Source of the DNA: an uncultured Selenomonadales bacterium
Lineage (GTDB): Bacteria > Bacillota > Negativicutes > Selenomonadales > Selenomonadaceae
Assembly (NCBI GenBank): GCA_946183785.1
Contig: CAMHCS010000001.1
Coordinates: forward strand, 1 to 64,000
Direction: 5' to 3'
DNA: 64,000 bases
The notes below the pieces were generated by a model. It saw only the letters and a list, made by a program, of their open reading frames with translations. It made no database searches and was not told the origin of the DNA. Below are positions 1-64,000 of this stretch, one piece after another (the first letter of the stretch is position 1; every line of letters starts with the position of its first letter). Position numbers and translations under genes: made by a program.

Positions 1-89
1 GTACAGTTTGCCCGAATATGATCCGCAGTGCAGTAGAGCTTCTTGATGAAATGATGCTCCCTTTTTCATAATGTCCCCTGTGTTGCACA

Positions 90-332
90 TCAGTCCCACA
101 AACTCAACTGTTCCTCTTCCTGCTCTCGACGAAGCGGCGAACTTGCCGTATCCAAAATCTCCGGCGTTCGTTCCGTATTGGAGAGCCATTCGTCAATCAT
201 CGCCTCGGGAATCCGCACGGGCATCCTGTCGTGGATCGGCTTCACGACATCGTCGGTCGGCTCAGTGATGATGGCGAATCTTTCGCCGTCCGCATCCGCT
301 TGGTAAAATCCTGCCAGCAATAGGATAGCATT
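90..332 (-). pseudogene. SRAP (YedK/HMCES) C-terminal remnant
   Basis: The open frame runs from just after an in-frame TGA (333-335) to the stop at 90 and gives about 80 residues. It contains FAIITEPTDDVVKPIHDRMP, which matches the core of SRAP proteins, including the conserved PIHDRMP segment that holds the active-site histidine. SRAP proteins form a thiazolidine crosslink with abasic sites in single-stranded DNA through an N-terminal Cys2, and usually have about 200-230 residues. Here the N-terminal part with Cys2 is absent, although this end lies inside the window and is followed directly by the MBL gene, so the loss is real and not an edge effect. The tail EQLSLWD resembles a sliding-clamp binding motif. 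A remnant is the simplest reading; translation from TTG at 320 is possible but would lack the catalytic end. Confidence 0.7.
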
Positions 333-354
333 TCATGCCCGATTCAGTACTATT

Positions 355-1149
355 TTAGAAAGCAAGCGTCTCGCCGTCCTCGGGCATGAAATATTCTTTA
401 ATGCCGCGCTGCGCCAGAAGCCCCCGCATGGAGTGGCGTGTGATGGATGCGTGAGCCACATTGTCCATGTGGGAGACAACCAGCTGGGCATTCGGGGCGG
501 CATCCGCTACGCATGCAACATCCTCGTCGTTCATGATGAGCCTCCCATTGCCGACAAGCTCCGCCGCGCAAGCATTCATGACAACCACATCCGGCGTGTA
601 TTTTTGGATCGTATTCTGTACACCATCATACCAGATGGTATCCCCGGCCACATAAAGTGTTTTTTCGCGCCCGGACTCGAAAATCACCCCGCAGGCATCG
701 CCGCACGGAACAACTGTCCCGTGCCGTGCGGGGGCTTTTGTGATGCTCGCTTCGCCGCACCGCAGGGGATTTTCGCTGAGGATTTCGATGTGTTGGAAGC
801 CCGATTTTTTGAGCACGTCGGCATCCGCCTCGTTTTGCGCGATGATGGGAACGGATGTATCCAGCGGCGCGCCGACAGTGCCGTCTATCGCCATATCGAT
901 ATGGTCAGGATGGATATGCGTCAGTATATAATAATCAATGCCGCGTAATATTGCCTCCGTCGGTTCCGGCAAGTCGCAAAAGGGCATGGGCAAATGCTCT
1001 TTTACGGGATCAGGCACATGGAAGGGCCTGCCGGGAATATCCTCGAAACTGCCCAGGCCGTGCTTCTTCTCCAGCCACGGGTCTACCAGGAATGTCTTTC
1101 CCGCATATTCGATGCGGATTGTTGCATTACGGATTTGCTTGATTTTCAT
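355..1149 (-). CDS. MBL-fold metallo-hydrolase (UlaG-like)
   Basis: This 264-residue protein has the metallo-beta-lactamase signature THIHPDHID near residue 80, with a further His in ARHGTVV, AGDT around residue 170 and VVSHMD near the C-terminus, consistent with a two-metal hydrolase of the UlaG/YtnP type. The N-terminal KQIRNATIRIEYAGKTFLVD pattern is typical of this subfamily. A strong ribosome site (AAAGGAGA) lies about 8 bases before ATG 1149. The gene follows yolD by 33 bases on the same strand and may share the SOS-type promoter at 3170-3198. The substrate cannot be told from sequence. Confidence 0.85.
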   Translation of the reverse strand: MKIKQIRNATIRIEYAGKTFLVDPWLEKKHGLGSFEDIPGRPFHVPDPVKEHLPMPFCDLPEPTEAILRGIDYYILTHIHPDHIDMAIDGTVGAPLDTSVPIIAQNEADADVLKKSGFQHIEILSENPLRCGEASITKAPARHGTVVPCGDACGVIFESGREKTLYVAGDTIWYDGVQNTIQKYTPDVVVMNACAAELVGNGRLIMNDEDVACVADAAPNAQLVVSHMDNVAHASITRHSMRGLLAQRGIKEYFMPEDGETLAF

Positions 1150-1182
1150 TGAAATCGTCTCCTTTGGGGAAAATTCATGGAT

Positions 1183-1614
1183 TTATTCGAACAGCCGGAA
1201 CATATCCCCGTCGATATATTGAACGTCACCGATGGGGATTTTTGTCCCGTTTGTCATTATTATAGCACATTTCATCCCGTCCAGCTTCTTCACATTACCG
1301 GAGACCGTCACATAGCGGCCTCCGGCTTTTTTATTGTCCGGAATAAAGTAAGTGACGGCGATATTCGGTTGTTCCTTGATGTGATGCTGGATGACAGCTA
1401 ATCTGGCGTCAATCATATCTATCATATCCTCGCTTAGCTCTAGTTTTTCTTCGGTTAATCGTGCTTCTTCCGCTACGGATTCCTCGTATCCAGTCAGTGC
1501 GGCGAAAGGGGCGAACTGTGCAGCTCTTTTCTCTATCGCCATCCGTGGCCGTACAGTTGGCTCCGGGTTAGGAAGGTGCATGATATGGTCGTATCGGTGC
1601 GGATTATTAAGCAT
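1183..1614 (-). CDS. YolD-like protein
   Basis: This 143-residue protein shows the YolD family pattern: an N-terminal segment with RPRMAIEKRAAQFAPFAAL (similar to the family's RAKQFAPF/WAPFA core), a charged helical middle, and a C-terminal beta-rich part with IPIGDVQYIDG. YolD-like proteins are commonly encoded right after Y-family polymerases in Firmicutes and mobile elements. Here its ATG overlaps the polymerase stop by 8 bases, implying translational coupling. It is probably an accessory factor for translesion synthesis; its biochemical role is not established. Confidence 0.88.
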   Translation of the reverse strand: MLNNPHRYDHIMHLPNPEPTVRPRMAIEKRAAQFAPFAALTGYEESVAEEARLTEEKLELSEDMIDMIDARLAVIQHHIKEQPNIAVTYFIPDNKKAGGRYVTVSGNVKKLDGMKCAIIMTNGTKIPIGDVQYIDGDMFRLFE

Positions 1615-3124
1615 GATGTCCTCCGATTTGGCTGTTCCGTTCGATAGTCATAGCGTCCTCTTTCAGATTGGAGCCTTTCAGTATCGCGTTTTTACCGAAT
1701 CGCTGCTTGATGTCGATCATGGCGTACTGAAGAGACTTTTCCCGTTGCTCTGCGGCCTCTGCCTGTTTACGTTCTCTTTTCAGAGCCTCGTAGTCCGTGA
1801 ACAGAGAAAGCTGCTCCGTTTGATCCTCCGGCTTCGGCAGACGGCTTTCATGGATAACGTGATTGGCGGTAATTGTTACGCGACGGACGGAAAGATTGGC
1901 ATCGGTAATCCGCTCATATAGATCAAGTACGGCTTCGATTATCTGTTTTGACGACGAAGTATACCTACCGAGATTTATGGAACCATGAGCAGGCTTCGGT
2001 ACCGTTCTACCGTAATGGTCGGTATAGACGGCATCCTGACATCCCGCCTTTTGAGCCTTCACAATATCATAGCCGATATGAAGTACGATCTGGTCGGTGA
2101 CGAGTCCCTTGGCTACGAGATCGAGGACGAGAAGGTCCGTCATCTCCCAGACGATAAGCTTGGCTTTATCATGTGGATATGGTTTCTTCAGGACTTGACC
2201 GGAGCTGAGGCTGTTGGATGCCGGTTTATACGCTTTGATTTCCCGTATCGTACATGGTTCATAGCCCCAAGCGTGGTCTATCAAAAGCTCTGCGTTGACG
2301 CCAAAGAGAGCGTAAAGCAGCTCCTCGGAATAGAAGGAACCGTGTCTTCCGATAGAACAACAGGCGATGTCTCCCATTGTATAGATGCCGCAAGAGGCCA
2401 GTCTTCGTGCATATCCGTTACCTATACGCCAGAAATCAGTCAAGGGTGTATGCGTCCAGAGCTTTTCGCGGTAGCCTGTCTCGTCCAGTTCAGCGATTCG
2501 AACGCCGTCCTTATCGGCGGGCATCTTCTTCGCGACGATATCCATGGCGACCTTGGCGAGATAGAGGTTCGTTCCGATTCCGACAGTAGCCGTGATGCCG
2601 GTTTCCGAAAGAACTTCACGAATCAGCATTAGGGCTATACCGTGAGCTGTTGAATGATAAGTATTAAGATACGGCGTAACGTCGATGAAAACTTCATCCA
2701 CTGAATATACATGGATATCCTCCGGCGCAATATATCTCAGATAGATGCCATAGATTCGGGTACTGTATTCCATATAGAGAGCCATACGGGGCATGGCGAC
2801 GATGTACGAAAGGGCGAGGGAAGGATTCGCTGCCAGTTTATTCGTGTCGTAAGATTCACCAACCAGCTTATGATTCGGAGCTTTTCTCCTGCGTTCATAG
2901 TTTACCCTGTTCGTTTGCTGTACGACCTCAAAGAGCCGTGCTCGTCCCGATATGCCGTAAGCTTTAAGTGACGGGGTGACGGCAAGGCAGATAGTCTTCG
3001 AAGTACGGCTTTCATCGGCTACCACGAGATGGGTCGTCAATGGATCGAGGCCGCGTTCTACACATTCTACAGAAGCGTAAAAGCTCTTGAGGTCGATAGC
3101 GATATAAGAAGACTGGGCTGCCAT
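1607..3124 (-). CDS. Y-family DNA polymerase (UmuC/UvrX type)
   Basis: This 505-residue translesion DNA polymerase has the catalytic N-terminus (AIDLKSFYASVEC, with the metal-binding Asp), the second acidic site in VYSVDEVFIDVT near residue 140, and a helix-hairpin-helix region around TDFWRIGNGYARRLA. Near the C-terminus TEQLSLF matches the QLSLF-type beta-clamp binding motif. Length and layout fit the plasmid/phage-type UvrX/YqjW group rather than DinB (about 350-400 residues). ATG 3124 was chosen because the conserved start of the palm domain follows at once. Expression is probably SOS-controlled: a consensus sigma-70 promoter lies upstream with a LexA-type box in its spacer. Confidence 0.93.
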   Translation of the reverse strand: MAAQSSYIAIDLKSFYASVECVERGLDPLTTHLVVADESRTSKTICLAVTPSLKAYGISGRARLFEVVQQTNRVNYERRRKAPNHKLVGESYDTNKLAANPSLALSYIVAMPRMALYMEYSTRIYGIYLRYIAPEDIHVYSVDEVFIDVTPYLNTYHSTAHGIALMLIREVLSETGITATVGIGTNLYLAKVAMDIVAKKMPADKDGVRIAELDETGYREKLWTHTPLTDFWRIGNGYARRLASCGIYTMGDIACCSIGRHGSFYSEELLYALFGVNAELLIDHAWGYEPCTIREIKAYKPASNSLSSGQVLKKPYPHDKAKLIVWEMTDLLVLDLVAKGLVTDQIVLHIGYDIVKAQKAGCQDAVYTDHYGRTVPKPAHGSINLGRYTSSSKQIIEAVLDLYERITDANLSVRRVTITANHVIHESRLPKPEDQTEQLSLFTDYEALKRERKQAEAAEQREKSLQYAMIDIKQRFGKNAILKGSNLKEDAMTIERNSQIGGHHA

Positions 3125-3169
3125 TTGGATCGCTTCCTTGATGAATGAGAAAATACGTTTGGTTGATAC

Positions 3170-3198
3170 ATTATAGAATATATGTTCTTACATGTCAA
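3170..3198 (-). promoter_or_regulatory. Promoter of polymerase/yolD operon
   Basis: Read on the minus strand, TTGACA (3193-3198) and TATAAT (3170-3175) are separated by exactly 17 bases, a perfect sigma-70 promoter. It lies about 46 bases upstream of the polymerase start codon. Confidence 0.85.
3175..3189. promoter_or_regulatory. LexA (SOS)-type box
   Basis: GAACATATATTC on the minus strand (3176-3187) differs at one position from the Gram-positive LexA core GAACATATGTTC reading (plus strand GAATATATGTTC). It fills the spacer between the -35 and -10 boxes, where a bound repressor would block RNA polymerase. The target gene being a translesion polymerase supports the assignment. Confidence 0.7.
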
Positions 3199-3274
3199 CC
3201 TACATGAATTATTTCGGCTTTGGAAGCTGTAAAAATAGCTGGTAACTTTTCTAAGAAGAAAAAATAAATTTATC

Positions 3275-3308
3275 TTGATAAATTTTATACATAGACATAA
3301 TATGTCCA
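3275..3308 (+). promoter_or_regulatory. Promoter and putative operator of first WYL gene
   Basis: TTGATA (3275-3280) and TAATAT (3298-3303) are spaced by 17 bases; a second possible -10, TATAAT, lies at 3319-3324. The inverted repeat GACATA-A-TATGTC (3294-3306) covers the promoter. The 13 bases CATAATATGTCCA (3296-3308) recur in the same orientation ahead of the second WYL gene (39896-39908), which suggests an autoregulatory binding site. Confidence 0.6.
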
Positions 3309-3349
3309 TAGTGGGTTGTATAATTAGTTATAGAAAAGGAGCGTATGAT

Positions 3350-4336
3350 ATGAATTCGGTATTGGACTATAAGGGTGATCGTGGTTTAAGGATGCTGGAT
3401 ATCTTTGAACGGCTCAATCGTGGTGAGCTTTTGAACAAGCAGGATATGGTCAGATATTATGGGGTTGGCGCGAAAACCATCCAGCGCGACATTGACGATA
3501 TACGAAACTACTTAGCCGACAGGCATAATGCATGTGTGGATGCCACCATCCAATACGACAGGGGAGCAAAGGGATATAGACTGACTCGTTTTGAACGAGA
3601 GTGGCTCACGAATCAGGAGACGTTGGCTCTTTGCAAAATACTACTGGAGAGCCGTGCTTTGGAAAAAGCCGAGCTGCGTGGGCTGATTGAAAAACTGTTG
3701 ACGCAGGCTTCTCCAAGTGACCGTACTATCGCTGAAGACATCATACGTAGTGAATACGGTGCCTATGTACCGCTTCGGCATGGAAAGAAACTGCTGGAAG
3801 CACTTTGGAAGATATCCTTGGCAATCCACCGCCATAAGGAAATCAGTTTCCTTTACACACGGAAGGATGGTATGTCTCATCAGCGTACAGTAAAACCGCT
3901 CTCTATTATGTTCTCGGAGTATTATTTCTATGTGATTGCCCTCTATGAGGATGTCGACGAGGGAGAGGTTTATCGGACGTACCGTATCGACCGGCTGACA
4001 GACCTGAAGGAGACCGGGAAATCGTTTCGCATCCCGCACAGCGCGAAGTTCCATGACGGCGAATTTCGTAAACGGGTACAGTACATGTACGACGGCAAGA
4101 TGCGTACCATCCGGTTCAAGTATTATGATTCTTCGATAGAGCATGTTTTGGATCGTTTGCCGACAGCCGAGGCGAAGAAGATTTCGGATGGTGTATATGA
4201 TGTTACGGCAGAGGTCAGCGGCAAAGGTATATTGATATGGTTACTCAGCCAGGGCAGCCAAGTAGATGTGCTTTCACCCAAGAGCCTTCGGGATGTGTGG
4301 TTGAGGGAAATCAATAAGATGCAAGAGGGCCGTTGA
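3350..4336 (+). CDS. WYL-domain transcriptional regulator, copy 1
   Basis: This 328-residue regulator has an N-terminal winged-helix DNA-binding domain (residues about 10-65, with GVGAKTIQRDIDDIRNYL as the recognition region) and a WYL/WCX ligand-sensing part from about residue 140 onward (FLYTRKDG, EYYFYVIALYEDVDEGEVYRTYRID). ATG 3350 is preferred over the longer frame from 3275 because AAAGGAG lies 8 bases before it, because 3275 coincides with the -35 box, and because the second copy starts at the same residue. WYL regulators often control anti-phage or DNA/RNA-stress genes and bind nucleic-acid-related ligands. It is the first gene of a long co-directional cluster, and 103 bases separate it from the next gene. 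Confidence 0.9.
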   Translation: MNSVLDYKGDRGLRMLDIFERLNRGELLNKQDMVRYYGVGAKTIQRDIDDIRNYLADRHNACVDATIQYDRGAKGYRLTRFEREWLTNQETLALCKILLESRALEKAELRGLIEKLLTQASPSDRTIAEDIIRSEYGAYVPLRHGKKLLEALWKISLAIHRHKEISFLYTRKDGMSHQRTVKPLSIMFSEYYFYVIALYEDVDEGEVYRTYRIDRLTDLKETGKSFRIPHSAKFHDGEFRKRVQYMYDGKMRTIRFKYYDSSIEHVLDRLPTAEAKKISDGVYDVTAEVSGKGILIWLLSQGSQVDVLSPKSLRDVWLREINKMQEGR

Positions 4337-4439
4337 ACGCTTTTCAGGATGTCTTTGGACCGGTCTTCCAAATGTCGCTTTCAAGGCGACCTTTCTCACC
4401 TACTGTTTGCGTATAATTAAGCCAAAGGAGGTGGCTGGC

Positions 4440-6596
4440 ATGATTGATTGGGCATATTTGATGACGGCAAGTGAAAGCACATGGGAAAAGTGTTCGGATC
4501 AGACCTTTGCCGAAAAAGATATGTCGAGGCTTCCTTATCGCCTAATTGCTGGCTACCGTCAACCTTTGCAGGAACAACGCATTTGGTGCCAGAAGCATCG
4601 ACGTTTCGAGGCAGTCGTTTCAGATTCTGCGGAAGAGACCGTGTCGGATATGAACTGTATCTTTTCTGGTCCATATGTTTTTCTTGAATCGTTACCCGAA
4701 AAGATCAAGCTATGGGAACCCATTGAGGCGGACGCATCCCGTTGGCGTGTTTATCAAAAAGAGCCGACCGCTCCGATTATGATTGCGGCAGATATAGCGA
4801 CACTTCGATTTGTACGTGGTCCCATCGTAGACAATCAACCGCCACAGGCACAACTTGTCCGGATTGAATGGGGTGTACGCAGCATTTCACTTGATGTGCC
4901 TAATGAAAGGTTTGTCAGTTATAGTATGGAATCGCGGGAGTATTGGTGGCCATATCGTGAGACGCAATATAAGGTGCCGGAAAATATCGTAAATGACATT
5001 TTCCCTGTACTATTGCAAGAGGCACAGACACGCTATGGAATTGAACCGATAGAGGACGATCCCTTCTCCGGCTTTGAGAAACTTAAGAACTTCATGATCT
5101 GCCCGTTGAATCGGAATGTGCTGGTTCTGAAACGATTTCTGCCTAATAAGCACATGCCGCCGGATGTATTCAATGAGATGTTTCCGAAGAATCAAAGAGA
5201 CTATGGAGGTACCATTTGCAGTTTGCTTGATATAGACAATCCGCCGGAGGAGCTAAAGGCGGCGTGTAACAAGAACATTTACGCAGCGTTTAATTACAAA
5301 CTGTACCATAGTTTCGGTTTTAAGGACATCAAGGCGATTGCAATGCTTTGGGAGAATGAGCATTGTTTTGGAAAGTCATTTGATGAATTTAAATTCGATG
5401 GGGATGATGAAAAAAGATTATGGTGTTGGTGGAAAAACACATCGGATTATCTGGCTTGGGCGCTTTACCAACGGAATGAAATCGAAGTGGCGGAGCTGCT
5501 TCGGGATACCTATTATCGACATGATGAGCGGGTTATCCCCGAGCCAATGATTGATATTTTTGCAAGACGTAAAAAGCGTCTGCCAAAGGAAATTGTGGAG
5601 AGCTTCCGGACAGAGGGATTCACTTTTGAAGTCTATGAAGCAATGAAAAAGGCGGAGTTTAATGGCTCTTATCGCTATGTTGATCTTCACGTGCCGGAAC
5701 AGGTTGAGAATTTCGAATGCAATATCAATGGGTATAATTTCCGGCTCGTTCGTCATACGCTCTATCTGCGCCGCATCAGTGAGGCGCTCCACAGCAAGTT
5801 GGAGAAGGGGTTTCAGAGATTCATCGACCAAAAGCTGTTTATTTTTACTATCGACTATCAAGGACAATATGTTGCTTTTGCCGAGGTGGAATGGAAAGAT
5901 AATTACTACATGCGTCGCCCATGCTTTGAGGTAAACGGTCTCTGGGGTGAGCATGATGAAGAGGTTCCCGTGGGAATCAAACTCCTTTGTTATTATTGGG
6001 CTGCTTCCCATCGTTTTTGCGGTGCTCAAGGATTTTTAAAATTGAGCATGGAGGAACGGCGCCTATATCAGCGGACAAGGTATGAGTCAAAACCGCTTGA
6101 TCCGGACAGTGTCGTGTACGACAATTATCGTCTTGAGGAATTATTGGATTTTCCGGCTTACACTCGTAAAGACGGGTATTATCCAATCTTGGAGAATCGA
6201 CTGAAAGCAAAATCGCAAGTTTCTAAGATGTCATTGCCTCCATGGCAGTTACCTAAAGATGAGGATTCGTATTTGCTGCTGATGCTGCCGTGGTTGGAGC
6301 AGATCCTTTCGGATGTCCATGAAGGCAACCCCGGAGCGGAGAACCTTCTTGGAGTGCTCTACGGGATGGATCGCTATATCCCGAAGGATAGAGAACGAGA
6401 GAAGTATTGGCTGGAGCAGTCAGCCGCGCAAGGGTATATCCCTGCTATGGACAATCTCGCACGGGCAGCCATGCGGGAAGGAGACGTAGAACTAGGCAGA
6501 ACATTGGCGATACGTGCAGCAAAGAAGGGAAGCAAAGCGGCTTTCCAATGGTGCGTAGAGCATGTGTCTCCTGCGGAGTACGCGATTACAGGATAA
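4440..6596 (+). CDS. PcfJ-like protein with C-terminal Sel1 repeats, copy 1
   Basis: This 718-residue protein of unknown function starts at ATG 4440, with AAAGGAGG 8 bases before it. It shares three blocks with its neighbour (6613-8223) and with the minus-strand copy (36685-38832): an N-terminal WCQKHRRFE block, a central LDIDNPPEEL block followed by a NIYAAFNYKLYHSFGFKDI segment, and a PcfJ-like domain around residues 420-520. The C-terminal 100 residues hold Sel1-type repeats (GAENLLGVLYG, DREREKYWLEQSAAQGYIPAM). Three related proteins beside two WYL genes suggest a common process. PcfJ itself is known only from conjugative plasmids, and no enzymatic residue is evident. Confidence 0.75.
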   Translation: MIDWAYLMTASESTWEKCSDQTFAEKDMSRLPYRLIAGYRQPLQEQRIWCQKHRRFEAVVSDSAEETVSDMNCIFSGPYVFLESLPEKIKLWEPIEADASRWRVYQKEPTAPIMIAADIATLRFVRGPIVDNQPPQAQLVRIEWGVRSISLDVPNERFVSYSMESREYWWPYRETQYKVPENIVNDIFPVLLQEAQTRYGIEPIEDDPFSGFEKLKNFMICPLNRNVLVLKRFLPNKHMPPDVFNEMFPKNQRDYGGTICSLLDIDNPPEELKAACNKNIYAAFNYKLYHSFGFKDIKAIAMLWENEHCFGKSFDEFKFDGDDEKRLWCWWKNTSDYLAWALYQRNEIEVAELLRDTYYRHDERVIPEPMIDIFARRKKRLPKEIVESFRTEGFTFEVYEAMKKAEFNGSYRYVDLHVPEQVENFECNINGYNFRLVRHTLYLRRISEALHSKLEKGFQRFIDQKLFIFTIDYQGQYVAFAEVEWKDNYYMRRPCFEVNGLWGEHDEEVPVGIKLLCYYWAASHRFCGAQGFLKLSMEERRLYQRTRYESKPLDPDSVVYDNYRLEELLDFPAYTRKDGYYPILENRLKAKSQVSKMSLPPWQLPKDEDSYLLLMLPWLEQILSDVHEGNPGAENLLGVLYGMDRYIPKDREREKYWLEQSAAQGYIPAMDNLARAAMREGDVELGRTLAIRAAKKGSKAAFQWCVEHVSPAEYAITG

Positions 6597-6612
6597 GAAA
6601 GGGGCTGATGGC

Positions 6613-8223
6613 ATGGATGCAAAGCTTCAATATCCAATCCGCGAATGTTTCTATTATGACGCATATAAAGGACAATGGTTCGCGGCCCCAGAAGATGAAA
6701 ATGATGAAGTGAATCCGGCAACGGATGTATCTCTAATTTTTCCTGCTCTTCGGCGCATAGATCGGAAACCGAATGGTGAGGAGTGGGTTGTTTGGTGTCA
6801 AACGCATCAGCGTTATGAGCCGTGGAAGAAAGACGCTCCGGATAGTTGCTGTAAATTGAAATTACGTCATTGTATCCTTGACGAAAAGCCAAAGGCTTCG
6901 GCGATGATACGTGCTTCGGGGCTGTGGCGCTGGATGATTATTCAGGACTCTCTTGAGGGTGAACTTCAAATCGTATCCGAATGGCTCAGTGTGGGCTGGG
7001 AAAAGAAATTCATATGGAAACGGATGAGTTCCGTATTGATTCCTCAGGTCAAGATTGACAGTGCTTCTTATCGGGTCAAATTATCCGAGAAGGAAACGAC
7101 TGGGAACTGCGGCCATGACAGAAGACGACCTCCAGCATTTCCACGAGTGCTTTCAAAGCGTCTGTTTGCGATATTGTCTGAAAGTATGTCACTGATTTAC
7201 AAACGGCATATCCTTATTCCCCAATGCATCGATGAATATGGGATGGGAATCAATGATGTTTGGCGAATCGTGAGGAATCCAAATGATGTTCATATTTCTT
7301 ATTTGGAAAACTTTTTGGGGAAAGCTTATTATGCAGAGCATGTTTCACAGAACTGTATCGACAATTATCCGACAATATGTGCATATCTAGATATCGATCC
7401 GCCTAAAAGTGTCCGAAAGGAGTACCTAAAAGATCCGTTTTCCATTATTGTCTACTTTTGGCTGGTGCGGCTTGGATTTCAAGATATCAATGCGATGCGT
7501 CTGTTCTTTTGTCCGGCGATTATGGGGCACACAAATTTTTACAACGTATGGTTTGACCCCGAGTATCGGTTGATTCGTAACTTTACGCTTCCTTGTACTC
7601 GAAGCGGGATGGATTTTGTCTTTTATGTTCGATGGATGCTACGGAACGGAAAAGATGAGATGCCGCTGGCAAAGCAGATTGTCAAGTTGATGTCGGAGCG
7701 CTGGGAGCAATGGCACGATGATACTCTTCGGATGTTTCACGAATACTTTCCTTTTATTTCAGAGGACACAAAGCAAATTGTGAAGCGGCGAGGAATTAGC
7801 GGCGAGTCACATGATGCCCTTGTTCATGAGTCGTTTAGTGTCGATATGAAAAGAGTAAACATCACCTATCAATCGCCAATGATACTTCGGCTGGATTCTG
7901 TTGTCTTGGGATTTACTTTTCACGTCGTGACTGATACGTCGGAGCTTCCCGTCATAGGAAGAAAGCTGTCAAACTGTGTAGCAAGTTATTCGGGCAGTAT
8001 GTCGAAGAAACAATGCCTCATTGTTACGGCTTCTGACGAAAAGGATTATCAGGCGTGTATAGAGGTGTCCATTGCAGGAAAGAACAAAGACGGTTTGGTC
8101 GATAGACTTCGTGTGGTTCAATGCCTTGGCCGTTTTAATCGCCGCTTGCAAGGAGATATCCTGCATGCTTGTCGGCAATGGGTGCAGCAGAATCAAATCG
8201 AAATTGGATGTATGGACATTTAG
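6613..8223 (+). CDS. PcfJ-like protein without Sel1 repeats
   Basis: This 536-residue protein is read from ATG 6613, with GAAAGGGG just upstream. It has the same N-terminal WCQTHQRYE block and the YLDIDPPKS-x-RK block as the two Sel1-tailed paralogues but ends after the PcfJ-like domain. That domain is clearest here: LSNCVASYSGSM, then ACIEVS and VVQCLGRFNRRL, matching the NCVGxY...IE...Q-x-x-G-x-x-N pattern of PcfJ-like proteins. Spacing to the preceding gene is 16 bases, so the two are probably co-translated. Function is unknown; the duplication followed by loss of the Sel1 tail suggests a heteromeric pair. Confidence 0.72.
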   Translation: MDAKLQYPIRECFYYDAYKGQWFAAPEDENDEVNPATDVSLIFPALRRIDRKPNGEEWVVWCQTHQRYEPWKKDAPDSCCKLKLRHCILDEKPKASAMIRASGLWRWMIIQDSLEGELQIVSEWLSVGWEKKFIWKRMSSVLIPQVKIDSASYRVKLSEKETTGNCGHDRRRPPAFPRVLSKRLFAILSESMSLIYKRHILIPQCIDEYGMGINDVWRIVRNPNDVHISYLENFLGKAYYAEHVSQNCIDNYPTICAYLDIDPPKSVRKEYLKDPFSIIVYFWLVRLGFQDINAMRLFFCPAIMGHTNFYNVWFDPEYRLIRNFTLPCTRSGMDFVFYVRWMLRNGKDEMPLAKQIVKLMSERWEQWHDDTLRMFHEYFPFISEDTKQIVKRRGISGESHDALVHESFSVDMKRVNITYQSPMILRLDSVVLGFTFHVVTDTSELPVIGRKLSNCVASYSGSMSKKQCLIVTASDEKDYQACIEVSIAGKNKDGLVDRLRVVQCLGRFNRRLQGDILHACRQWVQQNQIEIGCMDI

Positions 8224-8274
8224 AATTTTAGCGAGTATAAATCTGCACTTTTTGTTGTTGCAGGAGGTGTTTTG

Positions 8275-8772
8275 ATGGATTGGGCACGGGCGTATGCTGT
8301 CTTCTGGATGTGCTTTTGCGCGTACTATTTGTTTCACTTCCTGCGTGTGGCACGAGACGACGCTGACGGCGTGGAAAACGAGCTTTCAAATGAGAACATT
8401 GTCCGCACGCTGGAAATGATGCGAGCGGCTCTTTCCCCGAAAGCGAATTATTGCATGGCAGGGATAATGTGCCTCTTTCTCATCGTGCTGGACGCCGCCG
8501 GATTCGTTTTGGTATTTACACATACGACGCTTAGGGCATGGGAACTTGGCGTATACACTGTTGCTGCTTTGGCTGTGGTCTATGATCATATTGGCGGAGT
8601 TGTTTTTCTGACCGGTAGTCTCCGAAAGATGATTTATTCGGATAAGCCGAGCGGCGTCCTTGTTAGGTACATAGGTAGATATAGACCAAAACGCACTTGG
8701 AAAGTTTATGCCGCAGGCTATGGAAAACTTGTCGTGTCAGTTTACGGTGCGCTTTGGGCTTGCTTTGGATGA
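8275..8772 (+). CDS. Small integral membrane protein
   Basis: This 165-residue protein has an N-terminal hydrophobic segment (VFWMCFCAYYLFHFL), a charged stretch of about 40 residues, two central hydrophobic segments (MAGIMCLFLIVLDAAGFVLV and GVYTVAALAVVYDHIGGVVF), and a last one near the C-terminus (KLVVSVYGALWACFG). It therefore probably spans the membrane four times. CAGGAGG lies 7 bases before ATG 8275. I do not recognise the family. It is the only clear membrane protein in this operon and could anchor a complex or act as an effector; both are guesses. Confidence 0.7.
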   Translation: MDWARAYAVFWMCFCAYYLFHFLRVARDDADGVENELSNENIVRTLEMMRAALSPKANYCMAGIMCLFLIVLDAAGFVLVFTHTTLRAWELGVYTVAALAVVYDHIGGVVFLTGSLRKMIYSDKPSGVLVRYIGRYRPKRTWKVYAAGYGKLVVSVYGALWACFG

Positions 8773-8847
8773 AGTTCCATATTAGGTTTGGATATTAGGA
8801 TCTGTAAAACAAGAGGATGAGCAATCACCAGAAGGAGATGCTTGAAA

Positions 8848-9756
8848 ATGACTAACAAGGGAGTAGAAGAATTTTTCGGTGCAATAAAAGAAAGATGCTC
8901 TAGTGATGACGAATACGCCGTGGAGCTCTTAAAAGCCCGGGGATTTCTTCTGGAAGACGAAGAACTTGCCTTAAGCGACAATTCATTGCTCCCTGAGGAT
9001 GTGGATTATTTGAACCAAATTCTGAGAAGAGGAAATCTCGGAGAGATAAAAGACGGTAAAATAATACTTTTCCCCGACGGGAATATGGAAGAGATCTTTT
9101 TCATGGATAACAAGATAGGTATCACAGCCTCTTTAGATAAAGATGATGGGTGGGAAAAATTTATACACTATACTTATGTTCCCAAGGTCTCGGTGGGCAT
9201 TTTGGAGCCATTCGTTGCTAGATATATTAAAGCGATATCTGCTTGCGGGATTGGGACATGGTACTCCTGTGATGGAAATCATCCTGAAAAGAAGCCACCT
9301 CACGAGATTATTATTGATTTCGTAAGCGAACCACATCGACTCTGGCACGAGATCATCTGTACAAGTTACCTGTCTCAAAGAGTTTCTCTGGATTGGGATG
9401 CTAGTTATAGCCGAATTAGGATTACGAACAAGAACAAATGGAGGACATACATCGAGCTGAATAAGGCAGCCGAAATATTATATAATAGCCGAATTGAGTT
9501 GAGACGAATCAAACATGAAGCATCATGCAGCATCAGTAATTCCATGGCGCTACATTTGCCAGCGGAGGAATTAGCCGCGATTTTTTCAAATAAGGCAAAT
9601 GACCTCATGTTAACGGAATTGCTCGTGGAAGCGACAGTATGTGAAGAACCGCAACAAAAGGAAGCACTTTGGGAACAAGTTGGGGACTTAGTCTTAAAAG
9701 TTTACCAGAATCCTAACCCGATTACGCCGGAAGAGGAGACTCATAATGAACGATAA
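8848..9756 (+). CDS. Hypothetical protein (302 aa)
   Basis: I do not recognise this protein. ATG 8848 follows GAAGGAGA by 10 bases; an in-frame TTG at 8842 lies too near the ribosome site. The middle contains a CGIGTWYSCDGNHPEKKPPH segment that recalls metal- or nucleic-acid-binding turns. It has no signal peptide or membrane segment. Its stop overlaps the next start (9746) by 11 bases, so it is translationally coupled to the Sel1 protein that follows. Confidence 0.65.
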   Translation: MTNKGVEEFFGAIKERCSSDDEYAVELLKARGFLLEDEELALSDNSLLPEDVDYLNQILRRGNLGEIKDGKIILFPDGNMEEIFFMDNKIGITASLDKDDGWEKFIHYTYVPKVSVGILEPFVARYIKAISACGIGTWYSCDGNHPEKKPPHEIIIDFVSEPHRLWHEIICTSYLSQRVSLDWDASYSRIRITNKNKWRTYIELNKAAEILYNSRIELRRIKHEASCSISNSMALHLPAEELAAIFSNKANDLMLTELLVEATVCEEPQQKEALWEQVGDLVLKVYQNPNPITPEEETHNER

Positions 9757-10468
9757 TGCACGCTTTGCATCAACGCAGGATGAAGATTTAACTCAATTAG
9801 GGATGAAATATCACAATGAAGGCGACTACCCCAAAGCGGCTGAATGCTTTCAGAAAGCTATGGAAGCCGGAAATCTGATAGCCACGCGTTTAATGGGCTG
9901 GTTTTATCAAGATGGTCTTGGCGTAGAGGAAGATATACATAAAGCGATTGCCCTATACCAAAAGTGTGCTGACGCTGGGGATGTAGAAGCAAAGACAATG
10001 TTGGCTGATATTTATCGCTTCGGTTTTAGTGGCGTTATGAAAGACCCAGAGAAAGCTATTCGATTGTATCGTGAGGCGGCAGATGCTGGTGATTTGTCGG
10101 CAATGGTTTCTTTAGGAAGCATATATTCTTATGGCCACGACGTGCCAAGAGATGAGAAAGTGGCTTTTGAGTGGTATCGTAAAGCTGCCGAGATGGGCGA
10201 CCATCACGCGATGGAGATGGTAGGAATACTCTATCAATTTGGGGATGGTGTGGAAGAAGATGAAGATAAAGCAAGAGAATGGTATCGTAGGGCAGGCGTG
10301 GAAGAAAAACATTTTCCTGACCCTGAAAAGGAACGGCAGATGGAGCTCTTTAATAGATGGTCAGATACGAGAGAGCGGGAAGAATTCATCAGAATGACAA
10401 TGATGATTTTTCCAGATATAGATAAGGGAAAGGCGGAAATGTGGGCAGATAAATTGGGCTACTTTTGA
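9746..10468 (+). CDS. Sel1-repeat protein
   Basis: This 240-residue protein is built almost wholly of Sel1-like (TPR-related) repeats. At least five units of about 36 residues can be seen, with signatures such as NLIATRLMGWFYQDGLGV, DVEAKTMLADIYRFG, DLSAMVSLGSIYSYG and HHAMEMVGILYQFGDGV, each followed by an A-x-x-x-Y/W-x-x-A segment. Sel1 repeats form superhelical protein-binding scaffolds. The C-terminal 60 residues are charged and outside the repeats. It overlaps the preceding gene and lies 14 bases before rtcB, which suggests a scaffold role in the same pathway. Confidence 0.88.
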   Translation: MNDNARFASTQDEDLTQLGMKYHNEGDYPKAAECFQKAMEAGNLIATRLMGWFYQDGLGVEEDIHKAIALYQKCADAGDVEAKTMLADIYRFGFSGVMKDPEKAIRLYREAADAGDLSAMVSLGSIYSYGHDVPRDEKVAFEWYRKAAEMGDHHAMEMVGILYQFGDGVEEDEDKAREWYRRAGVEEKHFPDPEKERQMELFNRWSDTREREEFIRMTMMIFPDIDKGKAEMWADKLGYF

Positions 10469-10482
10469 AGGAGGTGTCGACA

Positions 10483-11685
10483 TTGGAAGAAATTAAAGGC
10501 AAGATCAATACGGCTATTTCTTACGCCAAGACGATTGACGAGAACGCACGGGCGCAGATTGCTCGGATGTGCGATTATGAGTTCACGCGCGACAGCCGTA
10601 TCCGAATCATGCCCGATGTTCATGCGGGTAAGGGCTGTACGATTGGAACAACTATGACCGTCGTGGATAAGGCCGTGCCCAATATCGTGGGCGTTGATAT
10701 CGGATGCGGGATGTACACGGTAAAGCTGGAAGACAAAACGATTGACTTTGAGCGTTTGGATGAGGCAGCACACTTTATTCCTTCTGGGCGTAGCGTTTGG
10801 GACGAAAAGCAGGAGGACTTCGATATCAATCGCCTTCACTGCGCGGAAAAGCTTCGGCATAAGGGGCGTATAGAAAACAGCGTCGGCACTCTTGGCGGCG
10901 GCAATCACTTCATCGAGGTGGACCGGACATCGGACGGGACAAATTATCTTGTCATCCATAGTGGTAGTCGAAATCTGGGCAAGCAGGTGGCAGAACTGTA
11001 TCAACAGTTGGCAATCGACTTGAACGTGGGAAAAGCGGATTTCGAGAAACAGATTGAGAATATGATTCGAACCTATAAGGAAGAAGGGCGGGCAAACGAA
11101 ATCCAAAAGGCACTGAAGGAGATGAAAGCGAATCGCCGGAATACTTCGATGCCAGAGGATCTGTGCTACGTGTACGGAGAACATTTGGAGCGGTATTTGC
11201 ACGATGTGGAGCTTTGTCAGGAATTTGCCCGCCGCAGCAGGGAACGTATGGCAAAAATCCTGTTGGAAAGAACTGGTTTGACCGGAGGAGAAGCGTTCCA
11301 TACAATCCATAATTATATCGATACGAAAGAAATGATTCTCCGCAAGGGAGCTATTGCCGCACATAAAGGCGAGAAAGTCTTGATTCCGCTTAACATGCGT
11401 GACGGAAGCATCATCGCTGTCGGTAAAGGGAACGAGGAATGGAACTTCTCTGCTCCTCACGGCGCTGGACGAACCATGTCCCGAATGCAGGCGAAGGCGA
11501 CGCTCAATATGGAGGACTACCGCGCGTCGATGGAGGGCGTCTATACCACATCGATCAATGATGACACCTTGGACGAGGCTCCGATGGCCTACAAATCCGC
11601 CGATGATATCTTGGATGTAATCGGCGAAACGGCGGAGGTTATCGAACACATGAAGCCAGTGTATAATTTCAAGGCGGCGGAGTAA
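10483..11685 (+). CDS. rtcB: RtcB-type RNA ligase
   Basis: This 400-residue RtcB family protein would join 2',3'-cyclic phosphate or 3'-phosphate RNA ends to 5'-OH ends using GTP and Mn. Seen in sequence are DVHAGKGCTIGTT (residues 45-57), VGVDIGCGM with the metal-binding Cys75, GGGNHFIE, HSGSRNLG, and APHGAGRTMSR, which holds the histidine that is guanylylated in RtcB. The length fits the short RtcB2-like group. TTG 10483 is chosen because AAGGAGG lies at 10468-10474 and the family normally begins with EIKGKINTA; the longer frame from 10465 would include its own ribosome site. It is embedded in an operon with a nucleotidyltransferase and a PHP protein and is not paired with an archease or RtcR gene. 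Confidence 0.93.
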   Translation: MEEIKGKINTAISYAKTIDENARAQIARMCDYEFTRDSRIRIMPDVHAGKGCTIGTTMTVVDKAVPNIVGVDIGCGMYTVKLEDKTIDFERLDEAAHFIPSGRSVWDEKQEDFDINRLHCAEKLRHKGRIENSVGTLGGGNHFIEVDRTSDGTNYLVIHSGSRNLGKQVAELYQQLAIDLNVGKADFEKQIENMIRTYKEEGRANEIQKALKEMKANRRNTSMPEDLCYVYGEHLERYLHDVELCQEFARRSRERMAKILLERTGLTGGEAFHTIHNYIDTKEMILRKGAIAAHKGEKVLIPLNMRDGSIIAVGKGNEEWNFSAPHGAGRTMSRMQAKATLNMEDYRASMEGVYTTSINDDTLDEAPMAYKSADDILDVIGETAEVIEHMKPVYNFKAAE

Positions 11686-11700
11686 AGAAGGTGCATTCTG

Positions 11701-12915
11701 ATGATTGAAAAGACATTGTATAGCGATGGAAAAAACAATTTTGAGGATAATACCTTTTCAGCAAAAGTATGGTCAGCGCCTACAATGGTATCACCGGAAG
11801 AAATAAGAAAATTACTTTCTTCCTTTAAGCTCGAGGGACGTATAATTGGAGCACTGCACACGATTGGCTTGAATTATAATTTGCAGCCGCGCGGGATTGA
11901 GACCTATGCATATAAATATCTAGAGCAGTACGAAGATGAAGAACGGCAGAAACGTTCTGAATATCACAATATTGATCCTGAGATGCCGTATGGTTGTTGT
12001 TCTGAAATTGATGAACCATTTCTCATTCGATTCAAGGATGGAGATGTTTTTGAGATTATTACACCTCAGGAACCAGAATTTCGTATGAGTATGAATTGCA
12101 TCCCTTGGAATATTAAAGCAGGAACAAATAATCCTAATGCCGATGCTAATGTTATCTATGCTGCTTGTATCGGGAAAACCATTATAAATGTTGAGGTCAG
12201 AACCTTTTTTGCGGATAAAGATCCTATGTTCAATGATTTCTTGGATGAAGAGCACCGCAAACGGGAACTGGTTTCAGAAATCATCCTATGGCTTGATGAC
12301 GGGAACGGGATCAGTATTAGCGGTGACTTTGATTACTGTGATATCGCATATATTAATAAAAAAGGCATTCTTAATAAGATTCCTTTTGGGGAACTGAAGA
12401 AAGGATTGTCCAACTGGGAAGATTTACATATGGATGCATCTACAGGATTTGAGGCTGAAAGCCCCTCACTATTCTTTGGAGAAAATAGCCTCGATTATGT
12501 CGAAGATCCATATATCACGCTTAGACCCGACAATAGAGAAATTGCTCTTTATATAGCCTACGAACAGGACTTCCTTCTGTTTGATTGGGCTATCACTTGC
12601 TTCAAAAGAGAATCCTTTGATGAATATGGAAGTTACGAATTTTCTTTTCAGCAATGGAAAGAGATTATCGAAATCGCTAAAAGAATTGTAAGTTTTACAA
12701 GTTTTGATGACTTGTTTGATTATTTGCTTGAGGTTGGAAGTACTAATTCTAAAAGTAGCGGGGAAAAGAAAAACATGTTTCTTTGGCGCTTGAACTATAT
12801 GGGCGAATACTTCTGGAACAACAGGAAGAAATATCTCATACAGCTTCAGGATATGAAAGCGTGGTCAGAGCTTGCGCTTTCAGCGGATGGACTCATGAGA
12901 GTGTACGGCTATTAA
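11701..12915 (+). CDS. Hypothetical protein (404 aa)
   Basis: I do not recognise this protein. It is acidic and aromatic-rich, without membrane segments. The N-terminal half has CSEIDEPFLIRFKDGDVFEI and a stretch NIKAGTNNPNADANVIYA followed by beta-rich sequence; the C-terminal quarter is helical. It starts 15 bases after rtcB and ends 14 bases before the WG-repeat gene, so it belongs to the same transcript. Its base composition is more AT-rich than that of rtcB. Confidence 0.65.
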   Translation: MIEKTLYSDGKNNFEDNTFSAKVWSAPTMVSPEEIRKLLSSFKLEGRIIGALHTIGLNYNLQPRGIETYAYKYLEQYEDEERQKRSEYHNIDPEMPYGCCSEIDEPFLIRFKDGDVFEIITPQEPEFRMSMNCIPWNIKAGTNNPNADANVIYAACIGKTIINVEVRTFFADKDPMFNDFLDEEHRKRELVSEIILWLDDGNGISISGDFDYCDIAYINKKGILNKIPFGELKKGLSNWEDLHMDASTGFEAESPSLFFGENSLDYVEDPYITLRPDNREIALYIAYEQDFLLFDWAITCFKRESFDEYGSYEFSFQQWKEIIEIAKRIVSFTSFDDLFDYLLEVGSTNSKSSGEKKNMFLWRLNYMGEYFWNNRKKYLIQLQDMKAWSELALSADGLMRVYGY

Positions 12916-12929
12916 AGGGGGAGCCTCAA

Positions 12930-15900
12930 ATGAAGAATGATGCATTAATGGATTTGCTTGGCAGGGCTTTTGCGGATGGAGAGGTTGACGCTTTAGCAGA
13001 ATATCTGGCTCCTGATTGCGAATATGAATCGGAATATGCAGAGACAACGGTCAATACAAGCGAGAAGATACTTAGCCGCATGAAGAAAGTGTTTTCTTGC
13101 TGTACGGATGAAAGCAGATACAGCTTCAAAAGAATCTCAATAGCAGAATTGTTTCAAGAAGGCCGTCCTTATTCTTTGGATGATACCCCTGATACATACC
13201 TGAATGAGTACGGGCTACTCCTTTATCATTTCGATACAGAGAATCCGTGCGCGGTTGTATCTGCTATGAGAGAAAGAAAGACCGGGCTTATCAAAAGGAT
13301 TATGCTGTCCCGAAATCCAAAGGTTTACAATATTTCCTTCTCTGAAAAGGAATCCGGAAAGGACTCGCCATACGACCGTCCTTCTACAGTTGCGCCTATG
13401 ACGCCCCATGACAGACTAGTAAAAGAGTATCGGGATGCTATTGCCGGACAACATCTTGATGATATCCCGGAGGAGATTCGTGGGCAATGTTATATTTGGA
13501 AAAAAGCAGATGAGCATATCAAAACATGGCTCAATAACCGAGGCTATAGGGTGTTGGAGTCTCAGGTGTTCGAAGATTGCGTAGGATACCGTTGCAGCCG
13601 CAGCAATGATGCATATACGATCTATATGTATGCCTATGGGAAAGAAAAAACATCGCAGCTTGACGGGGACTATTGCAAGAAGCTGCTTGACTATGATTTC
13701 AGTGAACAGAGCACTGTATTGGTCGTATATCTGAACGTGAAACGGCAAAGGAACGGTTCAAAGTATATATACAAGATTGGTAATTACTTTGGGAAAGAAG
13801 ATTGTGATTTAGATCTGTGGCGAGTAACCCAAGTGGAAGGGAAATACATTCTTGAGTACTACCCGCGCAAAGAAATGATGGATTTAACAAATAAGTTGAT
13901 GTACGCCTTTAACCATGACGATCTTGATGTCTATGATACGATCGTCATCAGCGAGAATCCTTCTTTCTATCCCTTGAAGCCCTCCGGGTGCTATTTGAAT
14001 GAAGCTTTTTTCACAAGCCTTCGCTATCTCCATGAACAATATGGGGATATGAAATTAGGCTATGTTCGCTTTAATGACGTTATTTATAGCTCGTCACTGT
14101 ATTTGGAAGGATATGGCTTTTTTGGTTTTAGAGCAAATGATGAGAACAAAATTTTTGAGGTAATTGCGTATCCTTTTGAGGGGCGTAAAGCGAAAGTTGC
14201 AGATTATATCAAAACCCAGGAACGTGAGAATAGCACGATGTACGATCATTTTCTTCAGCTTTCTCATGTCAGTGTTCTGCCTGCAGTCGAGACTGAAAGA
14301 TTTGCCCTCAGATTGAATTTCGATAACGGCGAAAGCCGCAAATATGTGCTCCCCATTGATGCCAGCGAAACAGATAAAGAAGTCCTTCGATTTGATGGGC
14401 ATGTCTTTACCGATAAAATCTGGCAATCGGCGGCTGTCAGAACGAATTTTCCGCCGGAAATAAAAGGGTACAGCACAAGAAGATCTGCAATTGAATTCAA
14501 GAACAGATATTTCCTGTCTGCCTTTCGTTGCTATGAGGAAAGCACTCCGTACAAAGAGCCTGCTCTCTGCGATGAAGTTGTTTATGAAGATGACTTATAT
14601 CGCCTTACCCGGATTTGGAGGTGGGATGTTAATGCTGCATACAAAGATGAAGAGACAGGATTGTTAAAGGTTCTTATTGGTGGTGCTGCATTTAATTACA
14701 AAGGGAAATCGACATTTGCGTCCATAGAGGGGAAACGGATGACCAGTATCGATTTTGATTATATAAGCGGCTTTAGTGAAGGGCTTGCCTGTGTTGCGAA
14801 ATACGGTCATGGCTATGGCTTTGTAGATGAACAAATGCACTTTGTCATCCCCATGATTTATGAGGATGCAGAGGACTTTAAGGATGGTAGGGCAAAAGTT
14901 AAGCGGAATGGTGAATGGTATTTTATAGATAAAACAGGTAAGGAAATGCCTGTTGTGTCTAAAACAGCAGAAACGAAATACCAAGAGGTAGGAGAGTTTT
15001 CAGAAGGCATGTGTAAAGTGTCAACGCTAAAGTTGGGGATTTTCGACCTCGCCTATTATTCTGAGCACGAGGATATTGCTGGTATTTGGGGGTTTATTAA
15101 CGAAGCAGGAGAGGAAGTCATAGCACCCCAATACATTTATGCAGAGGATTTTTCCAATGGGATTGCAATTGTGTGCAAAGGAAAATGGACGATTGACCCT
15201 AAATGGGATAATGAGCACAATAAAGGCCGATACTGGACTGATGAAGAATTATGGGGCGCTATCGATAAAAACGGCGATACGGTTATTCCTTTTGTCTTCG
15301 ATGAAATAGAGTACTTCTGGGATGTCAAAGATGTTTTTATGGCACACTTCGGGGGCTGGAAAGATGGGCACTGGGGGGTAATTGATGCACACGGAAACTG
15401 GCTGGCAGATCCCATCTTTGAAAAAATCGATTACGAGTACCGTAATGGACTCTTCGCATTTTACATAGAGGACTCGTTGGATGATGTTCCTCTTGGAATT
15501 TATGATATCAATCAGCACAAAGTCATTTTTGAGCCACAGTTTTATGACGTCAGCTTTCAAGATGATGGATGGATTGAAGTTGAGGTATTCGATGAAAAGC
15601 TTGGCCGAAATATCGAAAAGCTGATAGATTTGGACGGCAAAGAAAAATTCCCTTCAACCTACAGCTCCATATATACATGGAAAAAACCATATGAAGTTAT
15701 GATTCGTGATGAGAACGGTGATCGCCACGGATTGATTGACGAGGAAGGGCATGTGATACTCCCTTGCGAATATAAAGTCGTTTGGGATGGAATTGACTAT
15801 GAGAAAAAAAGGATGATCTTCTCGCAGGACGATAAGCAGGGCATCCAAGATTTTTCTGGAAAGGTTATTGTGCCACCAAACTATCTTCAGATTCGAGATA

Positions 15901-16088
15901 CCGATAGACCGTATTATACTGTACAAGTCGGAGACAAGGAGCACCATACGGAGGGGTTAATCGATGAAGCGGGTAAAGAGATACTTCCTGATATGTATTC
16001 GGAATTGCGTTGGTGTGGAGATAGCCATTTGCTGTGTATCGGGGAATCCGGGTGCGAAATGATGGAGTTGACCAAAAAGTTAATATGA
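12930..16088 (+). CDS. Giant WG-repeat protein with NTF2-like N-terminus
   Basis: This 1052-residue protein starts at ATG 12930, behind AAAGGGGGAG; a longer open frame from 12783 only overlaps the upstream gene. Residues 1-100 (MDLLGRAFADGEVDALAEYL onward) look like an NTF2/SnoaL-like domain. A central part of about 450 residues is unrecognised. From about residue 570 to the end there are repeated WG (KWG) units: GFVDEQMHFVIPMIYEDAEDF, KVKRNGEWYFIDKTGKE, WGFINEAGEEVIAPQY, WGAIDKNGDTVIPFVFDEI, WGVIDAHGNW, HGLIDEEGHVILPCEY and GLIDEAGKEILPDMY. WG repeats are beta-rich interaction modules of unclear function. Size and repeats suggest a scaffold or sensor. Confidence 0.8.
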   Translation: MKNDALMDLLGRAFADGEVDALAEYLAPDCEYESEYAETTVNTSEKILSRMKKVFSCCTDESRYSFKRISIAELFQEGRPYSLDDTPDTYLNEYGLLLYHFDTENPCAVVSAMRERKTGLIKRIMLSRNPKVYNISFSEKESGKDSPYDRPSTVAPMTPHDRLVKEYRDAIAGQHLDDIPEEIRGQCYIWKKADEHIKTWLNNRGYRVLESQVFEDCVGYRCSRSNDAYTIYMYAYGKEKTSQLDGDYCKKLLDYDFSEQSTVLVVYLNVKRQRNGSKYIYKIGNYFGKEDCDLDLWRVTQVEGKYILEYYPRKEMMDLTNKLMYAFNHDDLDVYDTIVISENPSFYPLKPSGCYLNEAFFTSLRYLHEQYGDMKLGYVRFNDVIYSSSLYLEGYGFFGFRANDENKIFEVIAYPFEGRKAKVADYIKTQERENSTMYDHFLQLSHVSVLPAVETERFALRLNFDNGESRKYVLPIDASETDKEVLRFDGHVFTDKIWQSAAVRTNFPPEIKGYSTRRSAIEFKNRYFLSAFRCYEESTPYKEPALCDEVVYEDDLYRLTRIWRWDVNAAYKDEETGLLKVLIGGAAFNYKGKSTFASIEGKRMTSIDFDYISGFSEGLACVAKYGHGYGFVDEQMHFVIPMIYEDAEDFKDGRAKVKRNGEWYFIDKTGKEMPVVSKTAETKYQEVGEFSEGMCKVSTLKLGIFDLAYYSEHEDIAGIWGFINEAGEEVIAPQYIYAEDFSNGIAIVCKGKWTIDPKWDNEHNKGRYWTDEELWGAIDKNGDTVIPFVFDEIEYFWDVKDVFMAHFGGWKDGHWGVIDAHGNWLADPIFEKIDYEYRNGLFAFYIEDSLDDVPLGIYDINQHKVIFEPQFYDVSFQDDGWIEVEVFDEKLGRNIEKLIDLDGKEKFPSTYSSIYTWKKPYEVMIRDENGDRHGLIDEEGHVILPCEYKVVWDGIDYEKKRMIFSQDDKQGIQDFSGKVIVPPNYLQIRDTDRPYYTVQVGDKEHHTEGLIDEAGKEILPDMYSELRWCGDSHLLCIGESGCEMMELTKKLI

Positions 16089-16148
16089 ACGCATGAAGCT
16101 TGAAGCAGAGAGAGAACGTGAGGTGGCTTACCTAAAGGAGGATGCGTG

Positions 16149-17030
16149 ATGAAGAAGGAAGATCTGCGTTTAGACACGTTATTTTCCCAAGTGCTTACCT
16201 ACCGTAAGTCAGAGCATTTCAACTCCTTCATGCATCGCATTGCAGGATTGACGAAGCTATCACCATACAACGCCATGCTTGTCTATATGCAGCGCCCAGG
16301 TGCCGGAGCGGTGGCAACTGCATCGCAATGGAGAGCCTTGGGGGCTGAGCTAAAAGAAGGAGCCAATCCGTTAGTAATACTGCGGCCATTTGGACCCGTT
16401 GAATTCGTTTTTGAAGAAGGAGATTTGACGCCCGAAACCAAACCCAAAGAATTAGCATCTATATTTGAGATTAAAAAGGGAGAGGTTTCAAAAACAGAAC
16501 TATACCGCCTCGTTGAAAACCTAAAAGGACGGGGTATCGGTGTCAATTTTACCGTCCAAGGGATTAATCGCGCGGGCTATGTTATTACCCCCTCACAGAG
16601 CAATCGGCAGTTTCTTTACGATTATAGAAAGTGTACATACAGGCTTCAATGCATTAGCGACATTGTCATCAATGATAATCTGTCTGATGCCGAGAAATTT
16701 GCCACTCTTATCCATGAGCTGGCACATATCTATTGCGGACATACCGGTGATCAGAAGAATTCGCAAATGCCCGGATGTGATAGAAAATCGCTGCCGCAAA
16801 ATGATCGCGAATTTGAAGCTGAAAGCGTTTGCTGGCTGATTACGCAACGAAGAGGAATCGATAACCCGTCGCACAAGTATTTAACCCATTATCTGGACAA
16901 CAACGACTGCATACCTGAAGGAATCAGCATTGAAACAATTTTGTGTGTGGCTGGAAGGATAGAACAAGGCTTGGAGATTCGACAAAAGCCCCTTGCATCT
17001 ATTGTGATATCAAAAACGGAAAGGACATAA
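16149..17030 (+). CDS. ArdC-like N-domain plus zinc metallopeptidase
   Basis: This protein of about 293 residues has an N-terminal region (LSPYNAMLVYMQRPGAGAVA, then SQWRALGAELKEGANPLVI) like the ArdC/LtrC single-strand-DNA-binding domain found in plasmid anti-restriction proteins. A C-terminal peptidase signature HELAHIYCGH, with a downstream Glu in REFEAESVCW, fits an ImmA/IrrE-type gluzincin. GGAGG (16137-16141) lies 7 bases before ATG 16149. Related proteins either cleave regulators or act in anti-restriction; which applies here is not known. Confidence 0.8.
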   Translation: MKKEDLRLDTLFSQVLTYRKSEHFNSFMHRIAGLTKLSPYNAMLVYMQRPGAGAVATASQWRALGAELKEGANPLVILRPFGPVEFVFEEGDLTPETKPKELASIFEIKKGEVSKTELYRLVENLKGRGIGVNFTVQGINRAGYVITPSQSNRQFLYDYRKCTYRLQCISDIVINDNLSDAEKFATLIHELAHIYCGHTGDQKNSQMPGCDRKSLPQNDREFEAESVCWLITQRRGIDNPSHKYLTHYLDNNDCIPEGISIETILCVAGRIEQGLEIRQKPLASIVISKTERT

Positions 17031-17103
17031 TCGATTATCCCCTCGAATTATCACCACTTCAAGGCGATGTAGTATGTTACATGAATGAACGGGGGTAAAA
17101 GAA

Positions 17104-18162
17104 ATGGACACAATTCAATTCAAACTCAACCATTTTCGTTACGGACCGTACAATTATGACCTGCCCGTGGTCGATATATTCATCAATAACGAGGATTTTC
17201 TTCCTGTTGTTGAGAAATTTGAAAACAATACACATGCGCAGGTATTGCCAGGGGAACTATACAAAAACTTAACGGAATACTATAAGGAAGATCCTGTTTA
17301 TATCTTTGGCTGCGTCTGTAGTGTTCCAGAATGTTCTCCGGTTGAAGTAAACATTGATATTGGCGAAAAGATTGTTATGTGGTATGACTTTACCTTTGGA
17401 AGCATGGAAGATGTTGTAGATGAAAAAGGGAAGCTGGGACGTTTTGTCTTTGACAAAGCACAGTATTTTCAAGAGGTCGAAAAACTGAAAGACTGGATAT
17501 CGGATGATACATTGAATGTCTGGTATGACAGCATTTCTTATGGCTATCTAACGCTGAATGTCAAAAAAGGGGAAAAGAGTTCTGTTTTGATTTTTGATGA
17601 TTTGACAAGTGATCCGATCCCTCAGTTAGTGCGTTTTCGCAATCATGTTGCAGCAGGAGAAGAATGGCAGGAAACAATTACTGATTTCTGCGGAGACGGT
17701 GATATCATTTTTGGAATTACCGCGTATCATTGTGGTTTTCCGGAGAAAATGCAATTGGAGATTCAACTCCCGAAGGAGGACACTGTTTTCTATGAGGTAT
17801 ATCCAATCGCAAAGATTGTTGGAATGATTGACGATATCCTGCAATCGTTGCTTCATGATGACGGATTCCCTTATGTATATCCGTGCTTCTGTCGATTATC
17901 GGAAGACGAAGCAGCTAATGAAGAATGGGAAAAAATGGAAGAAGAAGTTCAAAGGCTTATCGAAAAAGACGCAACTTTGGATGAAGAGGCATGCATGATG
18001 GCGCTCGTTGCCAAAGGACGAATTCCGCTGGAGGCTGGTGCACAAGAGATCGTTGAGTTATATCGAAAAATGCTGGCCGAGCATGTAATTCCTAATAGCT
18101 GGCTTGAAGGGCTGCAAGGAGGACCGATAGAACATAGAGATAATGATGCCGAGCAGTTTTAA
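17104..18162 (+). CDS. Hypothetical protein (352 aa)
   Basis: I do not recognise this protein. It is acidic, with alternating beta segments in the first two thirds (HFRYGPYNYDLPVVDIFINN at the start) and a helical, Glu-rich C-terminus (NEEWEKMEEEVQRLIEKD). There is no membrane segment or clear catalytic motif. It is preceded by a GGGGG ribosome site and stands 73 bases after the peptidase gene. Proteins of this look are common beside Sel1 and WG-repeat genes, but that is only an impression. Confidence 0.6.
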   Translation: MDTIQFKLNHFRYGPYNYDLPVVDIFINNEDFLPVVEKFENNTHAQVLPGELYKNLTEYYKEDPVYIFGCVCSVPECSPVEVNIDIGEKIVMWYDFTFGSMEDVVDEKGKLGRFVFDKAQYFQEVEKLKDWISDDTLNVWYDSISYGYLTLNVKKGEKSSVLIFDDLTSDPIPQLVRFRNHVAAGEEWQETITDFCGDGDIIFGITAYHCGFPEKMQLEIQLPKEDTVFYEVYPIAKIVGMIDDILQSLLHDDGFPYVYPCFCRLSEDEAANEEWEKMEEEVQRLIEKDATLDEEACMMALVAKGRIPLEAGAQEIVELYRKMLAEHVIPNSWLEGLQGGPIEHRDNDAEQF

Positions 18163-18203
18163 TAAGTTGGTTCCGTGATTAAAATTAACGAGGAGGAGAT
18201 TTT

Positions 18204-19577
18204 ATGGGCTTCTGGGATTTGCTCAGTTTTTGGAAACGGGGCAGTAAGAAAAAACAACGCGCAGTGGAAGCAATCAACTCGGTTGAAATCCAAAATGAGG
18301 CAGTGGAACGTACTGGATTTGGTGTCAGGAAATATAAAGAAGGCGGAACCATCGACCAGCTCCCCAATGCTAAAGGAGAGTTTGGGAGGGCCTCATCCAA
18401 TCCCATTCCGGTCAATGCCAGTTATGGCGAAGTGACTTATCTTTCACGTTTACGCGTAAAGGATACTGGACAACCAATTGCTTTTCAACGGTTGGGTTCT
18501 TTTGGCTCAGACCATGTCTGTGAAAATCCTGTTGATGGCTTTGAGATTGTCTCATTGGACGGAAGTTTTAGGGATAAACTGTATTTCGATATGTACCATG
18601 ATGGTCAATCCTCAAAGGTCCCGGAGGGATATATCATGCTGGAAGAACTGGCTGGGTTGACGGGTGTGCCAGACAGGGTAAAGGATTTTCCAAACGGAAT
18701 ATATGAAGCGGTTGCACAATACTCAAAGCGGGTTTTCGGTTCCAATCTTGCACTTCCAGAGCTGAGGAATATCAGTGCAGGAAATAATCCGACATCAAAA
18801 GAGGGGAAGAAAGCAGGGAAATACCGCTATACCGTTGACCGACCAGAGGAAAGCAAGGAGTATTTACAGAGTTGGTCGCTCGCAGGAAAGTATCTGCAAG
18901 CGAAGTTCGACGAGTATAATCAATCACTTTCAGACCCGCATATGGGATTCTGTTGGCTGCGGACAGACATTATCAGTCCAACCTTCGATTCGATGAATTT
19001 CCGTTTCAAGAACAGAGTGTTTTCTGTTTTGCTGGAATTGGTTATTCCAGTTGCTGAAGATGCGATGATGACAAAAACAACGTGGAAAGCCAAGGAGCTT
19101 CAAGTTAAAATCTGCAAGGAAAACGATATGATTCCTTGTCTTTTCATTGTTGATGTGGAGAAAATGAAGCCGTTCAAAGGCGGTTGGAATCTTAGCAACA
19201 CCGACACAGGCGAGATCGTTATTCCGGAAGACATAGCAGATGATTCTCCGCGAAAGGTTTCCTCGTGGGAACTGATGAATTGGGGAATATCTATTGTCAT
19301 GGACGATTTACGAAAGGAAGGGAACAAAATTCTATCCTTTACCGACGCGCCGGGTATAATGCCGCAGATATGGTTTGAAGATAAGGATGGAGATAAGTGC
19401 TGGGTACAAGTCGTTGTAAACAAGCCGATGGAGGTAGCAGATTTATCGGGTACAGTTGCAGAGGATTATCAGGGTTATGTTGCAGGAGTTATGATACAAC
19501 CCGTCGAAGGCAATGTGTTGTATCGTTCGCGTCCCGCGACTATAAAATATAAGGGGATAGAAGCAATTAGTAATTAG
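18204..19577 (+). CDS. Hypothetical protein (457 aa)
   Basis: I do not recognise this protein. It starts with a short hydrophobic, basic stretch (MGFWDLLSFWKRGSKKKQR) that could associate with the membrane surface but is too short for a signal peptide. The remainder is soluble, with several Trp-containing blocks (WLRTDIISPTF, GGWNLSNTDTGEIVIP, SWELMNWGISIVMDDL). GAGGAGA precedes ATG 18204 closely. It lies in the middle of the co-directional cluster. Confidence 0.6.
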   Translation: MGFWDLLSFWKRGSKKKQRAVEAINSVEIQNEAVERTGFGVRKYKEGGTIDQLPNAKGEFGRASSNPIPVNASYGEVTYLSRLRVKDTGQPIAFQRLGSFGSDHVCENPVDGFEIVSLDGSFRDKLYFDMYHDGQSSKVPEGYIMLEELAGLTGVPDRVKDFPNGIYEAVAQYSKRVFGSNLALPELRNISAGNNPTSKEGKKAGKYRYTVDRPEESKEYLQSWSLAGKYLQAKFDEYNQSLSDPHMGFCWLRTDIISPTFDSMNFRFKNRVFSVLLELVIPVAEDAMMTKTTWKAKELQVKICKENDMIPCLFIVDVEKMKPFKGGWNLSNTDTGEIVIPEDIADDSPRKVSSWELMNWGISIVMDDLRKEGNKILSFTDAPGIMPQIWFEDKDGDKCWVQVVVNKPMEVADLSGTVAEDYQGYVAGVMIQPVEGNVLYRSRPATIKYKGIEAISN

Positions 19578-19641
19578 GGCAAGGATTTTGGCGCGTGAAG
19601 ATGTCTTCACCTACTTGTGTTTATTGTATTGGAGGTACATT

Positions 19642-20016
19642 ATGTCCGAATTGAATGTTGATAACTTGCGAAATGCCATTGACCTGTATAAGAGACAACA
19701 ATATGAAGAAGCATTACCTATTTTTTACCAATTCGCCCGAGAAGGGTATGTAGTTGCAGGTTTCTATATTGGGATGTGTACTATGCATGGGTGGGGGTGT
19801 CCTAAAGAAGTCGGCAGAGGCGCTGATATGATTATGAAAGTGGCTCAAGAGGGATATCCGCCAGCCCAAAGAGTTGTAGGAAGTCTTTTAGAGCGAGGAA
19901 TAAATGAATTGGGCGTTAAGGCAAATATGGACTTAGCTAAACAATGGTATAAAGCAGCGGCTGATCAAGGCGATGATGAAGCCAAGAAGCGGTTAAAAGA
20001 ACTCTCTTCAATATGA
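19642..20016 (+). CDS. Small Sel1-repeat protein
   Basis: This 124-residue protein has three Sel1-like repeats: YEEALPIFYQFAREGYVVAG with FYIGMCTMHGWG, then QEGYPPAQRVVGSLLERG, and LAKQWYKAAADQGDDEAKKR. ATG 19642 is chosen because GGAGG stands 6 bases upstream; the longer frame from 19588 reads through that site. It is the second stand-alone Sel1 protein of the operon and may pair with the PcfJ-Sel1 proteins. Confidence 0.85.
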   Translation: MSELNVDNLRNAIDLYKRQQYEEALPIFYQFAREGYVVAGFYIGMCTMHGWGCPKEVGRGADMIMKVAQEGYPPAQRVVGSLLERGINELGVKANMDLAKQWYKAAADQGDDEAKKRLKELSSI

Positions 20017-20031
20017 AATGGGGGCAATACG

Positions 20032-20688
20032 GTGAATACCGCAACAAACCGTCCTATGTCCTTATCGTTTTCAGCGAGAGGGGCTGGATGGGCTAAAGCA
20101 AGATTGCACATCGGGGATGACGATTTCGTTTTTTCAATATCTTATATTGGGGCTGGAATAAATGATTTAATTGAACGCGTGTATTATCTATCTCCTCAAT
20201 TGGGGCATGATGATTATGATTATAATGTTATGGAATATGAAGATGCTGAAATAACTTCTGTGGTAAATGGAGAAGAGGCAACTCGCCATTGGATAGATAT
20301 TCCGTGGAAAACGATGCCATTGGTGTGGGATGGTGAGCCTGATACTGTTTGTTGGATACTTGAACGTCCGGTAAATCTTGATTCAGACTTTGATGTTTCA
20401 ATCACCCTTGATGTTCATCAAGACGTAGATGGCGAATTCAACTATACAGTGAGATATCGGGATTTATGCTATGCGGTAGCAAAGGCTATTACGGATTTAA
20501 TCGCCGAATATGGACTTATTGGTGTTTACGAATCTACATGGATGACCGATATAAACTTACGACACTTCCTGAAAATCAAGGAAATAGCTTTGGATCTGCA
20601 AATAAAGAAAGCCCATGATAGTGAAGACACTGATGTAGTCCATACTTCCCTGGAAGAGGAATTAAAGCTCTTGTTGAAGCCGATGTGA
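20032..20688 (+). CDS. Hypothetical protein (218 aa)
   Basis: I do not recognise this protein. It probably starts at GTG 20032 behind a GGGGG ribosome site. The protein is acidic and beta-rich (RLHIGDDDFVFSISYIGAG), with a DYDYNVMEYEDAEI segment and a helical C-terminus. No membrane segment or known catalytic motif is seen. It is 15 bases downstream of the small Sel1 gene and probably co-translated with it. Confidence 0.55.
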   Translation: MNTATNRPMSLSFSARGAGWAKARLHIGDDDFVFSISYIGAGINDLIERVYYLSPQLGHDDYDYNVMEYEDAEITSVVNGEEATRHWIDIPWKTMPLVWDGEPDTVCWILERPVNLDSDFDVSITLDVHQDVDGEFNYTVRYRDLCYAVAKAITDLIAEYGLIGVYESTWMTDINLRHFLKIKEIALDLQIKKAHDSEDTDVVHTSLEEELKLLLKPM

Positions 20689-20747
20689 TCTCAGAGTCTA
20701 TTGCGTTTATGGGGCCATAACGCAATCTATAGAAAGGCGGTTTTATC

Positions 20748-21614
20748 ATGCATTCGTTGATTGACCTTCACATGCACAGTACGGCGTCAGACGGCAAAGA
20801 TACGCCTGCAGTGTTGCTGGAAAAGATAAAACAGCTAGGTATTCGTTGTTTTGCTCTTTCGGATCACGACACAGTTGACGGCGTTCGTGAAATGGAAGGA
20901 TTATTAAAATCGGAGACAGGCATCATTTTTATTCGAGGTATCGAGTTTTCCTGCATCTCCCGAGCGGGTAAGTGTCATATTCTCGGCTATGGTTACGACT
21001 GGGATAATCCTGCCTTTCGCGATGTATTGCAAAAAGGAGCGGATTTACGCCGTCGTAAGCTGGAACAACGGCTTGATTTTCTGCGGGACGAGTATCAAAT
21101 CGAGTTTGAAGCTGAAGATGTTGAAACCATGCGCCGAATGGGCAGTGTGGGAAAACCTCACCTTGCCGAGCTTATGGTGAAGATGGGCGTTGTCGAGTCC
21201 GCAGCCGATGCCATCAATCGTTATATTAATCACTGCCCGACGTTGGACAGCCGACTTCCGGCAGAAGCAGCTATTCCTGCAATTCGTGCCGCCGGAGGCG
21301 TTTCCGTCTGGGCTCATCCGTATGGCGGTGTAGGGGAGAAGGCATTGTCTGATTACGAGTTTCAGGCGCAGTTTAAGAGTTTACGCGACATAGGTATCCA
21401 AGGGCTTGAATGTTGTTATTCGCAGTATTCAATGGAAAAAGTCAATGCCTTGGAAGCTTATGCCAAGGATGCAGGGCTATGCGTGTCTGGAGGAAGCGAT
21501 TATCATGGACGCAAGAAATTTCCTGACTTGGGGACGCTGAACGCGGACGGAGTCTCAATCGAAAGCAGGCGGCTGTCTGTGCTTCAACAGCTCGGCATCG
21601 CTTTTGATAGATGA
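20748..21614 (+). CDS. PHP-domain phosphoesterase (YciV/RNase AM-like)
   Basis: This 288-residue protein has the PHP signatures LIDLHMHSTASDGKDTP (residues 4-20), ALSDHDTVDG (about 38-47), RGIEFSC, WAHPYGG and GGSDYHG near the C-terminus, giving the full set of His/Asp metal ligands. The family includes 5'-nucleotidases and the E. coli YciV (RNase AM) 5'-to-3' exoribonuclease, which acts on RNA ends. Placement after rtcB and before a nucleotidyltransferase fits a role in RNA-end processing, though a chromosomal housekeeping origin is also possible. The ATGA at its end overlaps a possible start of the next gene. Confidence 0.88.
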   Translation: MHSLIDLHMHSTASDGKDTPAVLLEKIKQLGIRCFALSDHDTVDGVREMEGLLKSETGIIFIRGIEFSCISRAGKCHILGYGYDWDNPAFRDVLQKGADLRRRKLEQRLDFLRDEYQIEFEAEDVETMRRMGSVGKPHLAELMVKMGVVESAADAINRYINHCPTLDSRLPAEAAIPAIRAAGGVSVWAHPYGGVGEKALSDYEFQAQFKSLRDIGIQGLECCYSQYSMEKVNALEAYAKDAGLCVSGGSDYHGRKKFPDLGTLNADGVSIESRRLSVLQQLGIAFDR

Positions 21615-21634
21615 ATGGATTTAAGGAGGCTCCC

Positions 21635-22615
21635 ATGAATTTCAAAGAAGCAATCCAGCAACCGGAATACTGCTTTTTACACGATTCGGCCATAATCCAA
21701 GGAAATCTCTGCTATTTAACTGTGTACGGTTCCTATGCTCATGGCACAAGTAATGAAAACTCTGACCTTGATCTTCGTGGTGTCGCGATAGAGTTCCAGG
21801 ATGCGCTTTTGCTTGGCAGGGGACTGAAACAATATGAGGACAAGGAAACGGATACAGTTATTTATGGCTTGCAGAAGTTTGTTTCCATTTGTCGTGGCTG
21901 TAATCCGAACGCATTAGAACTACTGGGTACACGGCCCGAGCATGTCCTTTTCATGGACTCTGCCGGAAAGCTCTTGAGGGACAATATTGATCTCTTTCTT
22001 AGCAAGAGGGCGTACCAGACCTTCGCAGGATACGCGACAAGCCAGCTTCGGCGAATCCAGAACGCGATGGCGCACGATTCCTATCCGGAGGTGGAAAAGG
22101 AACGTCATATCAAGAAGTCCATCGACAATATGATGTTTTTTGTAAAAGATGAATATGAGATAAACGAGGGAACCTTTGACTTCTCCATTGCGGATGAGGA
22201 AACTGATCCTCATTTATCGGTCTCTGTTCATGTAGATGATATGCCGTTACGAAAATTCATCGACGTAAACTCGCATATCTATACGCTGCTGCGGAATTAC
22301 GACAAGTTAAATCATCGGAACCGCAAAAAAGACGAGGCACATCTGCGCAAGCACGCGATGCATCTCGTCCGGCTCTATCTGACGGGTATCGATATTTTAC
22401 GGGGGAACGGCGTCCATACATATCGGGAAAAGGATTTGGCACTTCTACGGGAGATCCGTGCAGGAAAGATTTCGATGGAAGAGGTTTTCAAGCTGGCCGA
22501 GGATTTCGAGGTGGAGATTAAGGACGCCTATATCCATTCCAAGCTACCTGCAACGCCTGACCAGAGGGCAATCGATAATCTTCTGTTGCAGATTTACCGG
22601 GAACAGTCTTGGTAA
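21635..22615 (+). CDS. Nucleotidyltransferase of the COG3541 type
   Basis: This 326-residue protein has a polymerase-beta-type nucleotidyltransferase core: VYGSYAHGTSNENSDLDLRG (G-S then D-x-D) near residue 35, followed by a helical domain with NPNALELLGTRPEH. AAGGAGG lies 5 bases before ATG 21635; an in-frame ATG at 21611 overlaps the previous stop and is an alternative. Members of this group are found near RtcB and other RNA-repair genes in bacteria, and a role in modifying RNA or nucleotide ends is plausible. It is the last gene of the plus-strand cluster. Confidence 0.85.
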   Translation: MNFKEAIQQPEYCFLHDSAIIQGNLCYLTVYGSYAHGTSNENSDLDLRGVAIEFQDALLLGRGLKQYEDKETDTVIYGLQKFVSICRGCNPNALELLGTRPEHVLFMDSAGKLLRDNIDLFLSKRAYQTFAGYATSQLRRIQNAMAHDSYPEVEKERHIKKSIDNMMFFVKDEYEINEGTFDFSIADEETDPHLSVSVHVDDMPLRKFIDVNSHIYTLLRNYDKLNHRNRKKDEAHLRKHAMHLVRLYLTGIDILRGNGVHTYREKDLALLREIRAGKISMEEVFKLAEDFEVEIKDAYIHSKLPATPDQRAIDNLLLQIYREQSW

Positions 22616-22703
22616 TAACAGCTTAGAGTCCAGCCTTTTTGCACAGGAAGGATGCGTATGTAATGGAAATGGCTATAATTATGAGGCAAAGGTTCGGATA
22701 ATG

Positions 22704-22712
22704 TGCTATAAT
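22704..22712 (+). promoter_or_regulatory. Extended -10 promoter
   Basis: TGC-TATAAT at 22704-22712 is an extended -10 element. No good -35 is visible, as expected for this class. Transcription would start near 22719 and cover the mini-ORF and the cassette. Confidence 0.5.
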
Positions 22713-22735
22713 ATATCGATACGTTGTATTGTAAT

Positions 22736-22795
22736 TGGCGCAAAGGAGGCCGACGATGAACAAGGTGTTGTTCTTTTGGCTGTTACTTTGCGCCA
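22736..22795 (+). promoter_or_regulatory. Inverted repeat around a Shine-Dalgarno site
   Basis: TGGCGCAAAG (22736-22745) and CTTTGCGCCA (22786-22795) form a perfect 10-base-pair stem. The left arm includes the first half of AAAGGAGG, and the loop holds the mini-ORF start codon. Folding would hinder translation of the mini-ORF; translation would open the stem. This could serve as a leader switch or as control of a toxic peptide. Confidence 0.55.
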
Positions 22796-22806
22796 CTATT
22801 GCTTGA
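22756..22806 (+). CDS. 16-codon hydrophobic mini-ORF
   Basis: ATG 22756 to TGA 22804-22806 encodes MNKVLFFWLLLCATIA. It has an ideal ribosome site (AAAGGAGG, 22742-22749) 6 bases upstream and sits inside a perfect inverted repeat downstream of an extended -10 promoter. The peptide is basic at residue 3 and hydrophobic thereafter, like the 18-19-residue Ibs toxins of type I toxin-antitoxin systems, or like a leader peptide. No antisense RNA promoter was identified with confidence. It may also be chance, given its length; the strong ribosome site argues against that. Confidence 0.45.
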   Translation: MNKVLFFWLLLCATIA

Positions 22807-22925
22807 TTAGTAGACAGAAAATGGCGGAATATGTGTACTTGGAGTCCAACCATAGAGTTCCAATCCTGTTAATAGTACAAATGGTCTACAAAACACCATA
22901 ATTATAGAGAGGAAGAATATTCATT

Positions 22926-25900
22926 ATGCTAAACAGAGAGATCCCTTTCAGGCCCAAACTGGAAGGGGATTTTAGAATAAGATTTTACAATGCTGTTTCA
23001 TGCATTAACGAAGAGACCTCTCCGTTAGAGATTGAAAGTATTTCTAATAATGAGATTGCTTGGGTGGAAGAAGAATGTACTTATAACCTAGAACAAAGAA
23101 AAAAATATAGGGCAATCTGGATGCTGTTTCGCGATCTTACGCGTGCCTCATGGAAGGCTTGTTATCGCGACAGTATTTTATATATGAGTTTACCTAGTTT
23201 AAGTAATACAGGCATACATCACCCATCCTCGCCGGAAGTTAAAAAACTCCTGAGAAGTTGGATGAGCGACAGTAGACATGAACGGCTTGTATCTTATACT
23301 GATTTTATCCAACGGATGGAACGCAAGAATTCTAATAAACATGATATAAGTGAATTGATTGCTGATGGAGCAGAGTTGGCTTCTCGTTTGGAGCGAGCAC
23401 ATAAAGGAGAAATTGAGTTAGCCGAAGCTGTCAGACCTTATCTACAACTCGTTACAGAGAACGAAAGAGATGAGTTCACTGGTATAAGAACTTCTGATAT
23501 ATGGCGATATTTTCGGCTGACATGGTCTACCCCTGCGGAGACCACGCCGGGAAGAACAATGCAGTATTTAATTCGGGATGCAGCACATCCAATGCATGCT
23601 ATTATGGGGATTGCGTCTCTTGAGAACTGCGCAGTGCAGATTACATGTAGAGATGACCATATTGGATGGAATCAAAAGGCCTTTATTGATAGGATAACCA
23701 TGCTCGGAGCAACTGAAGCCAGGAAGGAATTCAAAAAGCTTCTTCAGTATATTGAACTTGGTATATCTGGAATAGACTATTCTGCGTTATGCACAAAGGC
23801 GACAGCTAATAATCCGACCGATGAGGATATTCAGAAACTGTTCGGTTTTGCGAATAGCGCAGAGCAAAGACGTCAAGAACTCCTAAAAGCATCACAAGAA
23901 GACGGCATTAAAGACGATGAGAAAAGCGAGCTTGGAAGTATATCCAAAGAGACAGAGGATGCTCTATACAGAAGGAAAAGGGCTGACCAGCTTGCTCGTC
24001 TTCTTATGGCCAAAAAGGCACTTTTAGAGGTCTATCAGTCCAAGTCTTTTAATGAAATATGGGGTGATTTTTGTAGAAGTGAAAATGGTACTTCGGCGAT
24101 TAGAAGTGCCCTTATTGCACAGAAAACTCAGCATATCGGTTCAAGCATGATGGAATTGAATGTTTGCGGTGCAATCCCACCTTACAATGAAATACTTGGA
24201 GGAAAACTGGTAGCCTTATTAGCGACATCCCCTCAGGTCATTCACGATTATAAAGAAAGATACTCTAATAGAGCCAGCATGATTGCCAGTCGACTGAAAG
24301 GGGAGGATGTATTTAGGCCAGCGGATTTGGTCTATATTGGAACAACCTCTTTGTATTATGTCGGCTCAAGTCAATACAATAGGCTTAAGATTCCTGGCAA
24401 GATTTTTAAGTCAGATTTTGATATTGTATGGAAAAAACTGGGCACGACCTATGGCTTCGGTACCATGCATATTAGTAAGGCTACTACACTTAGCTTGACT
24501 GAGGCAACAAGCGACGGGTTTAACCGTATTAATCATGTGTTTGGAGAAGGCGCAAGTCCTAAAATGCGGTTGCTTACAATGTCGATCAGAGAACTTTTGG
24601 AAACGACAAACGAAGATTCACAGGATTTCTCTAAGCATGCTATGTCTCGCATTGTTTACGGAGCTTGCCTTGCCACTAATACATTAGATTATTTAATGGG
24701 AAAAGATACCGTGCCTAAATACTATACCAATGTCAAACATTATCAGGATGGCACAAAGAAAATCATAGATTATTGGACAACCAGGTGGCTTTCTAGTAGG
24801 TTGAATTATGCGCCAATATATGAACGAATACGTGGCTTTGATAAGAAAAGTCTCTTAGTAGGAAGTCAAATTAATGATGGTGAGGAGTGGACATTTAAAA
24901 AGTTAAAGGAGGTATTGCATATGCCTGTAAACGATAAGAAAAAAGTAGGGTTGCAATTCATACGTGATTTCTATCGAGGTAGCAGTGCATATGCTGACCA
25001 CATAGATGAAGAACTTTTGACTCATATTCACTTGTCAACAAGGCTTGACGAGACAATAATTAAAGCTGCGAGAGATGGTAAAGATGTAGTGTTAACAGGA
25101 AATCCTGGTGACGGGAAAACACACATTATTAGAATGCTTAAAACAAAACTTGAGCAACTCCCAACACCAGCAATTATAGAATTAGATGCGAGCACATTAT
25201 CAGATGAGCATATTCATCAAGCATGGAACCAAGCTAGGAAAAAACATGCACCATTTGTTATTGCCATTAATGCAGCGGTTCTTCATTCAGTGTATATCGC
25301 GTTCCCGAAGTTTGAACCTGTTAAAGAAGCATATAACCAGATGATTAACTCAGTAGTATTTCATGAAGAGGAAGGCGAGTCAAGTAATATAGTTGTGTTT
25401 GACTTAAGTAAACGAGAGGTGCTCACAGAAGAAATACTTAGACAGGCTATTTCAAAGATGACGGCAGAGGATCATTACAAGGAATGTAAGAAATGTCCGT
25501 TATTTGATTCTTGCGTTGTAAACAATAATCGCAAATTATTAAATAATCCTCTTTTTCAAAAGCGAGTATGCATTATTTTGCAGCGAGTTTCACTACAAGG
25601 TCATCATGCAACCCTTCGTGAACTCCAGAGTTTTATCGCATATCTCATATTTGGTAATAGGAATTGTAAACAACTTAACCAAACTGCAGGGAACAGCCAA
25701 TTTGATTTAGCAAATCTTATCTATTCAGGTAAGGGAAGGATGTTTAATGCAATCAAATACGCCTTTGACCCGATTAATGTTTCACATCCTCTCTGGGATG
25801 AGCGGATTCTTCTCAACGCTATAACTCCGGAATCATGGATTGAAGGTTATAAAGTCCCTGCTGAGGCGATTGCTTATGATAATGAAGCATTATTCAACCT

Positions 25901-26516
25901 TCGGAAACGTCAGTTCTTTTTCTTTAATCAGGATGGGGATAAACTACTATCGATTTTAGACGATGATGCAACACGTTATCAGAATTTTTTGAATCAGGAC
26001 AATAGCAAAATCGTTAAGGAACTTATCTCTAAGCTGAATTATTTCTTCGGAAATACTAATGGATCGAACTCCAAACTTCAGATATGGTCTGGGCATCGAT
26101 ATAATAACGAGCCGAGAAAGGTGCTTATTTCTGTTGGAACCTTAAAGAAAAGTGAATTCAGCATTGGTAGACCATCTCTGCTTAAGAGTATGCAGGTCGG
26201 CATCGATATGACTTCTAACTATATTAGGTTAGAGAAAAAGGATTCACCTGAAATATTCCTTAAGGTTGATTATGAAATGTTCCTTTTGCTAAATGAAGCT
26301 GAGCGAGGTGTTCCTGTCCTTTTCATGGAATCGGATTTAGTGAAAAAGGTATGGCGTTTTATTGAGCAACTTCAATCATTTAGGGAAATTGGGGATGAGG
26401 AAACCATTGAAGTCAGGTTACTGGATGTTCAGAATAAAAGGACTGTTATTATTTCTGTAGATAGAGAGGACAAAAAGTATTCGGATATTGATAGTGAACG
26501 TGGTCAGGGGGCTTGA
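22926..26516 (+). CDS. DUF4338 (DruA-like) domain fused to P-loop ATPase
   Basis: This 1196-residue protein has two parts. Residues about 190-560 look like DUF4338, the domain of the Druantia protein DruA: WRYFRLTWSTPAETTPGR, RDDHIGW, MELNVCGAIPPYNEILGGKL and TTSLYYVGSSQYNRL. Residues about 680-1190 form an ATPase with Walker A GNPGDGKT (725-732), a hydrophobic strand FVIAINAAVL as possible sensor, and a cysteine cluster C854-x2-C857-x5-C863. The latter part resembles the DptF ATPase of phosphorothioate-linked restriction in layout only. Genes 2-4 of the cassette follow with 1-4-base overlaps or a 28-base gap. The fusion suggests target recognition coupled to ATP hydrolysis. Base composition is AT-richer than that of the RtcB operon. 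Confidence 0.75.
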   Translation: MLNREIPFRPKLEGDFRIRFYNAVSCINEETSPLEIESISNNEIAWVEEECTYNLEQRKKYRAIWMLFRDLTRASWKACYRDSILYMSLPSLSNTGIHHPSSPEVKKLLRSWMSDSRHERLVSYTDFIQRMERKNSNKHDISELIADGAELASRLERAHKGEIELAEAVRPYLQLVTENERDEFTGIRTSDIWRYFRLTWSTPAETTPGRTMQYLIRDAAHPMHAIMGIASLENCAVQITCRDDHIGWNQKAFIDRITMLGATEARKEFKKLLQYIELGISGIDYSALCTKATANNPTDEDIQKLFGFANSAEQRRQELLKASQEDGIKDDEKSELGSISKETEDALYRRKRADQLARLLMAKKALLEVYQSKSFNEIWGDFCRSENGTSAIRSALIAQKTQHIGSSMMELNVCGAIPPYNEILGGKLVALLATSPQVIHDYKERYSNRASMIASRLKGEDVFRPADLVYIGTTSLYYVGSSQYNRLKIPGKIFKSDFDIVWKKLGTTYGFGTMHISKATTLSLTEATSDGFNRINHVFGEGASPKMRLLTMSIRELLETTNEDSQDFSKHAMSRIVYGACLATNTLDYLMGKDTVPKYYTNVKHYQDGTKKIIDYWTTRWLSSRLNYAPIYERIRGFDKKSLLVGSQINDGEEWTFKKLKEVLHMPVNDKKKVGLQFIRDFYRGSSAYADHIDEELLTHIHLSTRLDETIIKAARDGKDVVLTGNPGDGKTHIIRMLKTKLEQLPTPAIIELDASTLSDEHIHQAWNQARKKHAPFVIAINAAVLHSVYIAFPKFEPVKEAYNQMINSVVFHEEEGESSNIVVFDLSKREVLTEEILRQAISKMTAEDHYKECKKCPLFDSCVVNNNRKLLNNPLFQKRVCIILQRVSLQGHHATLRELQSFIAYLIFGNRNCKQLNQTAGNSQFDLANLIYSGKGRMFNAIKYAFDPINVSHPLWDERILLNAITPESWIEGYKVPAEAIAYDNEALFNLRKRQFFFFNQDGDKLLSILDDDATRYQNFLNQDNSKIVKELISKLNYFFGNTNGSNSKLQIWSGHRYNNEPRKVLISVGTLKKSEFSIGRPSLLKSMQVGIDMTSNYIRLEKKDSPEIFLKVDYEMFLLLNEAERGVPVLFMESDLVKKVWRFIEQLQSFREIGDEETIEVRLLDVQNKRTVIISVDREDKKYSDIDSERGQGA

Positions 26517-28015
26517 TGTATATGGAGCAGATCTATCTCAAAATGGCACGACGAGAGGTTGACAACAAATACGTTGGCTTTCAACCAAACAGCGGATCAG
26601 TTAAACCAGTACATATTGCGTCTGGCGCTCAGCGGTGTATTTATGGAGCGTACTATCGAAGCAAAAGCATAAAAGAGATAGCACTCGTTTCTGACTCAAA
26701 AGGTATGATTCCACCGGGCAACGAAGTGGAGACGATTTATGGTAAGCTTATCGAGGATAAGGTAATTGAGGATAGTATTCCCCTTAATTCAGTTGATTCA
26801 ATGAGAAATAATATGCAGCGCCTCTTGTCGGTTGATAAGGGCGTCTTTGTAGTAAGCGGACTAAAGGATAGCATGATTTCTTATTCTGCTGGATCAAAGT
26901 ATTTTTTAACGAGTGGTACAGGCGCACCTTATGAACGTGGGGGCGAGTTTATAGGCAGCCTTATAATAGGCTTTTGTCCTAAACTAGCTAAATATATTAA
27001 AGACCTTCTTGATAAAGCTAATGATCCCATAACTTTACTATTTGAACCACTTTTAGATGATGATGCAATGGAGGCATTTTCTGATCGGGAACAGTACAAG
27101 GATATTCCTGCCTTTATTGATCCAAATGATTTTACATCGTTGTTTCTCGACGGAATAAAAAATGGCGGTACCTGTTTATTGGAAAATCTACGCAATCATC
27201 CAAATCCACTAACACAGTTAAGGCTTTTTAACTTTTTCTGCATATTCAGTTTGATAAGGTATATGACGCTGCTTGAGGCCTTTTATTGTGGAGAAAATAT
27301 AAGACCTATCCTTCTTGATTTTAGCGGTGCAAGTCCAAGCAATAGTAGTGTTGCTCGTGCATCAGAAATGTCTTATACACAAATATATAAGTCAATCAAC
27401 AGATTCTATGCATGGGGTTATGCAAATTGGCTTAAAGATAAAAAATTTAGCAAAAAAGAATTACTCCAGTCAGATACTCCTGTTTATGAAAGCGGAAGAA
27501 CGGTTTCGAAGGCGAATAAAGAAGAATTAGATGTACTGTGGCAACTGGCTAAGGAACGAGCACATAATCTTAAAGGTGATAAAATATATTTGGCCTTTGG
27601 AGAAACTATGTACGATATGCTTGCCTTGGAAGCGTCGTCCCACCCTGTTACATATCTGCGTGCATTAGGGAATCTTTCAGGTATTCTATACCCGCCTGAT
27701 TCGTTCCATCCTAATAAGAGATTTGCTGTTTCACAGGATATTGTTGAAATGCTTCTTCGGTGCTGCATTAAGCCCAATGAAATGATTAGCGGGATGGATA
27801 TTAGACAGCGTCTTTGGGACAGATTTGGGATTATAATTGGGGGAAGTCAGCTTGAGATGCAAATATTACAGAGTAGCGGAATGATTCTTCAAATTGATGA
27901 GGATGCTCTGGAAAAGAATTTCTCTTCCTTTGCGGCGATTCTCGAGTCGATGGATTTTGCTGAGCAGATGGCAGATGGCATTTTACAAATTGGATTAGGA
28001 GGTGCTGGAAAATGA
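26516..28015 (+). CDS. Unknown middle protein of the cassette (about 499 aa)
   Basis: I do not recognise this protein. Its ATG at 26516 overlaps the last base of the upstream stop (TGATG), and its own stop overlaps the next ATG by 4 bases, so all three large proteins are translated together. The sequence is soluble and mixed alpha/beta, with GSAGSKYFL-like Gly/Ser stretches (SYSAGSKYFLTSGTGAPYERG), an Ile/Leu-rich centre, and a winged-helix-like C-terminus (ISGMDIRQRLWDRFGI). Its position between the ATPase and the FtsK-like protein is that of DptG/DndG, but the sequence alone does not prove that relation. Confidence 0.7.
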   Translation: MYMEQIYLKMARREVDNKYVGFQPNSGSVKPVHIASGAQRCIYGAYYRSKSIKEIALVSDSKGMIPPGNEVETIYGKLIEDKVIEDSIPLNSVDSMRNNMQRLLSVDKGVFVVSGLKDSMISYSAGSKYFLTSGTGAPYERGGEFIGSLIIGFCPKLAKYIKDLLDKANDPITLLFEPLLDDDAMEAFSDREQYKDIPAFIDPNDFTSLFLDGIKNGGTCLLENLRNHPNPLTQLRLFNFFCIFSLIRYMTLLEAFYCGENIRPILLDFSGASPSNSSVARASEMSYTQIYKSINRFYAWGYANWLKDKKFSKKELLQSDTPVYESGRTVSKANKEELDVLWQLAKERAHNLKGDKIYLAFGETMYDMLALEASSHPVTYLRALGNLSGILYPPDSFHPNKRFAVSQDIVEMLLRCCIKPNEMISGMDIRQRLWDRFGIIIGGSQLEMQILQSSGMILQIDEDALEKNFSSFAAILESMDFAEQMADGILQIGLGGAGK

Positions 28016-31000
28016 AGAATAAGCAAGAATTAGTGAGTGCTCTTCTTCACAAGCATCTTTCTGAAATTAAAGTTGGAATTATTATTAAAGGGATAGATGA
28101 CATCTCTCCTGAAGAAATCGTTAAAGCATTAGCTTCAGAGGAAATGCATTTATATGCTGCGGCAATTGGCTATAATGCCGTTCGTGAACGCTCTACAAAA
28201 TTATATGATATAACAGATTCCATCGAGAAGGCTGTCCTATGGCGTAGTATGCCCGAATGTGCTGGACGAATTGTTGTTTTCATTAGAAATGATACTGATA
28301 AACTGCATTCTCTGGCTGAGTTTGACATTGTTACGACGAGAGATGTAGCACGTTTTATGATTGAAGAACAGATTCATAGTGAAAACAATGCACCGACAAA
28401 TGATTTCTGGTCTGCTTTACGGACTACTTCAGATTATTATACTTTTGATGTATTGCATGAGTTTGTTTCTGCTGTTGTGGCAAGCGATAATCTTACGGAG
28501 GCAATTCCGTCAAATATGTGGAGGCTTAATTTACTACAGGACAGTGATATTCTTAGTACAAAAAGCAACCCTGAAGAACGTCTTGTAAAGAATCGTGATT
28601 TGATTTTTGCTATCGGCCAGTTGAGCGAGGACTCAAGAAAAAAATTAAGTCGTTCTCTTGTCAGGGCAAATGAAAAAGATAGAGAGCACCTTCAGAAGAT
28701 ATACTACAGTCTTCAGACATTTTACAAATATGGAACTCGTGACATATTAAAGGAACTTGATCTTAAAACTGTTCAGAAGCTGTTCTCCGCAACCCAAAAG
28801 GTGGAAAAGAAGAAAGAAAGACCAATAATTGATAATCCGGATGATTCTGAAGGGATTGACACTACTCCTATAAAGCCCAAAGAATTGGCTCATATCATTT
28901 CTAATGCTGTCGTATTTGGTGATGAGGAGTCGCAGGAAAACATTCAAGAACTTCTTAGAGAATTGATTAAGCATTATGATACGGAAACAGAAGAAAATAA
29001 TGACTCCATTGCGACGATTGGAGGTGTTTTTGAAGATCGTAACATTGTATTAGAACAACATCAAACCGACCTGCGTAAGCTGGTTGGTATGTTTTGTAGT
29101 TCGTCTGTATGGGGCGGCATAATGGAGACCGAAGAGACAGTTCTCAAGGATGCCATTTCAGCAGATATTAATTCGATTCAAGCTTTCGCACCCGAGAAGA
29201 AAGAGTCGGTTGTTTCTTTTGTCGGAGGTGTTGATGGAAATCAACCGTTGTTCGATTTTATTGTCCAATTTGATTCTTTATTCGATAACAAGGGCTTGGA
29301 GACGGCAGAGAGGTTCTCGCCAATTATCAGAAACTTAAAAGATAAACGGGAAAAGCTATTATTAAGCCTTGATATGATATTGTATTATCCAGTGCTTTTG
29401 TTTGGTGCATCAGAGGAGAATAGGAAACATCTTATTGAATATATCGAAGCATGGGAACAACTATATCATGCTCTTTGCATAAATGAGCCTGCTATGCGAC
29501 AGATTAGTGCGGCGGGTACTAGCTTTATTGCCAGAGCAATTTTACTGTTAGATGTTTTGTACATAAAAACCCCAAAGGAATGGAAAGCAATAATGTTACC
29601 TCTTCATCCTATTTACCTTTGGCGATACTATGAGGTGTTTCGGACCTTGCCAAAGAAGAAGGCTACATTTAGCGATGAAGACAAGGAAGCCTTGTCAAAG
29701 GTTCTCTCGCAACTACCACAAGTGTTAAGTTTTGTGGTGGCAAACACAATAGTTACCGCTTCCACGGAGGATAGGGTATTACCTTGCTCCGGTAGCATCG
29801 AAATGCTGCCAACCTTTGAAAATAAGACTAACCGTTATCTTGGTAATGATGGAACGGAATCAATAGCAGAAATATTGACTCGTTGGATTGGATTTGCTCC
29901 TTACACAAGAAATGAGATTAGAGTATGTTCAATTGATGCACCAGATTTAATAGGGAATATACGTCAGATAAAAAGCTTCATGGATGTTAATTCGGTTAAG
30001 CGAGTGGTCTATGATGTTTATTTGACGCATAATCAAAATGGCAATACCGAACTGTCGAAACTGGATTATTCTGGAAAGGATTATGAGATCGGTGAGTGCA
30101 TTCGTAATGACCGTATTTCCATTAGTATTCGTAATGCAAAATCCTCATCAGAGGTTAAAGAGGCACTTGAAAATCGACCAGTGCATGTTGCTTTTTATTT
30201 CGATCAGTCCTCGTATTCCATTGAGTTTGGTCCCAATAGTCGCAATTTGTACATTAATCCGCTAGTTATAACATATGATTACGAATTTGATGAGGCTACC
30301 CACAAAGGGAGTATTTTCCCTTCCTCTGAAATGGATTCTGGCCTTATTGGGGACTATCATAAGATTATGAGATCTGCGGATATCATAAGTAATAATATGA
30401 ATCCACGAACGACATATAATGGGAATGCAGATATGACTGCCGTTGTTTCAACGATTAGTGATAAGCAGGTGCAATGGCTCGTTGTTGCCGATAGAGATAC
30501 TAATAATTATCAGCCAGAAGAATCTATTCCTATTGGCGAGATGCAGTACGATAAACGAATGGTTAATGTTTGGGCGGCGTCTGATTCACGAATCATAACG
30601 CAATATTTAACATTGTTGCGGGCGTATAATTTATATCCAAAGCAAGAGACGCTTATCAAAATACTACGTCAATTTGGTCATATTGCATCAAATGGTTTAA
30701 TTAGTATTCCAAAATTTGGGGCTGATGCGCAGGCAGTGGATAACAAGAGAAAGGGATTGATTGGAACTTTATTGGTTGCCTCATGGTATATAAAGAAGCA
30801 CGAAGATGCACTTGTAGCATCACTTGACGATGATAAGGCGCGGTTATGGCTTCAGAATAGTAAATATGGGAATGAGCGTGCTGATCTCGTTGGGCTTTAC
30901 TATGATGAGGAATTTAACACATTACATATTGAGCCTATTGAAGTAAAAACGAGAGATGAGTCACCGGATGCAATAATAACAAAGGATGATGATAGTTCAA

Positions 31001-32751
31001 AATCGTATAGCATTACAGGGCATGCAGCTGACCAGATTGCATCGATGATTGATATTCTACGTGAAATCTTTACTGTCGGTGACAATCAGATAGATATGTT
31101 CACATCAGCTCGAAGAGAAGTCCTGAAATATCAGATAGTAACTGAATGCTTCCGAAATGTTCATGATCCTAATTGGCAGAAGAAATGGTGTCTGCTATTG
31201 AAAAAGGCCTTCAATAACGAGGGCGAGCGTAGTTTAAATATCGTTGTTTCTGGTATGCTTATGCATATCAAACTTAATGAGACTACTGGTGGTGAGAATA
31301 AATCGTGTAAAAATCCTAATTTTGACGATTGCCAAATTGATTATTGGAAGTTAACTTCCAAAGAAATACAACGTGATATTCTTGGTGAAGGAACTCTTAA
31401 AAGCAATGCATTTGCACCTGATTTTGATAATTCAGATGTGGAAGCCTCAAGAGGTGTCGAATCGGAAGAGGCAATAATTGATACTGATGTAGATTCTTCT
31501 GTACAAACTGAAATGAAGGATCAGGAGAAAACGTCAGTCAATATAAAATCCACGGCAACCCCTGTTGCTTCATCAATGGTTTCCACGGATAAAGAATCAT
31601 ATAAGGAGAAGGAAGAACTCGTTGATATCTCTCTAAAAGAAAACTGTAATGGTGTAAGTCATAAGGAAATTGTTCAGTTAGTTAAGGATTTCAAACTTGC
31701 TTGTGAAGATTATCATGTTGCTTTAAAGGATTGTAATTCAGAGGATACTGTTGTTGGACCAAGCGTAATCCGGCTTAAATTCAGACTGGGGAGAGGCCAA
31801 GCACTTCAGGGACTATCAAGTCATCTTGAGGATATTGGAAGAGAAATGAAACGTACTGGAGTAATTATTCAGCATGTCCCAAACTCGGATGAATTACTCT
31901 TGGATGTTCCTCGCTTAAAAAGAGAAAAAGTCCTTTTTAAGGATGTTATTGCGTCCTTACCAAAAGTGACCTCGCCAGAACAACTTTATTTTCCACTTGG
32001 AAGAACTCCGAATGGAAAGGATTTGATTAAAGACCTTGGACAGATGCCGCATATGCTTGTTGGTGGGAGTACGGGATCTGGAAAGTCTGTATTTCTTTTT
32101 ACAATGCTTGCGGCTATGTTGATGACTCATCCCAGCCCGGATAATCTTCAATTAATTCTCTCCTCTTCCAAAATGGAGGATTTTAGCCATTTTGAGAGAT
32201 TACCACATCTCTATTCCGGGAATGTTATTTTTGATGCCATTGAAGCTACCCGTGTGATTAAAGATGTAATTTTTGAGGAGTCTGAGCGTAGAGGAAGACT
32301 ACTGGCTGAAGCAAGAGTTGCAAATATCATTGAATACAATAAAGTGACTTCAAAAAAAATGGCTCCTATCGTTGTGGTAATCGATGAATTTGCTGATCTC
32401 GCGGATCAACTTGAAACCAAGAGAGAGCAGAATGCATTCTATAATCCGGTTCAGCGCATTGCTCAACATGGTAGAAGCAGAGGGATTCATTTGGTCATCT
32501 GTACACAAAGACCTGAAGCAAAACTCGTACCTTCAACAACAAAGGCCCAATTAAATGGGCGTGTTGCCCTTCGTGTCAACGATGGAATCTCGTCTAGGAT
32601 GGTTATTGAAGCACCCGACGCACAATACCTCCAAAAGCATGGAGATATGATCTATAAGAATGGTGACGAAATTGAAAGGGCACAGGGCTATCTAATAGAA
32701 CTTTCGGAGTTAGATTCCATTGTAAGTGATGTGATTAACGGAAAATACTAA
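28012..32751 (+). CDS. FtsK/SpoIIIE-type translocase with PD-(D/E)XK nuclease motif
   Basis: This 1579-residue protein has an unrecognised N-terminal 900 residues. A nuclease-like motif follows at about 915-980 (KGLIGTLLVASW, ERADLVGLYY with D958, PIEVKT with E977 and K979), the D...E-x-K pattern of PD-(D/E)XK enzymes. After an acidic, Ser/Thr-rich linker (about 1130-1210) come an FtsK alpha/beta-like domain (VGPSVIRLKFRLGRGQALQG, about 1247-1310) and the motor: Walker A GGSTGSGKS (1351-1359), Walker B IVVVIDEFAD (1453-1462) and HGRSRGIHLVICTQRPE. It has no membrane segments, unlike cell-division FtsK. DptH (DndH) of Dnd restriction systems is also a very large protein with such a motor. The likely role is DNA translocation coupled to cleavage. 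Confidence 0.82.
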   Translation: MKNKQELVSALLHKHLSEIKVGIIIKGIDDISPEEIVKALASEEMHLYAAAIGYNAVRERSTKLYDITDSIEKAVLWRSMPECAGRIVVFIRNDTDKLHSLAEFDIVTTRDVARFMIEEQIHSENNAPTNDFWSALRTTSDYYTFDVLHEFVSAVVASDNLTEAIPSNMWRLNLLQDSDILSTKSNPEERLVKNRDLIFAIGQLSEDSRKKLSRSLVRANEKDREHLQKIYYSLQTFYKYGTRDILKELDLKTVQKLFSATQKVEKKKERPIIDNPDDSEGIDTTPIKPKELAHIISNAVVFGDEESQENIQELLRELIKHYDTETEENNDSIATIGGVFEDRNIVLEQHQTDLRKLVGMFCSSSVWGGIMETEETVLKDAISADINSIQAFAPEKKESVVSFVGGVDGNQPLFDFIVQFDSLFDNKGLETAERFSPIIRNLKDKREKLLLSLDMILYYPVLLFGASEENRKHLIEYIEAWEQLYHALCINEPAMRQISAAGTSFIARAILLLDVLYIKTPKEWKAIMLPLHPIYLWRYYEVFRTLPKKKATFSDEDKEALSKVLSQLPQVLSFVVANTIVTASTEDRVLPCSGSIEMLPTFENKTNRYLGNDGTESIAEILTRWIGFAPYTRNEIRVCSIDAPDLIGNIRQIKSFMDVNSVKRVVYDVYLTHNQNGNTELSKLDYSGKDYEIGECIRNDRISISIRNAKSSSEVKEALENRPVHVAFYFDQSSYSIEFGPNSRNLYINPLVITYDYEFDEATHKGSIFPSSEMDSGLIGDYHKIMRSADIISNNMNPRTTYNGNADMTAVVSTISDKQVQWLVVADRDTNNYQPEESIPIGEMQYDKRMVNVWAASDSRIITQYLTLLRAYNLYPKQETLIKILRQFGHIASNGLISIPKFGADAQAVDNKRKGLIGTLLVASWYIKKHEDALVASLDDDKARLWLQNSKYGNERADLVGLYYDEEFNTLHIEPIEVKTRDESPDAIITKDDDSSKSYSITGHAADQIASMIDILREIFTVGDNQIDMFTSARREVLKYQIVTECFRNVHDPNWQKKWCLLLKKAFNNEGERSLNIVVSGMLMHIKLNETTGGENKSCKNPNFDDCQIDYWKLTSKEIQRDILGEGTLKSNAFAPDFDNSDVEASRGVESEEAIIDTDVDSSVQTEMKDQEKTSVNIKSTATPVASSMVSTDKESYKEKEELVDISLKENCNGVSHKEIVQLVKDFKLACEDYHVALKDCNSEDTVVGPSVIRLKFRLGRGQALQGLSSHLEDIGREMKRTGVIIQHVPNSDELLLDVPRLKREKVLFKDVIASLPKVTSPEQLYFPLGRTPNGKDLIKDLGQMPHMLVGGSTGSGKSVFLFTMLAAMLMTHPSPDNLQLILSSSKMEDFSHFERLPHLYSGNVIFDAIEATRVIKDVIFEESERRGRLLAEARVANIIEYNKVTSKKMAPIVVVIDEFADLADQLETKREQNAFYNPVQRIAQHGRSRGIHLVICTQRPEAKLVPSTTKAQLNGRVALRVNDGISSRMVIEAPDAQYLQKHGDMIYKNGDEIERAQGYLIELSELDSIVSDVINGKY

Positions 32752-32779
32752 CGTTATTAGCACGAAGGAGCAGAGAGGA

Positions 32780-33463
32780 TTGAAGCAGACTTTCAGGCGA
32801 GGCATATTCAAAGAAGAACTCAAGAATAGGTTTTTAAGTCTTGTTGAAGTTGATGGAAAAGATGCTCTCTGCTATATTCCTGCTTCATGTAGACTCAGTA
32901 ATTTTATCGATTTGACTGGGAGGGAGGTTTTTCTTTTACCGGTTGTCTCTCCCAATAGTAGGACAAAATATTCCATATACGCTTTATATGAAAGTAATAA
33001 TTATATTCTCCTAAATTTGTCCAAGGTTAATGAAACGATAGAAAAAAATATCCGAAGTAGGCGATTTTCTTTTTTGGGAAAAAGAATTCATATAAGAAAA
33101 GAGCATACGGTCAATGGGTATAAGAGTGATCTGTTTATTGATGATACGAAAACAGTGGTCGAGATAAAGAGTATATTGTCTTTCACTAAGGACAAAGAGG
33201 CACAGTTTCCATCGGTGTATTCACAACGAGCGATTGAGCAAATGAGAAAACTCAGTGTTTTATTAGATAAAGGTTTCAACGTTTGCTATATTTTTGTTGC
33301 GCTAAATCCTAAAAGCAAACGATTGTCAATAAATGAGGACATCAAAGAATACAAAGATTTGTTTAATGTTTGTGTGAAAAAAGGAATGAAAGTAAAAGGC
33401 GTGTCGCTTAAACTGATCGATGGAGAACCGGTTATCATTTCTAGTCTGCCCATTATATTGTAA
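32780..33463 (+). CDS. SfsA-like protein (PD-(D/E)XK fold)
   Basis: This 227-residue protein reads as an SfsA family member: FLSLVEVDGKDALCYIPASC with RLSNFIDLTGREVFLLP (OB-like N-terminus), then YKSDLFIDDTKTVVEIKSI holding D...E-x-K (about residues 119-130), SVYSQRAIEQMRKL, and VCYIFVALN. SfsA proteins bind DNA and have a restriction-endonuclease-like fold; their cellular role is poorly known. Here it is 28 bases after the FtsK-like gene, with a TTG start at 32780 behind GAAGGAG, so it is probably the fourth cassette gene. The family's usual P-N-T-G-R motif near residue 37 is changed to ASCRLS, suggesting divergence. Confidence 0.75.
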   Translation: MKQTFRRGIFKEELKNRFLSLVEVDGKDALCYIPASCRLSNFIDLTGREVFLLPVVSPNSRTKYSIYALYESNNYILLNLSKVNETIEKNIRSRRFSFLGKRIHIRKEHTVNGYKSDLFIDDTKTVVEIKSILSFTKDKEAQFPSVYSQRAIEQMRKLSVLLDKGFNVCYIFVALNPKSKRLSINEDIKEYKDLFNVCVKKGMKVKGVSLKLIDGEPVIISSLPIIL

Positions 33464-33536
33464 TATTGTTTCCTACTGTACTATATTAATCATTAACAGT
33501 GAGAAGGGAAAGGAACAATCATATATCAATCCCTAA

Positions 33537-33643
33537 AAGTGTACTTTTTTGAGACACTTGGAGGATATCTTAGAAAAGCTGTTTTACGGCTCGTTTTTCA
33601 TTCAAAATCGTCCCTAAATTAAATTTGACTTTTTTAAGACACT
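33537..33643. repeat. res-like direct repeats ahead of the serine recombinase
   Basis: ACTTTTTTGAGACACT (33543-33558) recurs as ACTTTTTTAAGACACT (33628-33643), 15 of 16 bases alike and 85 bases apart. The first copy is also part of an inverted repeat AAGTGT (33537-33542) / ACACTT (33554-33559). This layout suits resolvase/invertase subsites upstream of the recombinase gene. No gene is seen in 33464-33672. Confidence 0.5.
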
Positions 33644-33672
33644 CCTATATTATCGAATTGGGAGGTGTCATT

Positions 33673-34305
33673 ATGGCGAAGGAGATTTGGGGCTATGCTC
33701 GTGTTTCGACAAAGGAACAGAACCTAGAACGACAACTAGTAGAACTGCGTCAATACGTCCCCAAGGAAGATAATATTTTATCGGATAAGCAATCGGGGAA
33801 AGATTTCAACCGAACTGCATATCAGAAATTAAAGTCTATGGCACGTAGCGGTGATGAAATCTACGTCAAGAATATATATCGGCTGGGCCGTAACAAGCAG
33901 ATGATCAAGGACGAGCTTCAGTATTTCAAGGACCACGGTATCCACGTCCATATCCTTAGCTTTCCTCAGACAATGGTCAACGTCGAGGATGAGCGTCAAA
34001 AGGGTGTCATGGAGCTTGTAACTAATCTTTTGATTGAAGTCTTCAGCTTCATTGCCGAGGAAGAACGTAATAATATTCGTACTCGACAGGCCGAAGGCAT
34101 AGCTGTATGGCGTAATACTGGCAAAACAAAAACTGGACGACCATATGGCCGTCCTCGTACCCAGCTTCCCAGTAACTGGAATCATATATATAACATCTGG
34201 AAGGAGAAGCATATAAAATCAAAAGAAGCATGGCGGCTGCTGAATATATCTAAGAATACGTTTTATCGGCTTGTCCGTGAACATGAAGAGGGGAGAGGGG
34301 CTTGA
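33673..34305 (+). CDS. Small serine recombinase (resolvase/invertase type)
   Basis: This 210-residue protein starts at ATG 33673, behind GGGAGG. The resolvase domain has IWGYARVSTKEQNLERQL with the catalytic Ser12, then YRLGRNKQMIKDEL (Arg residues of the active site) and EEERNNIRTRQAEGI, the E-helix region. The C-terminus (KSKEAWRLLNISKNTFYRLV) is a helix-turn-helix. Its length fits Tn3-type resolvases, Hin-type invertases or plasmid resolvases rather than large serine integrases. The repeat pair just upstream is a good candidate for its binding site. No matching transposase lies nearby, so it is probably a remnant of, or dedicated to, a local inversion or resolution site. Confidence 0.9.
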   Translation: MAKEIWGYARVSTKEQNLERQLVELRQYVPKEDNILSDKQSGKDFNRTAYQKLKSMARSGDEIYVKNIYRLGRNKQMIKDELQYFKDHGIHVHILSFPQTMVNVEDERQKGVMELVTNLLIEVFSFIAEEERNNIRTRQAEGIAVWRNTGKTKTGRPYGRPRTQLPSNWNHIYNIWKEKHIKSKEAWRLLNISKNTFYRLVREHEEGRGA

Positions 34306-34341
34306 AGTTCTTTACCTGCCTCTGATAAATCTAACCATTAT

Positions 34342-34413
34342 AAAAAACTGCTCGATTGGTTGTCTCTGTCAGGGAGTCCCCCTTTTCCGAGTGTAGCCAT
34401 TGGGCGGTTTTTC
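34342..34413 (+). terminator. Structured terminator element, copy 1
   Basis: An A-tract followed by ACTGCTCGATTGG pairs, with G-U pairs, with CCATTGGGCGG before a T-run. The inside holds a second small hairpin (GTCAGGGAGTCCCCC). It can end the serine-recombinase transcript and is related in sequence and structure to the element at 35022-35092. Confidence 0.65.
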
Positions 34414-34448
34414 TTATGAGCCCCCTTTTTTTATGGTATAATAATAAT

Positions 34449-34560
34449 GTAAGTCAGCTCCCAGATCGAGACGACAAAACGTAGGCTCGGTTTGCGTAGC
34501 GCCGGATTGAGTACAAACCTCGCCGGTTGCACCTGGCTTATTCTTTTGCGAATTTGATGC
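34449..34560 (+). ncRNA. Possible structured RNA, unit 1
   Basis: Downstream of TATAAT (34437-34442), GGCTCGGTTTG (34484-34494) can pair with CAAACCTCGCC (34514-34524), with two mismatches. No strong terminator follows before the next unit. Support is weak and no known RNA family is recognised. Confidence 0.3.
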
Positions 34561-34595
34561 TTCTTTTTATTTGGAATATATGATATAGTACTAGC

Positions 34596-34738
34596 AGAAG
34601 ACGATTTGATTTATCGGATGCAGGGATACCCACTCTTACGGCTCCAACATCATTGTCGTAGAGGCCAGAGACCGCGTCATCGTTGGAAATGACGGCAGCA
34701 TCTAAGCCCGGGCTGCTGTAAATCAAATGGTCTTTTTT
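34596..34738 (+). ncRNA. Putative structured RNA, unit 2
   Basis: After a TATAGT box (34584-34589), GACGATTTGATTTA (34600-34613) pairs with TAAATCAAATGGTC (34719-34732) at 13 of 14 positions, closing a segment of about 130 bases that is followed by a T-run (34732-34738). Inside are GGGATACCC, TCCAAC/GTTGGA and GGCAGC/GGCTGC helices. A closing stem joined to a terminator T-run is the usual look of a small structured RNA. I do not recognise the family, and no reverse transcriptase or Cas gene is near. Confidence 0.5.
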
Positions 34739-34774
34739 ATTGTCTTATAGCCGTAGCTTTGATATAATCACAGT

Positions 34775-35092
34775 ACCGGACGGATGGAGGGGGTATTACC
34801 TGCGAAGTCTGATGCCGCATGTGGGACGCGAATACCCGGGCTGCCCCATCTGAAAAAAGAATCCTGCTCTGATGGAGAAATCGTACCATCAGCAGTAGAT
34901 GCAGAACGTACGAAAGCATCTGCATCGTCAGGAGTCTTTATAAGGATCGCTCCATGCTTTGGCTTGATCCCAACAGCGCGCTTGTTGGACAGTTGGGCTG
35001 ACGCAATGGAGAACCTTATAGAAAACCGTTCAATAGGTTGCCTCCGTCAGGGGAATCGCCCCTTTCCGACTGCAATCATTGAACGGTTTTTG
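34775..35092 (+). ncRNA. Putative structured RNA, unit 3
   Basis: TTGTCT (34740-34745) and TATAAT (34763-34768), spaced by 17, form a good promoter. The transcript would be about 320 bases, with helices such as GATGG/CCATC around 34785-34850, GATGCAGA/TCTGCATC near 34897-34926 and CCAAC/GTTGG near 34970-34988, ending at the structured terminator 35022-35092. An 80-105-codon frame overlaps it (34784-35101) but lacks a ribosome site. I do not recognise the family. Confidence 0.5.
35022..35092 (+). terminator. Structured terminator element, copy 2
   Basis: CCGTTCAAT pairs perfectly with ATTGAACGG, followed by TTTTT. An inner AGGGG/CCCCT hairpin lies in the loop. Aligned with 34342-34413, the loop sequence is largely shared while at least one stem pair differs on both sides (U-A against C-G), so the structure rather than only the sequence is kept. 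Confidence 0.7.
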
Positions 35093-35121
35093 TTATATTG
35101 ATTCAGTATTGAAAAAGGATT

Positions 35122-35193
35122 AAAATAAAAAAGAACCTTTGACTGTAAGACACTGCGCCCATTTTGGGTGAAAGCATTGCAGCATAGGTTCTT
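35122..35193 (-). terminator. Terminator of the minus-strand small-protein cluster
   Basis: AAGAACCT (35131-35138) pairs with AGGTTCTT (35186-35193), with an inner CCCATTTTGGG hairpin. On the minus strand it runs into a T-rich tract. It stands about 110 bases after the last small gene of the cluster; no gene is seen in 35194-35301. Confidence 0.7.
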
Positions 35194-35301
35194 TATCTAT
35201 TTTTACCCTCGCGTTGATAGTTTCCAGCTGCTCACGCTTGGGGCCTTGTCCACTTTGCTCGCTTTCGAGCGGGTTTTTCTTCTGTCTTTTTCGGTACTTT
35301 T

Positions 35302-35598
35302 TTATACTATCCGCCTCCTTTCTGATTCCTTCTGCAATCGCTTGATTTCTTGCTCTACGATTTTTTCGTAAATTGCTTCCTTCTGTGTCAAGTCTTCGGT
35401 AGAGAGTGCTTCCAATAAAAGCTCCATAAATCCCTTCTCCGGCTCGTCCGACTTGTTTATCTCTGCCAGATCCTCCGCTTCTTCCATCGTCCACGGTTCC
35501 GGCCCAAGTTTCGCTGCCGTCTCGATGATTTCCTGCGGGTCCGTTGACGTCCTCATGATATTCATTAAATCGTTCTCCTGCTTTGTCATTCGCTTCAT
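35302..35598 (-). CDS. Small charged helical protein, type B copy 2
   Basis: This 98-residue protein is read from ATG 35598 (a longer frame starts at 35616). It is closely related along its length to the product of 35927-36220: STDPQEIIETAAKLGPEPWT, EEAEDLAEI, EKGFMELLLEAL and TQKEAIYEKIVEQE recur with small changes. It is very rich in Glu and Lys and predicted to be all-helical, with no membrane segment. It is last of five related small genes behind the second PcfJ-Sel1 gene. Function is unknown. Confidence 0.75.
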   Translation of the reverse strand: MKRMTKQENDLMNIMRTSTDPQEIIETAAKLGPEPWTMEEAEDLAEINKSDEPEKGFMELLLEALSTEDLTQKEAIYEKIVEQEIKRLQKESERRRIV

Positions 35599-35612
35599 GG
35601 TGTCACCCCCTT

Positions 35613-35906
35613 TCATTCGATTTCTAAGAAGCGCTCAATTTCTTCCGGCGTCAACGAACCGCCGAACATTTTATCCAAGAGAGCGATCTTTTCTTCCCGG
35701 CTTTCTGCTGAGAAGAAATCGTCCCATGTAGGCCGTCCATACTTTTGTTTATATTCCTCGTCTTGTTTTTTCATTTTTGCCATAAGCCCCTGCGCCTTTT
35801 CGTCCGTAAAGTGCAGCGTGCTCTTCATTAATGAAATTCTTTCCTCGTCTCTTGACGGAACCATCCCCGCTATTTTCAAGTGCGGGCTCCAGCTTTCTTT
35901 TTTCAT
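35613..35906 (-). CDS. Small charged helical protein, type A copy 3
   Basis: This 97-residue protein starts at ATG 35906, with AAAGGAGG about 10 bases upstream. Its C-terminus (WDDFFSAESREEKIALLDKM then GSLTPEEIERFLEIE) matches the module in the 49- and 86-residue neighbours (36234-36383, 36400-36660). A longer frame to 36191 overlaps the type B gene and is not favoured. It is soluble and helical, of unknown function. Confidence 0.75.
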   Translation of the reverse strand: MKKESWSPHLKIAGMVPSRDEERISLMKSTLHFTDEKAQGLMAKMKKQDEEYKQKYGRPTWDDFFSAESREEKIALLDKMFGGSLTPEEIERFLEIE

Positions 35907-35926
35907 CTTCAAACGCCTCCTTTCTT

Positions 35927-36220
35927 CTAGGACGCCGGACGACGTAACTCCGCCAGCACGCGCTTTTTCTCTTGCTCTACGATCTTCGCGTAAATGGCTT
36001 CCTTCTGTGTCGAGTTTTCTGTAGCGTGGGCTTCCCGTAAGAGCTCCGTAAATCCCTTCTCCGTCTCGCCCAGCTTGTGCATTTCCACTATCTCCATTGC
36101 TTCTTCCATCGTTACTGGGGCCATTTTCAGTTTCGCCGCCATTTCGATAATCTCCTGCGGATTGGTAGAAGTCCCCAAAATCTCTCGCCACTTTTTCTCT
36201 TGATCTGTCAGCCGCCTCAT
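35927..36220 (-). CDS. Small charged helical protein, type B copy 1
   Basis: This 97-residue paralogue of 35302-35598 contains STNPQEIIEMAAKLKMAPVT, EEAMEIVEM, EKGFTELLREAHATENSTQK and EAIYAKIVEQEKKR. The start codon ATG 36220 is preceded by a G-rich ribosome site. Pairs of type A and type B genes alternate here, pointing to tandem duplication of a two-gene unit. Confidence 0.75.
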   Translation of the reverse strand: MRRLTDQEKKWREILGTSTNPQEIIEMAAKLKMAPVTMEEAMEIVEMHKLGETEKGFTELLREAHATENSTQKEAIYAKIVEQEKKRVLAELRRPAS

Positions 36221-36233
36221 ACTGTCCCCCTTT

Positions 36234-36383
36234 TCAGTCCTTAGGAAAGAATTTCGCCAGATCCTCTGGCGTCAATGTTCCATCGTACATTTTCTGCAAA
36301 ATTGCTTCTTGCTCTTCCCTGTTCTTTGCTGTGTGTAGCTCGCGTAACATATCCCGCCACCTCTCCATTTTTTCATCGTCCAC
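36234..36383 (-). CDS. 49-residue small protein, type A copy 2
   Basis: GTG 36383, with GGAGG 8 bases upstream, to TGA at 36234-36236 encodes 49 residues. The sequence MERWRDMLRELHTAKNREEQ, then AILQKMYDGTLTPEDLAKFF, is the short form of the module in the type A neighbours. Its position, strand and spacing (13-16 bases to each neighbour) support it as a real gene despite its length. Confidence 0.7.
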   Translation of the reverse strand: MDDEKMERWRDMLRELHTAKNREEQEAILQKMYDGTLTPEDLAKFFPKD

Positions 36384-36399
36384 GCGGTCAGCCTCCTTT

Positions 36400-36660
36400 T
36401 CAATTGCCGTTCTCCTTCTCCCAACGACGAATCATTTCCTCCGGTGATACTTCCCCGGATAGTATTTCCAACATTTCCTCTTGCGTTAATAGGCCTCCTG
36501 TTTCGTTTTCTGCCTTTTTCGGCTCGTTCGGCACCGGCAGTTTTCGTCGCATAATTTCTATCTCGTTTGCTGTAATGTCCGGCAATATCTTTTTTAAGAT
36601 TGTTTCCTTTTCCGATTGTGATTTTGCTGCAAAATACTCCGTCCAAGGATTTTTCGCCAT
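36400..36660 (-). CDS. Small charged helical protein, type A copy 1
   Basis: This 86-residue protein starts at ATG 36660, behind GGAGGTGTC. It begins with WTEYFAAKSQSEKETILKKI and LPDITANEIEIMRRK, the shared type A module, and ends with a second copy of the pattern (LTQEEMLEILSGEVSPEEMI). It directly follows the PcfJ-Sel1 gene (stop 36685), so it is probably in the same operon. Confidence 0.75.
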   Translation of the reverse strand: MAKNPWTEYFAAKSQSEKETILKKILPDITANEIEIMRRKLPVPNEPKKAENETGGLLTQEEMLEILSGEVSPEEMIRRWEKENGN

Positions 36661-36684
36661 CGTCGACACCTCCACTTTTTTCAA

Positions 36685-38832
36685 TCATTCAATCGTGCAA
36701 TTCTCATCCTCGGCCATACGCTGCCTCATTTTATACAAACCCTGTAAAATCTCGAAGTCCCTTTCTGTCATCTTGCTAGAGATAAACTTATTTAACTTGT
36801 CTATTTCCCATTTCGCTTCATCGTCGCCTTGTTGGACAGCCTTGGTCAGCCACTCCATTGCTTTTTTATGATTTTGCTGAAAAGCTTTACCGCGCCAATA
36901 CATCATTCCCAATGTCCGCTGTGCCTCAGCGTTCCCATTGGCCGCTGCTTCATAAATGCGTTCCCCGTCAGGTAATACATACATCAGGTATTCTCGCTCA
37001 TCTGCGAAGTTTATCCAAGGAGGCGGGGAAACATTGTATACCGCTTCAGACAGTAAGCGTATTCCTAATCGGTGATAGTAATTCGTTGGTAATTGGTCTT
37101 CGGACATAGATAGGAGTTCTGCTACGTCCATCTCTTCAAGAGATTTGCAATATGGAATAGCCTCAACAGCAGCCGTTTCTAGGTCGATGAGTTCAGAATC
37201 ATTGGGTAGATGTAGATGATCCGTTTCAATGTGGAGATTATTTAATTTTGCCCAATATCGGCACACGAGTAGCAGATTATCTGTCAATCGTTGGTTTCGT
37301 GCGCCGAGTGCTCGAACAATATCTTGCTGATTCTGAATTTCAATGCAGGCAACATATTTTTCTTTAAAACGAACTGCGACAATAATAGAATGTCGGTCTA
37401 GCATGTCATCTCGATATGTTGCAGCAAAATTGCGCATTGTTAGCCCAACATGGCGCAGATTTCGTGTATCGTGCATCAAATGGAACTCATAGCCATTGAC
37501 GATGCACTCAAAAGCCAGAATAGAGGAATCGTAGTAGATTCGTACATTCTTCAAGCCTTTAGAATAAGCTTCCTTTTCCCAACAGATTTGGTCATGAACG
37601 TATTGTGTAAGCCCATCCTGTAACAGTATTTTCTTTATATCTTCGGATAGTTGCTGCTCATAGAGATCAAAAGTCAGGATGGTTTCCCATTGTCCTTCTT
37701 TTGCACCGTCAGAGATTGATACACGGTATAGCCAACGTAGGAAGGCCTTTTCTCCTTTTTGTGAAAGCATCCATTGGCAAAAATGGTCCATGGCGTGCCA
37801 TTCCTTTTGGAAATCGCCATAGTCTCGTTCTAATCGCCGTGTTTCCGTATCAAAATAAAACTTCTTCAGGTATAAAAACGTTATACATTCGTCCAGATAA
37901 AAGAATTTCTGCATCAAATTAACATCTTTAACGCCCCACTGCTGAAAAAGCATATACCAAATGATAGAGTAGGGGTTAAAGGTATAGGCCTTGCGTAAGC
38001 TTTTCGGTGGTTTGATGTCTAAATACTTACAGATTTTCCGATAATTGTCTTTGAGATCATAAGGGAACGCTTCATCAAAAGCATTCTTGATATATTCGCG
38101 CAGGAAATTCTTGAGGAACACAATATTAAGGTCAAATGGACGCTCGACATAGGCAACCAGTTTTTCGCCTTTATCCATCTGGCTAAGAATGCTGGGCTTA
38201 ATGCCTGTTATCAACCGCGTACTTTCCCGAAGAGCTTCCATCGCCGTATCTGCAACAATTTCGGGGATTCTTATTCCAGTTTCGTCTATCCATGAAGTCG
38301 CCGGAAGCATGCGGCCTTTGGTTATCGGGGTAATATGATACCTTCTTTTCCCTATATCTGCGGAAATCGAAAAACTGTGCCAATGCCGAAACTTTCCAGT
38401 TTCCAAGTATTTTCTGTGATGAATTTCGGCTACATCGCATGCAATATTAATAGGACCGTTCGGCTCTCTCTGGAATATCCTCCAGCGGAACGGAATTAAG
38501 ATGCCTTCCGTGCAGTAATCATGGTAGCTTGATTCCCAATATAAGCTTAACAAGTGATTTCTGCTGTCAGTGTGGAATCCTTCATTTGCTATCAAGCCCT
38601 CGAATACACAACCGTCGATCGAAACCACACGATTGTATTGAATTTCTACTACATCCTCTATTCTATGATGTTTCGGACAAAGGACGGAGTACCCTTGAAA
38701 GTGTTCAGAATCTGGATTGCCCAAGACAAGGAAATACGGCAGCTTTTCAATATCTTGATGGACATAGTCCTCCGACAGGCATTGAACCCATTTGTCTCCG
38801 GTAACATCGTATTGAAATGCAATGGACAGCAT
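36685..38832 (-). CDS. PcfJ-like protein with C-terminal Sel1 repeats, copy 2
   Basis: This 715-residue paralogue of the plus-strand protein at 4440-6596 (718 residues) has the N-terminal LCPKHHRIEDV block, the central YLDIKPPKSLRKAYTFNPYS block, RPFDLNIVFLKNFL and a PcfJ-like region (HLMHDTRNLRHVGLTMRNF, then ACIEIQNQQDIVRALGARNQR). The C-terminus has Sel1-type repeats (NAEAQRTLGMMYWRG, KAMEWLTKAVQQGDDEAKWE). Its central block is nearer to the 536-residue protein at 6613-8223 than to its Sel1-tailed homologue. It lies 34 bases after the second WYL gene. Function is unknown. Confidence 0.78.
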   Translation of the reverse strand: MLSIAFQYDVTGDKWVQCLSEDYVHQDIEKLPYFLVLGNPDSEHFQGYSVLCPKHHRIEDVVEIQYNRVVSIDGCVFEGLIANEGFHTDSRNHLLSLYWESSYHDYCTEGILIPFRWRIFQREPNGPINIACDVAEIHHRKYLETGKFRHWHSFSISADIGKRRYHITPITKGRMLPATSWIDETGIRIPEIVADTAMEALRESTRLITGIKPSILSQMDKGEKLVAYVERPFDLNIVFLKNFLREYIKNAFDEAFPYDLKDNYRKICKYLDIKPPKSLRKAYTFNPYSIIWYMLFQQWGVKDVNLMQKFFYLDECITFLYLKKFYFDTETRRLERDYGDFQKEWHAMDHFCQWMLSQKGEKAFLRWLYRVSISDGAKEGQWETILTFDLYEQQLSEDIKKILLQDGLTQYVHDQICWEKEAYSKGLKNVRIYYDSSILAFECIVNGYEFHLMHDTRNLRHVGLTMRNFAATYRDDMLDRHSIIVAVRFKEKYVACIEIQNQQDIVRALGARNQRLTDNLLLVCRYWAKLNNLHIETDHLHLPNDSELIDLETAAVEAIPYCKSLEEMDVAELLSMSEDQLPTNYYHRLGIRLLSEAVYNVSPPPWINFADEREYLMYVLPDGERIYEAAANGNAEAQRTLGMMYWRGKAFQQNHKKAMEWLTKAVQQGDDEAKWEIDKLNKFISSKMTERDFEILQGLYKMRQRMAEDENCTIE

Positions 38833-38866
38833 TTTCCTCGCCCCTTTAAGAGATAACTGTGTGAAG

Positions 38867-39865
38867 CTAATCTAACTTGCAATGAGTCTCTTTCATTCTA
38901 TTAATCTCTTGTAGCCATTCTTTTCGCAACTCACTCGGCTCTAGAACTTCCACCTGACTCCCTTGGCTAAGTAACCATATCAGGATTCCATCGCCGTAGA
39001 CCTCTGCTGTAACATCATATACGCCTTTCGAGATTTCTTTCGCGCTGGCCGTCGGAAGCCGATCCAAAACATGCTCGATAGATATGCCGAAGAATCTGAA
39101 CCGGATTTTCTGTAGTTTCCCGTTATACATGAACTGTACTCGTTTACGAAATTCACCGTCGTGAAATTTACCGCTGTAGGGGATACTGAAAGAGTTTCCT
39201 GTTTCCTTCAATTCTTTAATTCGGTCAATACGATAGGTGCGATAAACCTCGCCCTCGTCGACATCCTCATAAAGAGCAATCACATAGAAGTAGAACTCTG
39301 AGAATAGGATAGATAACGGCTTCGCCTCGCGCCAATGGGTCGTTCCATCCTTCCGGGTGTAAAGAAAGCGTATTTCACGGTGACGGCTGATGGCCAAAGA
39401 CAGATTCCACAGAGCGGCCAGGAGGGGCTTCCCGTGCTGAAGGGGGACGTATACGGCATATTCACTGCGTATGATGTCCTCAACAATTTTCCGGTCATTA
39501 GGAGACGCTTGTGTAAGTATTTTATCAATCAGCTGCTTCATCTCAGCCTTCGGGAGGGCCCGGCTCTCCAACAATATCTTGCAGAGCGCCAATGCCTCCT
39601 GATTCGTCAGCCATTCTCTTTCAAAACGAGATAGGCGATAGGCATTTGCGGCACGATCATATTGGACAGTCGCATCTGGCCTCGATGTCTGTTTGTCAGC
39701 CAAGTAATTTCGGATACCATCAAAGTCCCTCTGAATCGTTTTCTCACCGACTCCATAAGCCTTGGCTAATTCTCTCTTGTTCAGAACCTCACCTCGATTC
39801 AACCGCTCAAAGATATCCAACATCCGTAGTCCTCGATCTCCCTTGTAATCCAGTAATGACTCCAT
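38867..39865 (-). CDS. WYL-domain transcriptional regulator, copy 2
   Basis: This 332-residue protein is nearly collinear and mostly identical with the regulator at 3350-4336, from LLDYKGDRGLRMLDIFERLN to the C-terminus. It has the same winged helix (GVGEKTIQRDFDGIRNYL) and WYL region (FLYTRKDGTTHWREAKPLS, FYFYVIALYEDVDEGEVYRT). ATG 39865 is chosen by alignment with copy 1 and GGAG 5 bases upstream; TTG 39874 is possible. It is transcribed away from the integrase, and the same 13-base motif as for copy 1 lies 30 bases ahead of its start. Confidence 0.9.
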   Translation of the reverse strand: MESLLDYKGDRGLRMLDIFERLNRGEVLNKRELAKAYGVGEKTIQRDFDGIRNYLADKQTSRPDATVQYDRAANAYRLSRFEREWLTNQEALALCKILLESRALPKAEMKQLIDKILTQASPNDRKIVEDIIRSEYAVYVPLQHGKPLLAALWNLSLAISRHREIRFLYTRKDGTTHWREAKPLSILFSEFYFYVIALYEDVDEGEVYRTYRIDRIKELKETGNSFSIPYSGKFHDGEFRKRVQFMYNGKLQKIRFRFFGISIEHVLDRLPTASAKEISKGVYDVTAEVYGDGILIWLLSQGSQVEVLEPSELRKEWLQEINRMKETHCKLD

Positions 39866-39895
39866 CGGCTCCAATTCCTCGCTTTCGTTTTTACT

Positions 39896-39910
39896 TGGAC
39901 ATATTATGTG
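39896..39910 (-). promoter_or_regulatory. Putative operator of second WYL gene
   Basis: On the minus strand this reads CATAATATGTCCA, identical with 3296-3308 before the first WYL gene and in the same orientation to the gene. A TATAAT box lies upstream on the minus strand near 39938-39943. The match suggests that both regulators act on both modules. Confidence 0.6.
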
Positions 39911-40027
39911 CTGCTGACTGATTCCTTCTTTATGGTTATTATATCACTTAACATGGACACAATGAGTCTATATGAAAAAATGATTCTAATGCTATTTATT
40001 TCTTTCGGATATAAGAGAGGAGACAAG

Positions 40028-40102
40028 ATGTATCCTTCCTTGAATGATTACGAGGCGATATACTCTCAGTATTATTCCTTACTGATTATCGTAGACGAAT
40101 AG
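40028..40102 (+). CDS. 24-codon ORF, possible TrpE remnant
   Basis: ATG 40028, behind GAGAGGAG, opens a frame of 24 codons beginning MYPSLNDYEAIYSQY and ending LLIIVDE. The start resembles the N-terminus of anthranilate synthase component I (TrpE, commonly M-x-P-S-x-x-x-Y/F) but stops at once. It may be a truncated gene end or a coincidence. Confidence 0.3.
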   Translation: MYPSLNDYEAIYSQYYSLLIIVDE

Positions 40103-40114
40103 AGCTATAACCAT

Positions 40115-40188
40115 AATTAAAAAGCACGGACAATTCCCATTCTGAAACGGTTTATTAAATCGTTTCGTAAAGAACGTATCCGTGCTTT
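40115..40188 (-). terminator. Terminator of the 40208-40633 gene
   Basis: AAAGCACGGA (40121-40130) pairs perfectly with TCCGTGCTTT (40179-40188), with an inner GAAACG/CGTTTC hairpin. On the minus strand the stem runs into TTTTTAA, so it ends the gene at 40208-40633. Confidence 0.75.
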
Positions 40189-40207
40189 GCGTTATATTTT
40201 GCGTTGC

Positions 40208-40633
40208 TTAGTTAGCAATAGGGGGTTGATCCCGTGGTATCGGCTTATAAGGGTTTTGGTAGCCAACCGGATCATAATAATGATGAGGAAAGCGTGGACG
40301 ACGCTCATTCTCATGCTTCATACGATCCACCTCCGCTGATCTAAATTGAAGGATTTTATGTAATTCCCGGTCATCCATACGTGTCGCATGAGATAATGCA
40401 AAATAACGATGGTCTTGTGGTGTGTGCGAATAAAACTTATCCGGAACGATGTAGTAGGCGTTTTTATATTTTTTTTCAATATATTGACATAGTTCTCTCA
40501 TATAAGTAAATTGAACATCCTTTTCAACAATCGTCGGCTCTGCGTCATCACTGGCTTTTACATAATATATATCTACTGCACTTCGATAGTCGTCTATGTC
40601 CAAATATATCATGGGATTACCTAAACTACGCAA
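40208..40633 (-). CDS. Hypothetical protein (about 141 aa)
   Basis: I do not recognise this protein. The start is probably TTG 40633, with GGAGG 8-10 bases upstream; TTG 40648 would lie within that ribosome site. The sequence has MIYLDIDDYRSAVDIYYV at the start, an acidic middle, and a Pro/Tyr/His-rich tail (RPRFPHHYYDPVGYQNPYKP). It is soluble. It stands alone between a terminator and the integrase. Confidence 0.6.
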   Translation of the reverse strand: MRSLGNPMIYLDIDDYRSAVDIYYVKASDDAEPTIVEKDVQFTYMRELCQYIEKKYKNAYYIVPDKFYSHTPQDHRYFALSHATRMDDRELHKILQFRSAEVDRMKHENERRPRFPHHYYDPVGYQNPYKPIPRDQPPIAN

Positions 40634-40866
40634 TGTTAATTCCTCCAATCCGACTAACCTAATAATAACTTTTTTCTTAGAAGATAAAAGAAGAGTGTTC
40701 TTCCATAATCAATTGAGATTATTTTGATGTAAGGAAAGTAATTTGTCAAGCAGTACGTATCCTAAAGGGAAAAATGAATCTTATACACTTCTGAGGCAGG
40801 AATCCCTTGCTGTTTGTAGAATAATAGTAATAGACACTAATCCCGTTGATAAGGAGGGACGGGATA

Positions 40867-42084
40867 TTGAAAACTCAATATAAGCACATCACTTATGTAG
40901 CTTCACGAGATTACTATGCTGTAAGGTATAAGGGGATTACGAAGATTACTCGGACACTGGAAGATGCTGTTAAGATTTTGCAGGATATGACCGGGCTATC
41001 TCATTATTCACCGGAGTATGCGCTTAAAATCTTAGAGCGCAGAGATTCCTTTCCAGATAAGCCACTAGGCGAGGCACTTGATGATTGGTACAAGACGGTC
41101 AAGCGTCCAAGAATTTCATGGCAGACGAGAAAACGCTATGATATTGCTGTCTGGAGGGTAATCAAGCCAATGCTTGGTATCCTTCCTCTAAAGGAAGTGA
41201 CCAATGCGAAGGTATCACTCTTTATTCATAATATATCTCAGCATGGCTATATAGGTGGTGTAAAGCAGGGGATGGCAGTATCGAGCATTAGGATAGTCGC
41301 GACTATATTGAGTCAGTTCTTTAATGCGATGGAACGTGAAGGCGTCATTGAAGGCAATCCTTGTAAGTTTCTTCTCTTGCCAAGAGAGGAACGAAATCAA
41401 CGGCGGGCATTGTCGAACGATGAAGTTGATAACGTTTTGTTGTATATGCAGAACAATTATTCTAAAGCGAAATACTGGATGTACCGTTGTTATTTTGAGA
41501 CAGGATGTAGAAGAGGCGAGTTGGCTGGTTTAACTTGGGAGTACGTTCATCTTCAGGAAGGATATTTCAATGTCCAAAAGGTAATGGCTTGGAATCCTGA
41601 TGAAAAGAAATGGATGCTGAAAGATACCCCTAAGACGATCAGCAGTAAACGTAGCATTCCTATATCCGACGAAGTGAAACAGTATTTATGTGATCTTTTT
41701 TTGGAACGTAAGCCGAAGATGTCGGATTATGTTTTCCTCAACCGTCAGGGAAATCCCTTTAATCCGAAGCATATCTCACAGGATTTTAGGATAGCTGTTT
41801 TACGGTGCGGTATAGATATCAGGGATGTTTCGTTACATACGACACGCCATACCTTTGCAACTCGTTTAGTCGAAAATGGAGTAGATTTAACTACGGCGAT
41901 GTCTCTTGGAGGATGGGCGAAGGCGTCTACTATGCTAAACATTTATACGCACGCAACCAAGAATCTTTCAAGAGAGAGGGACGTTATTCAGACCGTTTTC
42001 GGACAAACAAAAAACTGCAACAAAAAAATGTTGCAGCATGTTGCAGATGGAAATTTTCTAAAGAAAAGTGAAGAAAAACTATGA
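40867..42084 (+). CDS. Tyrosine recombinase/integrase
   Basis: This protein of about 405 residues is a phage-type integrase: an N-terminal arm-binding part (ITYVASRDYYAVRYKGI), an SAM-like core-binding domain (about 60-160), and the catalytic domain with the first Arg in TGCRRGELAGL, HTTRHTFATRL (H-x-x-R) and the nucleophile Tyr in MLNIYTHAT. TTG 40867 is chosen because AAGGAGG lies 9 bases upstream. It is the last accessory gene, 110 bases before ssrA, and probably moved the adjoining island. Int proteins of this type often use ssrA or tRNA genes. Confidence 0.93.
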   Translation: MKTQYKHITYVASRDYYAVRYKGITKITRTLEDAVKILQDMTGLSHYSPEYALKILERRDSFPDKPLGEALDDWYKTVKRPRISWQTRKRYDIAVWRVIKPMLGILPLKEVTNAKVSLFIHNISQHGYIGGVKQGMAVSSIRIVATILSQFFNAMEREGVIEGNPCKFLLLPREERNQRRALSNDEVDNVLLYMQNNYSKAKYWMYRCYFETGCRRGELAGLTWEYVHLQEGYFNVQKVMAWNPDEKKWMLKDTPKTISSKRSIPISDEVKQYLCDLFLERKPKMSDYVFLNRQGNPFNPKHISQDFRIAVLRCGIDIRDVSLHTTRHTFATRLVENGVDLTTAMSLGGWAKASTMLNIYTHATKNLSRERDVIQTVFGQTKNCNKKMLQHVADGNFLKKSEEKL

Positions 42085-42143
42085 TAAATTCACCTAAAAT
42101 CAGGTCTATAGTCTCAAAAATTATCCTGAAATGGAATTTTACA

Positions 42144-42173
42144 TTGACAATAAGCCGGTCGGCATGATAATAT
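42144..42173 (+). promoter_or_regulatory. ssrA promoter
   Basis: TTGACA (42144-42149) and TAATAT (42168-42173) are spaced by 18 bases; GATAAT two bases earlier gives 16. Transcription would start at the tmRNA 5' end after processing. The promoter is intact, so any attachment point upstream of ssrA must lie in 42085-42143. Confidence 0.65.
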
Positions 42174-42194
42174 AACTATGTATGTACCTACCCT

Positions 42195-42544
42195 GGGGAT
42201 GTAATGGTCTCGACGGGGGCAGTTGGTGCATGGGTAGCGAGCCGGGGGGTCACCATCCCGTCAGTAAGGTGAAACTTTTATTAAATATAAAAGCTAACGA
42301 AGACTACGCTTTGGCGGCTTAACGCCAACCTCTTCCCATTTGTTCCCGCACGGGTGGGAAAGAGGCAAGCTGCGGGATACCGGGGGACGGCTTCCCTTAA
42401 ATCTTCCGGGACATTTTTCAGGGATCGGAGCTTTTGAGCCCGCTCATGGGCGCCTGAGTTCTTAAAGCAAATCGTGAGCTTCGCTCGGAGAAGCCTGTGA
42501 AACAATGCTTTCGGACAGGAGTTCGATTCTCCTCATCTCCACCA
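42195..42544 (+). ncRNA. ssrA: tmRNA
   Basis: The 350-base transfer-messenger RNA begins GGGGATGTAATGGTCTCGAC and ends with the tRNA-like half (GGAGTTCGATTCTCC, then CATCTCCACCA). The tag frame begins at GCT 42293 and reads ANEDYALAA before TAA 42320-42322. It rescues ribosomes stalled on broken mRNAs. Both ends are complete, so the island did not disrupt the gene. Confidence 0.97.
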
Positions 42545-42552
42545 GAAATGTA

Positions 42553-42592
42553 GCTCGGCGTATTTCGATTTTGCGCCGAGCTTTTATTTTTT
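42553..42592 (+). terminator. ssrA terminator
   Basis: GCTCGGCG (42553-42560) and CGCCGAGC (42574-42581) form a stem followed by a T-rich run, an intrinsic terminator just after the tmRNA CCA. Confidence 0.9.
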
Positions 42593-42668
42593 ATATTCAG
42601 GAAAAAGGATTTTCGTTATTGGCAGCGAATATTAGAACATTAAGCAAAATGCCACAAGAGGTGAAAAA

Positions 42669-43415
42669 ATGCAGCGTAAAGAGACTGGTTGGCACAGCGA
42701 CAGGCTCGGCAAGGGCATGGGGATTCGCGTGTACGGGCACGGGGGGACGCCGGTGCTGGTGTTTCCGACGCAGGATTCGATGCGCGACAACTTCGAGAAT
42801 TTCGGCATGATTGATACATTGGCGGAGCTGATTGAGCAAGGGCGTATTCAGCTTTTCTGCGTCGACACGGTGGACGCAGATTCCTGGTCGAATGTTTTGG
42901 GAGACAAGGAGTGGCGCGCCGCGCGGCAGGAAGCCTATTACGACTATATCATCGAAGAGGTCCTTCCGTTTATCCGCTCGGAAAACCCGAGCGGCATGCT
43001 GCCGATTACGACGGGATGCAGCATGGGCGCGACGCATTCGGTCATTGTGTTTTTCCGTCGTCCGGAGCTTTTCTCCGGTATTTTGGCGATGTCGGGCGTC
43101 TACGACGCGCGGCTCTTTTTCGACGGTTGGCTGAACGAGACGCTGTATTGGAATTCCCCGGTGGATTTCCTCGCGGGGCTGCCGGCGGATCACCCGTATG
43201 TAGGGCTGTACAATCAGAAGAAGATGGTGATCTGTATCGGGCAGGGACAATGGGAGGACGACGGCCGGGTGACGACGGCACGGCTGCGGGATATTTTTGA
43301 GGCGAAGGGGATCCATGCGTGGGTGGATTTCTGGGGGTATGACGTCGATCACGACTGGCCGTGGTGGAAGAAGCAGATCGTGTACTTTTTGCCGTATCTT
43401 TTAGGGGAAAAGTGA
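42669..43415 (+). CDS. Esterase-like alpha/beta hydrolase
   Basis: This 248-residue esterase of the COG4947/esterase-D-like type has a nucleophile elbow GCSMGATHS (G-x-S-x-G) at about residue 120, YVHGHGG-like start (RVYGHGGTPVLVFPTQDS), and the candidate acid/His pair in GYDVDHDWPWWKKQ near the end. It starts at ATG 42669 behind AGAGGTG. It heads a three-gene group with the ATP-grasp and HD-GYP genes at spacings of about 10-12 bases. Its substrate is unknown. Confidence 0.85.
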   Translation: MQRKETGWHSDRLGKGMGIRVYGHGGTPVLVFPTQDSMRDNFENFGMIDTLAELIEQGRIQLFCVDTVDADSWSNVLGDKEWRAARQEAYYDYIIEEVLPFIRSENPSGMLPITTGCSMGATHSVIVFFRRPELFSGILAMSGVYDARLFFDGWLNETLYWNSPVDFLAGLPADHPYVGLYNQKKMVICIGQGQWEDDGRVTTARLRDIFEAKGIHAWVDFWGYDVDHDWPWWKKQIVYFLPYLLGEK

Positions 43416-43427
43416 GGAGGATGCAAT

Positions 43428-44618
43428 ATGAATTTTGTTTTTATTTCCCCACATTTTCCTAAGACGTATTGGCTGTTCTGCGACCGACTGAAGAGGAACG
43501 GCGTGAATGTGCTCGGGATTGGGGACTGCCCGTATGACGCCTTGGAGGCGTATGTCAAAGCGTCGCTGACCGAGTATTATTTTGTCGGGAATATGCAGGA
43601 CTACGACCAGATGCTGCGGGCGGTCGGTTTTTTCACGTTCAAGTACGGGAAGATCGACTGGATCGAATCGAACAACGAGTTTTGGCTGGAGCAGGACGCG
43701 CAGCTCCGGACGGATTTCCATGTGACGACGGGCGAGCAGGCGGGTGATATCGGGCGGCTGAAGCATAAGTCGGGCATGAAGCCGTATTACAGGAAGGCGG
43801 GCGTGGCGACGGCTCGCCTGGCGCAGATTCCGACAATCAAGGAAGCGAAAGCTTTTTTGAAGAAGGTCGGGTATCCGGTGATCGTGAAGCCCGATATCGG
43901 CGTCGGCGCCAACGATACGTATCGCCTCGATTCGGACGCGGAGCTTGAATGGTTTTTCAAAGAGAAGCCGCCTGTGCCGTATGTAATGGAAGAGTTTGTG
44001 ACCGGGAATATTTATTCCTATGACGCGATTGTGAACTCTGCCGGGGAGCCGCTTTTCGAGTCGATGACGTCGTGGCCGCCGTCGATTATGGATATCGTAT
44101 TGAAGCAGACCGATCTCGCTTACTATGTGGCGGCGGATATGCCGGACGACCTCAGGACGGCAGGGCGCGCAACGGTACGGGCTTTCGGCGTGAAGAGCCG
44201 TTTTGTGCATCTGGAGTTTTTCCGGCTGACCGAGGCAAAGAAGGGACTGGGCAAGAAAGACGCGATTGTCGGGCTGGAGGTCAATATGCGGCCGGCGGGT
44301 GGTTATACGCCGGATATGATGAATTTCGCACATTCGACGGACGTCTATCAGATCTGGGCCGATATGGTGACGGCGGATAAGCGGCTTTTGCCGGACAGCG
44401 GCGATCATCAGTTTTGCGCTTATGCGGGGCGTCGGGACTGCCACGCTTATGTGCATACGCATGATGAAGTGATGGAACGGTACGGAGGCAATATCGTCAT
44501 GCACGAGGCGATGCCTCCGATGATGCAGCCGCAAATGGGAAATTACATGTATACGGCGCGGCTGCGGACGGAAGAAGACACAAAGGCGTTTATCCGATTC
44601 GTACAGGAACAGAGGTGA
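43428..44618 (+). CDS. ATP-grasp carboxylate ligase
   Basis: This 396-residue protein has an N-terminal pre-ATP-grasp domain (FVFISPHFPKTYWLFCDRL) and an ATP-grasp fold: KAFLKKVGYPVIVKPDIGVG (about 145-163), PYVMEEFVTGNIYSYDAIV and GLEVNMRPAGGYTPDM. It would join a carboxylate to an amine through an acyl phosphate; the partners are unknown. GAGGAGG stands before ATG 43428, 12 bases after the esterase gene, which suggests a joint pathway. Confidence 0.88.
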   Translation: MNFVFISPHFPKTYWLFCDRLKRNGVNVLGIGDCPYDALEAYVKASLTEYYFVGNMQDYDQMLRAVGFFTFKYGKIDWIESNNEFWLEQDAQLRTDFHVTTGEQAGDIGRLKHKSGMKPYYRKAGVATARLAQIPTIKEAKAFLKKVGYPVIVKPDIGVGANDTYRLDSDAELEWFFKEKPPVPYVMEEFVTGNIYSYDAIVNSAGEPLFESMTSWPPSIMDIVLKQTDLAYYVAADMPDDLRTAGRATVRAFGVKSRFVHLEFFRLTEAKKGLGKKDAIVGLEVNMRPAGGYTPDMMNFAHSTDVYQIWADMVTADKRLLPDSGDHQFCAYAGRRDCHAYVHTHDEVMERYGGNIVMHEAMPPMMQPQMGNYMYTARLRTEEDTKAFIRFVQEQR

Positions 44619-44628
44619 GGACGGCGTT

Positions 44629-45807
44629 ATGAAAAAACAGGTGTTGCTGAAGGAATTGAAGCCGGGCATGATTCTGGCTCAGCCGATTATCTCTCCGGAA
44701 GGCGATCTGCTGATGGGAGAAGGGACAATGCTGACGCTGTTTGTCATCGGCCTTTTGCAGGATCCTGCGTACATGACGGAGATCCTGCCGAAAGGGACCG
44801 GCATCGACGAGATGACGCTGTGTGTGGAGATTCCCGTACGATCCGCGCGGCCTGTGGTGGAAGATATCGCACCTTCTGGCAAGGAGGGCGACGAGCGCAG
44901 ACCGCCCGATCCGGCGAAGGACAGCCTTTTGGATTCGGAGTATGTGAAAACGTACGATACGGTCATGGAGCAGCTGTGGAGACTCTTGAACCCCAAAGCG
45001 ATCAGCCATGGGCTCGACCTTGACGCGATCGGCCAGTTGATTGCCGACCGTCATTTGGACAAACTCTGCGACGGAGCGCGGGCAGTCGCGCAGCTTCACA
45101 ATATGAACCGCGAGGGCAACTATCTTCTGCACCACAGTCTGCACGTCGCGATTTTGGGAGGCTTGATGGGCAAGTGGCTGCACTGGCCGCATGAATACAG
45201 GGCGCGTCTTGTTTTGGCAGGACTGATGCACGACGTCGGCAAGCTGAAGATTTCCAATGACATCCTGGACAAGCCGGGGAGACTTTCGCCGCAGGAGATG
45301 GATATCGTGCGCCGGCACCCGTCATACAGCGCTGATATCCTCACAAAATGCGGGCTGGGCAATGAAGCGGACATCATGGCCGGCGTTCTGCAGCACCATG
45401 AGCGTGGCGACGGCAGCGGATATCCGTCCGGACTCAAGAAAGACATGATTTCACCGTTCGGGAAGATTCTTGCCTTCCTTGACATTTACGACGCGATAAC
45501 CTCAAATCGTTCTTATGCGCGCAAGACTTCTCCTTTTTATGCTTTTGACCATTTGACGGCGGACATGATGGCGGGAAAACTTGACGCGGAATACGGCGTG
45601 TTGTTTGTAAAGAAAATATGCCACGCACTGACGGGCAGCTGGGTACGGCTGAAGAGCGGAGAAAAGGCAAAGATCATCTATATCGACCAGAGCCGGACCA
45701 ACTCGCTGCCGATTGTCGAGACGACGGAAGGGAAATTCTACGATCTCGCGCACGACAGTCAGGCCAAGATCACGGAGATGCTGACGCTTTCGGAAGCGAT
45801 GGCGTAA
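44629..45807 (+). CDS. HD-GYP domain phosphodiesterase
   Basis: This 392-residue protein has a C-terminal HD-GYP domain: HHSLHVAILGGLMGK, LMHDVGKLKIS (HD), RRHPSYSADIL and QHHERGDGSGYPSGL (the GYP motif), then FGKILAFLDIYDAITSNRSY. Such proteins hydrolyse cyclic di-GMP. The N-terminal 110 residues carry no known sensor. The final 60 residues form the beta-rich extension common in this family. It ends before a terminator. Confidence 0.92.
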   Translation: MKKQVLLKELKPGMILAQPIISPEGDLLMGEGTMLTLFVIGLLQDPAYMTEILPKGTGIDEMTLCVEIPVRSARPVVEDIAPSGKEGDERRPPDPAKDSLLDSEYVKTYDTVMEQLWRLLNPKAISHGLDLDAIGQLIADRHLDKLCDGARAVAQLHNMNREGNYLLHHSLHVAILGGLMGKWLHWPHEYRARLVLAGLMHDVGKLKISNDILDKPGRLSPQEMDIVRRHPSYSADILTKCGLGNEADIMAGVLQHHERGDGSGYPSGLKKDMISPFGKILAFLDIYDAITSNRSYARKTSPFYAFDHLTADMMAGKLDAEYGVLFVKKICHALTGSWVRLKSGEKAKIIYIDQSRTNSLPIVETTEGKFYDLAHDSQAKITEMLTLSEAMA

Positions 45808-45824
45808 TAGGAAACGAAAGAAAT

Positions 45825-45857
45825 GGAAGGGGCAGGATTCGTCCCTTCCTTTTCTTT
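45825..45857 (+). terminator. Terminator after the HD-GYP gene
   Basis: GGAAGGG (45825-45831) pairs with CCCTTCC (45843-45849), followed by TTTTCTTT. It separates this group from uvrB. Confidence 0.85.
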
Positions 45858-45868
45858 ATGGGTTAGGC

Positions 45869-45874
45869 TATAAT
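45869..45874 (+). promoter_or_regulatory. uvrB promoter -10
   Basis: TATAAT lies 29 bases before the GTG start of uvrB. The ATG at 45873 overlaps this box, which rules it out as the true start. The -35 is weak (TTCCTT at 45846-45851). No LexA box was seen here. Confidence 0.6.
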
Positions 45875-45902
45875 GGAAGGAAATGCAGGGGAGGCGGAAA
45901 AC

Positions 45903-47918
45903 GTGGCCGTGGTGCCGAAGCTCAATACGATGAAATTTGATACGGAAATGCCGTTTCGCGTGGAAGCGCCTTTTCAGCCGATGGGCGACCAGCCGAAGGC
46001 AATCGAGGACTTGGCGCAGGGGGTCGAGAGCGGCATGGAGGCGCAGGTCCTTCTCGGCGCGACGGGAACAGGCAAGACTTTCACGATTGCAAAGGTCATC
46101 GAGAAGGTGCAGAAGCCCACGCTTGTCATCGCGCACAACAAGACGCTGGCGGCACAGCTTGCCAGCGAGTTCAAGACGTTCTTCCCCGACAATTACGTCG
46201 GGTATTTTGTCAGTTATTACGATTACTATCAGCCGGAAGCCTATATCGCTTCGACGGATACTTATATTGAAAAGGACGCTTCCATCAACGACGAGATCGA
46301 CGAGCTTCGCCACTCGGCGACCTGCTCGCTTTTCGAACGGCGGGACGTGATCGTGGTGGCCAGCGTTTCGTGCATTTACGGCCTCGGTTCCCCGGAAAGC
46401 TATCACGAGATGGTGCTTTCGCTGCACAAGGGACAGGAAATCGACCGTGACGCGATTTTGCGGAAGCTCGTGTCGATCCAGTACGAACGCAATGACGTCG
46501 GTTTTGATCGCGGCCGCTTCCGCGTTCGCGGCGATACGGTCGAAGTTTATCCCGCCGGGTACAATAGCCGTGCCGTTCGCATTGAGATGTTCGGCGACGA
46601 GATCGACCGCATCTTGGAGTATGATGTGACAACGGGCGAGGTTTACGGCGAACGCACGCATTCGATGATTTTCCCGGCGTCCCATTATGTGACTTCGAAA
46701 GACGATATGGAAATCGCTATGGGGACGATTCGTGAAGAATTGCAGGAGCAGCTTGCTTTTCTGCGGGGGAATGGAAAGCTTTTGGAGGCGCAGCGTCTTG
46801 AGCAGCGCACGAACTACGATCTCGAAATGATGCAGGAAATGGGGTACTGCTCCGGGATCGAAAATTATTCGCGCCATCTGACGCACCGCAAGGCGGGCGA
46901 GGCGCCCTATACGCTGCTTGACTATTTCCCCGAGGACTTTTTGATCGTGATGGACGAGTCGCACGTCACGATGCCGCAGCTTCGCGCGATGTACGCGGGC
47001 GACCGTTCGCGCAAGGAATCGCTTGTAGAAAACGGATTCCGTCTGCCGTCGGCCTTCGACAACCGCCCGCTGACCTTTGAGGAATTTGAGCAGCGGATCA
47101 ACCAGATTGTGTATATTTCGGCGACGCCAGCGCCGTATGAGTTGAAAAAGGCGCAGCAGGTCGCTCAGCAGATTATCCGCCCGACGGGGCTCCTGGATCC
47201 CGTGGTCGAGGTGCGCCCGCTGGAGGGACAGATCGACGATCTGATGGGCGAGATCAAAAAGCGTACCGACGTCAAAGAGCGGGTGCTTGTGACGACGCTG
47301 ACGAAGAAAATGGCGGAAAATCTGACCGATTACCTGAAGGACGCGGGCGTTCGTGTCCGGTATCTGCATTCGGATATCGCTACGATTGAACGGGCCAGGC
47401 TGATTCGCGATTTGCGGGCCGGCGTGTTCGACGTGCTCGTGGGCATCAATCTTCTTCGCGAAGGGCTCGATATGCCGGAGGTGTCGCTGATCGCGATCCT
47501 TGACGCGGACAAGGAGGGCTTTTTGCGCTCGGACACGTCGCTGATCCAGATCATCGGCCGTGCCGCGCGCAATGTTCACGGCAAGGTCATCATGTACGCG
47601 GACGCTGTCACGGACTCGATGCAGCGAGCCATCGATGAGACGCTCCGCCGCCGCACGGTGCAGGAAACGTACAACAAAAAGCATCATGTGACGCCAAAGA
47701 CTATCGTGAAGCCGGTCAAAGAGCTGATCGAGACGACGCTCGTGGCGGAGGAGCAGGCGGAGTACGGCGCCAAGAAAAAGAAGCACAAGATGACAAAGAA
47801 GGAAAAAGACGCGCTGATCCGCACGCTGACAAAGGAAATGCAGGACGCGTCACGGGCGCTGGAGTTCGAACGCGCAGCGGAGCTTCGGGATATGATTTTT
47901 GAGCTGGAAGGGAAATAG
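45903..47918 (+). CDS. uvrB: UvrABC system protein B
   Basis: This protein of about 671 residues is UvrB, the damage-verifying helicase-like part of nucleotide excision repair. It has [14 protein letters not shown], Walker [10 protein letters not shown], the beta-hairpin region [29 protein letters not shown]-type Walker B ([10 protein letters not shown]), SATPAPYE, and the C-terminal UvrC-binding helices ([20 protein letters not shown]). GTG 45903 is preferred because GGGGAGG lies 8 bases upstream and the frame upstream runs through the promoter. The gene is followed by uvrA after 15 bases. Confidence 0.95.
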
Positions 47919-47933
47919 GAAGGTTAATACAGT

Positions 47934-50765
47934 ATGGATAATACCATTCGCATCCGCGGGGCGCGGGAGCATAATTTGAAGAATATCAATTTGGAGATTC
48001 CACGGGACAAGCTGATCGTGATTACGGGGCTTTCCGGGTCGGGGAAGTCCTCCTTGGCTTTTGATACGATTTACGCCGAGGGGCAGCGGCGATATGTGGA
48101 ATCGTTGTCCTCGTATGCGCGGCAATTTCTCGGGCAGATGGACAAGCCGGACGTGGATTTGATCGAGGGACTTTCGCCGGCGATTTCCATCGATCAGAAG
48201 ACGACGAGCCGCAATCCGCGCTCCACCGTCGGCACGGTGACGGAGATTTACGATTATCTGCGCCTTTTATATGCGCGGGCCGGCCGCCCCCATTGCCCGA
48301 AGTGCGGCAAGCCGATTTCCCAGCAGTCGCTGGATCAGATGCTCGACCAGATCCTGGCGCTTGCCGAGGGAACCAAATTGTTGATTCTCGCGCAAATAAT
48401 ACGCGGGAAAAAGGGCGAGCACCGCAAGGTGTTCGAGCAGATTCGCCGCGAGGGCTTTGTTCGCATGCGCGTGGACGGGGAGATTTACGACGCCAGTGAG
48501 GAGCTTGCGCTTGAGAAGAACAAGAAGCATACGATCGAAGTGGTCGTCGATCGGCTGGTGATTCGCGAGGGAATCCGCCAGCGTCTCGCCGATTCCATAG
48601 AAACGGCGCTGAAGCTGGGCGAGGGCGTCGTCTATGTGCAGGTGGTGGACGGCGAGCTTTTGATGTTCAGTCAGAATTTCGCCTGCATCGACTGCGGCGT
48701 CAGTTTGCCGGAGCTTGCGCCGCGCATGTTTTCTTTCAACAGTCCCTTCGGCGCGTGCCCCGCGTGCAGCGGAATCGGAAGTCAAATGGAGTTCGACGAG
48801 GAATTGGTCATGCCCGACGATTCGCTTTCCGTCGCCCAGGGCGTTTTCGCGCCGCTGTCAAAGAATTTGAATTCCTACGCGATGTGCCAGATGGACGGCG
48901 TGCTCAGAAAATACGGCTATACGGTGGATACGCCCTTTACTAAGCTGAAAAAGAAGGTGCGGGATATCCTGCTGTATGGTTCGGGCGAAGAGTGTTTCGA
49001 GTATGGCTACGAGAATATGTACGGCGAGTATAAAGAGTATTACAGTCCTTTCGAGGGCGTCATGCCGCTGCTTTCGCGCCGCTATCGGGAGTCGGATAGC
49101 GACGAGATGCGCGAGAGCTATGAGAATTACATGACGGTCACGCCCTGCCCTGTCTGCCATGGCGCGCGGCTGAAGCCGGAAACGCTTGCGGTGACGGTGG
49201 GTGGCAAGAGTATCCATGAGGCGACGCAGCTGACAATCCGGGATGCGGACGCGTTTTTTTCGTCCCTTGACTTGACGGCGCGCGAGCAAAAAATCGCGGC
49301 GCAGATTTTGAAAGAGATTCACGCGCGGCTTGGCTTCCTCATCCACGTGGGACTGGATTACCTGACGCTTTCGCGGGCGGCTGGCACACTGTCGGGCGGC
49401 GAGGCGCAGCGTATCCGGCTCGCTACGCAGATCGGCTCGGGCCTCGTCGGCGTGCTCTATATTCTTGACGAGCCAAGTATCGGCCTTCACCAGAGAGACA
49501 ACGACAGGCTGCTTGACGCGCTGAAGCGGCTCCGCGACCTCGGCAATACATTGATTGTCGTCGAGCACGACGAGGACACGATGTACGCGGCGGACCAGAT
49601 TATCGACATCGGGCCGGGCGCGGGCGAGCACGGCGGCGAGATCGTCGCGCAGGGGACGGCGGAGGACGTCAAAAAAGTGGCGGCTTCCGTGACCGGGCAG
49701 TATCTGAGCCGAAAGCGATTCATTCCCGTACCGAAGAAACGGAGAAAGGGCAGCGGGAATTTTATCGAGATTGTCGGCGCGGCGGAAAACAATCTGAAGA
49801 ACCTGACCGTGCGTTTCCCTCTCGGTACGTTTACTCTCGTCACGGGCGTTTCCGGATCGGGAAAAAGTACGCTCGTCAACGAAATCTTGTACAAGGGGAT
49901 CGCTGCGCGGCTTTACCATGCCAAGGGAAAGCCGGGACGGCACAAGGTCATTCACGGCCTGGAGAATATCGACAAGATCGTCAATATCGACCAGTCGCCG
50001 ATCGGCCGCACGCCGCGCTCGAATCCCGCGACCTATACAGGCGTATTCGACGCGATCCGCCAGCTTTTCAGCGGGACGCCCGAGGCGAAGATGCGAGGCT
50101 ACAAGGCGGGGCGGTTCAGCTTTAACGTAAAGGGCGGGCGCTGCGAGGCATGCCGCGGCGACGGCATCATCAAGATCGAGATGCATTTCCTGCCGGACGT
50201 ATACGTTCCCTGCGAGGTCTGCAAGGGCGCGCGCTACAACCGCGAGACGCTGGAGGTCACCTACAAAGGAAAAACGATTTCCGACGTGCTGAACATGACC
50301 ATCGACGAGGCGGTGGAGTTTTTCGCCAACGTGTCGTCGATTGCCAGGAAAATGCAGGTGATCCAGGACGTGGGGCTCGGCTATGTGCGGCTCGGGCAGC
50401 CCGCCACGACTCTTTCCGGCGGCGAGGCGCAGCGCGTGAAGCTGGCGACGGAGCTTTCCCGTCGTTCCACGGGACGGACGCTTTACATCCTCGACGAGCC
50501 GACGACGGGACTTCACACGGCGGATATCGAGAAGCTGCTCGTGATTCTGCAGCGGCTTGTGGACGGCGGCGACACGGTCATCGTCATCGAGCACAATCTC
50601 GACGTGATCAAGTCGGCGGACTATATCATCGACCTCGGCCCGGAGGGCGGCGACAAGGGCGGCACGATCGTCGCGCAGGGGACGCCGGAGGAGATTGTGA
50701 AAGTCAGGAAATCCTTCACGGGACAATATTTGAAATCTGCGCTGAAAGAAACCGGGAAAAGTTGA
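47934..50765 (+). CDS. uvrA: UvrABC system protein A
   Basis: This 943-residue UvrA is a dimeric ABC-type ATPase that finds helix-distorting damage. It has two nucleotide-binding domains, with Walker A sites [13 protein letters not shown] (about 31) and [13 protein letters not shown] (about 640), signatures [12 protein letters not shown] and [12 protein letters not shown], and zinc modules (CPKCGKP, CIDCG...[20 protein letters not shown]). The length is normal. It is co-transcribed with uvrB. Confidence 0.97.
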
Positions 50766-50783
50766 TAGCAAGGCAAAGACGTC

Positions 50784-50820
50784 GGGGCTGCCGCGCGTTC
50801 CATTTACGTGCGACAGCCCC
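50784..50820 (+). terminator. Hairpin after uvrA
   Basis: GGGGCTGCCGC pairs with GCGACAGCCCC apart from one mismatch. No T-run follows directly, so it may be a weak terminator or an mRNA-stability hairpin. Confidence 0.45.
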
Positions 50821-50883
50821 CTGCTTTGCTGGCGGTAGTGCTCTCATTACGGTTTAGCGGTGGAAAAACAAATCGCAGTCTGA

Positions 50884-50889
50884 TATAAT
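50884..50889 (+). promoter_or_regulatory. Possible dha operon promoter
   Basis: TATAAT lies about 100 bases before dhaL. The -35 region (TGGAAA, 50861-50866) is a poor match. Confidence 0.35.
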
Positions 50890-50985
50890 CTTATACGGAG
50901 AGTGGCCGTATATGCCTGCAGGAGAACTGAGGATTCAGGGGCAATTCGGGAACCATAAGTTTCAAATTCGGGAGGCGTTGTGGGA

Positions 50986-51606
50986 ATGGGGACAAAGATT
51001 TACGACTGTATCAGCCGGATCGCAGAAAGGATCATCGAAAATAAAGACTATCTGACGGATCTGGATCGGGAAATCGGAGACGCGGATCACGGCGTCAACA
51101 TGGCTCGGGGCTTTCAGGCCGTCCTGGAGAAAGTTCCCCGGGACAGTGACGACGTCGGCGCAGTCCTCAAAAAGACCGGTATGACGCTTTTGTCTACCGT
51201 GGGCGGCGCTTCGGGGCCACTTTACGGAACCGCCTTCATGGAAGCCGGAAAGGTTGCTGCTGGGAAAGAAGCCCTAACAACCGGGGACGTTCCGGCCATC
51301 ATGAACGCCGTCATTGAAGGGATACAGAAACGGGGCAAGGCGGTCCGGGGGGAAAAGACCATGCTGGACGCTCTGATTCCGGCACTGGAGGCTTATACGG
51401 AACAGCTGGAGGCGGGCTCCGATCTGTCCGGAGCGATGGACGCCGCCTGCGCCGCCGCCAGGGACGGCGTGGAGTTTACGAAGACCATCCGCGCGACCAA
51501 AGGCCGGGCGAGCTATCTCGGCGACCGCAGCATCGGGCATCAGGATCCCGGCGCTACCTCCGCGACGCTGATCATGGAAGCCGTCCGAGATTTCCTGCGG
51601 GGGTGA
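50986..51606 (+). CDS. dhaL: Dihydroxyacetone kinase ADP-binding subunit DhaL
   Basis: This protein of about 206 residues has DREIGDADHGVNMARGF near residue 28, the Asp-rich site that binds Mg-ADP, then TVGGASGPLYGTAF and RASYLGDRSIGHQDPGA, all typical of DhaL. In PTS-type kinases DhaL-ADP is re-phosphorylated by DhaM and passes phosphate to dihydroxyacetone bound on DhaK. ATG 50986 is preferred (GGGAGG 10 bases upstream); GTG 50980 is close to that site. The operon order L-M-K, followed by HPr and EI, differs from the E. coli K-L-M order. Confidence 0.93.
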   Translation: MGTKIYDCISRIAERIIENKDYLTDLDREIGDADHGVNMARGFQAVLEKVPRDSDDVGAVLKKTGMTLLSTVGGASGPLYGTAFMEAGKVAAGKEALTTGDVPAIMNAVIEGIQKRGKAVRGEKTMLDALIPALEAYTEQLEAGSDLSGAMDAACAAARDGVEFTKTIRATKGRASYLGDRSIGHQDPGATSATLIMEAVRDFLRG

Positions 51607-51610
51607 GGTC

Positions 51611-51997
51611 ATGGTTGGAATTGTCATTGTTTCCCATAGCTGCAAGATTGCCGAGGGCGTGTGCGACCTCGCTCTGCAGATGGCTTCCGATTACAAGAAA
51701 ATGATTCCTGCCGGCGGACTGGAAGACGGCTCTTTGGGAACCGATCCGATGCGGATCCTGGACGCTGTCCGCAGCGCCAATGACGGCGACGGCGTGGCCA
51801 TTTTCGTCGATCTTGGCAGCGGCATTATGAGCGCGGAGACGGCGATCGACCTTCTGGACGGGGAATTCCCCGCCAGGATTGCCGACGCTCCTCTCGTGGA
51901 AGGCGCCGTGGTGGCAGTGATCGAGGCGGCTACCGGCGCTTCCCTGGAGGAAGTGATTCAGGCAGCGGAAAACGCCCGGGGGGAAGAAAAGCTGTAA
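51611..51997 (+). CDS. dhaM: PTS-type phosphoryl donor DhaM (EIIA domain only)
   Basis: This 128-residue protein consists of the EIIA-like domain alone: MVGIVIVSHSCKIAEGV with the phosphorylated His9, and IFVDLGSGIMSAETAIDLL. E. coli DhaM additionally carries fused HPr and EI-like domains; here those functions are in separate genes downstream. It lies 4 bases after dhaL. Confidence 0.92.
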   Translation: MVGIVIVSHSCKIAEGVCDLALQMASDYKKMIPAGGLEDGSLGTDPMRILDAVRSANDGDGVAIFVDLGSGIMSAETAIDLLDGEFPARIADAPLVEGAVVAVIEAATGASLEEVIQAAENARGEEKL

Positions 51998-52027
51998 AAA
52001 TTACACCGATCAGAGGAGGAAAAGGTC

Positions 52028-53023
52028 ATGAAAAAGCTCATCAATGAAGTCGACAACGTAGTCAATGAGATGCTGGACGGCTTAGCGTCCGCTTATCCCC
52101 AGTATGTGCGGCGGCTGGACGGTCTGGACGTTCTGGTCAGGGCCGGCGGCTCTTCCGGAAAAGTGGCGCTGATCTCCGGCGGCGGCAGCGGCCATGAGCC
52201 TGCCCACGGCGGTTTTGTGGGCAAGGGCATGCTGGATGGAGCCGTGGCCGGCGCTGTATTTACCTCCCCGACGCCGGATCAGGTTTATGAAGCCATCAAA
52301 GCCGCAAACGGCGGCAAAGGCGTATTGCTGGTCATCAAGAACTACACCGGCGACGTCATGAATTTTGAGATGGCCGCAGATATGGCAGCCGACGAAGGTA
52401 TTCAGGTGGAGAAGGTCGTTGTGGCGGACGACGTGGCCGTGGAAAACAGCACCTGGACGACGGGGCGGCGCGGCATCGCCGGCACGATCTTCGTCCACAA
52501 GATTGCGGGAGCCTGCGCCGAGGCAGGCGGCGATCTGGAAAATGTCAAGCGGGTAGCGGAAAAAGTGATCGCGAACGTCCGCTCCATGGGCATGTCGCTG
52601 AGCGCCTGCACGGTTCCGGCGGCGGGCAAGCCCAGCTTTGACCTGGCGGAAGACGAGATCGAGATAGGTCTCGGTATTCACGGCGAGCCCGGCGTCAATC
52701 GGGAGAAGATGGGATCGGCCAACGACATCTGCGACAAGCTCCTGGACAAGATTTTGGCTGAGGGCATTTATAAGGCCGGCGACCGGATTGCGGTCCTGGT
52801 CAACGGCATGGGCGGCACGCCGCTGATGGAGCTGTTCATCGCCAACAGGCATATCCATGAGGCTCTGGCGGGCAAGGGGATGGTCATAGCTAAGACCATC
52901 GTCGGCAATTTCATGACATCTCTGGACATGGAAGGCTTCTCCATTACCCTGCTGAAGCTGGATGCTGAGCTGGAAGAGCTGCTGAACGCCCCGGCGAATA
53001 CCCCGGCCTTTGTACAGGCGTGA
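52028..53023 (+). CDS. dhaK: Dihydroxyacetone kinase substrate-binding subunit DhaK
   Basis: This 331-residue protein has ISGGGSGHEPAHGGFVGKGM near residue 55 and VKNYTGDVMNF, followed by EIEIGLGIHGEPGV, in which the His (about 219) forms the hemiaminal with dihydroxyacetone. The sequence and length fit the PTS-type DhaK. GAGGAAAAGG precedes ATG 52028. It passes the product dihydroxyacetone phosphate into glycolysis. No glycerol dehydrogenase gene is in the cluster. Confidence 0.94.
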   Translation: MKKLINEVDNVVNEMLDGLASAYPQYVRRLDGLDVLVRAGGSSGKVALISGGGSGHEPAHGGFVGKGMLDGAVAGAVFTSPTPDQVYEAIKAANGGKGVLLVIKNYTGDVMNFEMAADMAADEGIQVEKVVVADDVAVENSTWTTGRRGIAGTIFVHKIAGACAEAGGDLENVKRVAEKVIANVRSMGMSLSACTVPAAGKPSFDLAEDEIEIGLGIHGEPGVNREKMGSANDICDKLLDKILAEGIYKAGDRIAVLVNGMGGTPLMELFIANRHIHEALAGKGMVIAKTIVGNFMTSLDMEGFSITLLKLDAELEELLNAPANTPAFVQA

Positions 53024-53036
53024 GGTGGATTGCGCC

Positions 53037-53297
53037 ATGAAAACCTTTCAATATACCATTACCGATCCCGTAGGCATCCACCTGCGCACTGTCACGCCGC
53101 TGGTCAAAAAGGTCAAGGAATTTCCCGGCCATGAGATCACCATCACCAAGGGCGAGAACACCGTGAGCCTGCTCCGCAGTTCCGCCGTCTTGAAAATGGC
53201 CGTAAAACAGGGGGAGACCGTTACCGTTTCTGTCAGCGGCGACAATGAAGAGGCTGCGGCTGCAGCGTTGGAAGCTTTTTTTAGGGAAAAACTGTAA
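53037..53297 (+). CDS. HPr-like phosphocarrier for the Dha system
   Basis: This 86-residue HPr family protein has PVGIHLRTVTPLV with His15 and Arg17 in their usual positions, but the conserved H-A/T-R-P-A context is changed to H-L-R-T-V. The regulatory Ser46 region reads VSLLRSSAVLKM. ATG 53037 follows the dhaK stop by 13 bases. It probably carries phosphate from the EI-like protein downstream to DhaM, rather than serving sugar PTS. A general HPr role cannot be excluded. Confidence 0.87.
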   Translation: MKTFQYTITDPVGIHLRTVTPLVKKVKEFPGHEITITKGENTVSLLRSSAVLKMAVKQGETVTVSVSGDNEEAAAAALEAFFREKL

Positions 53298-53308
53298 GGA
53301 GCACAGAG

Positions 53309-54982
53309 ATGATTTCCATACAAGGCGTCGGCGTATCTCCCGGACTGGCCTGCGGCCCCCTGTATTTCCTTCATCCGGCGGAGAACGTGATCCGTCGGGC
53401 TGCTGCCGCGGACTCGGATGCGGAGTGGGAGCGTTTCCTTTCCGCGCAGGCCCGGACCGTGGAACAGCTTGGCATACTGGCGGAGCAGGTTCGGCAGCGC
53501 TCCGGCGAAGAGGCAGCCGCCCTTCTGGAGGGACACCAGCTGCTGGCCGAAGACCCGGATCTGACGGATGGCGTGGAGGCACGGATTCGCGAGCAGGGAC
53601 TCGGCGCCGAGGCGGCGGTCATGGATACCGGCACAGCGCTTGCGGAAGAGTTCGCTTCCTTGGACGATCCATACCTTCAGGCAAGGGCGGCGGACGTCAA
53701 GGACGTATGCCGCCGGATCGCCGCCTGTCTGGCCGGCGGCGACGGTGCTGCCGCCGAGCTCCCGGGCCCTGTGATTCTGGCGGCGGAGGATCTGTCTCCC
53801 AGCGAAACGGTGCAGCTGGACAAAACAAGGCTGTTGGGGTTGATTACCGCCGGCGGCTCCGTCAACGGCCACACCGCAATCATGGCAGGAACCATGGGGA
53901 TTCCGGCGGTCATCGGCGCGGCGGGCATAATGGACGCCGGACCGGAAGGCTGCGAGGTCCTTTTGGACGGCGGCGACGGCGTCGTTTGCGTGGCTCCGGA
54001 TCCGGAAACAAAAAAAGCGTTCCTGGAAAAGCAGGAACGGCAGCTTGCGCAGGACGAGCGAATGAAGAGCCTTCGGGGGCAGAAAAGCGTGACGCGCGAC
54101 GGGCAGAGCCTTCGTATTTGCTGTAATATCGGCGGCCCGGAGGACGTGCCCGCAGTTTTGGAAAACGACGGGGAAGGCGTCGGCCTGTTCCGAAGCGAAT
54201 TCCTTTATCTGGGACGAAATGACTATCCTGATGAGGAGACGCAGCTTGCGGCTTATCGGCAGGTATTGTCAGCCATGAAGGATCGGGAGGTCATTATCCG
54301 AACGCTGGATATCGGAGCGGATAAGCAGATCGGTTATTTCGGCCTGCCGCGGGAAGAAAACCCCGCTCTGGGCAACCGGGCTCTGCGTATCTGTCTCGCC
54401 CGGCCGGAGCTTTTCCGCACTCAGCTTCGGGCCTTGTACCGGGCGTCCGTCTACGGAAGGCTGGGCGTCATGTTCCCTATGGTGGCCAGCGTTTGGGAAG
54501 TTCGTGAATCCCTGGCTATGTGCGAGCAGGTAAAACGGGAATTGCGGAAGGAAAACCTGCCTTTCTCGGAAAATGTACAAATCGGCGTCATGGTGGAAAC
54601 GCCTGCGGCAGCCATCATGAGCGATCGACTGGCTCAGCTGGTGGACTTTTTCTCCTGCGGCACCAACGATCTGACCCAATACACGCTGGCGTGCGACCGC
54701 CAGAACCGCGAGCTGAAACGGTTCAGCGATCCCCGTCACCCGGCTGTACTGCGGCTTCTCAAGATGGTAGCGGACAATGCGCATAGACACAATATCCGAA
54801 TGCACATCTGCGGGGAAATGGCCGCGGACCTCAGCCTGACGGAAACCTTTCTCGCTATGGGCGTCGACGAGCTTTCCGTTTCGCCCCGCTTCGTACTTCC
54901 CCTGCGGCAGAAAGTCCGTGCAACGGATTTATCTTCCTGTCGTCAGTCTTTGATGGAAGAATTGATGACAGATCGACTGTAA
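53309..54982 (+). CDS. PTS enzyme I-like phosphotransferase
   Basis: This 557-residue protein is close to the usual length of about 570. It has GVGVSPGLACGPLY at the start, the phospho-His loop GGSVNGHTAIMAGTMGIPAV (His188; the usual Ser before His is Gly), VGLFRSEFLYLGR, GADKQIGYFGLPREENPALG, CGTNDLTQYTLACDR and the C-terminal HICGEMAAD with the active Cys. It takes phosphate from phosphoenolpyruvate. Position after dhaLMK and HPr suggests a dedicated Dha relay, though it could also supply general PTS. Confidence 0.9.
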   Translation: MISIQGVGVSPGLACGPLYFLHPAENVIRRAAAADSDAEWERFLSAQARTVEQLGILAEQVRQRSGEEAAALLEGHQLLAEDPDLTDGVEARIREQGLGAEAAVMDTGTALAEEFASLDDPYLQARAADVKDVCRRIAACLAGGDGAAAELPGPVILAAEDLSPSETVQLDKTRLLGLITAGGSVNGHTAIMAGTMGIPAVIGAAGIMDAGPEGCEVLLDGGDGVVCVAPDPETKKAFLEKQERQLAQDERMKSLRGQKSVTRDGQSLRICCNIGGPEDVPAVLENDGEGVGLFRSEFLYLGRNDYPDEETQLAAYRQVLSAMKDREVIIRTLDIGADKQIGYFGLPREENPALGNRALRICLARPELFRTQLRALYRASVYGRLGVMFPMVASVWEVRESLAMCEQVKRELRKENLPFSENVQIGVMVETPAAAIMSDRLAQLVDFFSCGTNDLTQYTLACDRQNRELKRFSDPRHPAVLRLLKMVADNAHRHNIRMHICGEMAADLSLTETFLAMGVDELSVSPRFVLPLRQKVRATDLSSCRQSLMEELMTDRL

Positions 54983-55001
54983 TACAAGCTATCAAAAAAA
55001 T

Positions 55002-55040
55002 CTGAGACAGGAAGGAAGAAGATCTTGTCTCAGTTTTTTT
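55002..55040. terminator. Terminator after the Dha operon
   Basis: CTGAGACA (55002-55009) pairs with TGTCTCAG (55026-55033), followed by seven Ts. An A-tract on the left side makes it usable in both directions, also for the minus-strand methyltransferase gene. Confidence 0.88.
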
Positions 55041-55094
55041 GTCCTTCGCTTTCCTGTTTCGCGGCAGTGCCCGCCGTAGCAATGATCGTTGCGA

Positions 55095-55748
55095 TTACTT
55101 TTTCGCCCGGACGCAAAGCCAGCGTCCCTTGTCTCCCATGACGGATTTTTGATCCGTGCGCACTTCCCGGAATCCTGCTTTTTTCAGTTCGCAGACAAGG
55201 TTTTCACGGGATACCAGCTTCATGCCGTCGATGATGCGCGTCCATTTCTCGTCTGCGGGGCAGGAGCCGTCGGCTTCGCAGACGATCAGGAAATCTCCGC
55301 CGGGCTTTAGAATGCGGTGAACGCCGGGGAAGGAATTTGCCGGCCAGAAATAGATTGTTTCAAAAGCGGTGGCCGCGTCAAAGGTGTCGTCGGGGAAAGG
55401 AAGCTCGGCCACGTTCCCCTCCACAATGTTGCATCGCCCGTCGCGGATTGCGGCGGCATTTTTCTTTTTCGACGCCGTCACGCTGACCGGCGAATAGTCG
55501 AGCCCCGTCACATGACCATCGGGACATGCGTCGAGCATGGCCGACACATTGCTGCCGCCGCCGCATCCCAGGTCGATGACTTCGGCGTCCGGAGCCAGCT
55601 TCAGGTGGGAGAGCCCCCACTTTGAAACCGGCCCATGGGACGCGTTCATCATGTTTACGATCAGTTTTCCGACTCGTCCCTCCGGCTTCGCACAGTTCTG
55701 GAAAACGCGGTGCAGGAGATTCTGGAAAAAATTTCTTTTCATATTCAT
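55095..55748 (-). CDS. Class I SAM-dependent methyltransferase
   Basis: This 217-residue protein has motif I VIDLGCGGGSNVSAM (about residues 52-66), motif II GLDYSPVSV, NVAELPFPDDTFDAATAF and a motif IV-like ETIYFW. The N-terminus (KRNFFQNLLHRVFQN) and the phrase GKLIVNMMNASHG are usual for a group of small-molecule methyltransferases of unknown substrate. It stands alone on the minus strand, with ATG 55748. Confidence 0.88.
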   Translation of the reverse strand: MNMKRNFFQNLLHRVFQNCAKPEGRVGKLIVNMMNASHGPVSKWGLSHLKLAPDAEVIDLGCGGGSNVSAMLDACPDGHVTGLDYSPVSVTASKKKNAAAIRDGRCNIVEGNVAELPFPDDTFDAATAFETIYFWPANSFPGVHRILKPGGDFLIVCEADGSCPADEKWTRIIDGMKLVSRENLVCELKKAGFREVRTDQKSVMGDKGRWLCVRAKK

Positions 55749-55871
55749 CCTTCTTCCTGATTTTGAAAAAGATTATCATAAATAATATGACATTGTTTCT
55801 CATTTGTCAAGAAAACGTGAAAATCATGGAAAAAAACGCTTACGTTTATCAAGACCCAATTTTAGTCATTC

Positions 55872-56657
55872 TTATCCCAGCGCTGTATCGAGCACCATCA
55901 TGACGGTAAAGCCGACGGCGAAGCAGATGACGCCGACGTTGGAGTGCTCTCCGGCGGACATTTCCGGAATCAGTTCCTCCACGACCACATAAATCATAGC
56001 CCCGGCGGCAAAGCTGAGGAAATAGGGGAGAGCGGGGACGATCAGTCCGGCGGCTAAAATGGTAAGGAATCCTCCGACGGGCTCCACTACGCCGGAGAGA
56101 ACGCCGCCCAGGAACGCACGGGGACGGCTTTTCCCGTTTGCATAGAGCGGCATGGAAATAATCGCGCCTTCAGGAAAATTTTGGATGGCGATGCCGAGGG
56201 AGAGTGCCAACGCGCCGCCGATGGTGACCTGGGAAGCGCCCTCCGTAAGCCCCGCAAGCATGACGCCCACCGCCATCCCCTCAGGGATATTGTGAAGAGT
56301 TACAGCCAGTACCATCATGGTCGTGCGGGAAAGGCGGGCGGGAAGCCCTTCCGCTTTTTCCGCGTCCAAATGTAAATGCGGAATGATATGATCGAGCAGC
56401 AATAAAAACAGCGTACCGACCCAAAAGCCGATCACAGCGGGCAGGAACGCGAGTTTCCCCATGGGCGCGCTCATCTCCATAGCGGGAAGTAACAGGCTCC
56501 AAACCGACGCCGCGACCATCACGCCGGACGCGAACCCGGTCAGCGCCTTCTGCGTACCGGGCGCCAGTTCCCGGCGCGAAAGAAACACGCAGGCAGCGCC
56601 CAGGCATGTTCCGATAAAGGGGATAAGAAGAGAAAGGACAATTTCGGGACGAAACAC
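55872..56657 (-). CDS. ZIP-family divalent metal transporter
   Basis: This 261-residue membrane protein has about eight hydrophobic segments. LHNIPEGMAVGVML (about 143-156) and IAIQNFPEGAIISMPL are the two ZIP metal-binding helices (H-N-x-P-E-G and N-x-P-E-G). It also has a His/Asp loop LLDHIIPHLHLD. It resembles ZupT/GufA types, which import zinc, iron or manganese. It is divergent from the DUF3793 gene, with the Fur-like box between them. Confidence 0.9.
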   Translation of the reverse strand: MFRPEIVLSLLIPFIGTCLGAACVFLSRRELAPGTQKALTGFASGVMVAASVWSLLLPAMEMSAPMGKLAFLPAVIGFWVGTLFLLLLDHIIPHLHLDAEKAEGLPARLSRTTMMVLAVTLHNIPEGMAVGVMLAGLTEGASQVTIGGALALSLGIAIQNFPEGAIISMPLYANGKSRPRAFLGGVLSGVVEPVGGFLTILAAGLIVPALPYFLSFAAGAMIYVVVEELIPEMSAGEHSNVGVICFAVGFTVMMVLDTALG

Positions 56658-56849
56658 AGCAACACCTCATTGATATTTGTCATGATTACGATGATTCCTG
56701 CCAAATCCCGGAGGAGGATTTCTAACGAAGCGGTTAAGGAGACCGGCATGTTTCCAAATCTCGTTCGTCAGCGTTCCCAACAGGGAAGGCAGTTTTTATC
56801 AGCTTTATAAGGATATCATAGCATAAATGAAAAAAATCATCAAAAGGTA

Positions 56850-56878
56850 TTGAAATTAATTTTCATTTGTGTTATCAT
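56850..56878 (+). promoter_or_regulatory. Promoter with Fur-like box before the DUF3793 gene
   Basis: TTGAAA (56850-56855) and TATCAT (56873-56878) are spaced by 17. The palindrome TGAAA-TTAAT-TTTCA (56851-56865) covers the -35 and spacer and resembles Fur-type sites. It suggests repression by iron or another metal. Confidence 0.6.
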
Positions 56879-56902
56879 CTGACTATCACAGGAGGTGAGC
56901 CG

Positions 56903-57469
56903 ATGACGACAGCGGATTTTGAGGAACTGATCGCTCGTCAGTGCGCCCCGACGTTCATCGGTCTGAAAGCGGCAAGTCTCGTCGCCTTTCAAAAGGCTCG
57001 ATTCGACGACCTCGACGCGCAGCTCGCCGACTATGAGTCCTGTTTCGCCTGTCACGGGATTTCTGTATTTCGTCTCCTGGACGAAGAAAAACGCACGCTC
57101 ATGCTTTTTTACCGCGGCGGCGTCTTGGATGACATTCTTCGTCGGCGAGACGCGCAGAAAATCCTCAGGCGCTATGGGTATCGTCCGTCGGATTCGCTTT
57201 CGGCGATGCTTGGGCGGCTACGTCAACGTGTTCAATCAGGCGAAGGCTTTCCTCATGAGATTGGTCTCTTTCTCGGCTACCCCCCGCATGACGTAAGAGG
57301 CTTCATCGAAAACAAGGGGCGCGGCTTTCTCTGCTGCGGACTCTGGAAGGTCTATGCCGACGCGGATGCGTCGATGGCTTTTTTCAAGCGATGCGCCGAC
57401 TGCACCGCGCGTTTCTGCACGCGGCTTGCGAACGGCGTTCCGATGGCCGAAATTCTCCAAGCCGTATAG
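56903..57469 (+). CDS. DUF3793 family protein
   Basis: This 188-residue protein has RQCAPTFIGLKAASLVAF near the start, KTRTLMLFYRG-like (RTLMLFYRGGVLDDIL) in the middle and EIGLFLGYPPHDVRGFI near residue 125, the hallmark of DUF3793. A CAGGAGG ribosome site precedes ATG 56903. In Clostridia and Negativicutes such genes are commonly followed by a flavodoxin gene, as here (77-base gap), and are often iron-controlled. The function is unknown. Confidence 0.88.
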   Translation: MTTADFEELIARQCAPTFIGLKAASLVAFQKARFDDLDAQLADYESCFACHGISVFRLLDEEKRTLMLFYRGGVLDDILRRRDAQKILRRYGYRPSDSLSAMLGRLRQRVQSGEGFPHEIGLFLGYPPHDVRGFIENKGRGFLCCGLWKVYADADASMAFFKRCADCTARFCTRLANGVPMAEILQAV

Positions 57470-57546
57470 TTTTGTCGTTTTCATCATCCCCCCGATGAAT
57501 ACGACGAAGCTTCGGCGAGGGGAAAGTTCACAGAAAGGAGCAATCT

Positions 57547-57981
57547 ATGAAGAAAATCGCGGTGGTCTATTGGAGCGGAGGCGGCAATACGGAAGCCATG
57601 GCGACAGCCGCCGCCGACGGCGCAAAAAAGGCCGGCGGCGACCCAGCGCTTTTCCGTGTGAACGAATTTTCCGCACAGGACATGAAGGAGTACGACGGCT
57701 TCCTTTTCGGCTGCCCCGCGATGGGCGCAGAGGTCCTGGAAGAATCGGAGTTCGAGCCGTTCTTTCGGGAAGCCGAATCCAAGCTTTCCGGCGTTCCCGT
57801 GGGGCTCTTCGGCTCTTACGGATGGGGCGGCGGCGAATGGATGCGCCAGTGGGAAGCGCGCGTCAAAGATGACGGCGCGAAGCTCGTAGAAAAAGGACTT
57901 GCCATTGAAAATGCCCCGGACGAAAAAGGACTTGTCGACTGCGCGGCCCGTGGGGAAATTCTTGTCAAAGCGCTCGCGTGA
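57547..57981 (+). CDS. Flavodoxin
   Basis: This 144-residue short-chain flavodoxin has IAVVYWSGGGNTEAMA (FMN phosphate loop), FGCPAMGAEVLEE and VGLFGSYGWGGGEWM. It is a low-potential electron carrier that replaces ferredoxin when iron is short. It follows the DUF3793 gene behind GAAAGGAG, and the Fur-like box upstream agrees with iron control. Confidence 0.93.
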   Translation: MKKIAVVYWSGGGNTEAMATAAADGAKKAGGDPALFRVNEFSAQDMKEYDGFLFGCPAMGAEVLEESEFEPFFREAESKLSGVPVGLFGSYGWGGGEWMRQWEARVKDDGAKLVEKGLAIENAPDEKGLVDCAARGEILVKALA

Positions 57982-58020
57982 AACTCTTTTGGTGATAACC
58001 TCTCATTTCTCTCCCATAAG

Positions 58021-58066
58021 CAGAAACCCCATCGCCTTTGCAGGAGGCTTTGGGGTATTTCTGTTT
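58021..58066 (+). terminator. Terminator after flavodoxin
   Basis: CAGAAACCCC pairs with GGGGTATTTCTG with a small bulge, followed by TTTT. An inner GCCT/AGGC helix is also possible. Confidence 0.6.
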
Positions 58067-58107
58067 TATCCGGGAGATTTCAAGAAAATATCATCCCAAA
58101 ATTCATA

Positions 58108-58155
58108 TTGACATTGAGAACCAAATGCTATATTATATCCGTAATGATTTTCATT
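58108..58155 (+). promoter_or_regulatory. Promoter and Fur-like box before the metal-ATPase genes
   Basis: TTGACA (58108-58113) and TATTAT (58131-58136) are spaced by 17. AATGATTTTCATT (58143-58155), an almost perfect palindrome, lies just after the -10 and resembles the Fur half-site pattern. Confidence 0.62.
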
Positions 58156-58181
58156 TTATTAAATTCACAGGAGGAATGAAA

Positions 58182-58388
58182 ATGTTTTCAAGAAGCGATT
58201 TTTGGATTGGGATGGCTGTCGGCGTCGTTGCCGGCGTTTTCGGCTACCGCTATATGCAGGAGCGCGAACAGCAGATGCTGGCTCTTGCAGGCGGGGCGCC
58301 CGCCGGGCAGGTGCCGCTGGCGGAGTTGGAGCGCCAGAAGGAAGAGCTGGAGGACATGATTGCAGCGCAGAAGGCGCAGGAGAAATAA
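58182..58388 (+). CDS. Small single-pass membrane protein
   Basis: This 68-residue protein is read from ATG 58182 (AGGAGG 7 bases upstream; the ATG at 58176 is too near it). One membrane segment (WIGMAVGVVAGVFGYRYM, about residues 8-25) is followed by a charged, helical tail (ELERQKEELEDMIAAQ). Short proteins of this type accompany HMA2-domain proteins and P1B ATPases in related bacteria (DUF6110-like). It may regulate or assist the ATPase. A terminator stands between it and the next gene. Confidence 0.7.
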   Translation: MFSRSDFWIGMAVGVVAGVFGYRYMQEREQQMLALAGGAPAGQVPLAELERQKEELEDMIAAQKAQEK

Positions 58389-58400
58389 GCACTAAAGGAA

Positions 58401-58442
58401 AGGAGACTGCCTTTTGCTAAGGACAGTCTCCTTTGTTGTTTT
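58401..58442 (+). terminator. Terminator between the small protein and HMA2 genes
   Basis: AGGAGACTG (58401-58409) pairs with CAGTCTCCT (58424-58432), followed by a T-rich run. It would give more of the small protein than of the downstream genes by partial read-through. Confidence 0.75.
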
Positions 58443-58456
58443 CGGAGAGATTGTTC

Positions 58457-58930
58457 ATGAAAAAAATGTCGTTAGGACTGCCGCTTATGGGCGCGGCTGC
58501 GGGGACGCTGCTTTCATTGGCGATACCGTCGAAACGAGGGCATATCGCCTGCGGGATTGCGTGGGCGTGGCTTTCGGCACTTCACGCCTGGCAGTATCGC
58601 AAAAAGCTCGCGCAAGATTTGAAACGGAATGGTGGTTTTTTGGCTATGACGGATTTTCCGCAATCGAAGCTCGATTTCTTTATCCGCGCCGTGGATGTCG
58701 CTTCATACATCCCCGGCAGGGCGCGGCTCTATGCGCGGCCCCTCGTCGGCAACGCGGCGCTGGCAAAACAGGTGGAGCGGGAGCTTTCCTCCGCGGAGGG
58801 CATGAAAAGCGTCCGGACGAACACGACGACCGGCTCCATCCTCATCGAGTACGACCCGGCTATGCTCCGAAAAAATCCGGAACTGGCGAGAATGGAAGAA
58901 TATATCAGAACCCATGTGAAGAAGAGGTGA
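58457..58930 (+). CDS. HMA2-like membrane-associated protein 1
   Basis: This 157-residue protein has two hydrophobic segments near the N-terminus (GLPLMGAAAGTLLSLAIP and GHIACGIAWAWLSALHAW) and a C-terminal HMA-like fold (ARLYARPLVGNAALAKQVER, then SVRTNTTTGSILIEYD). The copper-binding C-x-x-C of classical HMA domains is absent, as in HMA2 domains. ATG 58457 follows GGAGAG by 8 bases. It may act with the ATPase downstream as an anchored adaptor. Confidence 0.75.
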   Translation: MKKMSLGLPLMGAAAGTLLSLAIPSKRGHIACGIAWAWLSALHAWQYRKKLAQDLKRNGGFLAMTDFPQSKLDFFIRAVDVASYIPGRARLYARPLVGNAALAKQVERELSSAEGMKSVRTNTTTGSILIEYDPAMLRKNPELARMEEYIRTHVKKR

Positions 58931-59064
58931 GCCTTCCCCTTTGGGGAAGGTGGCAGCCGAAGGCTGACGGATGAGGTTTTGCGATGTAACGCTTTATATA
59001 ATTGTTGTGGTACAAAAACCTCACCCACCGTCTTCGACGGTCCCCCCTCCCCAAAGGGGAGGGC
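58931..59064. repeat. Palindromic intergenic repeat (MITE/REP-like)
   Basis: The ends are inverted: GCCTTCCCCTTTTGGGG at the left and CCCCAAAGGGGAGGGC at the right, with GCAGCCGAAGGCTGACGG / CCGTCTTCGACGG hairpins and GGTTTT / AAAACC further in. The sequence type is common in many gut Firmicutes. It lies inside the operon between two coding regions. Confidence 0.75.
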
Positions 59065-59091
59065 TAAGTTACGGAAAGGAAAGGTGATTAC

Positions 59092-59694
59092 ATGTCCTAC
59101 ATGTCCGGCATGATGATGGGGCTGGCTTTTGGGCAAGGCGTCCGACGGCTGTTGACAGGCGGCGCGGCAAAAAAAGAGGTTCCGGCCTTTGCTTTGGCTC
59201 GCTCGATTCCGGGGCGGCGGCGTTATTATGTGAAGGCGCTCGTCGGAAATGAAGCGCTGGCGTCGGCCGTGGAGCAGGCGCTGTCTAAACTCGACTGCAT
59301 CGACGAAGTCAGGGCGAATCCCGTATCGGGCAGTCTGCTTCTGATTTATCGCGGCGACGAATCAAAGATTGACGCCGTCGCCCGACGGCTTGCAGCCCGC
59401 GTTTTCTCCGCGCCGGCAGCGGAAGAGAAGACAGATATGAGCAGCACGCCGACGCCTTTCGAGGAGGCTGCCGACGGGCTTGCCGCGTTCGGCAAGCATA
59501 TCCACGGCACATTTTCCTCCATCAATCGTCACATGAAAATAGCGACCGGCGGATGGTTTGATTTGCCGTCGATCCTCTCGCTGGTGTTCACAGTGCGGGG
59601 GCTTCAAAAAGTCTTGGTGACTAAGCAGCTTCCCACCGGACCGCAGCTTCTTTGGTGGGCTTTTTCAATCCTGCGGGGGTGGCGGTTCGCATGA
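59092..59694 (+). CDS. HMA2-like protein 2
   Basis: This 200-residue protein has an HMA2-like fold at about residues 40-110 (SIPGRRRYYVKALVGNEALA, then VRANPVSGSLLLIY), similar to the preceding protein and without C-x-x-C, and a C-terminal hydrophobic region (WFDLPSILSLVFTVRGLQKV, LLWWAFSILRGW) that may contact the membrane. Its stop overlaps the ATPase start (ATGATGA), so the two are translated together and probably form a complex. Confidence 0.75.
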   Translation: MSYMSGMMMGLAFGQGVRRLLTGGAAKKEVPAFALARSIPGRRRYYVKALVGNEALASAVEQALSKLDCIDEVRANPVSGSLLLIYRGDESKIDAVARRLAARVFSAPAAEEKTDMSSTPTPFEEAADGLAAFGKHIHGTFSSINRHMKIATGGWFDLPSILSLVFTVRGLQKVLVTKQLPTGPQLLWWAFSILRGWRFA

Positions 59695-61781
59695 TGTACC
59701 GTGTTGTCACCGTGCCGTTGGCGTCGGTGCTTCCGCAGGAAACGCGCATCCTCGCCGGGGTTCGTCTTCGGACGATGCCCGGTATCGTTTCGGCGGCGGT
59801 AGAGGAAAAACGGCTTCGCGTCTGGCATACAGGCGTGCGGCTTGCTCCCGCGGCCCAAAGGCTCATTCGGCGATACCAAACGGAAGCGGAGCAGAGGGAA
59901 ACGGAGCCAACGATGGCGGATTACCGCCGGGACGCTTTGATTTCCGTAGGCGTCTTCGCCGCCATGAAGCTCCTGGAAAGGAACGCCCCTGCCGCCTACG
60001 TGGGGCTCCGTGTGGTGCGAAGCCTCCTTGTGCTTGGCATGGCGCGGAATCTCTTCAAAAGCGGCTACGGCCCCCTCATACGGGAGCGGCGTCCGAACGC
60101 CGACACGCTGACGGCCACTGCAGTTGTGGCTTCGGTGCTGTCGGGACGTCCCGAGTCGAGCCTGACGCTTCTGACCCTTTCGAATGTTGCGGAAATGTTG
60201 ACGAGCTATGCCGCCGAGCGCGCGCGCCGTCAGATTTCAGACCTTTTGAACCTGAACCAACGATATGCCTGGCTCGTGGAGAACGGCGCGGAGCAAAAAG
60301 TCGCCGTCGAATCCCTGAAGGCAGGGGACAAGATTGCCGCCCACTCGGGGGAGATGATCTGTATCGACGGTCGTGTGCTGGCAGGATCTGCCGCCGTGAA
60401 TCAGGCGTCGATCACCGGCGAGTCCGCACCCGCCATGAAACAGGAGAAGTCCAGGGTCTACGCGGGCAGCGTCGTCGAGGCAGGCGAGCTTGTCATTCTG
60501 GTGGAAAAGACCGGGCAGGACACTTCCCTCGCCCATATCGTGCATCTCGTGGAGGAAGCACAGGCGCAGCGCGCGCCCGTGCAGAATTTCGCCGACCAAA
60601 TGGCGCAAATGCTCGTACCTGTTTCTCTTCTGGGCGCGCTGGTCGTTTACGGCGCGACACGAGACTGGCAGCGTGTGTTGAATCTGCTTTTTATCGACTT
60701 TTCCTGCGGTCTGAAGCTGTCCACCGCCACGGCGATTTCCGCCGCGATTGCCGCCGCCGCGAAAAAAGGCATACTCGTCAAGGGCGGAAATTATATCGAA
60801 GCTCTGGCCGAGGCTGATACCGTGGTGCTCGACAAGACAGGCACACTGACCATCGGCGTGCCGCAGATTTCCTATATCCGCACTGTTCCCGACGTCAGCG
60901 AGAAGGAGACAGTCCTCCTGGCGGCCTCGGCGGAAATGCATTCCGTCCATCCGCTGGCGGTGGCTATCCAAAAATACGTCCGCGAGCAGGATTGGACCGT
61001 GCCGCAGCATAAAAGCTCCACCACGATCGTCGCGCGCGGAATGAAAGCCGTCGTGCCGGACTTTGAAAAATACAAGGGCGGCTCGGTTCTCGTCGGCAGC
61101 CGGAAGTTCATGGAGGAATCGAAGGTCAAAAAGCTCGATGACGTGATGATTGAGGAAACCGCGCCGAACCGCATCTATGTGGCGCGGGACAAAAAGCTCC
61201 TCGGCGTGATCGGCATCAACGACCCGATCCGTCCGAAGATGAAAAAAACGCTGAACCAAATGCGCCGTTACGGCATCGATGAAATCGTGATGCTGACCGG
61301 AGACTCGAAGGAGGTCGCCGCGCAAGTGGCGCAGGATATGGACATCGACGCCTACTATGCCGAGGTCCTGCCTGAGGACAAGGCGAACTATGTGCAAAAA
61401 CTCAAGGAACGCGGCTGCATTATGATGGTCGGCGACGGCATCAACGACGCCCCCGCGCTGGCTTTCGCCGACGTCGGCGTGAGCCTCGGCGGACAGCAGA
61501 CCGACATAGCCGCTGAGTCCAGCGCAGTGACGATCCGTTCCGAGGACCCGGAAGGGCTGATGACCGCGCTGACCATCGGACGGCGCACCATGCGCCTGAT
61601 CCGGCAAAACTTTACAGCGACCATTGCAGTGAATTCCGCCGCGATGCTCCTCGGCGCTCTGGGACGAATCAATCCGCTATGGGCTGCGATCATCCACAAC
61701 ACCGCAACCCTGGCGGTCGTGCTGAACAGCGCACGGATTTTGGGGATAGGAAAGCAAAAAATCTTGCCATCTGTTGGATAA
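59691..61781 (+). CDS. P1B-type heavy-metal transport ATPase
   Basis: This 696-residue protein has an HMA2-like N-terminal domain (about 1-75), A-domain TGESAP, the phosphorylation motif DKTGTLT, the MLTGDSKEVA region and GDGINDAPAL. The ion-path helix carries DFSCGLKLSTATA, in which the usual CPC/SPC reads SCG. Specificity is therefore not that of the common Cu or Zn pumps; related ATPases with SCA/SCG motifs occur with HMA2 partners. The ATG at 59691 overlaps the preceding stop. It would export or import a transition metal; the Fur-like box suggests iron or manganese. Confidence 0.87.
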   Translation: MMYRVVTVPLASVLPQETRILAGVRLRTMPGIVSAAVEEKRLRVWHTGVRLAPAAQRLIRRYQTEAEQRETEPTMADYRRDALISVGVFAAMKLLERNAPAAYVGLRVVRSLLVLGMARNLFKSGYGPLIRERRPNADTLTATAVVASVLSGRPESSLTLLTLSNVAEMLTSYAAERARRQISDLLNLNQRYAWLVENGAEQKVAVESLKAGDKIAAHSGEMICIDGRVLAGSAAVNQASITGESAPAMKQEKSRVYAGSVVEAGELVILVEKTGQDTSLAHIVHLVEEAQAQRAPVQNFADQMAQMLVPVSLLGALVVYGATRDWQRVLNLLFIDFSCGLKLSTATAISAAIAAAAKKGILVKGGNYIEALAEADTVVLDKTGTLTIGVPQISYIRTVPDVSEKETVLLAASAEMHSVHPLAVAIQKYVREQDWTVPQHKSSTTIVARGMKAVVPDFEKYKGGSVLVGSRKFMEESKVKKLDDVMIEETAPNRIYVARDKKLLGVIGINDPIRPKMKKTLNQMRRYGIDEIVMLTGDSKEVAAQVAQDMDIDAYYAEVLPEDKANYVQKLKERGCIMMVGDGINDAPALAFADVGVSLGGQQTDIAAESSAVTIRSEDPEGLMTALTIGRRTMRLIRQNFTATIAVNSAAMLLGALGRINPLWAAIIHNTATLAVVLNSARILGIGKQKILPSVG

Positions 61782-61809
61782 ACGTATAAACATATAAAAG
61801 TGCAGACAG

Positions 61810-61847
61810 AGCGCCCGACGTTTGATTACCGTCGGGCGCTGTTGTTT
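61810..61847 (+). terminator. Terminator after the P1B ATPase gene
   Basis: AGCGCCCGACG (61810-61820) and CGTCGGGCGCT (61830-61840) are perfectly complementary and followed by GTTGTTT. Confidence 0.85.
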
Positions 61848-61980
61848 CATCATGCCTTGTTTCAACGTATAGTATTCGTGTTCCTTTTTTAGCATTGTGA
61901 GCTTTGACGACAAAACGGCTTTCCATTTGCGTGAACATTTTTTGAAGAGATTTGTTTGTTCGCAAAACTAGAGTTTTTGA

Positions 61981-62009
61981 TTGACAAAATTCACTTTTAG
62001 GAATAAACT
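61981..62009 (+). promoter_or_regulatory. Promoter of the riboswitch-mutase transcript
   Basis: TTGACA (61981-61986) and TAAACT (62004-62009) are spaced by 17 bases, giving a start near 62016, just before the riboswitch. Confidence 0.65.
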
Positions 62010-62034
62010 AAAAACTGACAACGGAATAGTGTGG

Positions 62035-62183
62035 GGACAGGTGTGAAAACCTAACAGGGAATCCGGAAAAAAGCCGGAGCGGTCCCGCCGCTGTATGGGG
62101 AGCGATCGTCAAAATGCCACTGGAGCGCGAGCTTTGGGAAGGTGACGAGGCGCGATGAACCTGAGCCAGAAGACCTGCCTGTC
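62035..62183 (+). promoter_or_regulatory. Cobalamin riboswitch
   Basis: The B12-box pattern is present: ACCTAACAGGGAATCCGG, AAGCCGGAGCGGTCCCGCC, CTGTATGGGG, TGCCACTGG, GGGAAGG, and AACCTGAGCCAGAAGACCTGCC. GACAGGT near 62036-62042 pairs with ACCTGCCTGTC at 62173-62183 to close the aptamer. It senses adenosyl- or methylcobalamin. Confidence 0.95.
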
Positions 62184-62348
62184 TCACGATCACCGTTAGC
62201 GTTCGTATTTCTGCGAACGCTTGCACCTGCGAAAGACGGGGAGGAGATCTGGAGATTCATGGGCGAACGTTTTGGCCTGGCGTTTCCGGCGCTTTATGCC
62301 GGAGTTTTCAAGCGGCCTGAAAACGAGCCCCACTGCATCGGCCAGTCG

Positions 62349-62378
62349 ATCTGCCCGCCTTTCGCGGACAGATTTTTT
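62349..62378 (+). terminator. Possible expression platform terminator
   Basis: ATCTGCCCGC (62349-62358) pairs with GCGGACAGAT (62364-62373) with one mismatch, followed by six Ts, 35 bases before the mutase start. It could be the off or on element of the riboswitch, though about 165 bases separate it from the aptamer. Confidence 0.75.
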
Positions 62379-62413
62379 CGTTTCTGAGGGTCTATTTTGT
62401 AAAGGAGGGTTCT

Positions 62414-64000
62414 GATGGAAGAAACAAAGAAAGCTCCCGAGGGCGAGCTCGACCTGCAGGCAATCCTGAAGCAGGCGGAAAGCAAGACGGACTTCCCTGA
62501 AGTACCGCTTGACGAGTTCACACCGCCGACGGACGAGGAATGGAAGGTGGCCTGCGAGGCGCTGTTGAAAGGCGCGCCCTTTGATAAGGTCATGTTCACC
62601 AAGACTTACGAGGGAATTACCTTCGAGCCGATGTATACCCGCAAGCATACGGAAGATATCCTGCCGAAGAATTCGTTCCCTGGCATGGGCGATTATCTGC
62701 GCGGTGCGAATATCAGCGGGTATGTCAAGAAGCCCTGGGGCGTTGCGCAGTCCTGCGATGAAACGCTGCCGAAGGAAAACAACGAGCTTTTAAAGTTCGA
62801 AGTTGAGAAAGGCTCCACGGTTTATAATATCCGCCTCGACGCGGCGACGCTCCAGAACGTCGATGCGAAGGATGCGGAAAAAGTCGGCGACGACGGCACC
62901 AGCATTACGACGCTCGACGATATGCATGTGACGCTGGACGGCCTGAAGCTCAATGAATATCCGCTTTACATCTACGGCGGTGCGTCGGCTCTGCCGATGG
63001 TCGCGATGGTGGCCGGAACGATGAAAGCTTCCGGGCAGAAGACGGCGGATTTGAAGGGATTTATCGGCGCGAACCCGATCGGTCAGCTTGTTCGTAAGGG
63101 CAAGGGGATCGCTCCGCTGAAGCAGCTTTATGACGAGATGGCGGAAACGGCGAAGTGGGCGCTGAAGAACGCGCCGGGTCTCCGCACGGTCATGGTGCGC
63201 GACGACGTATTCAGCCGCGGCGGCGCCAACGACGTGCAGGACACCGCATACATCATCGCGATCGCGGTCGAGTATCTGCGCGCGTTGATGGAGCGCGGCC
63301 TTACGATCAAGGAAGCCGCGAGCCAGATCATGTTCGGCGTTTCGATGGGCGCGAATTTCTTCATGCAGATTGCGAAGCTCCGCGCGGCGCGTCCGATTTG
63401 GGCGAACATCATCAAGGCGTTCGGCGGCTCGGAAGAGGACGGCGCAATGCATGTGCACGGGCGTCCGGCGCTGTTCTTCAAGACCGTGTTCGACCCGTAT
63501 GTCAATATGCTCCGCAACACGACGGAAATTTTCTCCGGCGTCGTCGGCGGTATTGATTCCTATGAAAGCTCGGTTTTCGACGAGCCGATCCGCAAGGGCG
63601 ACGTGTTCTCGCGTCGTATCGCGCGCAATATGCAGATCATGCTGCAGGACGAGTTCGGCCTCACGCAGCCGATCGACCCGTCCGGCGGTTCCTGGGCTGT
63701 CGAGTCGTTGACGAAGCAGATGAAGGAAAAAATCTGGGCGGAATTCCAGGCGATCGAGGCGAAGGGCGGCATCGTCAAGGCTCTTGTCGAAGGCTACCCG
63801 CAGGCGGAGATCGAAAAGACGCTGGAAGCGCGCTTCAAGGCGCTTGAGCTTCGCAAAGACCGCATCGTCGGCAGCAACATGTATCCGAACATGACGGAGG
63901 AGTTGCTCGATCGCCGTGAAGAGGACCATGCGGCTCTGAAGAAGCAGCGTGTGGCTGACATCGAGGCTTATCTGAAGGATATCGATGACAAGCATAAGGC
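62414..64000 (+). CDS. mutA: Methylmalonyl-CoA mutase subunit, small chain type (partial)
   Basis: The frame is open from ATG 62414 (AAAGGAGGG 7 bases upstream) to the window edge, at least 529 codons, so the 3' end is not seen. The protein has FTKTYEGITFEPMYTR, FPGMGDYLRG, PWGVAQSCDETLP, GGASALPMVAMVAG, MVRDDVFSRGGANDVQDTAY, MFGVSMGANFFMQIAKLRAA and EDGAMHVHGRPALF, the TIM-barrel substrate domain of the mutase. The order fits the non-catalytic small subunit (MutA) of the two-subunit enzyme; the large catalytic subunit mutB would follow. With adenosylcobalamin it interconverts succinyl- and methylmalonyl-CoA on the path to propionate. Confidence 0.85.

Follow-up and report, generated by a model that had tools for sequence, protein, structure and literature searches.

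A DruA-linked DndFGH/SspFGH-type cassette with an SfsA paralogue as a candidate restriction system independent of phosphorothioate modification

The window, which is the whole stretch of 64,000 nt analyzed here from an uncultured Selenomonadales bacterium, contains a cassette of four genes at 22926-33463, all on the + strand (Table 1). The four ORFs, the overlaps of up to 4 bases among the first three genes and the 28 bases between the third gene and the start of the SfsA-like gene, all reported in an earlier note made from the sequence alone, have been confirmed, and so has the AT-rich composition, GC being about 0.385 in the cassette vs. 0.43-0.45 immediately to the left. Two further statements on the setting were not borne out. 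The cassette had been described as bounded by two recombinase genes, but the two found (serine resolvase at 33625 and tyrosine integrase at 40846) both lie to its right and none was found among the scanned ORFs of the left flank; a promoter of its own is unsupported because promoter-like matches are not commoner than in shuffled sequences (32 vs. 33.1 +/- 7.0). The resolvase/invertase-type recombinase just downstream is probably context outside the system. An att-like duplicate of the tmRNA end was sought within the window, and none was found.

Table 1. Coordinates of the cassette genes, their domains and the adjacent recombinase gene in the window.
Feature	Position	Strand	Remarks
DruA-F gene	22926-26516	+	1196 aa
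DruA/DUF4338 domain, fused to DndF	22926-24893	+	residues ~1-650; Pfam DruA, PADLOC DruA1
DndF/SspF-type P-loop domain	24894-26516	+	PADLOC SspF; Walker A 725-732
DndG/SspG-like protein, predicted DNA-binding subunit	26513-28015	+	500 aa; SspG profile matches
DndH-like protein, whole gene	28012-32751	+	1579 aa
DndH-like protein, N-terminal and central part	28012-31401	+	methyltransferase fold ~604-860; PD-(D/E)XK D958/E977/K979
DndH-like protein, FtsK-type translocase domain	31402-32751	+	FtsK_SpoIIIE profile
Cassette-type SfsA nuclease (OB + PD-(D/E)XK)	32780-33463	+	227 aa; active-site D117, E128, K130
Serine resolvase/invertase-type recombinase, just downstream	33625-34305	+	Resolvase 1.1e-24

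In the first protein, the DUF4338/DruA domain was detected by Pfam (111 bits, 6.6e-32) and by the DruA1 profile of PADLOC (397 bits, 5.2e-119, residues 44-637), and it keeps conserved motifs including DIWRYFR, PGR, RD..IGW and CGA.PPYN..GGKL. The F domain, assigned with criteria taken from PMC10853773, matches PADLOC SspF (1.1e-20) and has the SspF-type P-loop, a Cys cluster and a C-terminal alpha+beta part. Among homologues, G725/K731 and D754 are conserved in 28/28 and N782, an Asn replacing Asp at the Walker B position, in 27/28. In the AlphaFold model (mean pLDDT 84.6), AAA/STAND ATPases match the P-loop part (best Z 9.2); Foldseek and VIA-align gave mainly matches of this type, the P-loop domain filling the list, and a viral structure library gave uncharacterised giant-virus and phage proteins without a named function. 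One clade has DruA and F in a single fused gene, and another has them as two genes side by side. A GNAT identity is stated for the DUF4338 domain in PMC10853773. Mom-like modification by DruA has no sequence support because the profile comparison with phage Mu Mom gave no similarity (probability 0.1%).

The F and G proteins are homologous to SspF and SspG, since an intermediate locus with bona fide SspABC-SspFGH (L285) is matched by the cassette profiles of F (2.8e-33) and G (2e-21); SspG models also match 18 of the 34 members of the G family (best 2.7e-13). Modules of the DndFGH/SspFGH group have F, G and H genes in tandem, as found here, a DndG/SspG with three winged HTH domains, and a DndH that has beta-sandwiches and an inactive SF2 helicase domain in its N-terminal part, then an inactive methyltransferase-fold domain, an REase and a HerA/FtsK domain. 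The H protein has a methyltransferase fold, PD-(D/E)XK and FtsK domains in the order of DndH. In the AlphaFold model of H (mean pLDDT 82.0), the methyltransferase-fold domain (609-858) aligns to a SAM methyltransferase with Z 13.8 and rmsd 3.5 A over 176 residues. The nuclease residue D958 is conserved in 38/38 homologues, and E977 and K979 in 37/38. The FtsK domain was found with FtsK_SpoIIIE (FtsK/SpoIIIE; 113 bits, 2.2e-32, residues 1312-1501), with the E. coli FtsK profile (1.2e-37, from residue 1248) and with PDB FtsK chains (1e-39). Sequence search of solved structures gave none convincingly resembling the G protein or the first 1130 residues of H, and structure search with the H model, in which methyltransferase-fold matches dominated the list, gave no known fold for its N-terminal 600 residues. 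The catalytic motifs of the P-loop, REase, FtsK and SfsA are intact at the sequence level.

The linkage of these genes was surveyed with DruA as an anchor, so DndFGH systems without DruA are uncounted in the following numbers. FGH genes adjoin DruA in 63 of the 79 further loci, which cover 12 phyla, and this co-occurrence is far above chance. Cultured carriers include Anaerotruncus colihominis DSM 17241 (L057) and Muricomes intestini (L042). In a sample of 338 genomes anchored on H, every full-length H homologue accompanies DruA; a query with whole H against 398 genomes gave mostly housekeeping FtsK, with three near-full-length matches informative besides the window. Distances of DruA, F, G, H and FtsK correlate with r of 0.96-0.97 (27 loci), and the correlation with F is still 0.95 when DruA is subsampled to 200 columns. 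This near-perfect co-divergence argues that DruA-F-G-H is an obligate core. Free swapping of the FtsK domain, which has been described for DndH in general, was not seen here, as the domain co-diverges with H at 0.97. The genes of the cassette do co-occur, the SfsA gene mainly in Bacillota; a lack of conserved co-occurrence would have counted against the earlier note.

The SfsA-like protein matches Pfam SfsA (1.2e-13) and SfsA_N (1.3e-7), and the source genome also retains a housekeeping SfsA, which scores 186 bits. Cassette-type SfsA forms one clade distinct from the housekeeping one, and its active-site residues D117, E128 and K130 are invariant in 32/32. It is present in 27 of the 30 complete Bacillota cassettes, and its position varies, being downstream, upstream, on the opposite strand or beside DruA in a Druantia I locus. 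Among cassettes from outside Bacillota, it was found only in those of one Treponema MAG and one Bacteroidota MAG, possibly misbinned, and therefore the core should work without SfsA. Its co-divergence with the core is weaker (overall r ~0.3; 0.70-0.82 with DruA inside each lineage), and SfsA has been swapped between the two cassette lineages. One possible but doubtful reading is that Bacillota islands carry the gene along as a passenger, outside the system: the weaker co-divergence, the absence outside Bacillota and one cassette-type copy apart from any cassette (L190) agree with this. Against it stand the single clade dedicated to the cassettes, the intact active site and the presence in almost all complete Bacillota cassettes, in several positions. 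Furthermore, every SfsA copy above 250 bits in the 398 genomes belongs to a cassette of this kind, although the model had been built with those copies; a second genome search anchored on SfsA recovered a nearly identical genome set and added little, and a separate scan of viral contigs found two of three cassette-type copies inside full cassettes.

Genes for phosphorothioate (PT) modification are lacking. Dnd/Ssp systems have a linked or co-resident PAPS reductase of the DndC/SspD type. The source genome encodes neither DndB nor any member of the PAPS reductase family, DndC is above the cut-off in only 2 of 50 carrier genomes, and the 1143 ORFs of the surveyed loci include no SspB, SspC or DndC. 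Homologues of the cassette do not adjoin dnd genes in these loci, contrary to the outcome that would have counted against the earlier note, and its proposal that a Druantia-type protein and Dpt-type restriction are linked here in a system of their own is supported. The cassette is, as far as gene content indicates, PT-independent. The known SspFGH and DndFGH modules act in restriction and become toxic if the PT mark is absent (PMC8092258). How a stand-alone DndFGH spares a host without the mark is a question already raised in PMC10853773. The cassette might read a mark made by a housekeeping or unlinked enzyme, e.g., a host methyltransferase, with DruA as a reader and no modification made by the cassette itself. 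This fits a cassette without its own modification gene, the one N6/N4 methylase of the source genome and the statement in a review (PMC12904381) that site-specific methylation, promoted by the phage protein Druad1, serves to evade type I Druantia. We consider it unlikely, because no single methylase neighbour recurs in the neighbourhoods inspected and the carriers belong to 12 phyla without a known common mark.

The absence of DruE helicase stated in the earlier note extends to the entire genome, which gives no DruE1 match. DruE is near only 6 of the 70 FGH-bearing loci, and in these six, all haloarchaeal, a single DruA is common to DruE (the Druantia type I arm) and the FGH arm. Because the two arms share one DruA, DruA is suggested to be a module setting specificity; our literature search found no statement on its role in Druantia type I. 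NCBI labels such DUF4338 proteins as "Druantia anti-phage system protein DruA", and more of the surveyed ones accompany FGH than DruE, so that this annotation often marks a different system. It has been proposed for N-terminal DndF fusions (PMC10853773) that they act as back-up effectors; DruA would then be, e.g., a GNAT-type protein acetyltransferase poisoning the cell upon failure of restriction, with discrimination left to F, G and H. We give this a low probability. Such fusions are called occasional, yet in the survey anchored on DruA this protein is linked in two separate architectures with r of 0.96-0.97 to FGH, and the same family is DruA of Druantia type I, with one copy serving both haloarchaeal arms. 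A bolder and rather improbable form of the specificity idea is that DruA serves as an exchangeable module for self-marking (or sensing), i.e., a GNAT-fold DNA-modifying enzyme replacing the PT mark and paired with a DruE or DndFGH arm, with both arms on one DruA in haloarchaea and SfsA added in Bacillota. If true, Druantia I and stand-alone DndFGH would be two outputs of one recognition module.

We favour, with somewhat better than even confidence and including the mechanism below, the reading of the cassette as a PT-independent restriction complex of the DndFGH/SspFGH group with DruA-DndF-DndG-DndH as an obligate core. DruA fused to F would replace PT modification in self/non-self discrimination or licensing; DruA-F would sense nucleotide or DNA and thereby load a G-H complex onto invading DNA, on which the FtsK motor of H would pump and its PD-(D/E)XK domain would cleave. 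The SfsA paralogue would be an accessory nuclease, acquired and exchanged by Bacillota cassettes, and would probably process or destroy the cleaved nucleic acid. The homologies, intact motifs, linkage, co-divergence and lack of PT genes are shown by sequence, whereas the defence function of the cassette and the biochemistry of DruA are inferred. A role for a mobile element (segregation, transfer or island stability) instead of defence would suit the FtsK domain, the nearby recombinases and the occurrence on plasmids; it is very improbable, because restriction has been demonstrated for a homologous module of three genes (PMC8092258), a nuclease motif is present in H and no constant mobile-element partner was seen. 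The importance of DruA is that it constantly partners one system and also belongs to another, and the natural loci with a single shared copy permit a direct genetic test of both.

Among known systems, SspABCD-SspFGH (Wang et al., 2021, PMC8092258) has F and G homologous by sequence to those of the cassette and an H with the FtsK domain in common and of similar size; unlike it, the cassette has no PT-modification gene and has DruA, with SfsA in Bacillota. Druantia type I (DruA-DruE) has a DruA homologous to the cassette DUF4338 protein across nearly the full length, but DruE is lacking here. With the SfsA DNA/RNA nuclease (TIGR00230; PDB 4dap, 4da2), the cassette SfsA shares OB and PD-(D/E)XK parts and active-site residues; unlike the SfsA equivalog, it falls below the curated cut-off (66.9 vs. 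126.45 bits) and in a separate clade. The closest description is that of Rakesh, Aravind and Krishnan (2024, PMC10853773), who already reported the DUF4338-DndF fusion and stand-alone DndFGH: the three-gene module, the fusion and the stand-alone reading are the same, and the H domain order is alike where comparable. There, DUF4338 is one of several occasional co-effector fusions to DndF, alongside HEPN, NERD and kinase, and is read as an occasional co-effector, not as a discriminator; the text mentions neither SfsA nor the name DruA, and it has no obligate core of DruA with FGH, no DruA as a separate gene and no DruA shared with DruE. What appears to be new with respect to the earlier literature is thus SfsA as a partner, DruA-FGH as an obligate core and the sharing of DruA with Druantia.

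The four genes of the cassette, a fusion of DruA (the DUF4338 protein known from Druantia) with F, followed by G, H and an SfsA-like gene, lie where the earlier note had placed them, with overlaps of up to 4 bases among the first three and the fourth beginning 28 bases behind the third. F, G and H are relatives of DndF/SspF, DndG/SspG and DndH, respectively. A WYL-domain regulator and a PcfJ-like protein are encoded on both sides of the cassette (3275-8223 and 36685-39874). Upstream of it are an RtcB-type RNA ligase and an RlaP RNA-repair nucleotidyltransferase (10465-11685 and 21611-22615), and a 164-base direct repeat, 77% identical, lies behind a resolvase gene (35327-35490 and 35949-36112).

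Genes of the cassette and its flanks in the window
Feature	Position	Strand	Basis
WYL-domain regulator / PcfJ-like protein, left side	3275 and 6562	+	
DruA/DUF4338 with SspF-like P-loop	22926-26516	+	domain searches
G, borderline SspG match	26513-28015	+	domain searches
H, FtsK match	28012-32751	+	domain searches
Divergent SfsA	32780-33463	+	domain searches
WYL-domain regulator / PcfJ-like protein, right side	38867 and 36685	-	

A DruA-anchored scan of GTDB genomes yielded 79 loci. In 63, from 12 phyla with archaea among them, FGH genes accompany DruA; contig ends truncate some of the 16 loci without an FGH call. One clade of the DruA tree holds the fused DruA-F and another the separate adjacent genes. 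Over 27 loci, the pairwise distances of DruA, F, G, H and FtsK show correlations of 0.96-0.97, and DruA cut to a 200-column subsample still correlates with F at 0.95. In 338 genomes sampled with H as the anchor, every full-length H homologue was within a DruA cassette. Because of this linkage, the co-divergence and the constant placement of full-length H, DruA-F-G-H is, as judged from sequence, the obligate unit.

The cassette SfsA combines an OB domain with a nuclease domain, and all 32 sequences keep D117, E128 and K130. Of the 30 complete Bacillota cassettes that have flanking sequence, 27 include it; beyond Bacillota it occurs only in the cassettes of one Treponema MAG and one Bacteroidota MAG. 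Among 35 loci, the gene follows H closely in 27 and at a greater distance in 2; in 4 it precedes DruA, in 1 it is on the opposite strand, and in 1 it comes after DruA of a Druantia I locus. All copies of the cassette type fall in one clade, which long branches with full support set apart from 13 housekeeping SfsA; the window's genome also encodes a housekeeping SfsA. Since SfsA distances track those of DruA within the two cassette lineages (r 0.82 and 0.70) and much more weakly over both (r 0.37), and some nearest relatives cross between lineages, we read SfsA as a putative accessory suited to both lineages and exchanged. Two of three SfsA copies in a separate viral-contig scan were inside full cassettes. 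On one viral-collection contig (L190:9965-10654), a cassette-type SfsA adjoins genes for an N6/N4 DNA methylase and for two large serine recombinases, with DruA and FGH absent from the 10 kb shown. A Paenibacillus brevis locus (L077:9785-12569) lacks FGH and has a full-length DruE followed by DruA and a cassette-type SfsA; this SfsA clusters with the one from a Paenibacillus cassette.

DruE, the helicase of Druantia type I, was reported missing in the earlier note, and none was found in the window's whole genome. Three Paenibacillaceae have DruE followed by a DruA of the same family as the cassette DruA. Six haloarchaeal loci have just one DruA, placed at the head of the F-G-H genes, and nearby on the opposite strand they encode a DruE1 helicase (about 1800 aa, 1566 bits in the two loci tested). 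The simplest reading would be one recognition module with two outputs, a DruE arm and an FGH arm. A GHKL-type ATPase gene directly before DruA, with DruE nearby or not, is a third recurrent context (loci L101, L102, L103, L107, L110, L113, L114, L115 and L197; that of L102 is MzaB-like). Candidatus Frackibacter (L035:1326-3377) has, besides the front DruA, a second one behind F-G-H-SfsA. DUF4338-like stretches are encoded on many viral-collection contigs (L205-L284), and in BFVD the DruA-F model is matched by predicted proteins from a phage and from the giant virus Faunusvirus. The proteins in plasmid records L191, L194, L195, L196 and L197 carry the NCBI name "Druantia anti-phage system protein DruA", although most of them are encoded with FGH genes.

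The lack of phosphorothioate (PT) modification genes likewise extends genome-wide: PAPS-reductase family proteins, present in 14/14 control genomes, and DndB are absent from the window's genome. DndC was over the cut-off in 2 of 50 carrier genomes, and SspB, SspC and DndC were not found among 1143 ORFs of the loci. Sequence comparison establishes PT independence of the cassette, alongside homology, motif integrity, linkage and co-divergence. SspFGH damages DNA without the PT mark and is toxic when the mark is absent (PMC8092258), and stand-alone DndFGH has been proposed as a counter-invader system (PMC10853773). In the cassette, DruA-F would serve discrimination or licensing, G would bind DNA, H would pump and cut it, and SfsA may add nuclease activity. 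DruA may be a sensor, or a reader or writer of a mark. The DUF4338 domain is GNAT-like and a co-effector according to PMC10853773; GNAT-based DNA marking has been proposed for a different HerA/FtsK-linked system (PMC12839542), and no profile similarity was found between DruA and the DNA-modifying Mom.

The DUF4338-DndF fusion and the stand-alone DndFGH module are already published. In the literature searched, which leaves most subscription papers outside, DUF4338 is mentioned in just three papers, and SfsA combined with DndFGH, DptH or DUF4338 was not found. Among 28 fused homologues of F, Walker A is present in all, Asn replaces Asp at the Walker B position in 27, and strand 2 ends with an invariant Asp; by these P-loop oddities DndF is defined in PMC10853773. 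SspG models match 18 of 34 G family members (best 2.7e-13). The cassette F and G profiles match L285, a bona fide SspABC-SspFGH locus of another genome (called by SspB, SspC, SspA, SspF, SspG and SspH models), at 2.8e-33 and 2e-21, respectively. The MADS models mad7 and mad8 match a few G proteins (members of alignment A5) and the window's H protein, respectively, hinting that part of MADS may be related to the FGH module. In the AlphaFold model of H residues 1-1130 (mean pLDDT 82.0), structure search placed a domain with a methyltransferase fold at about 604-860 (Z 13.8, rmsd 3.5 A over 176 residues). Downstream of it are the PD-(D/E)XK residues D958, E977 and K979 and then the FtsK domain, the order in which the domains of DndH have been described.
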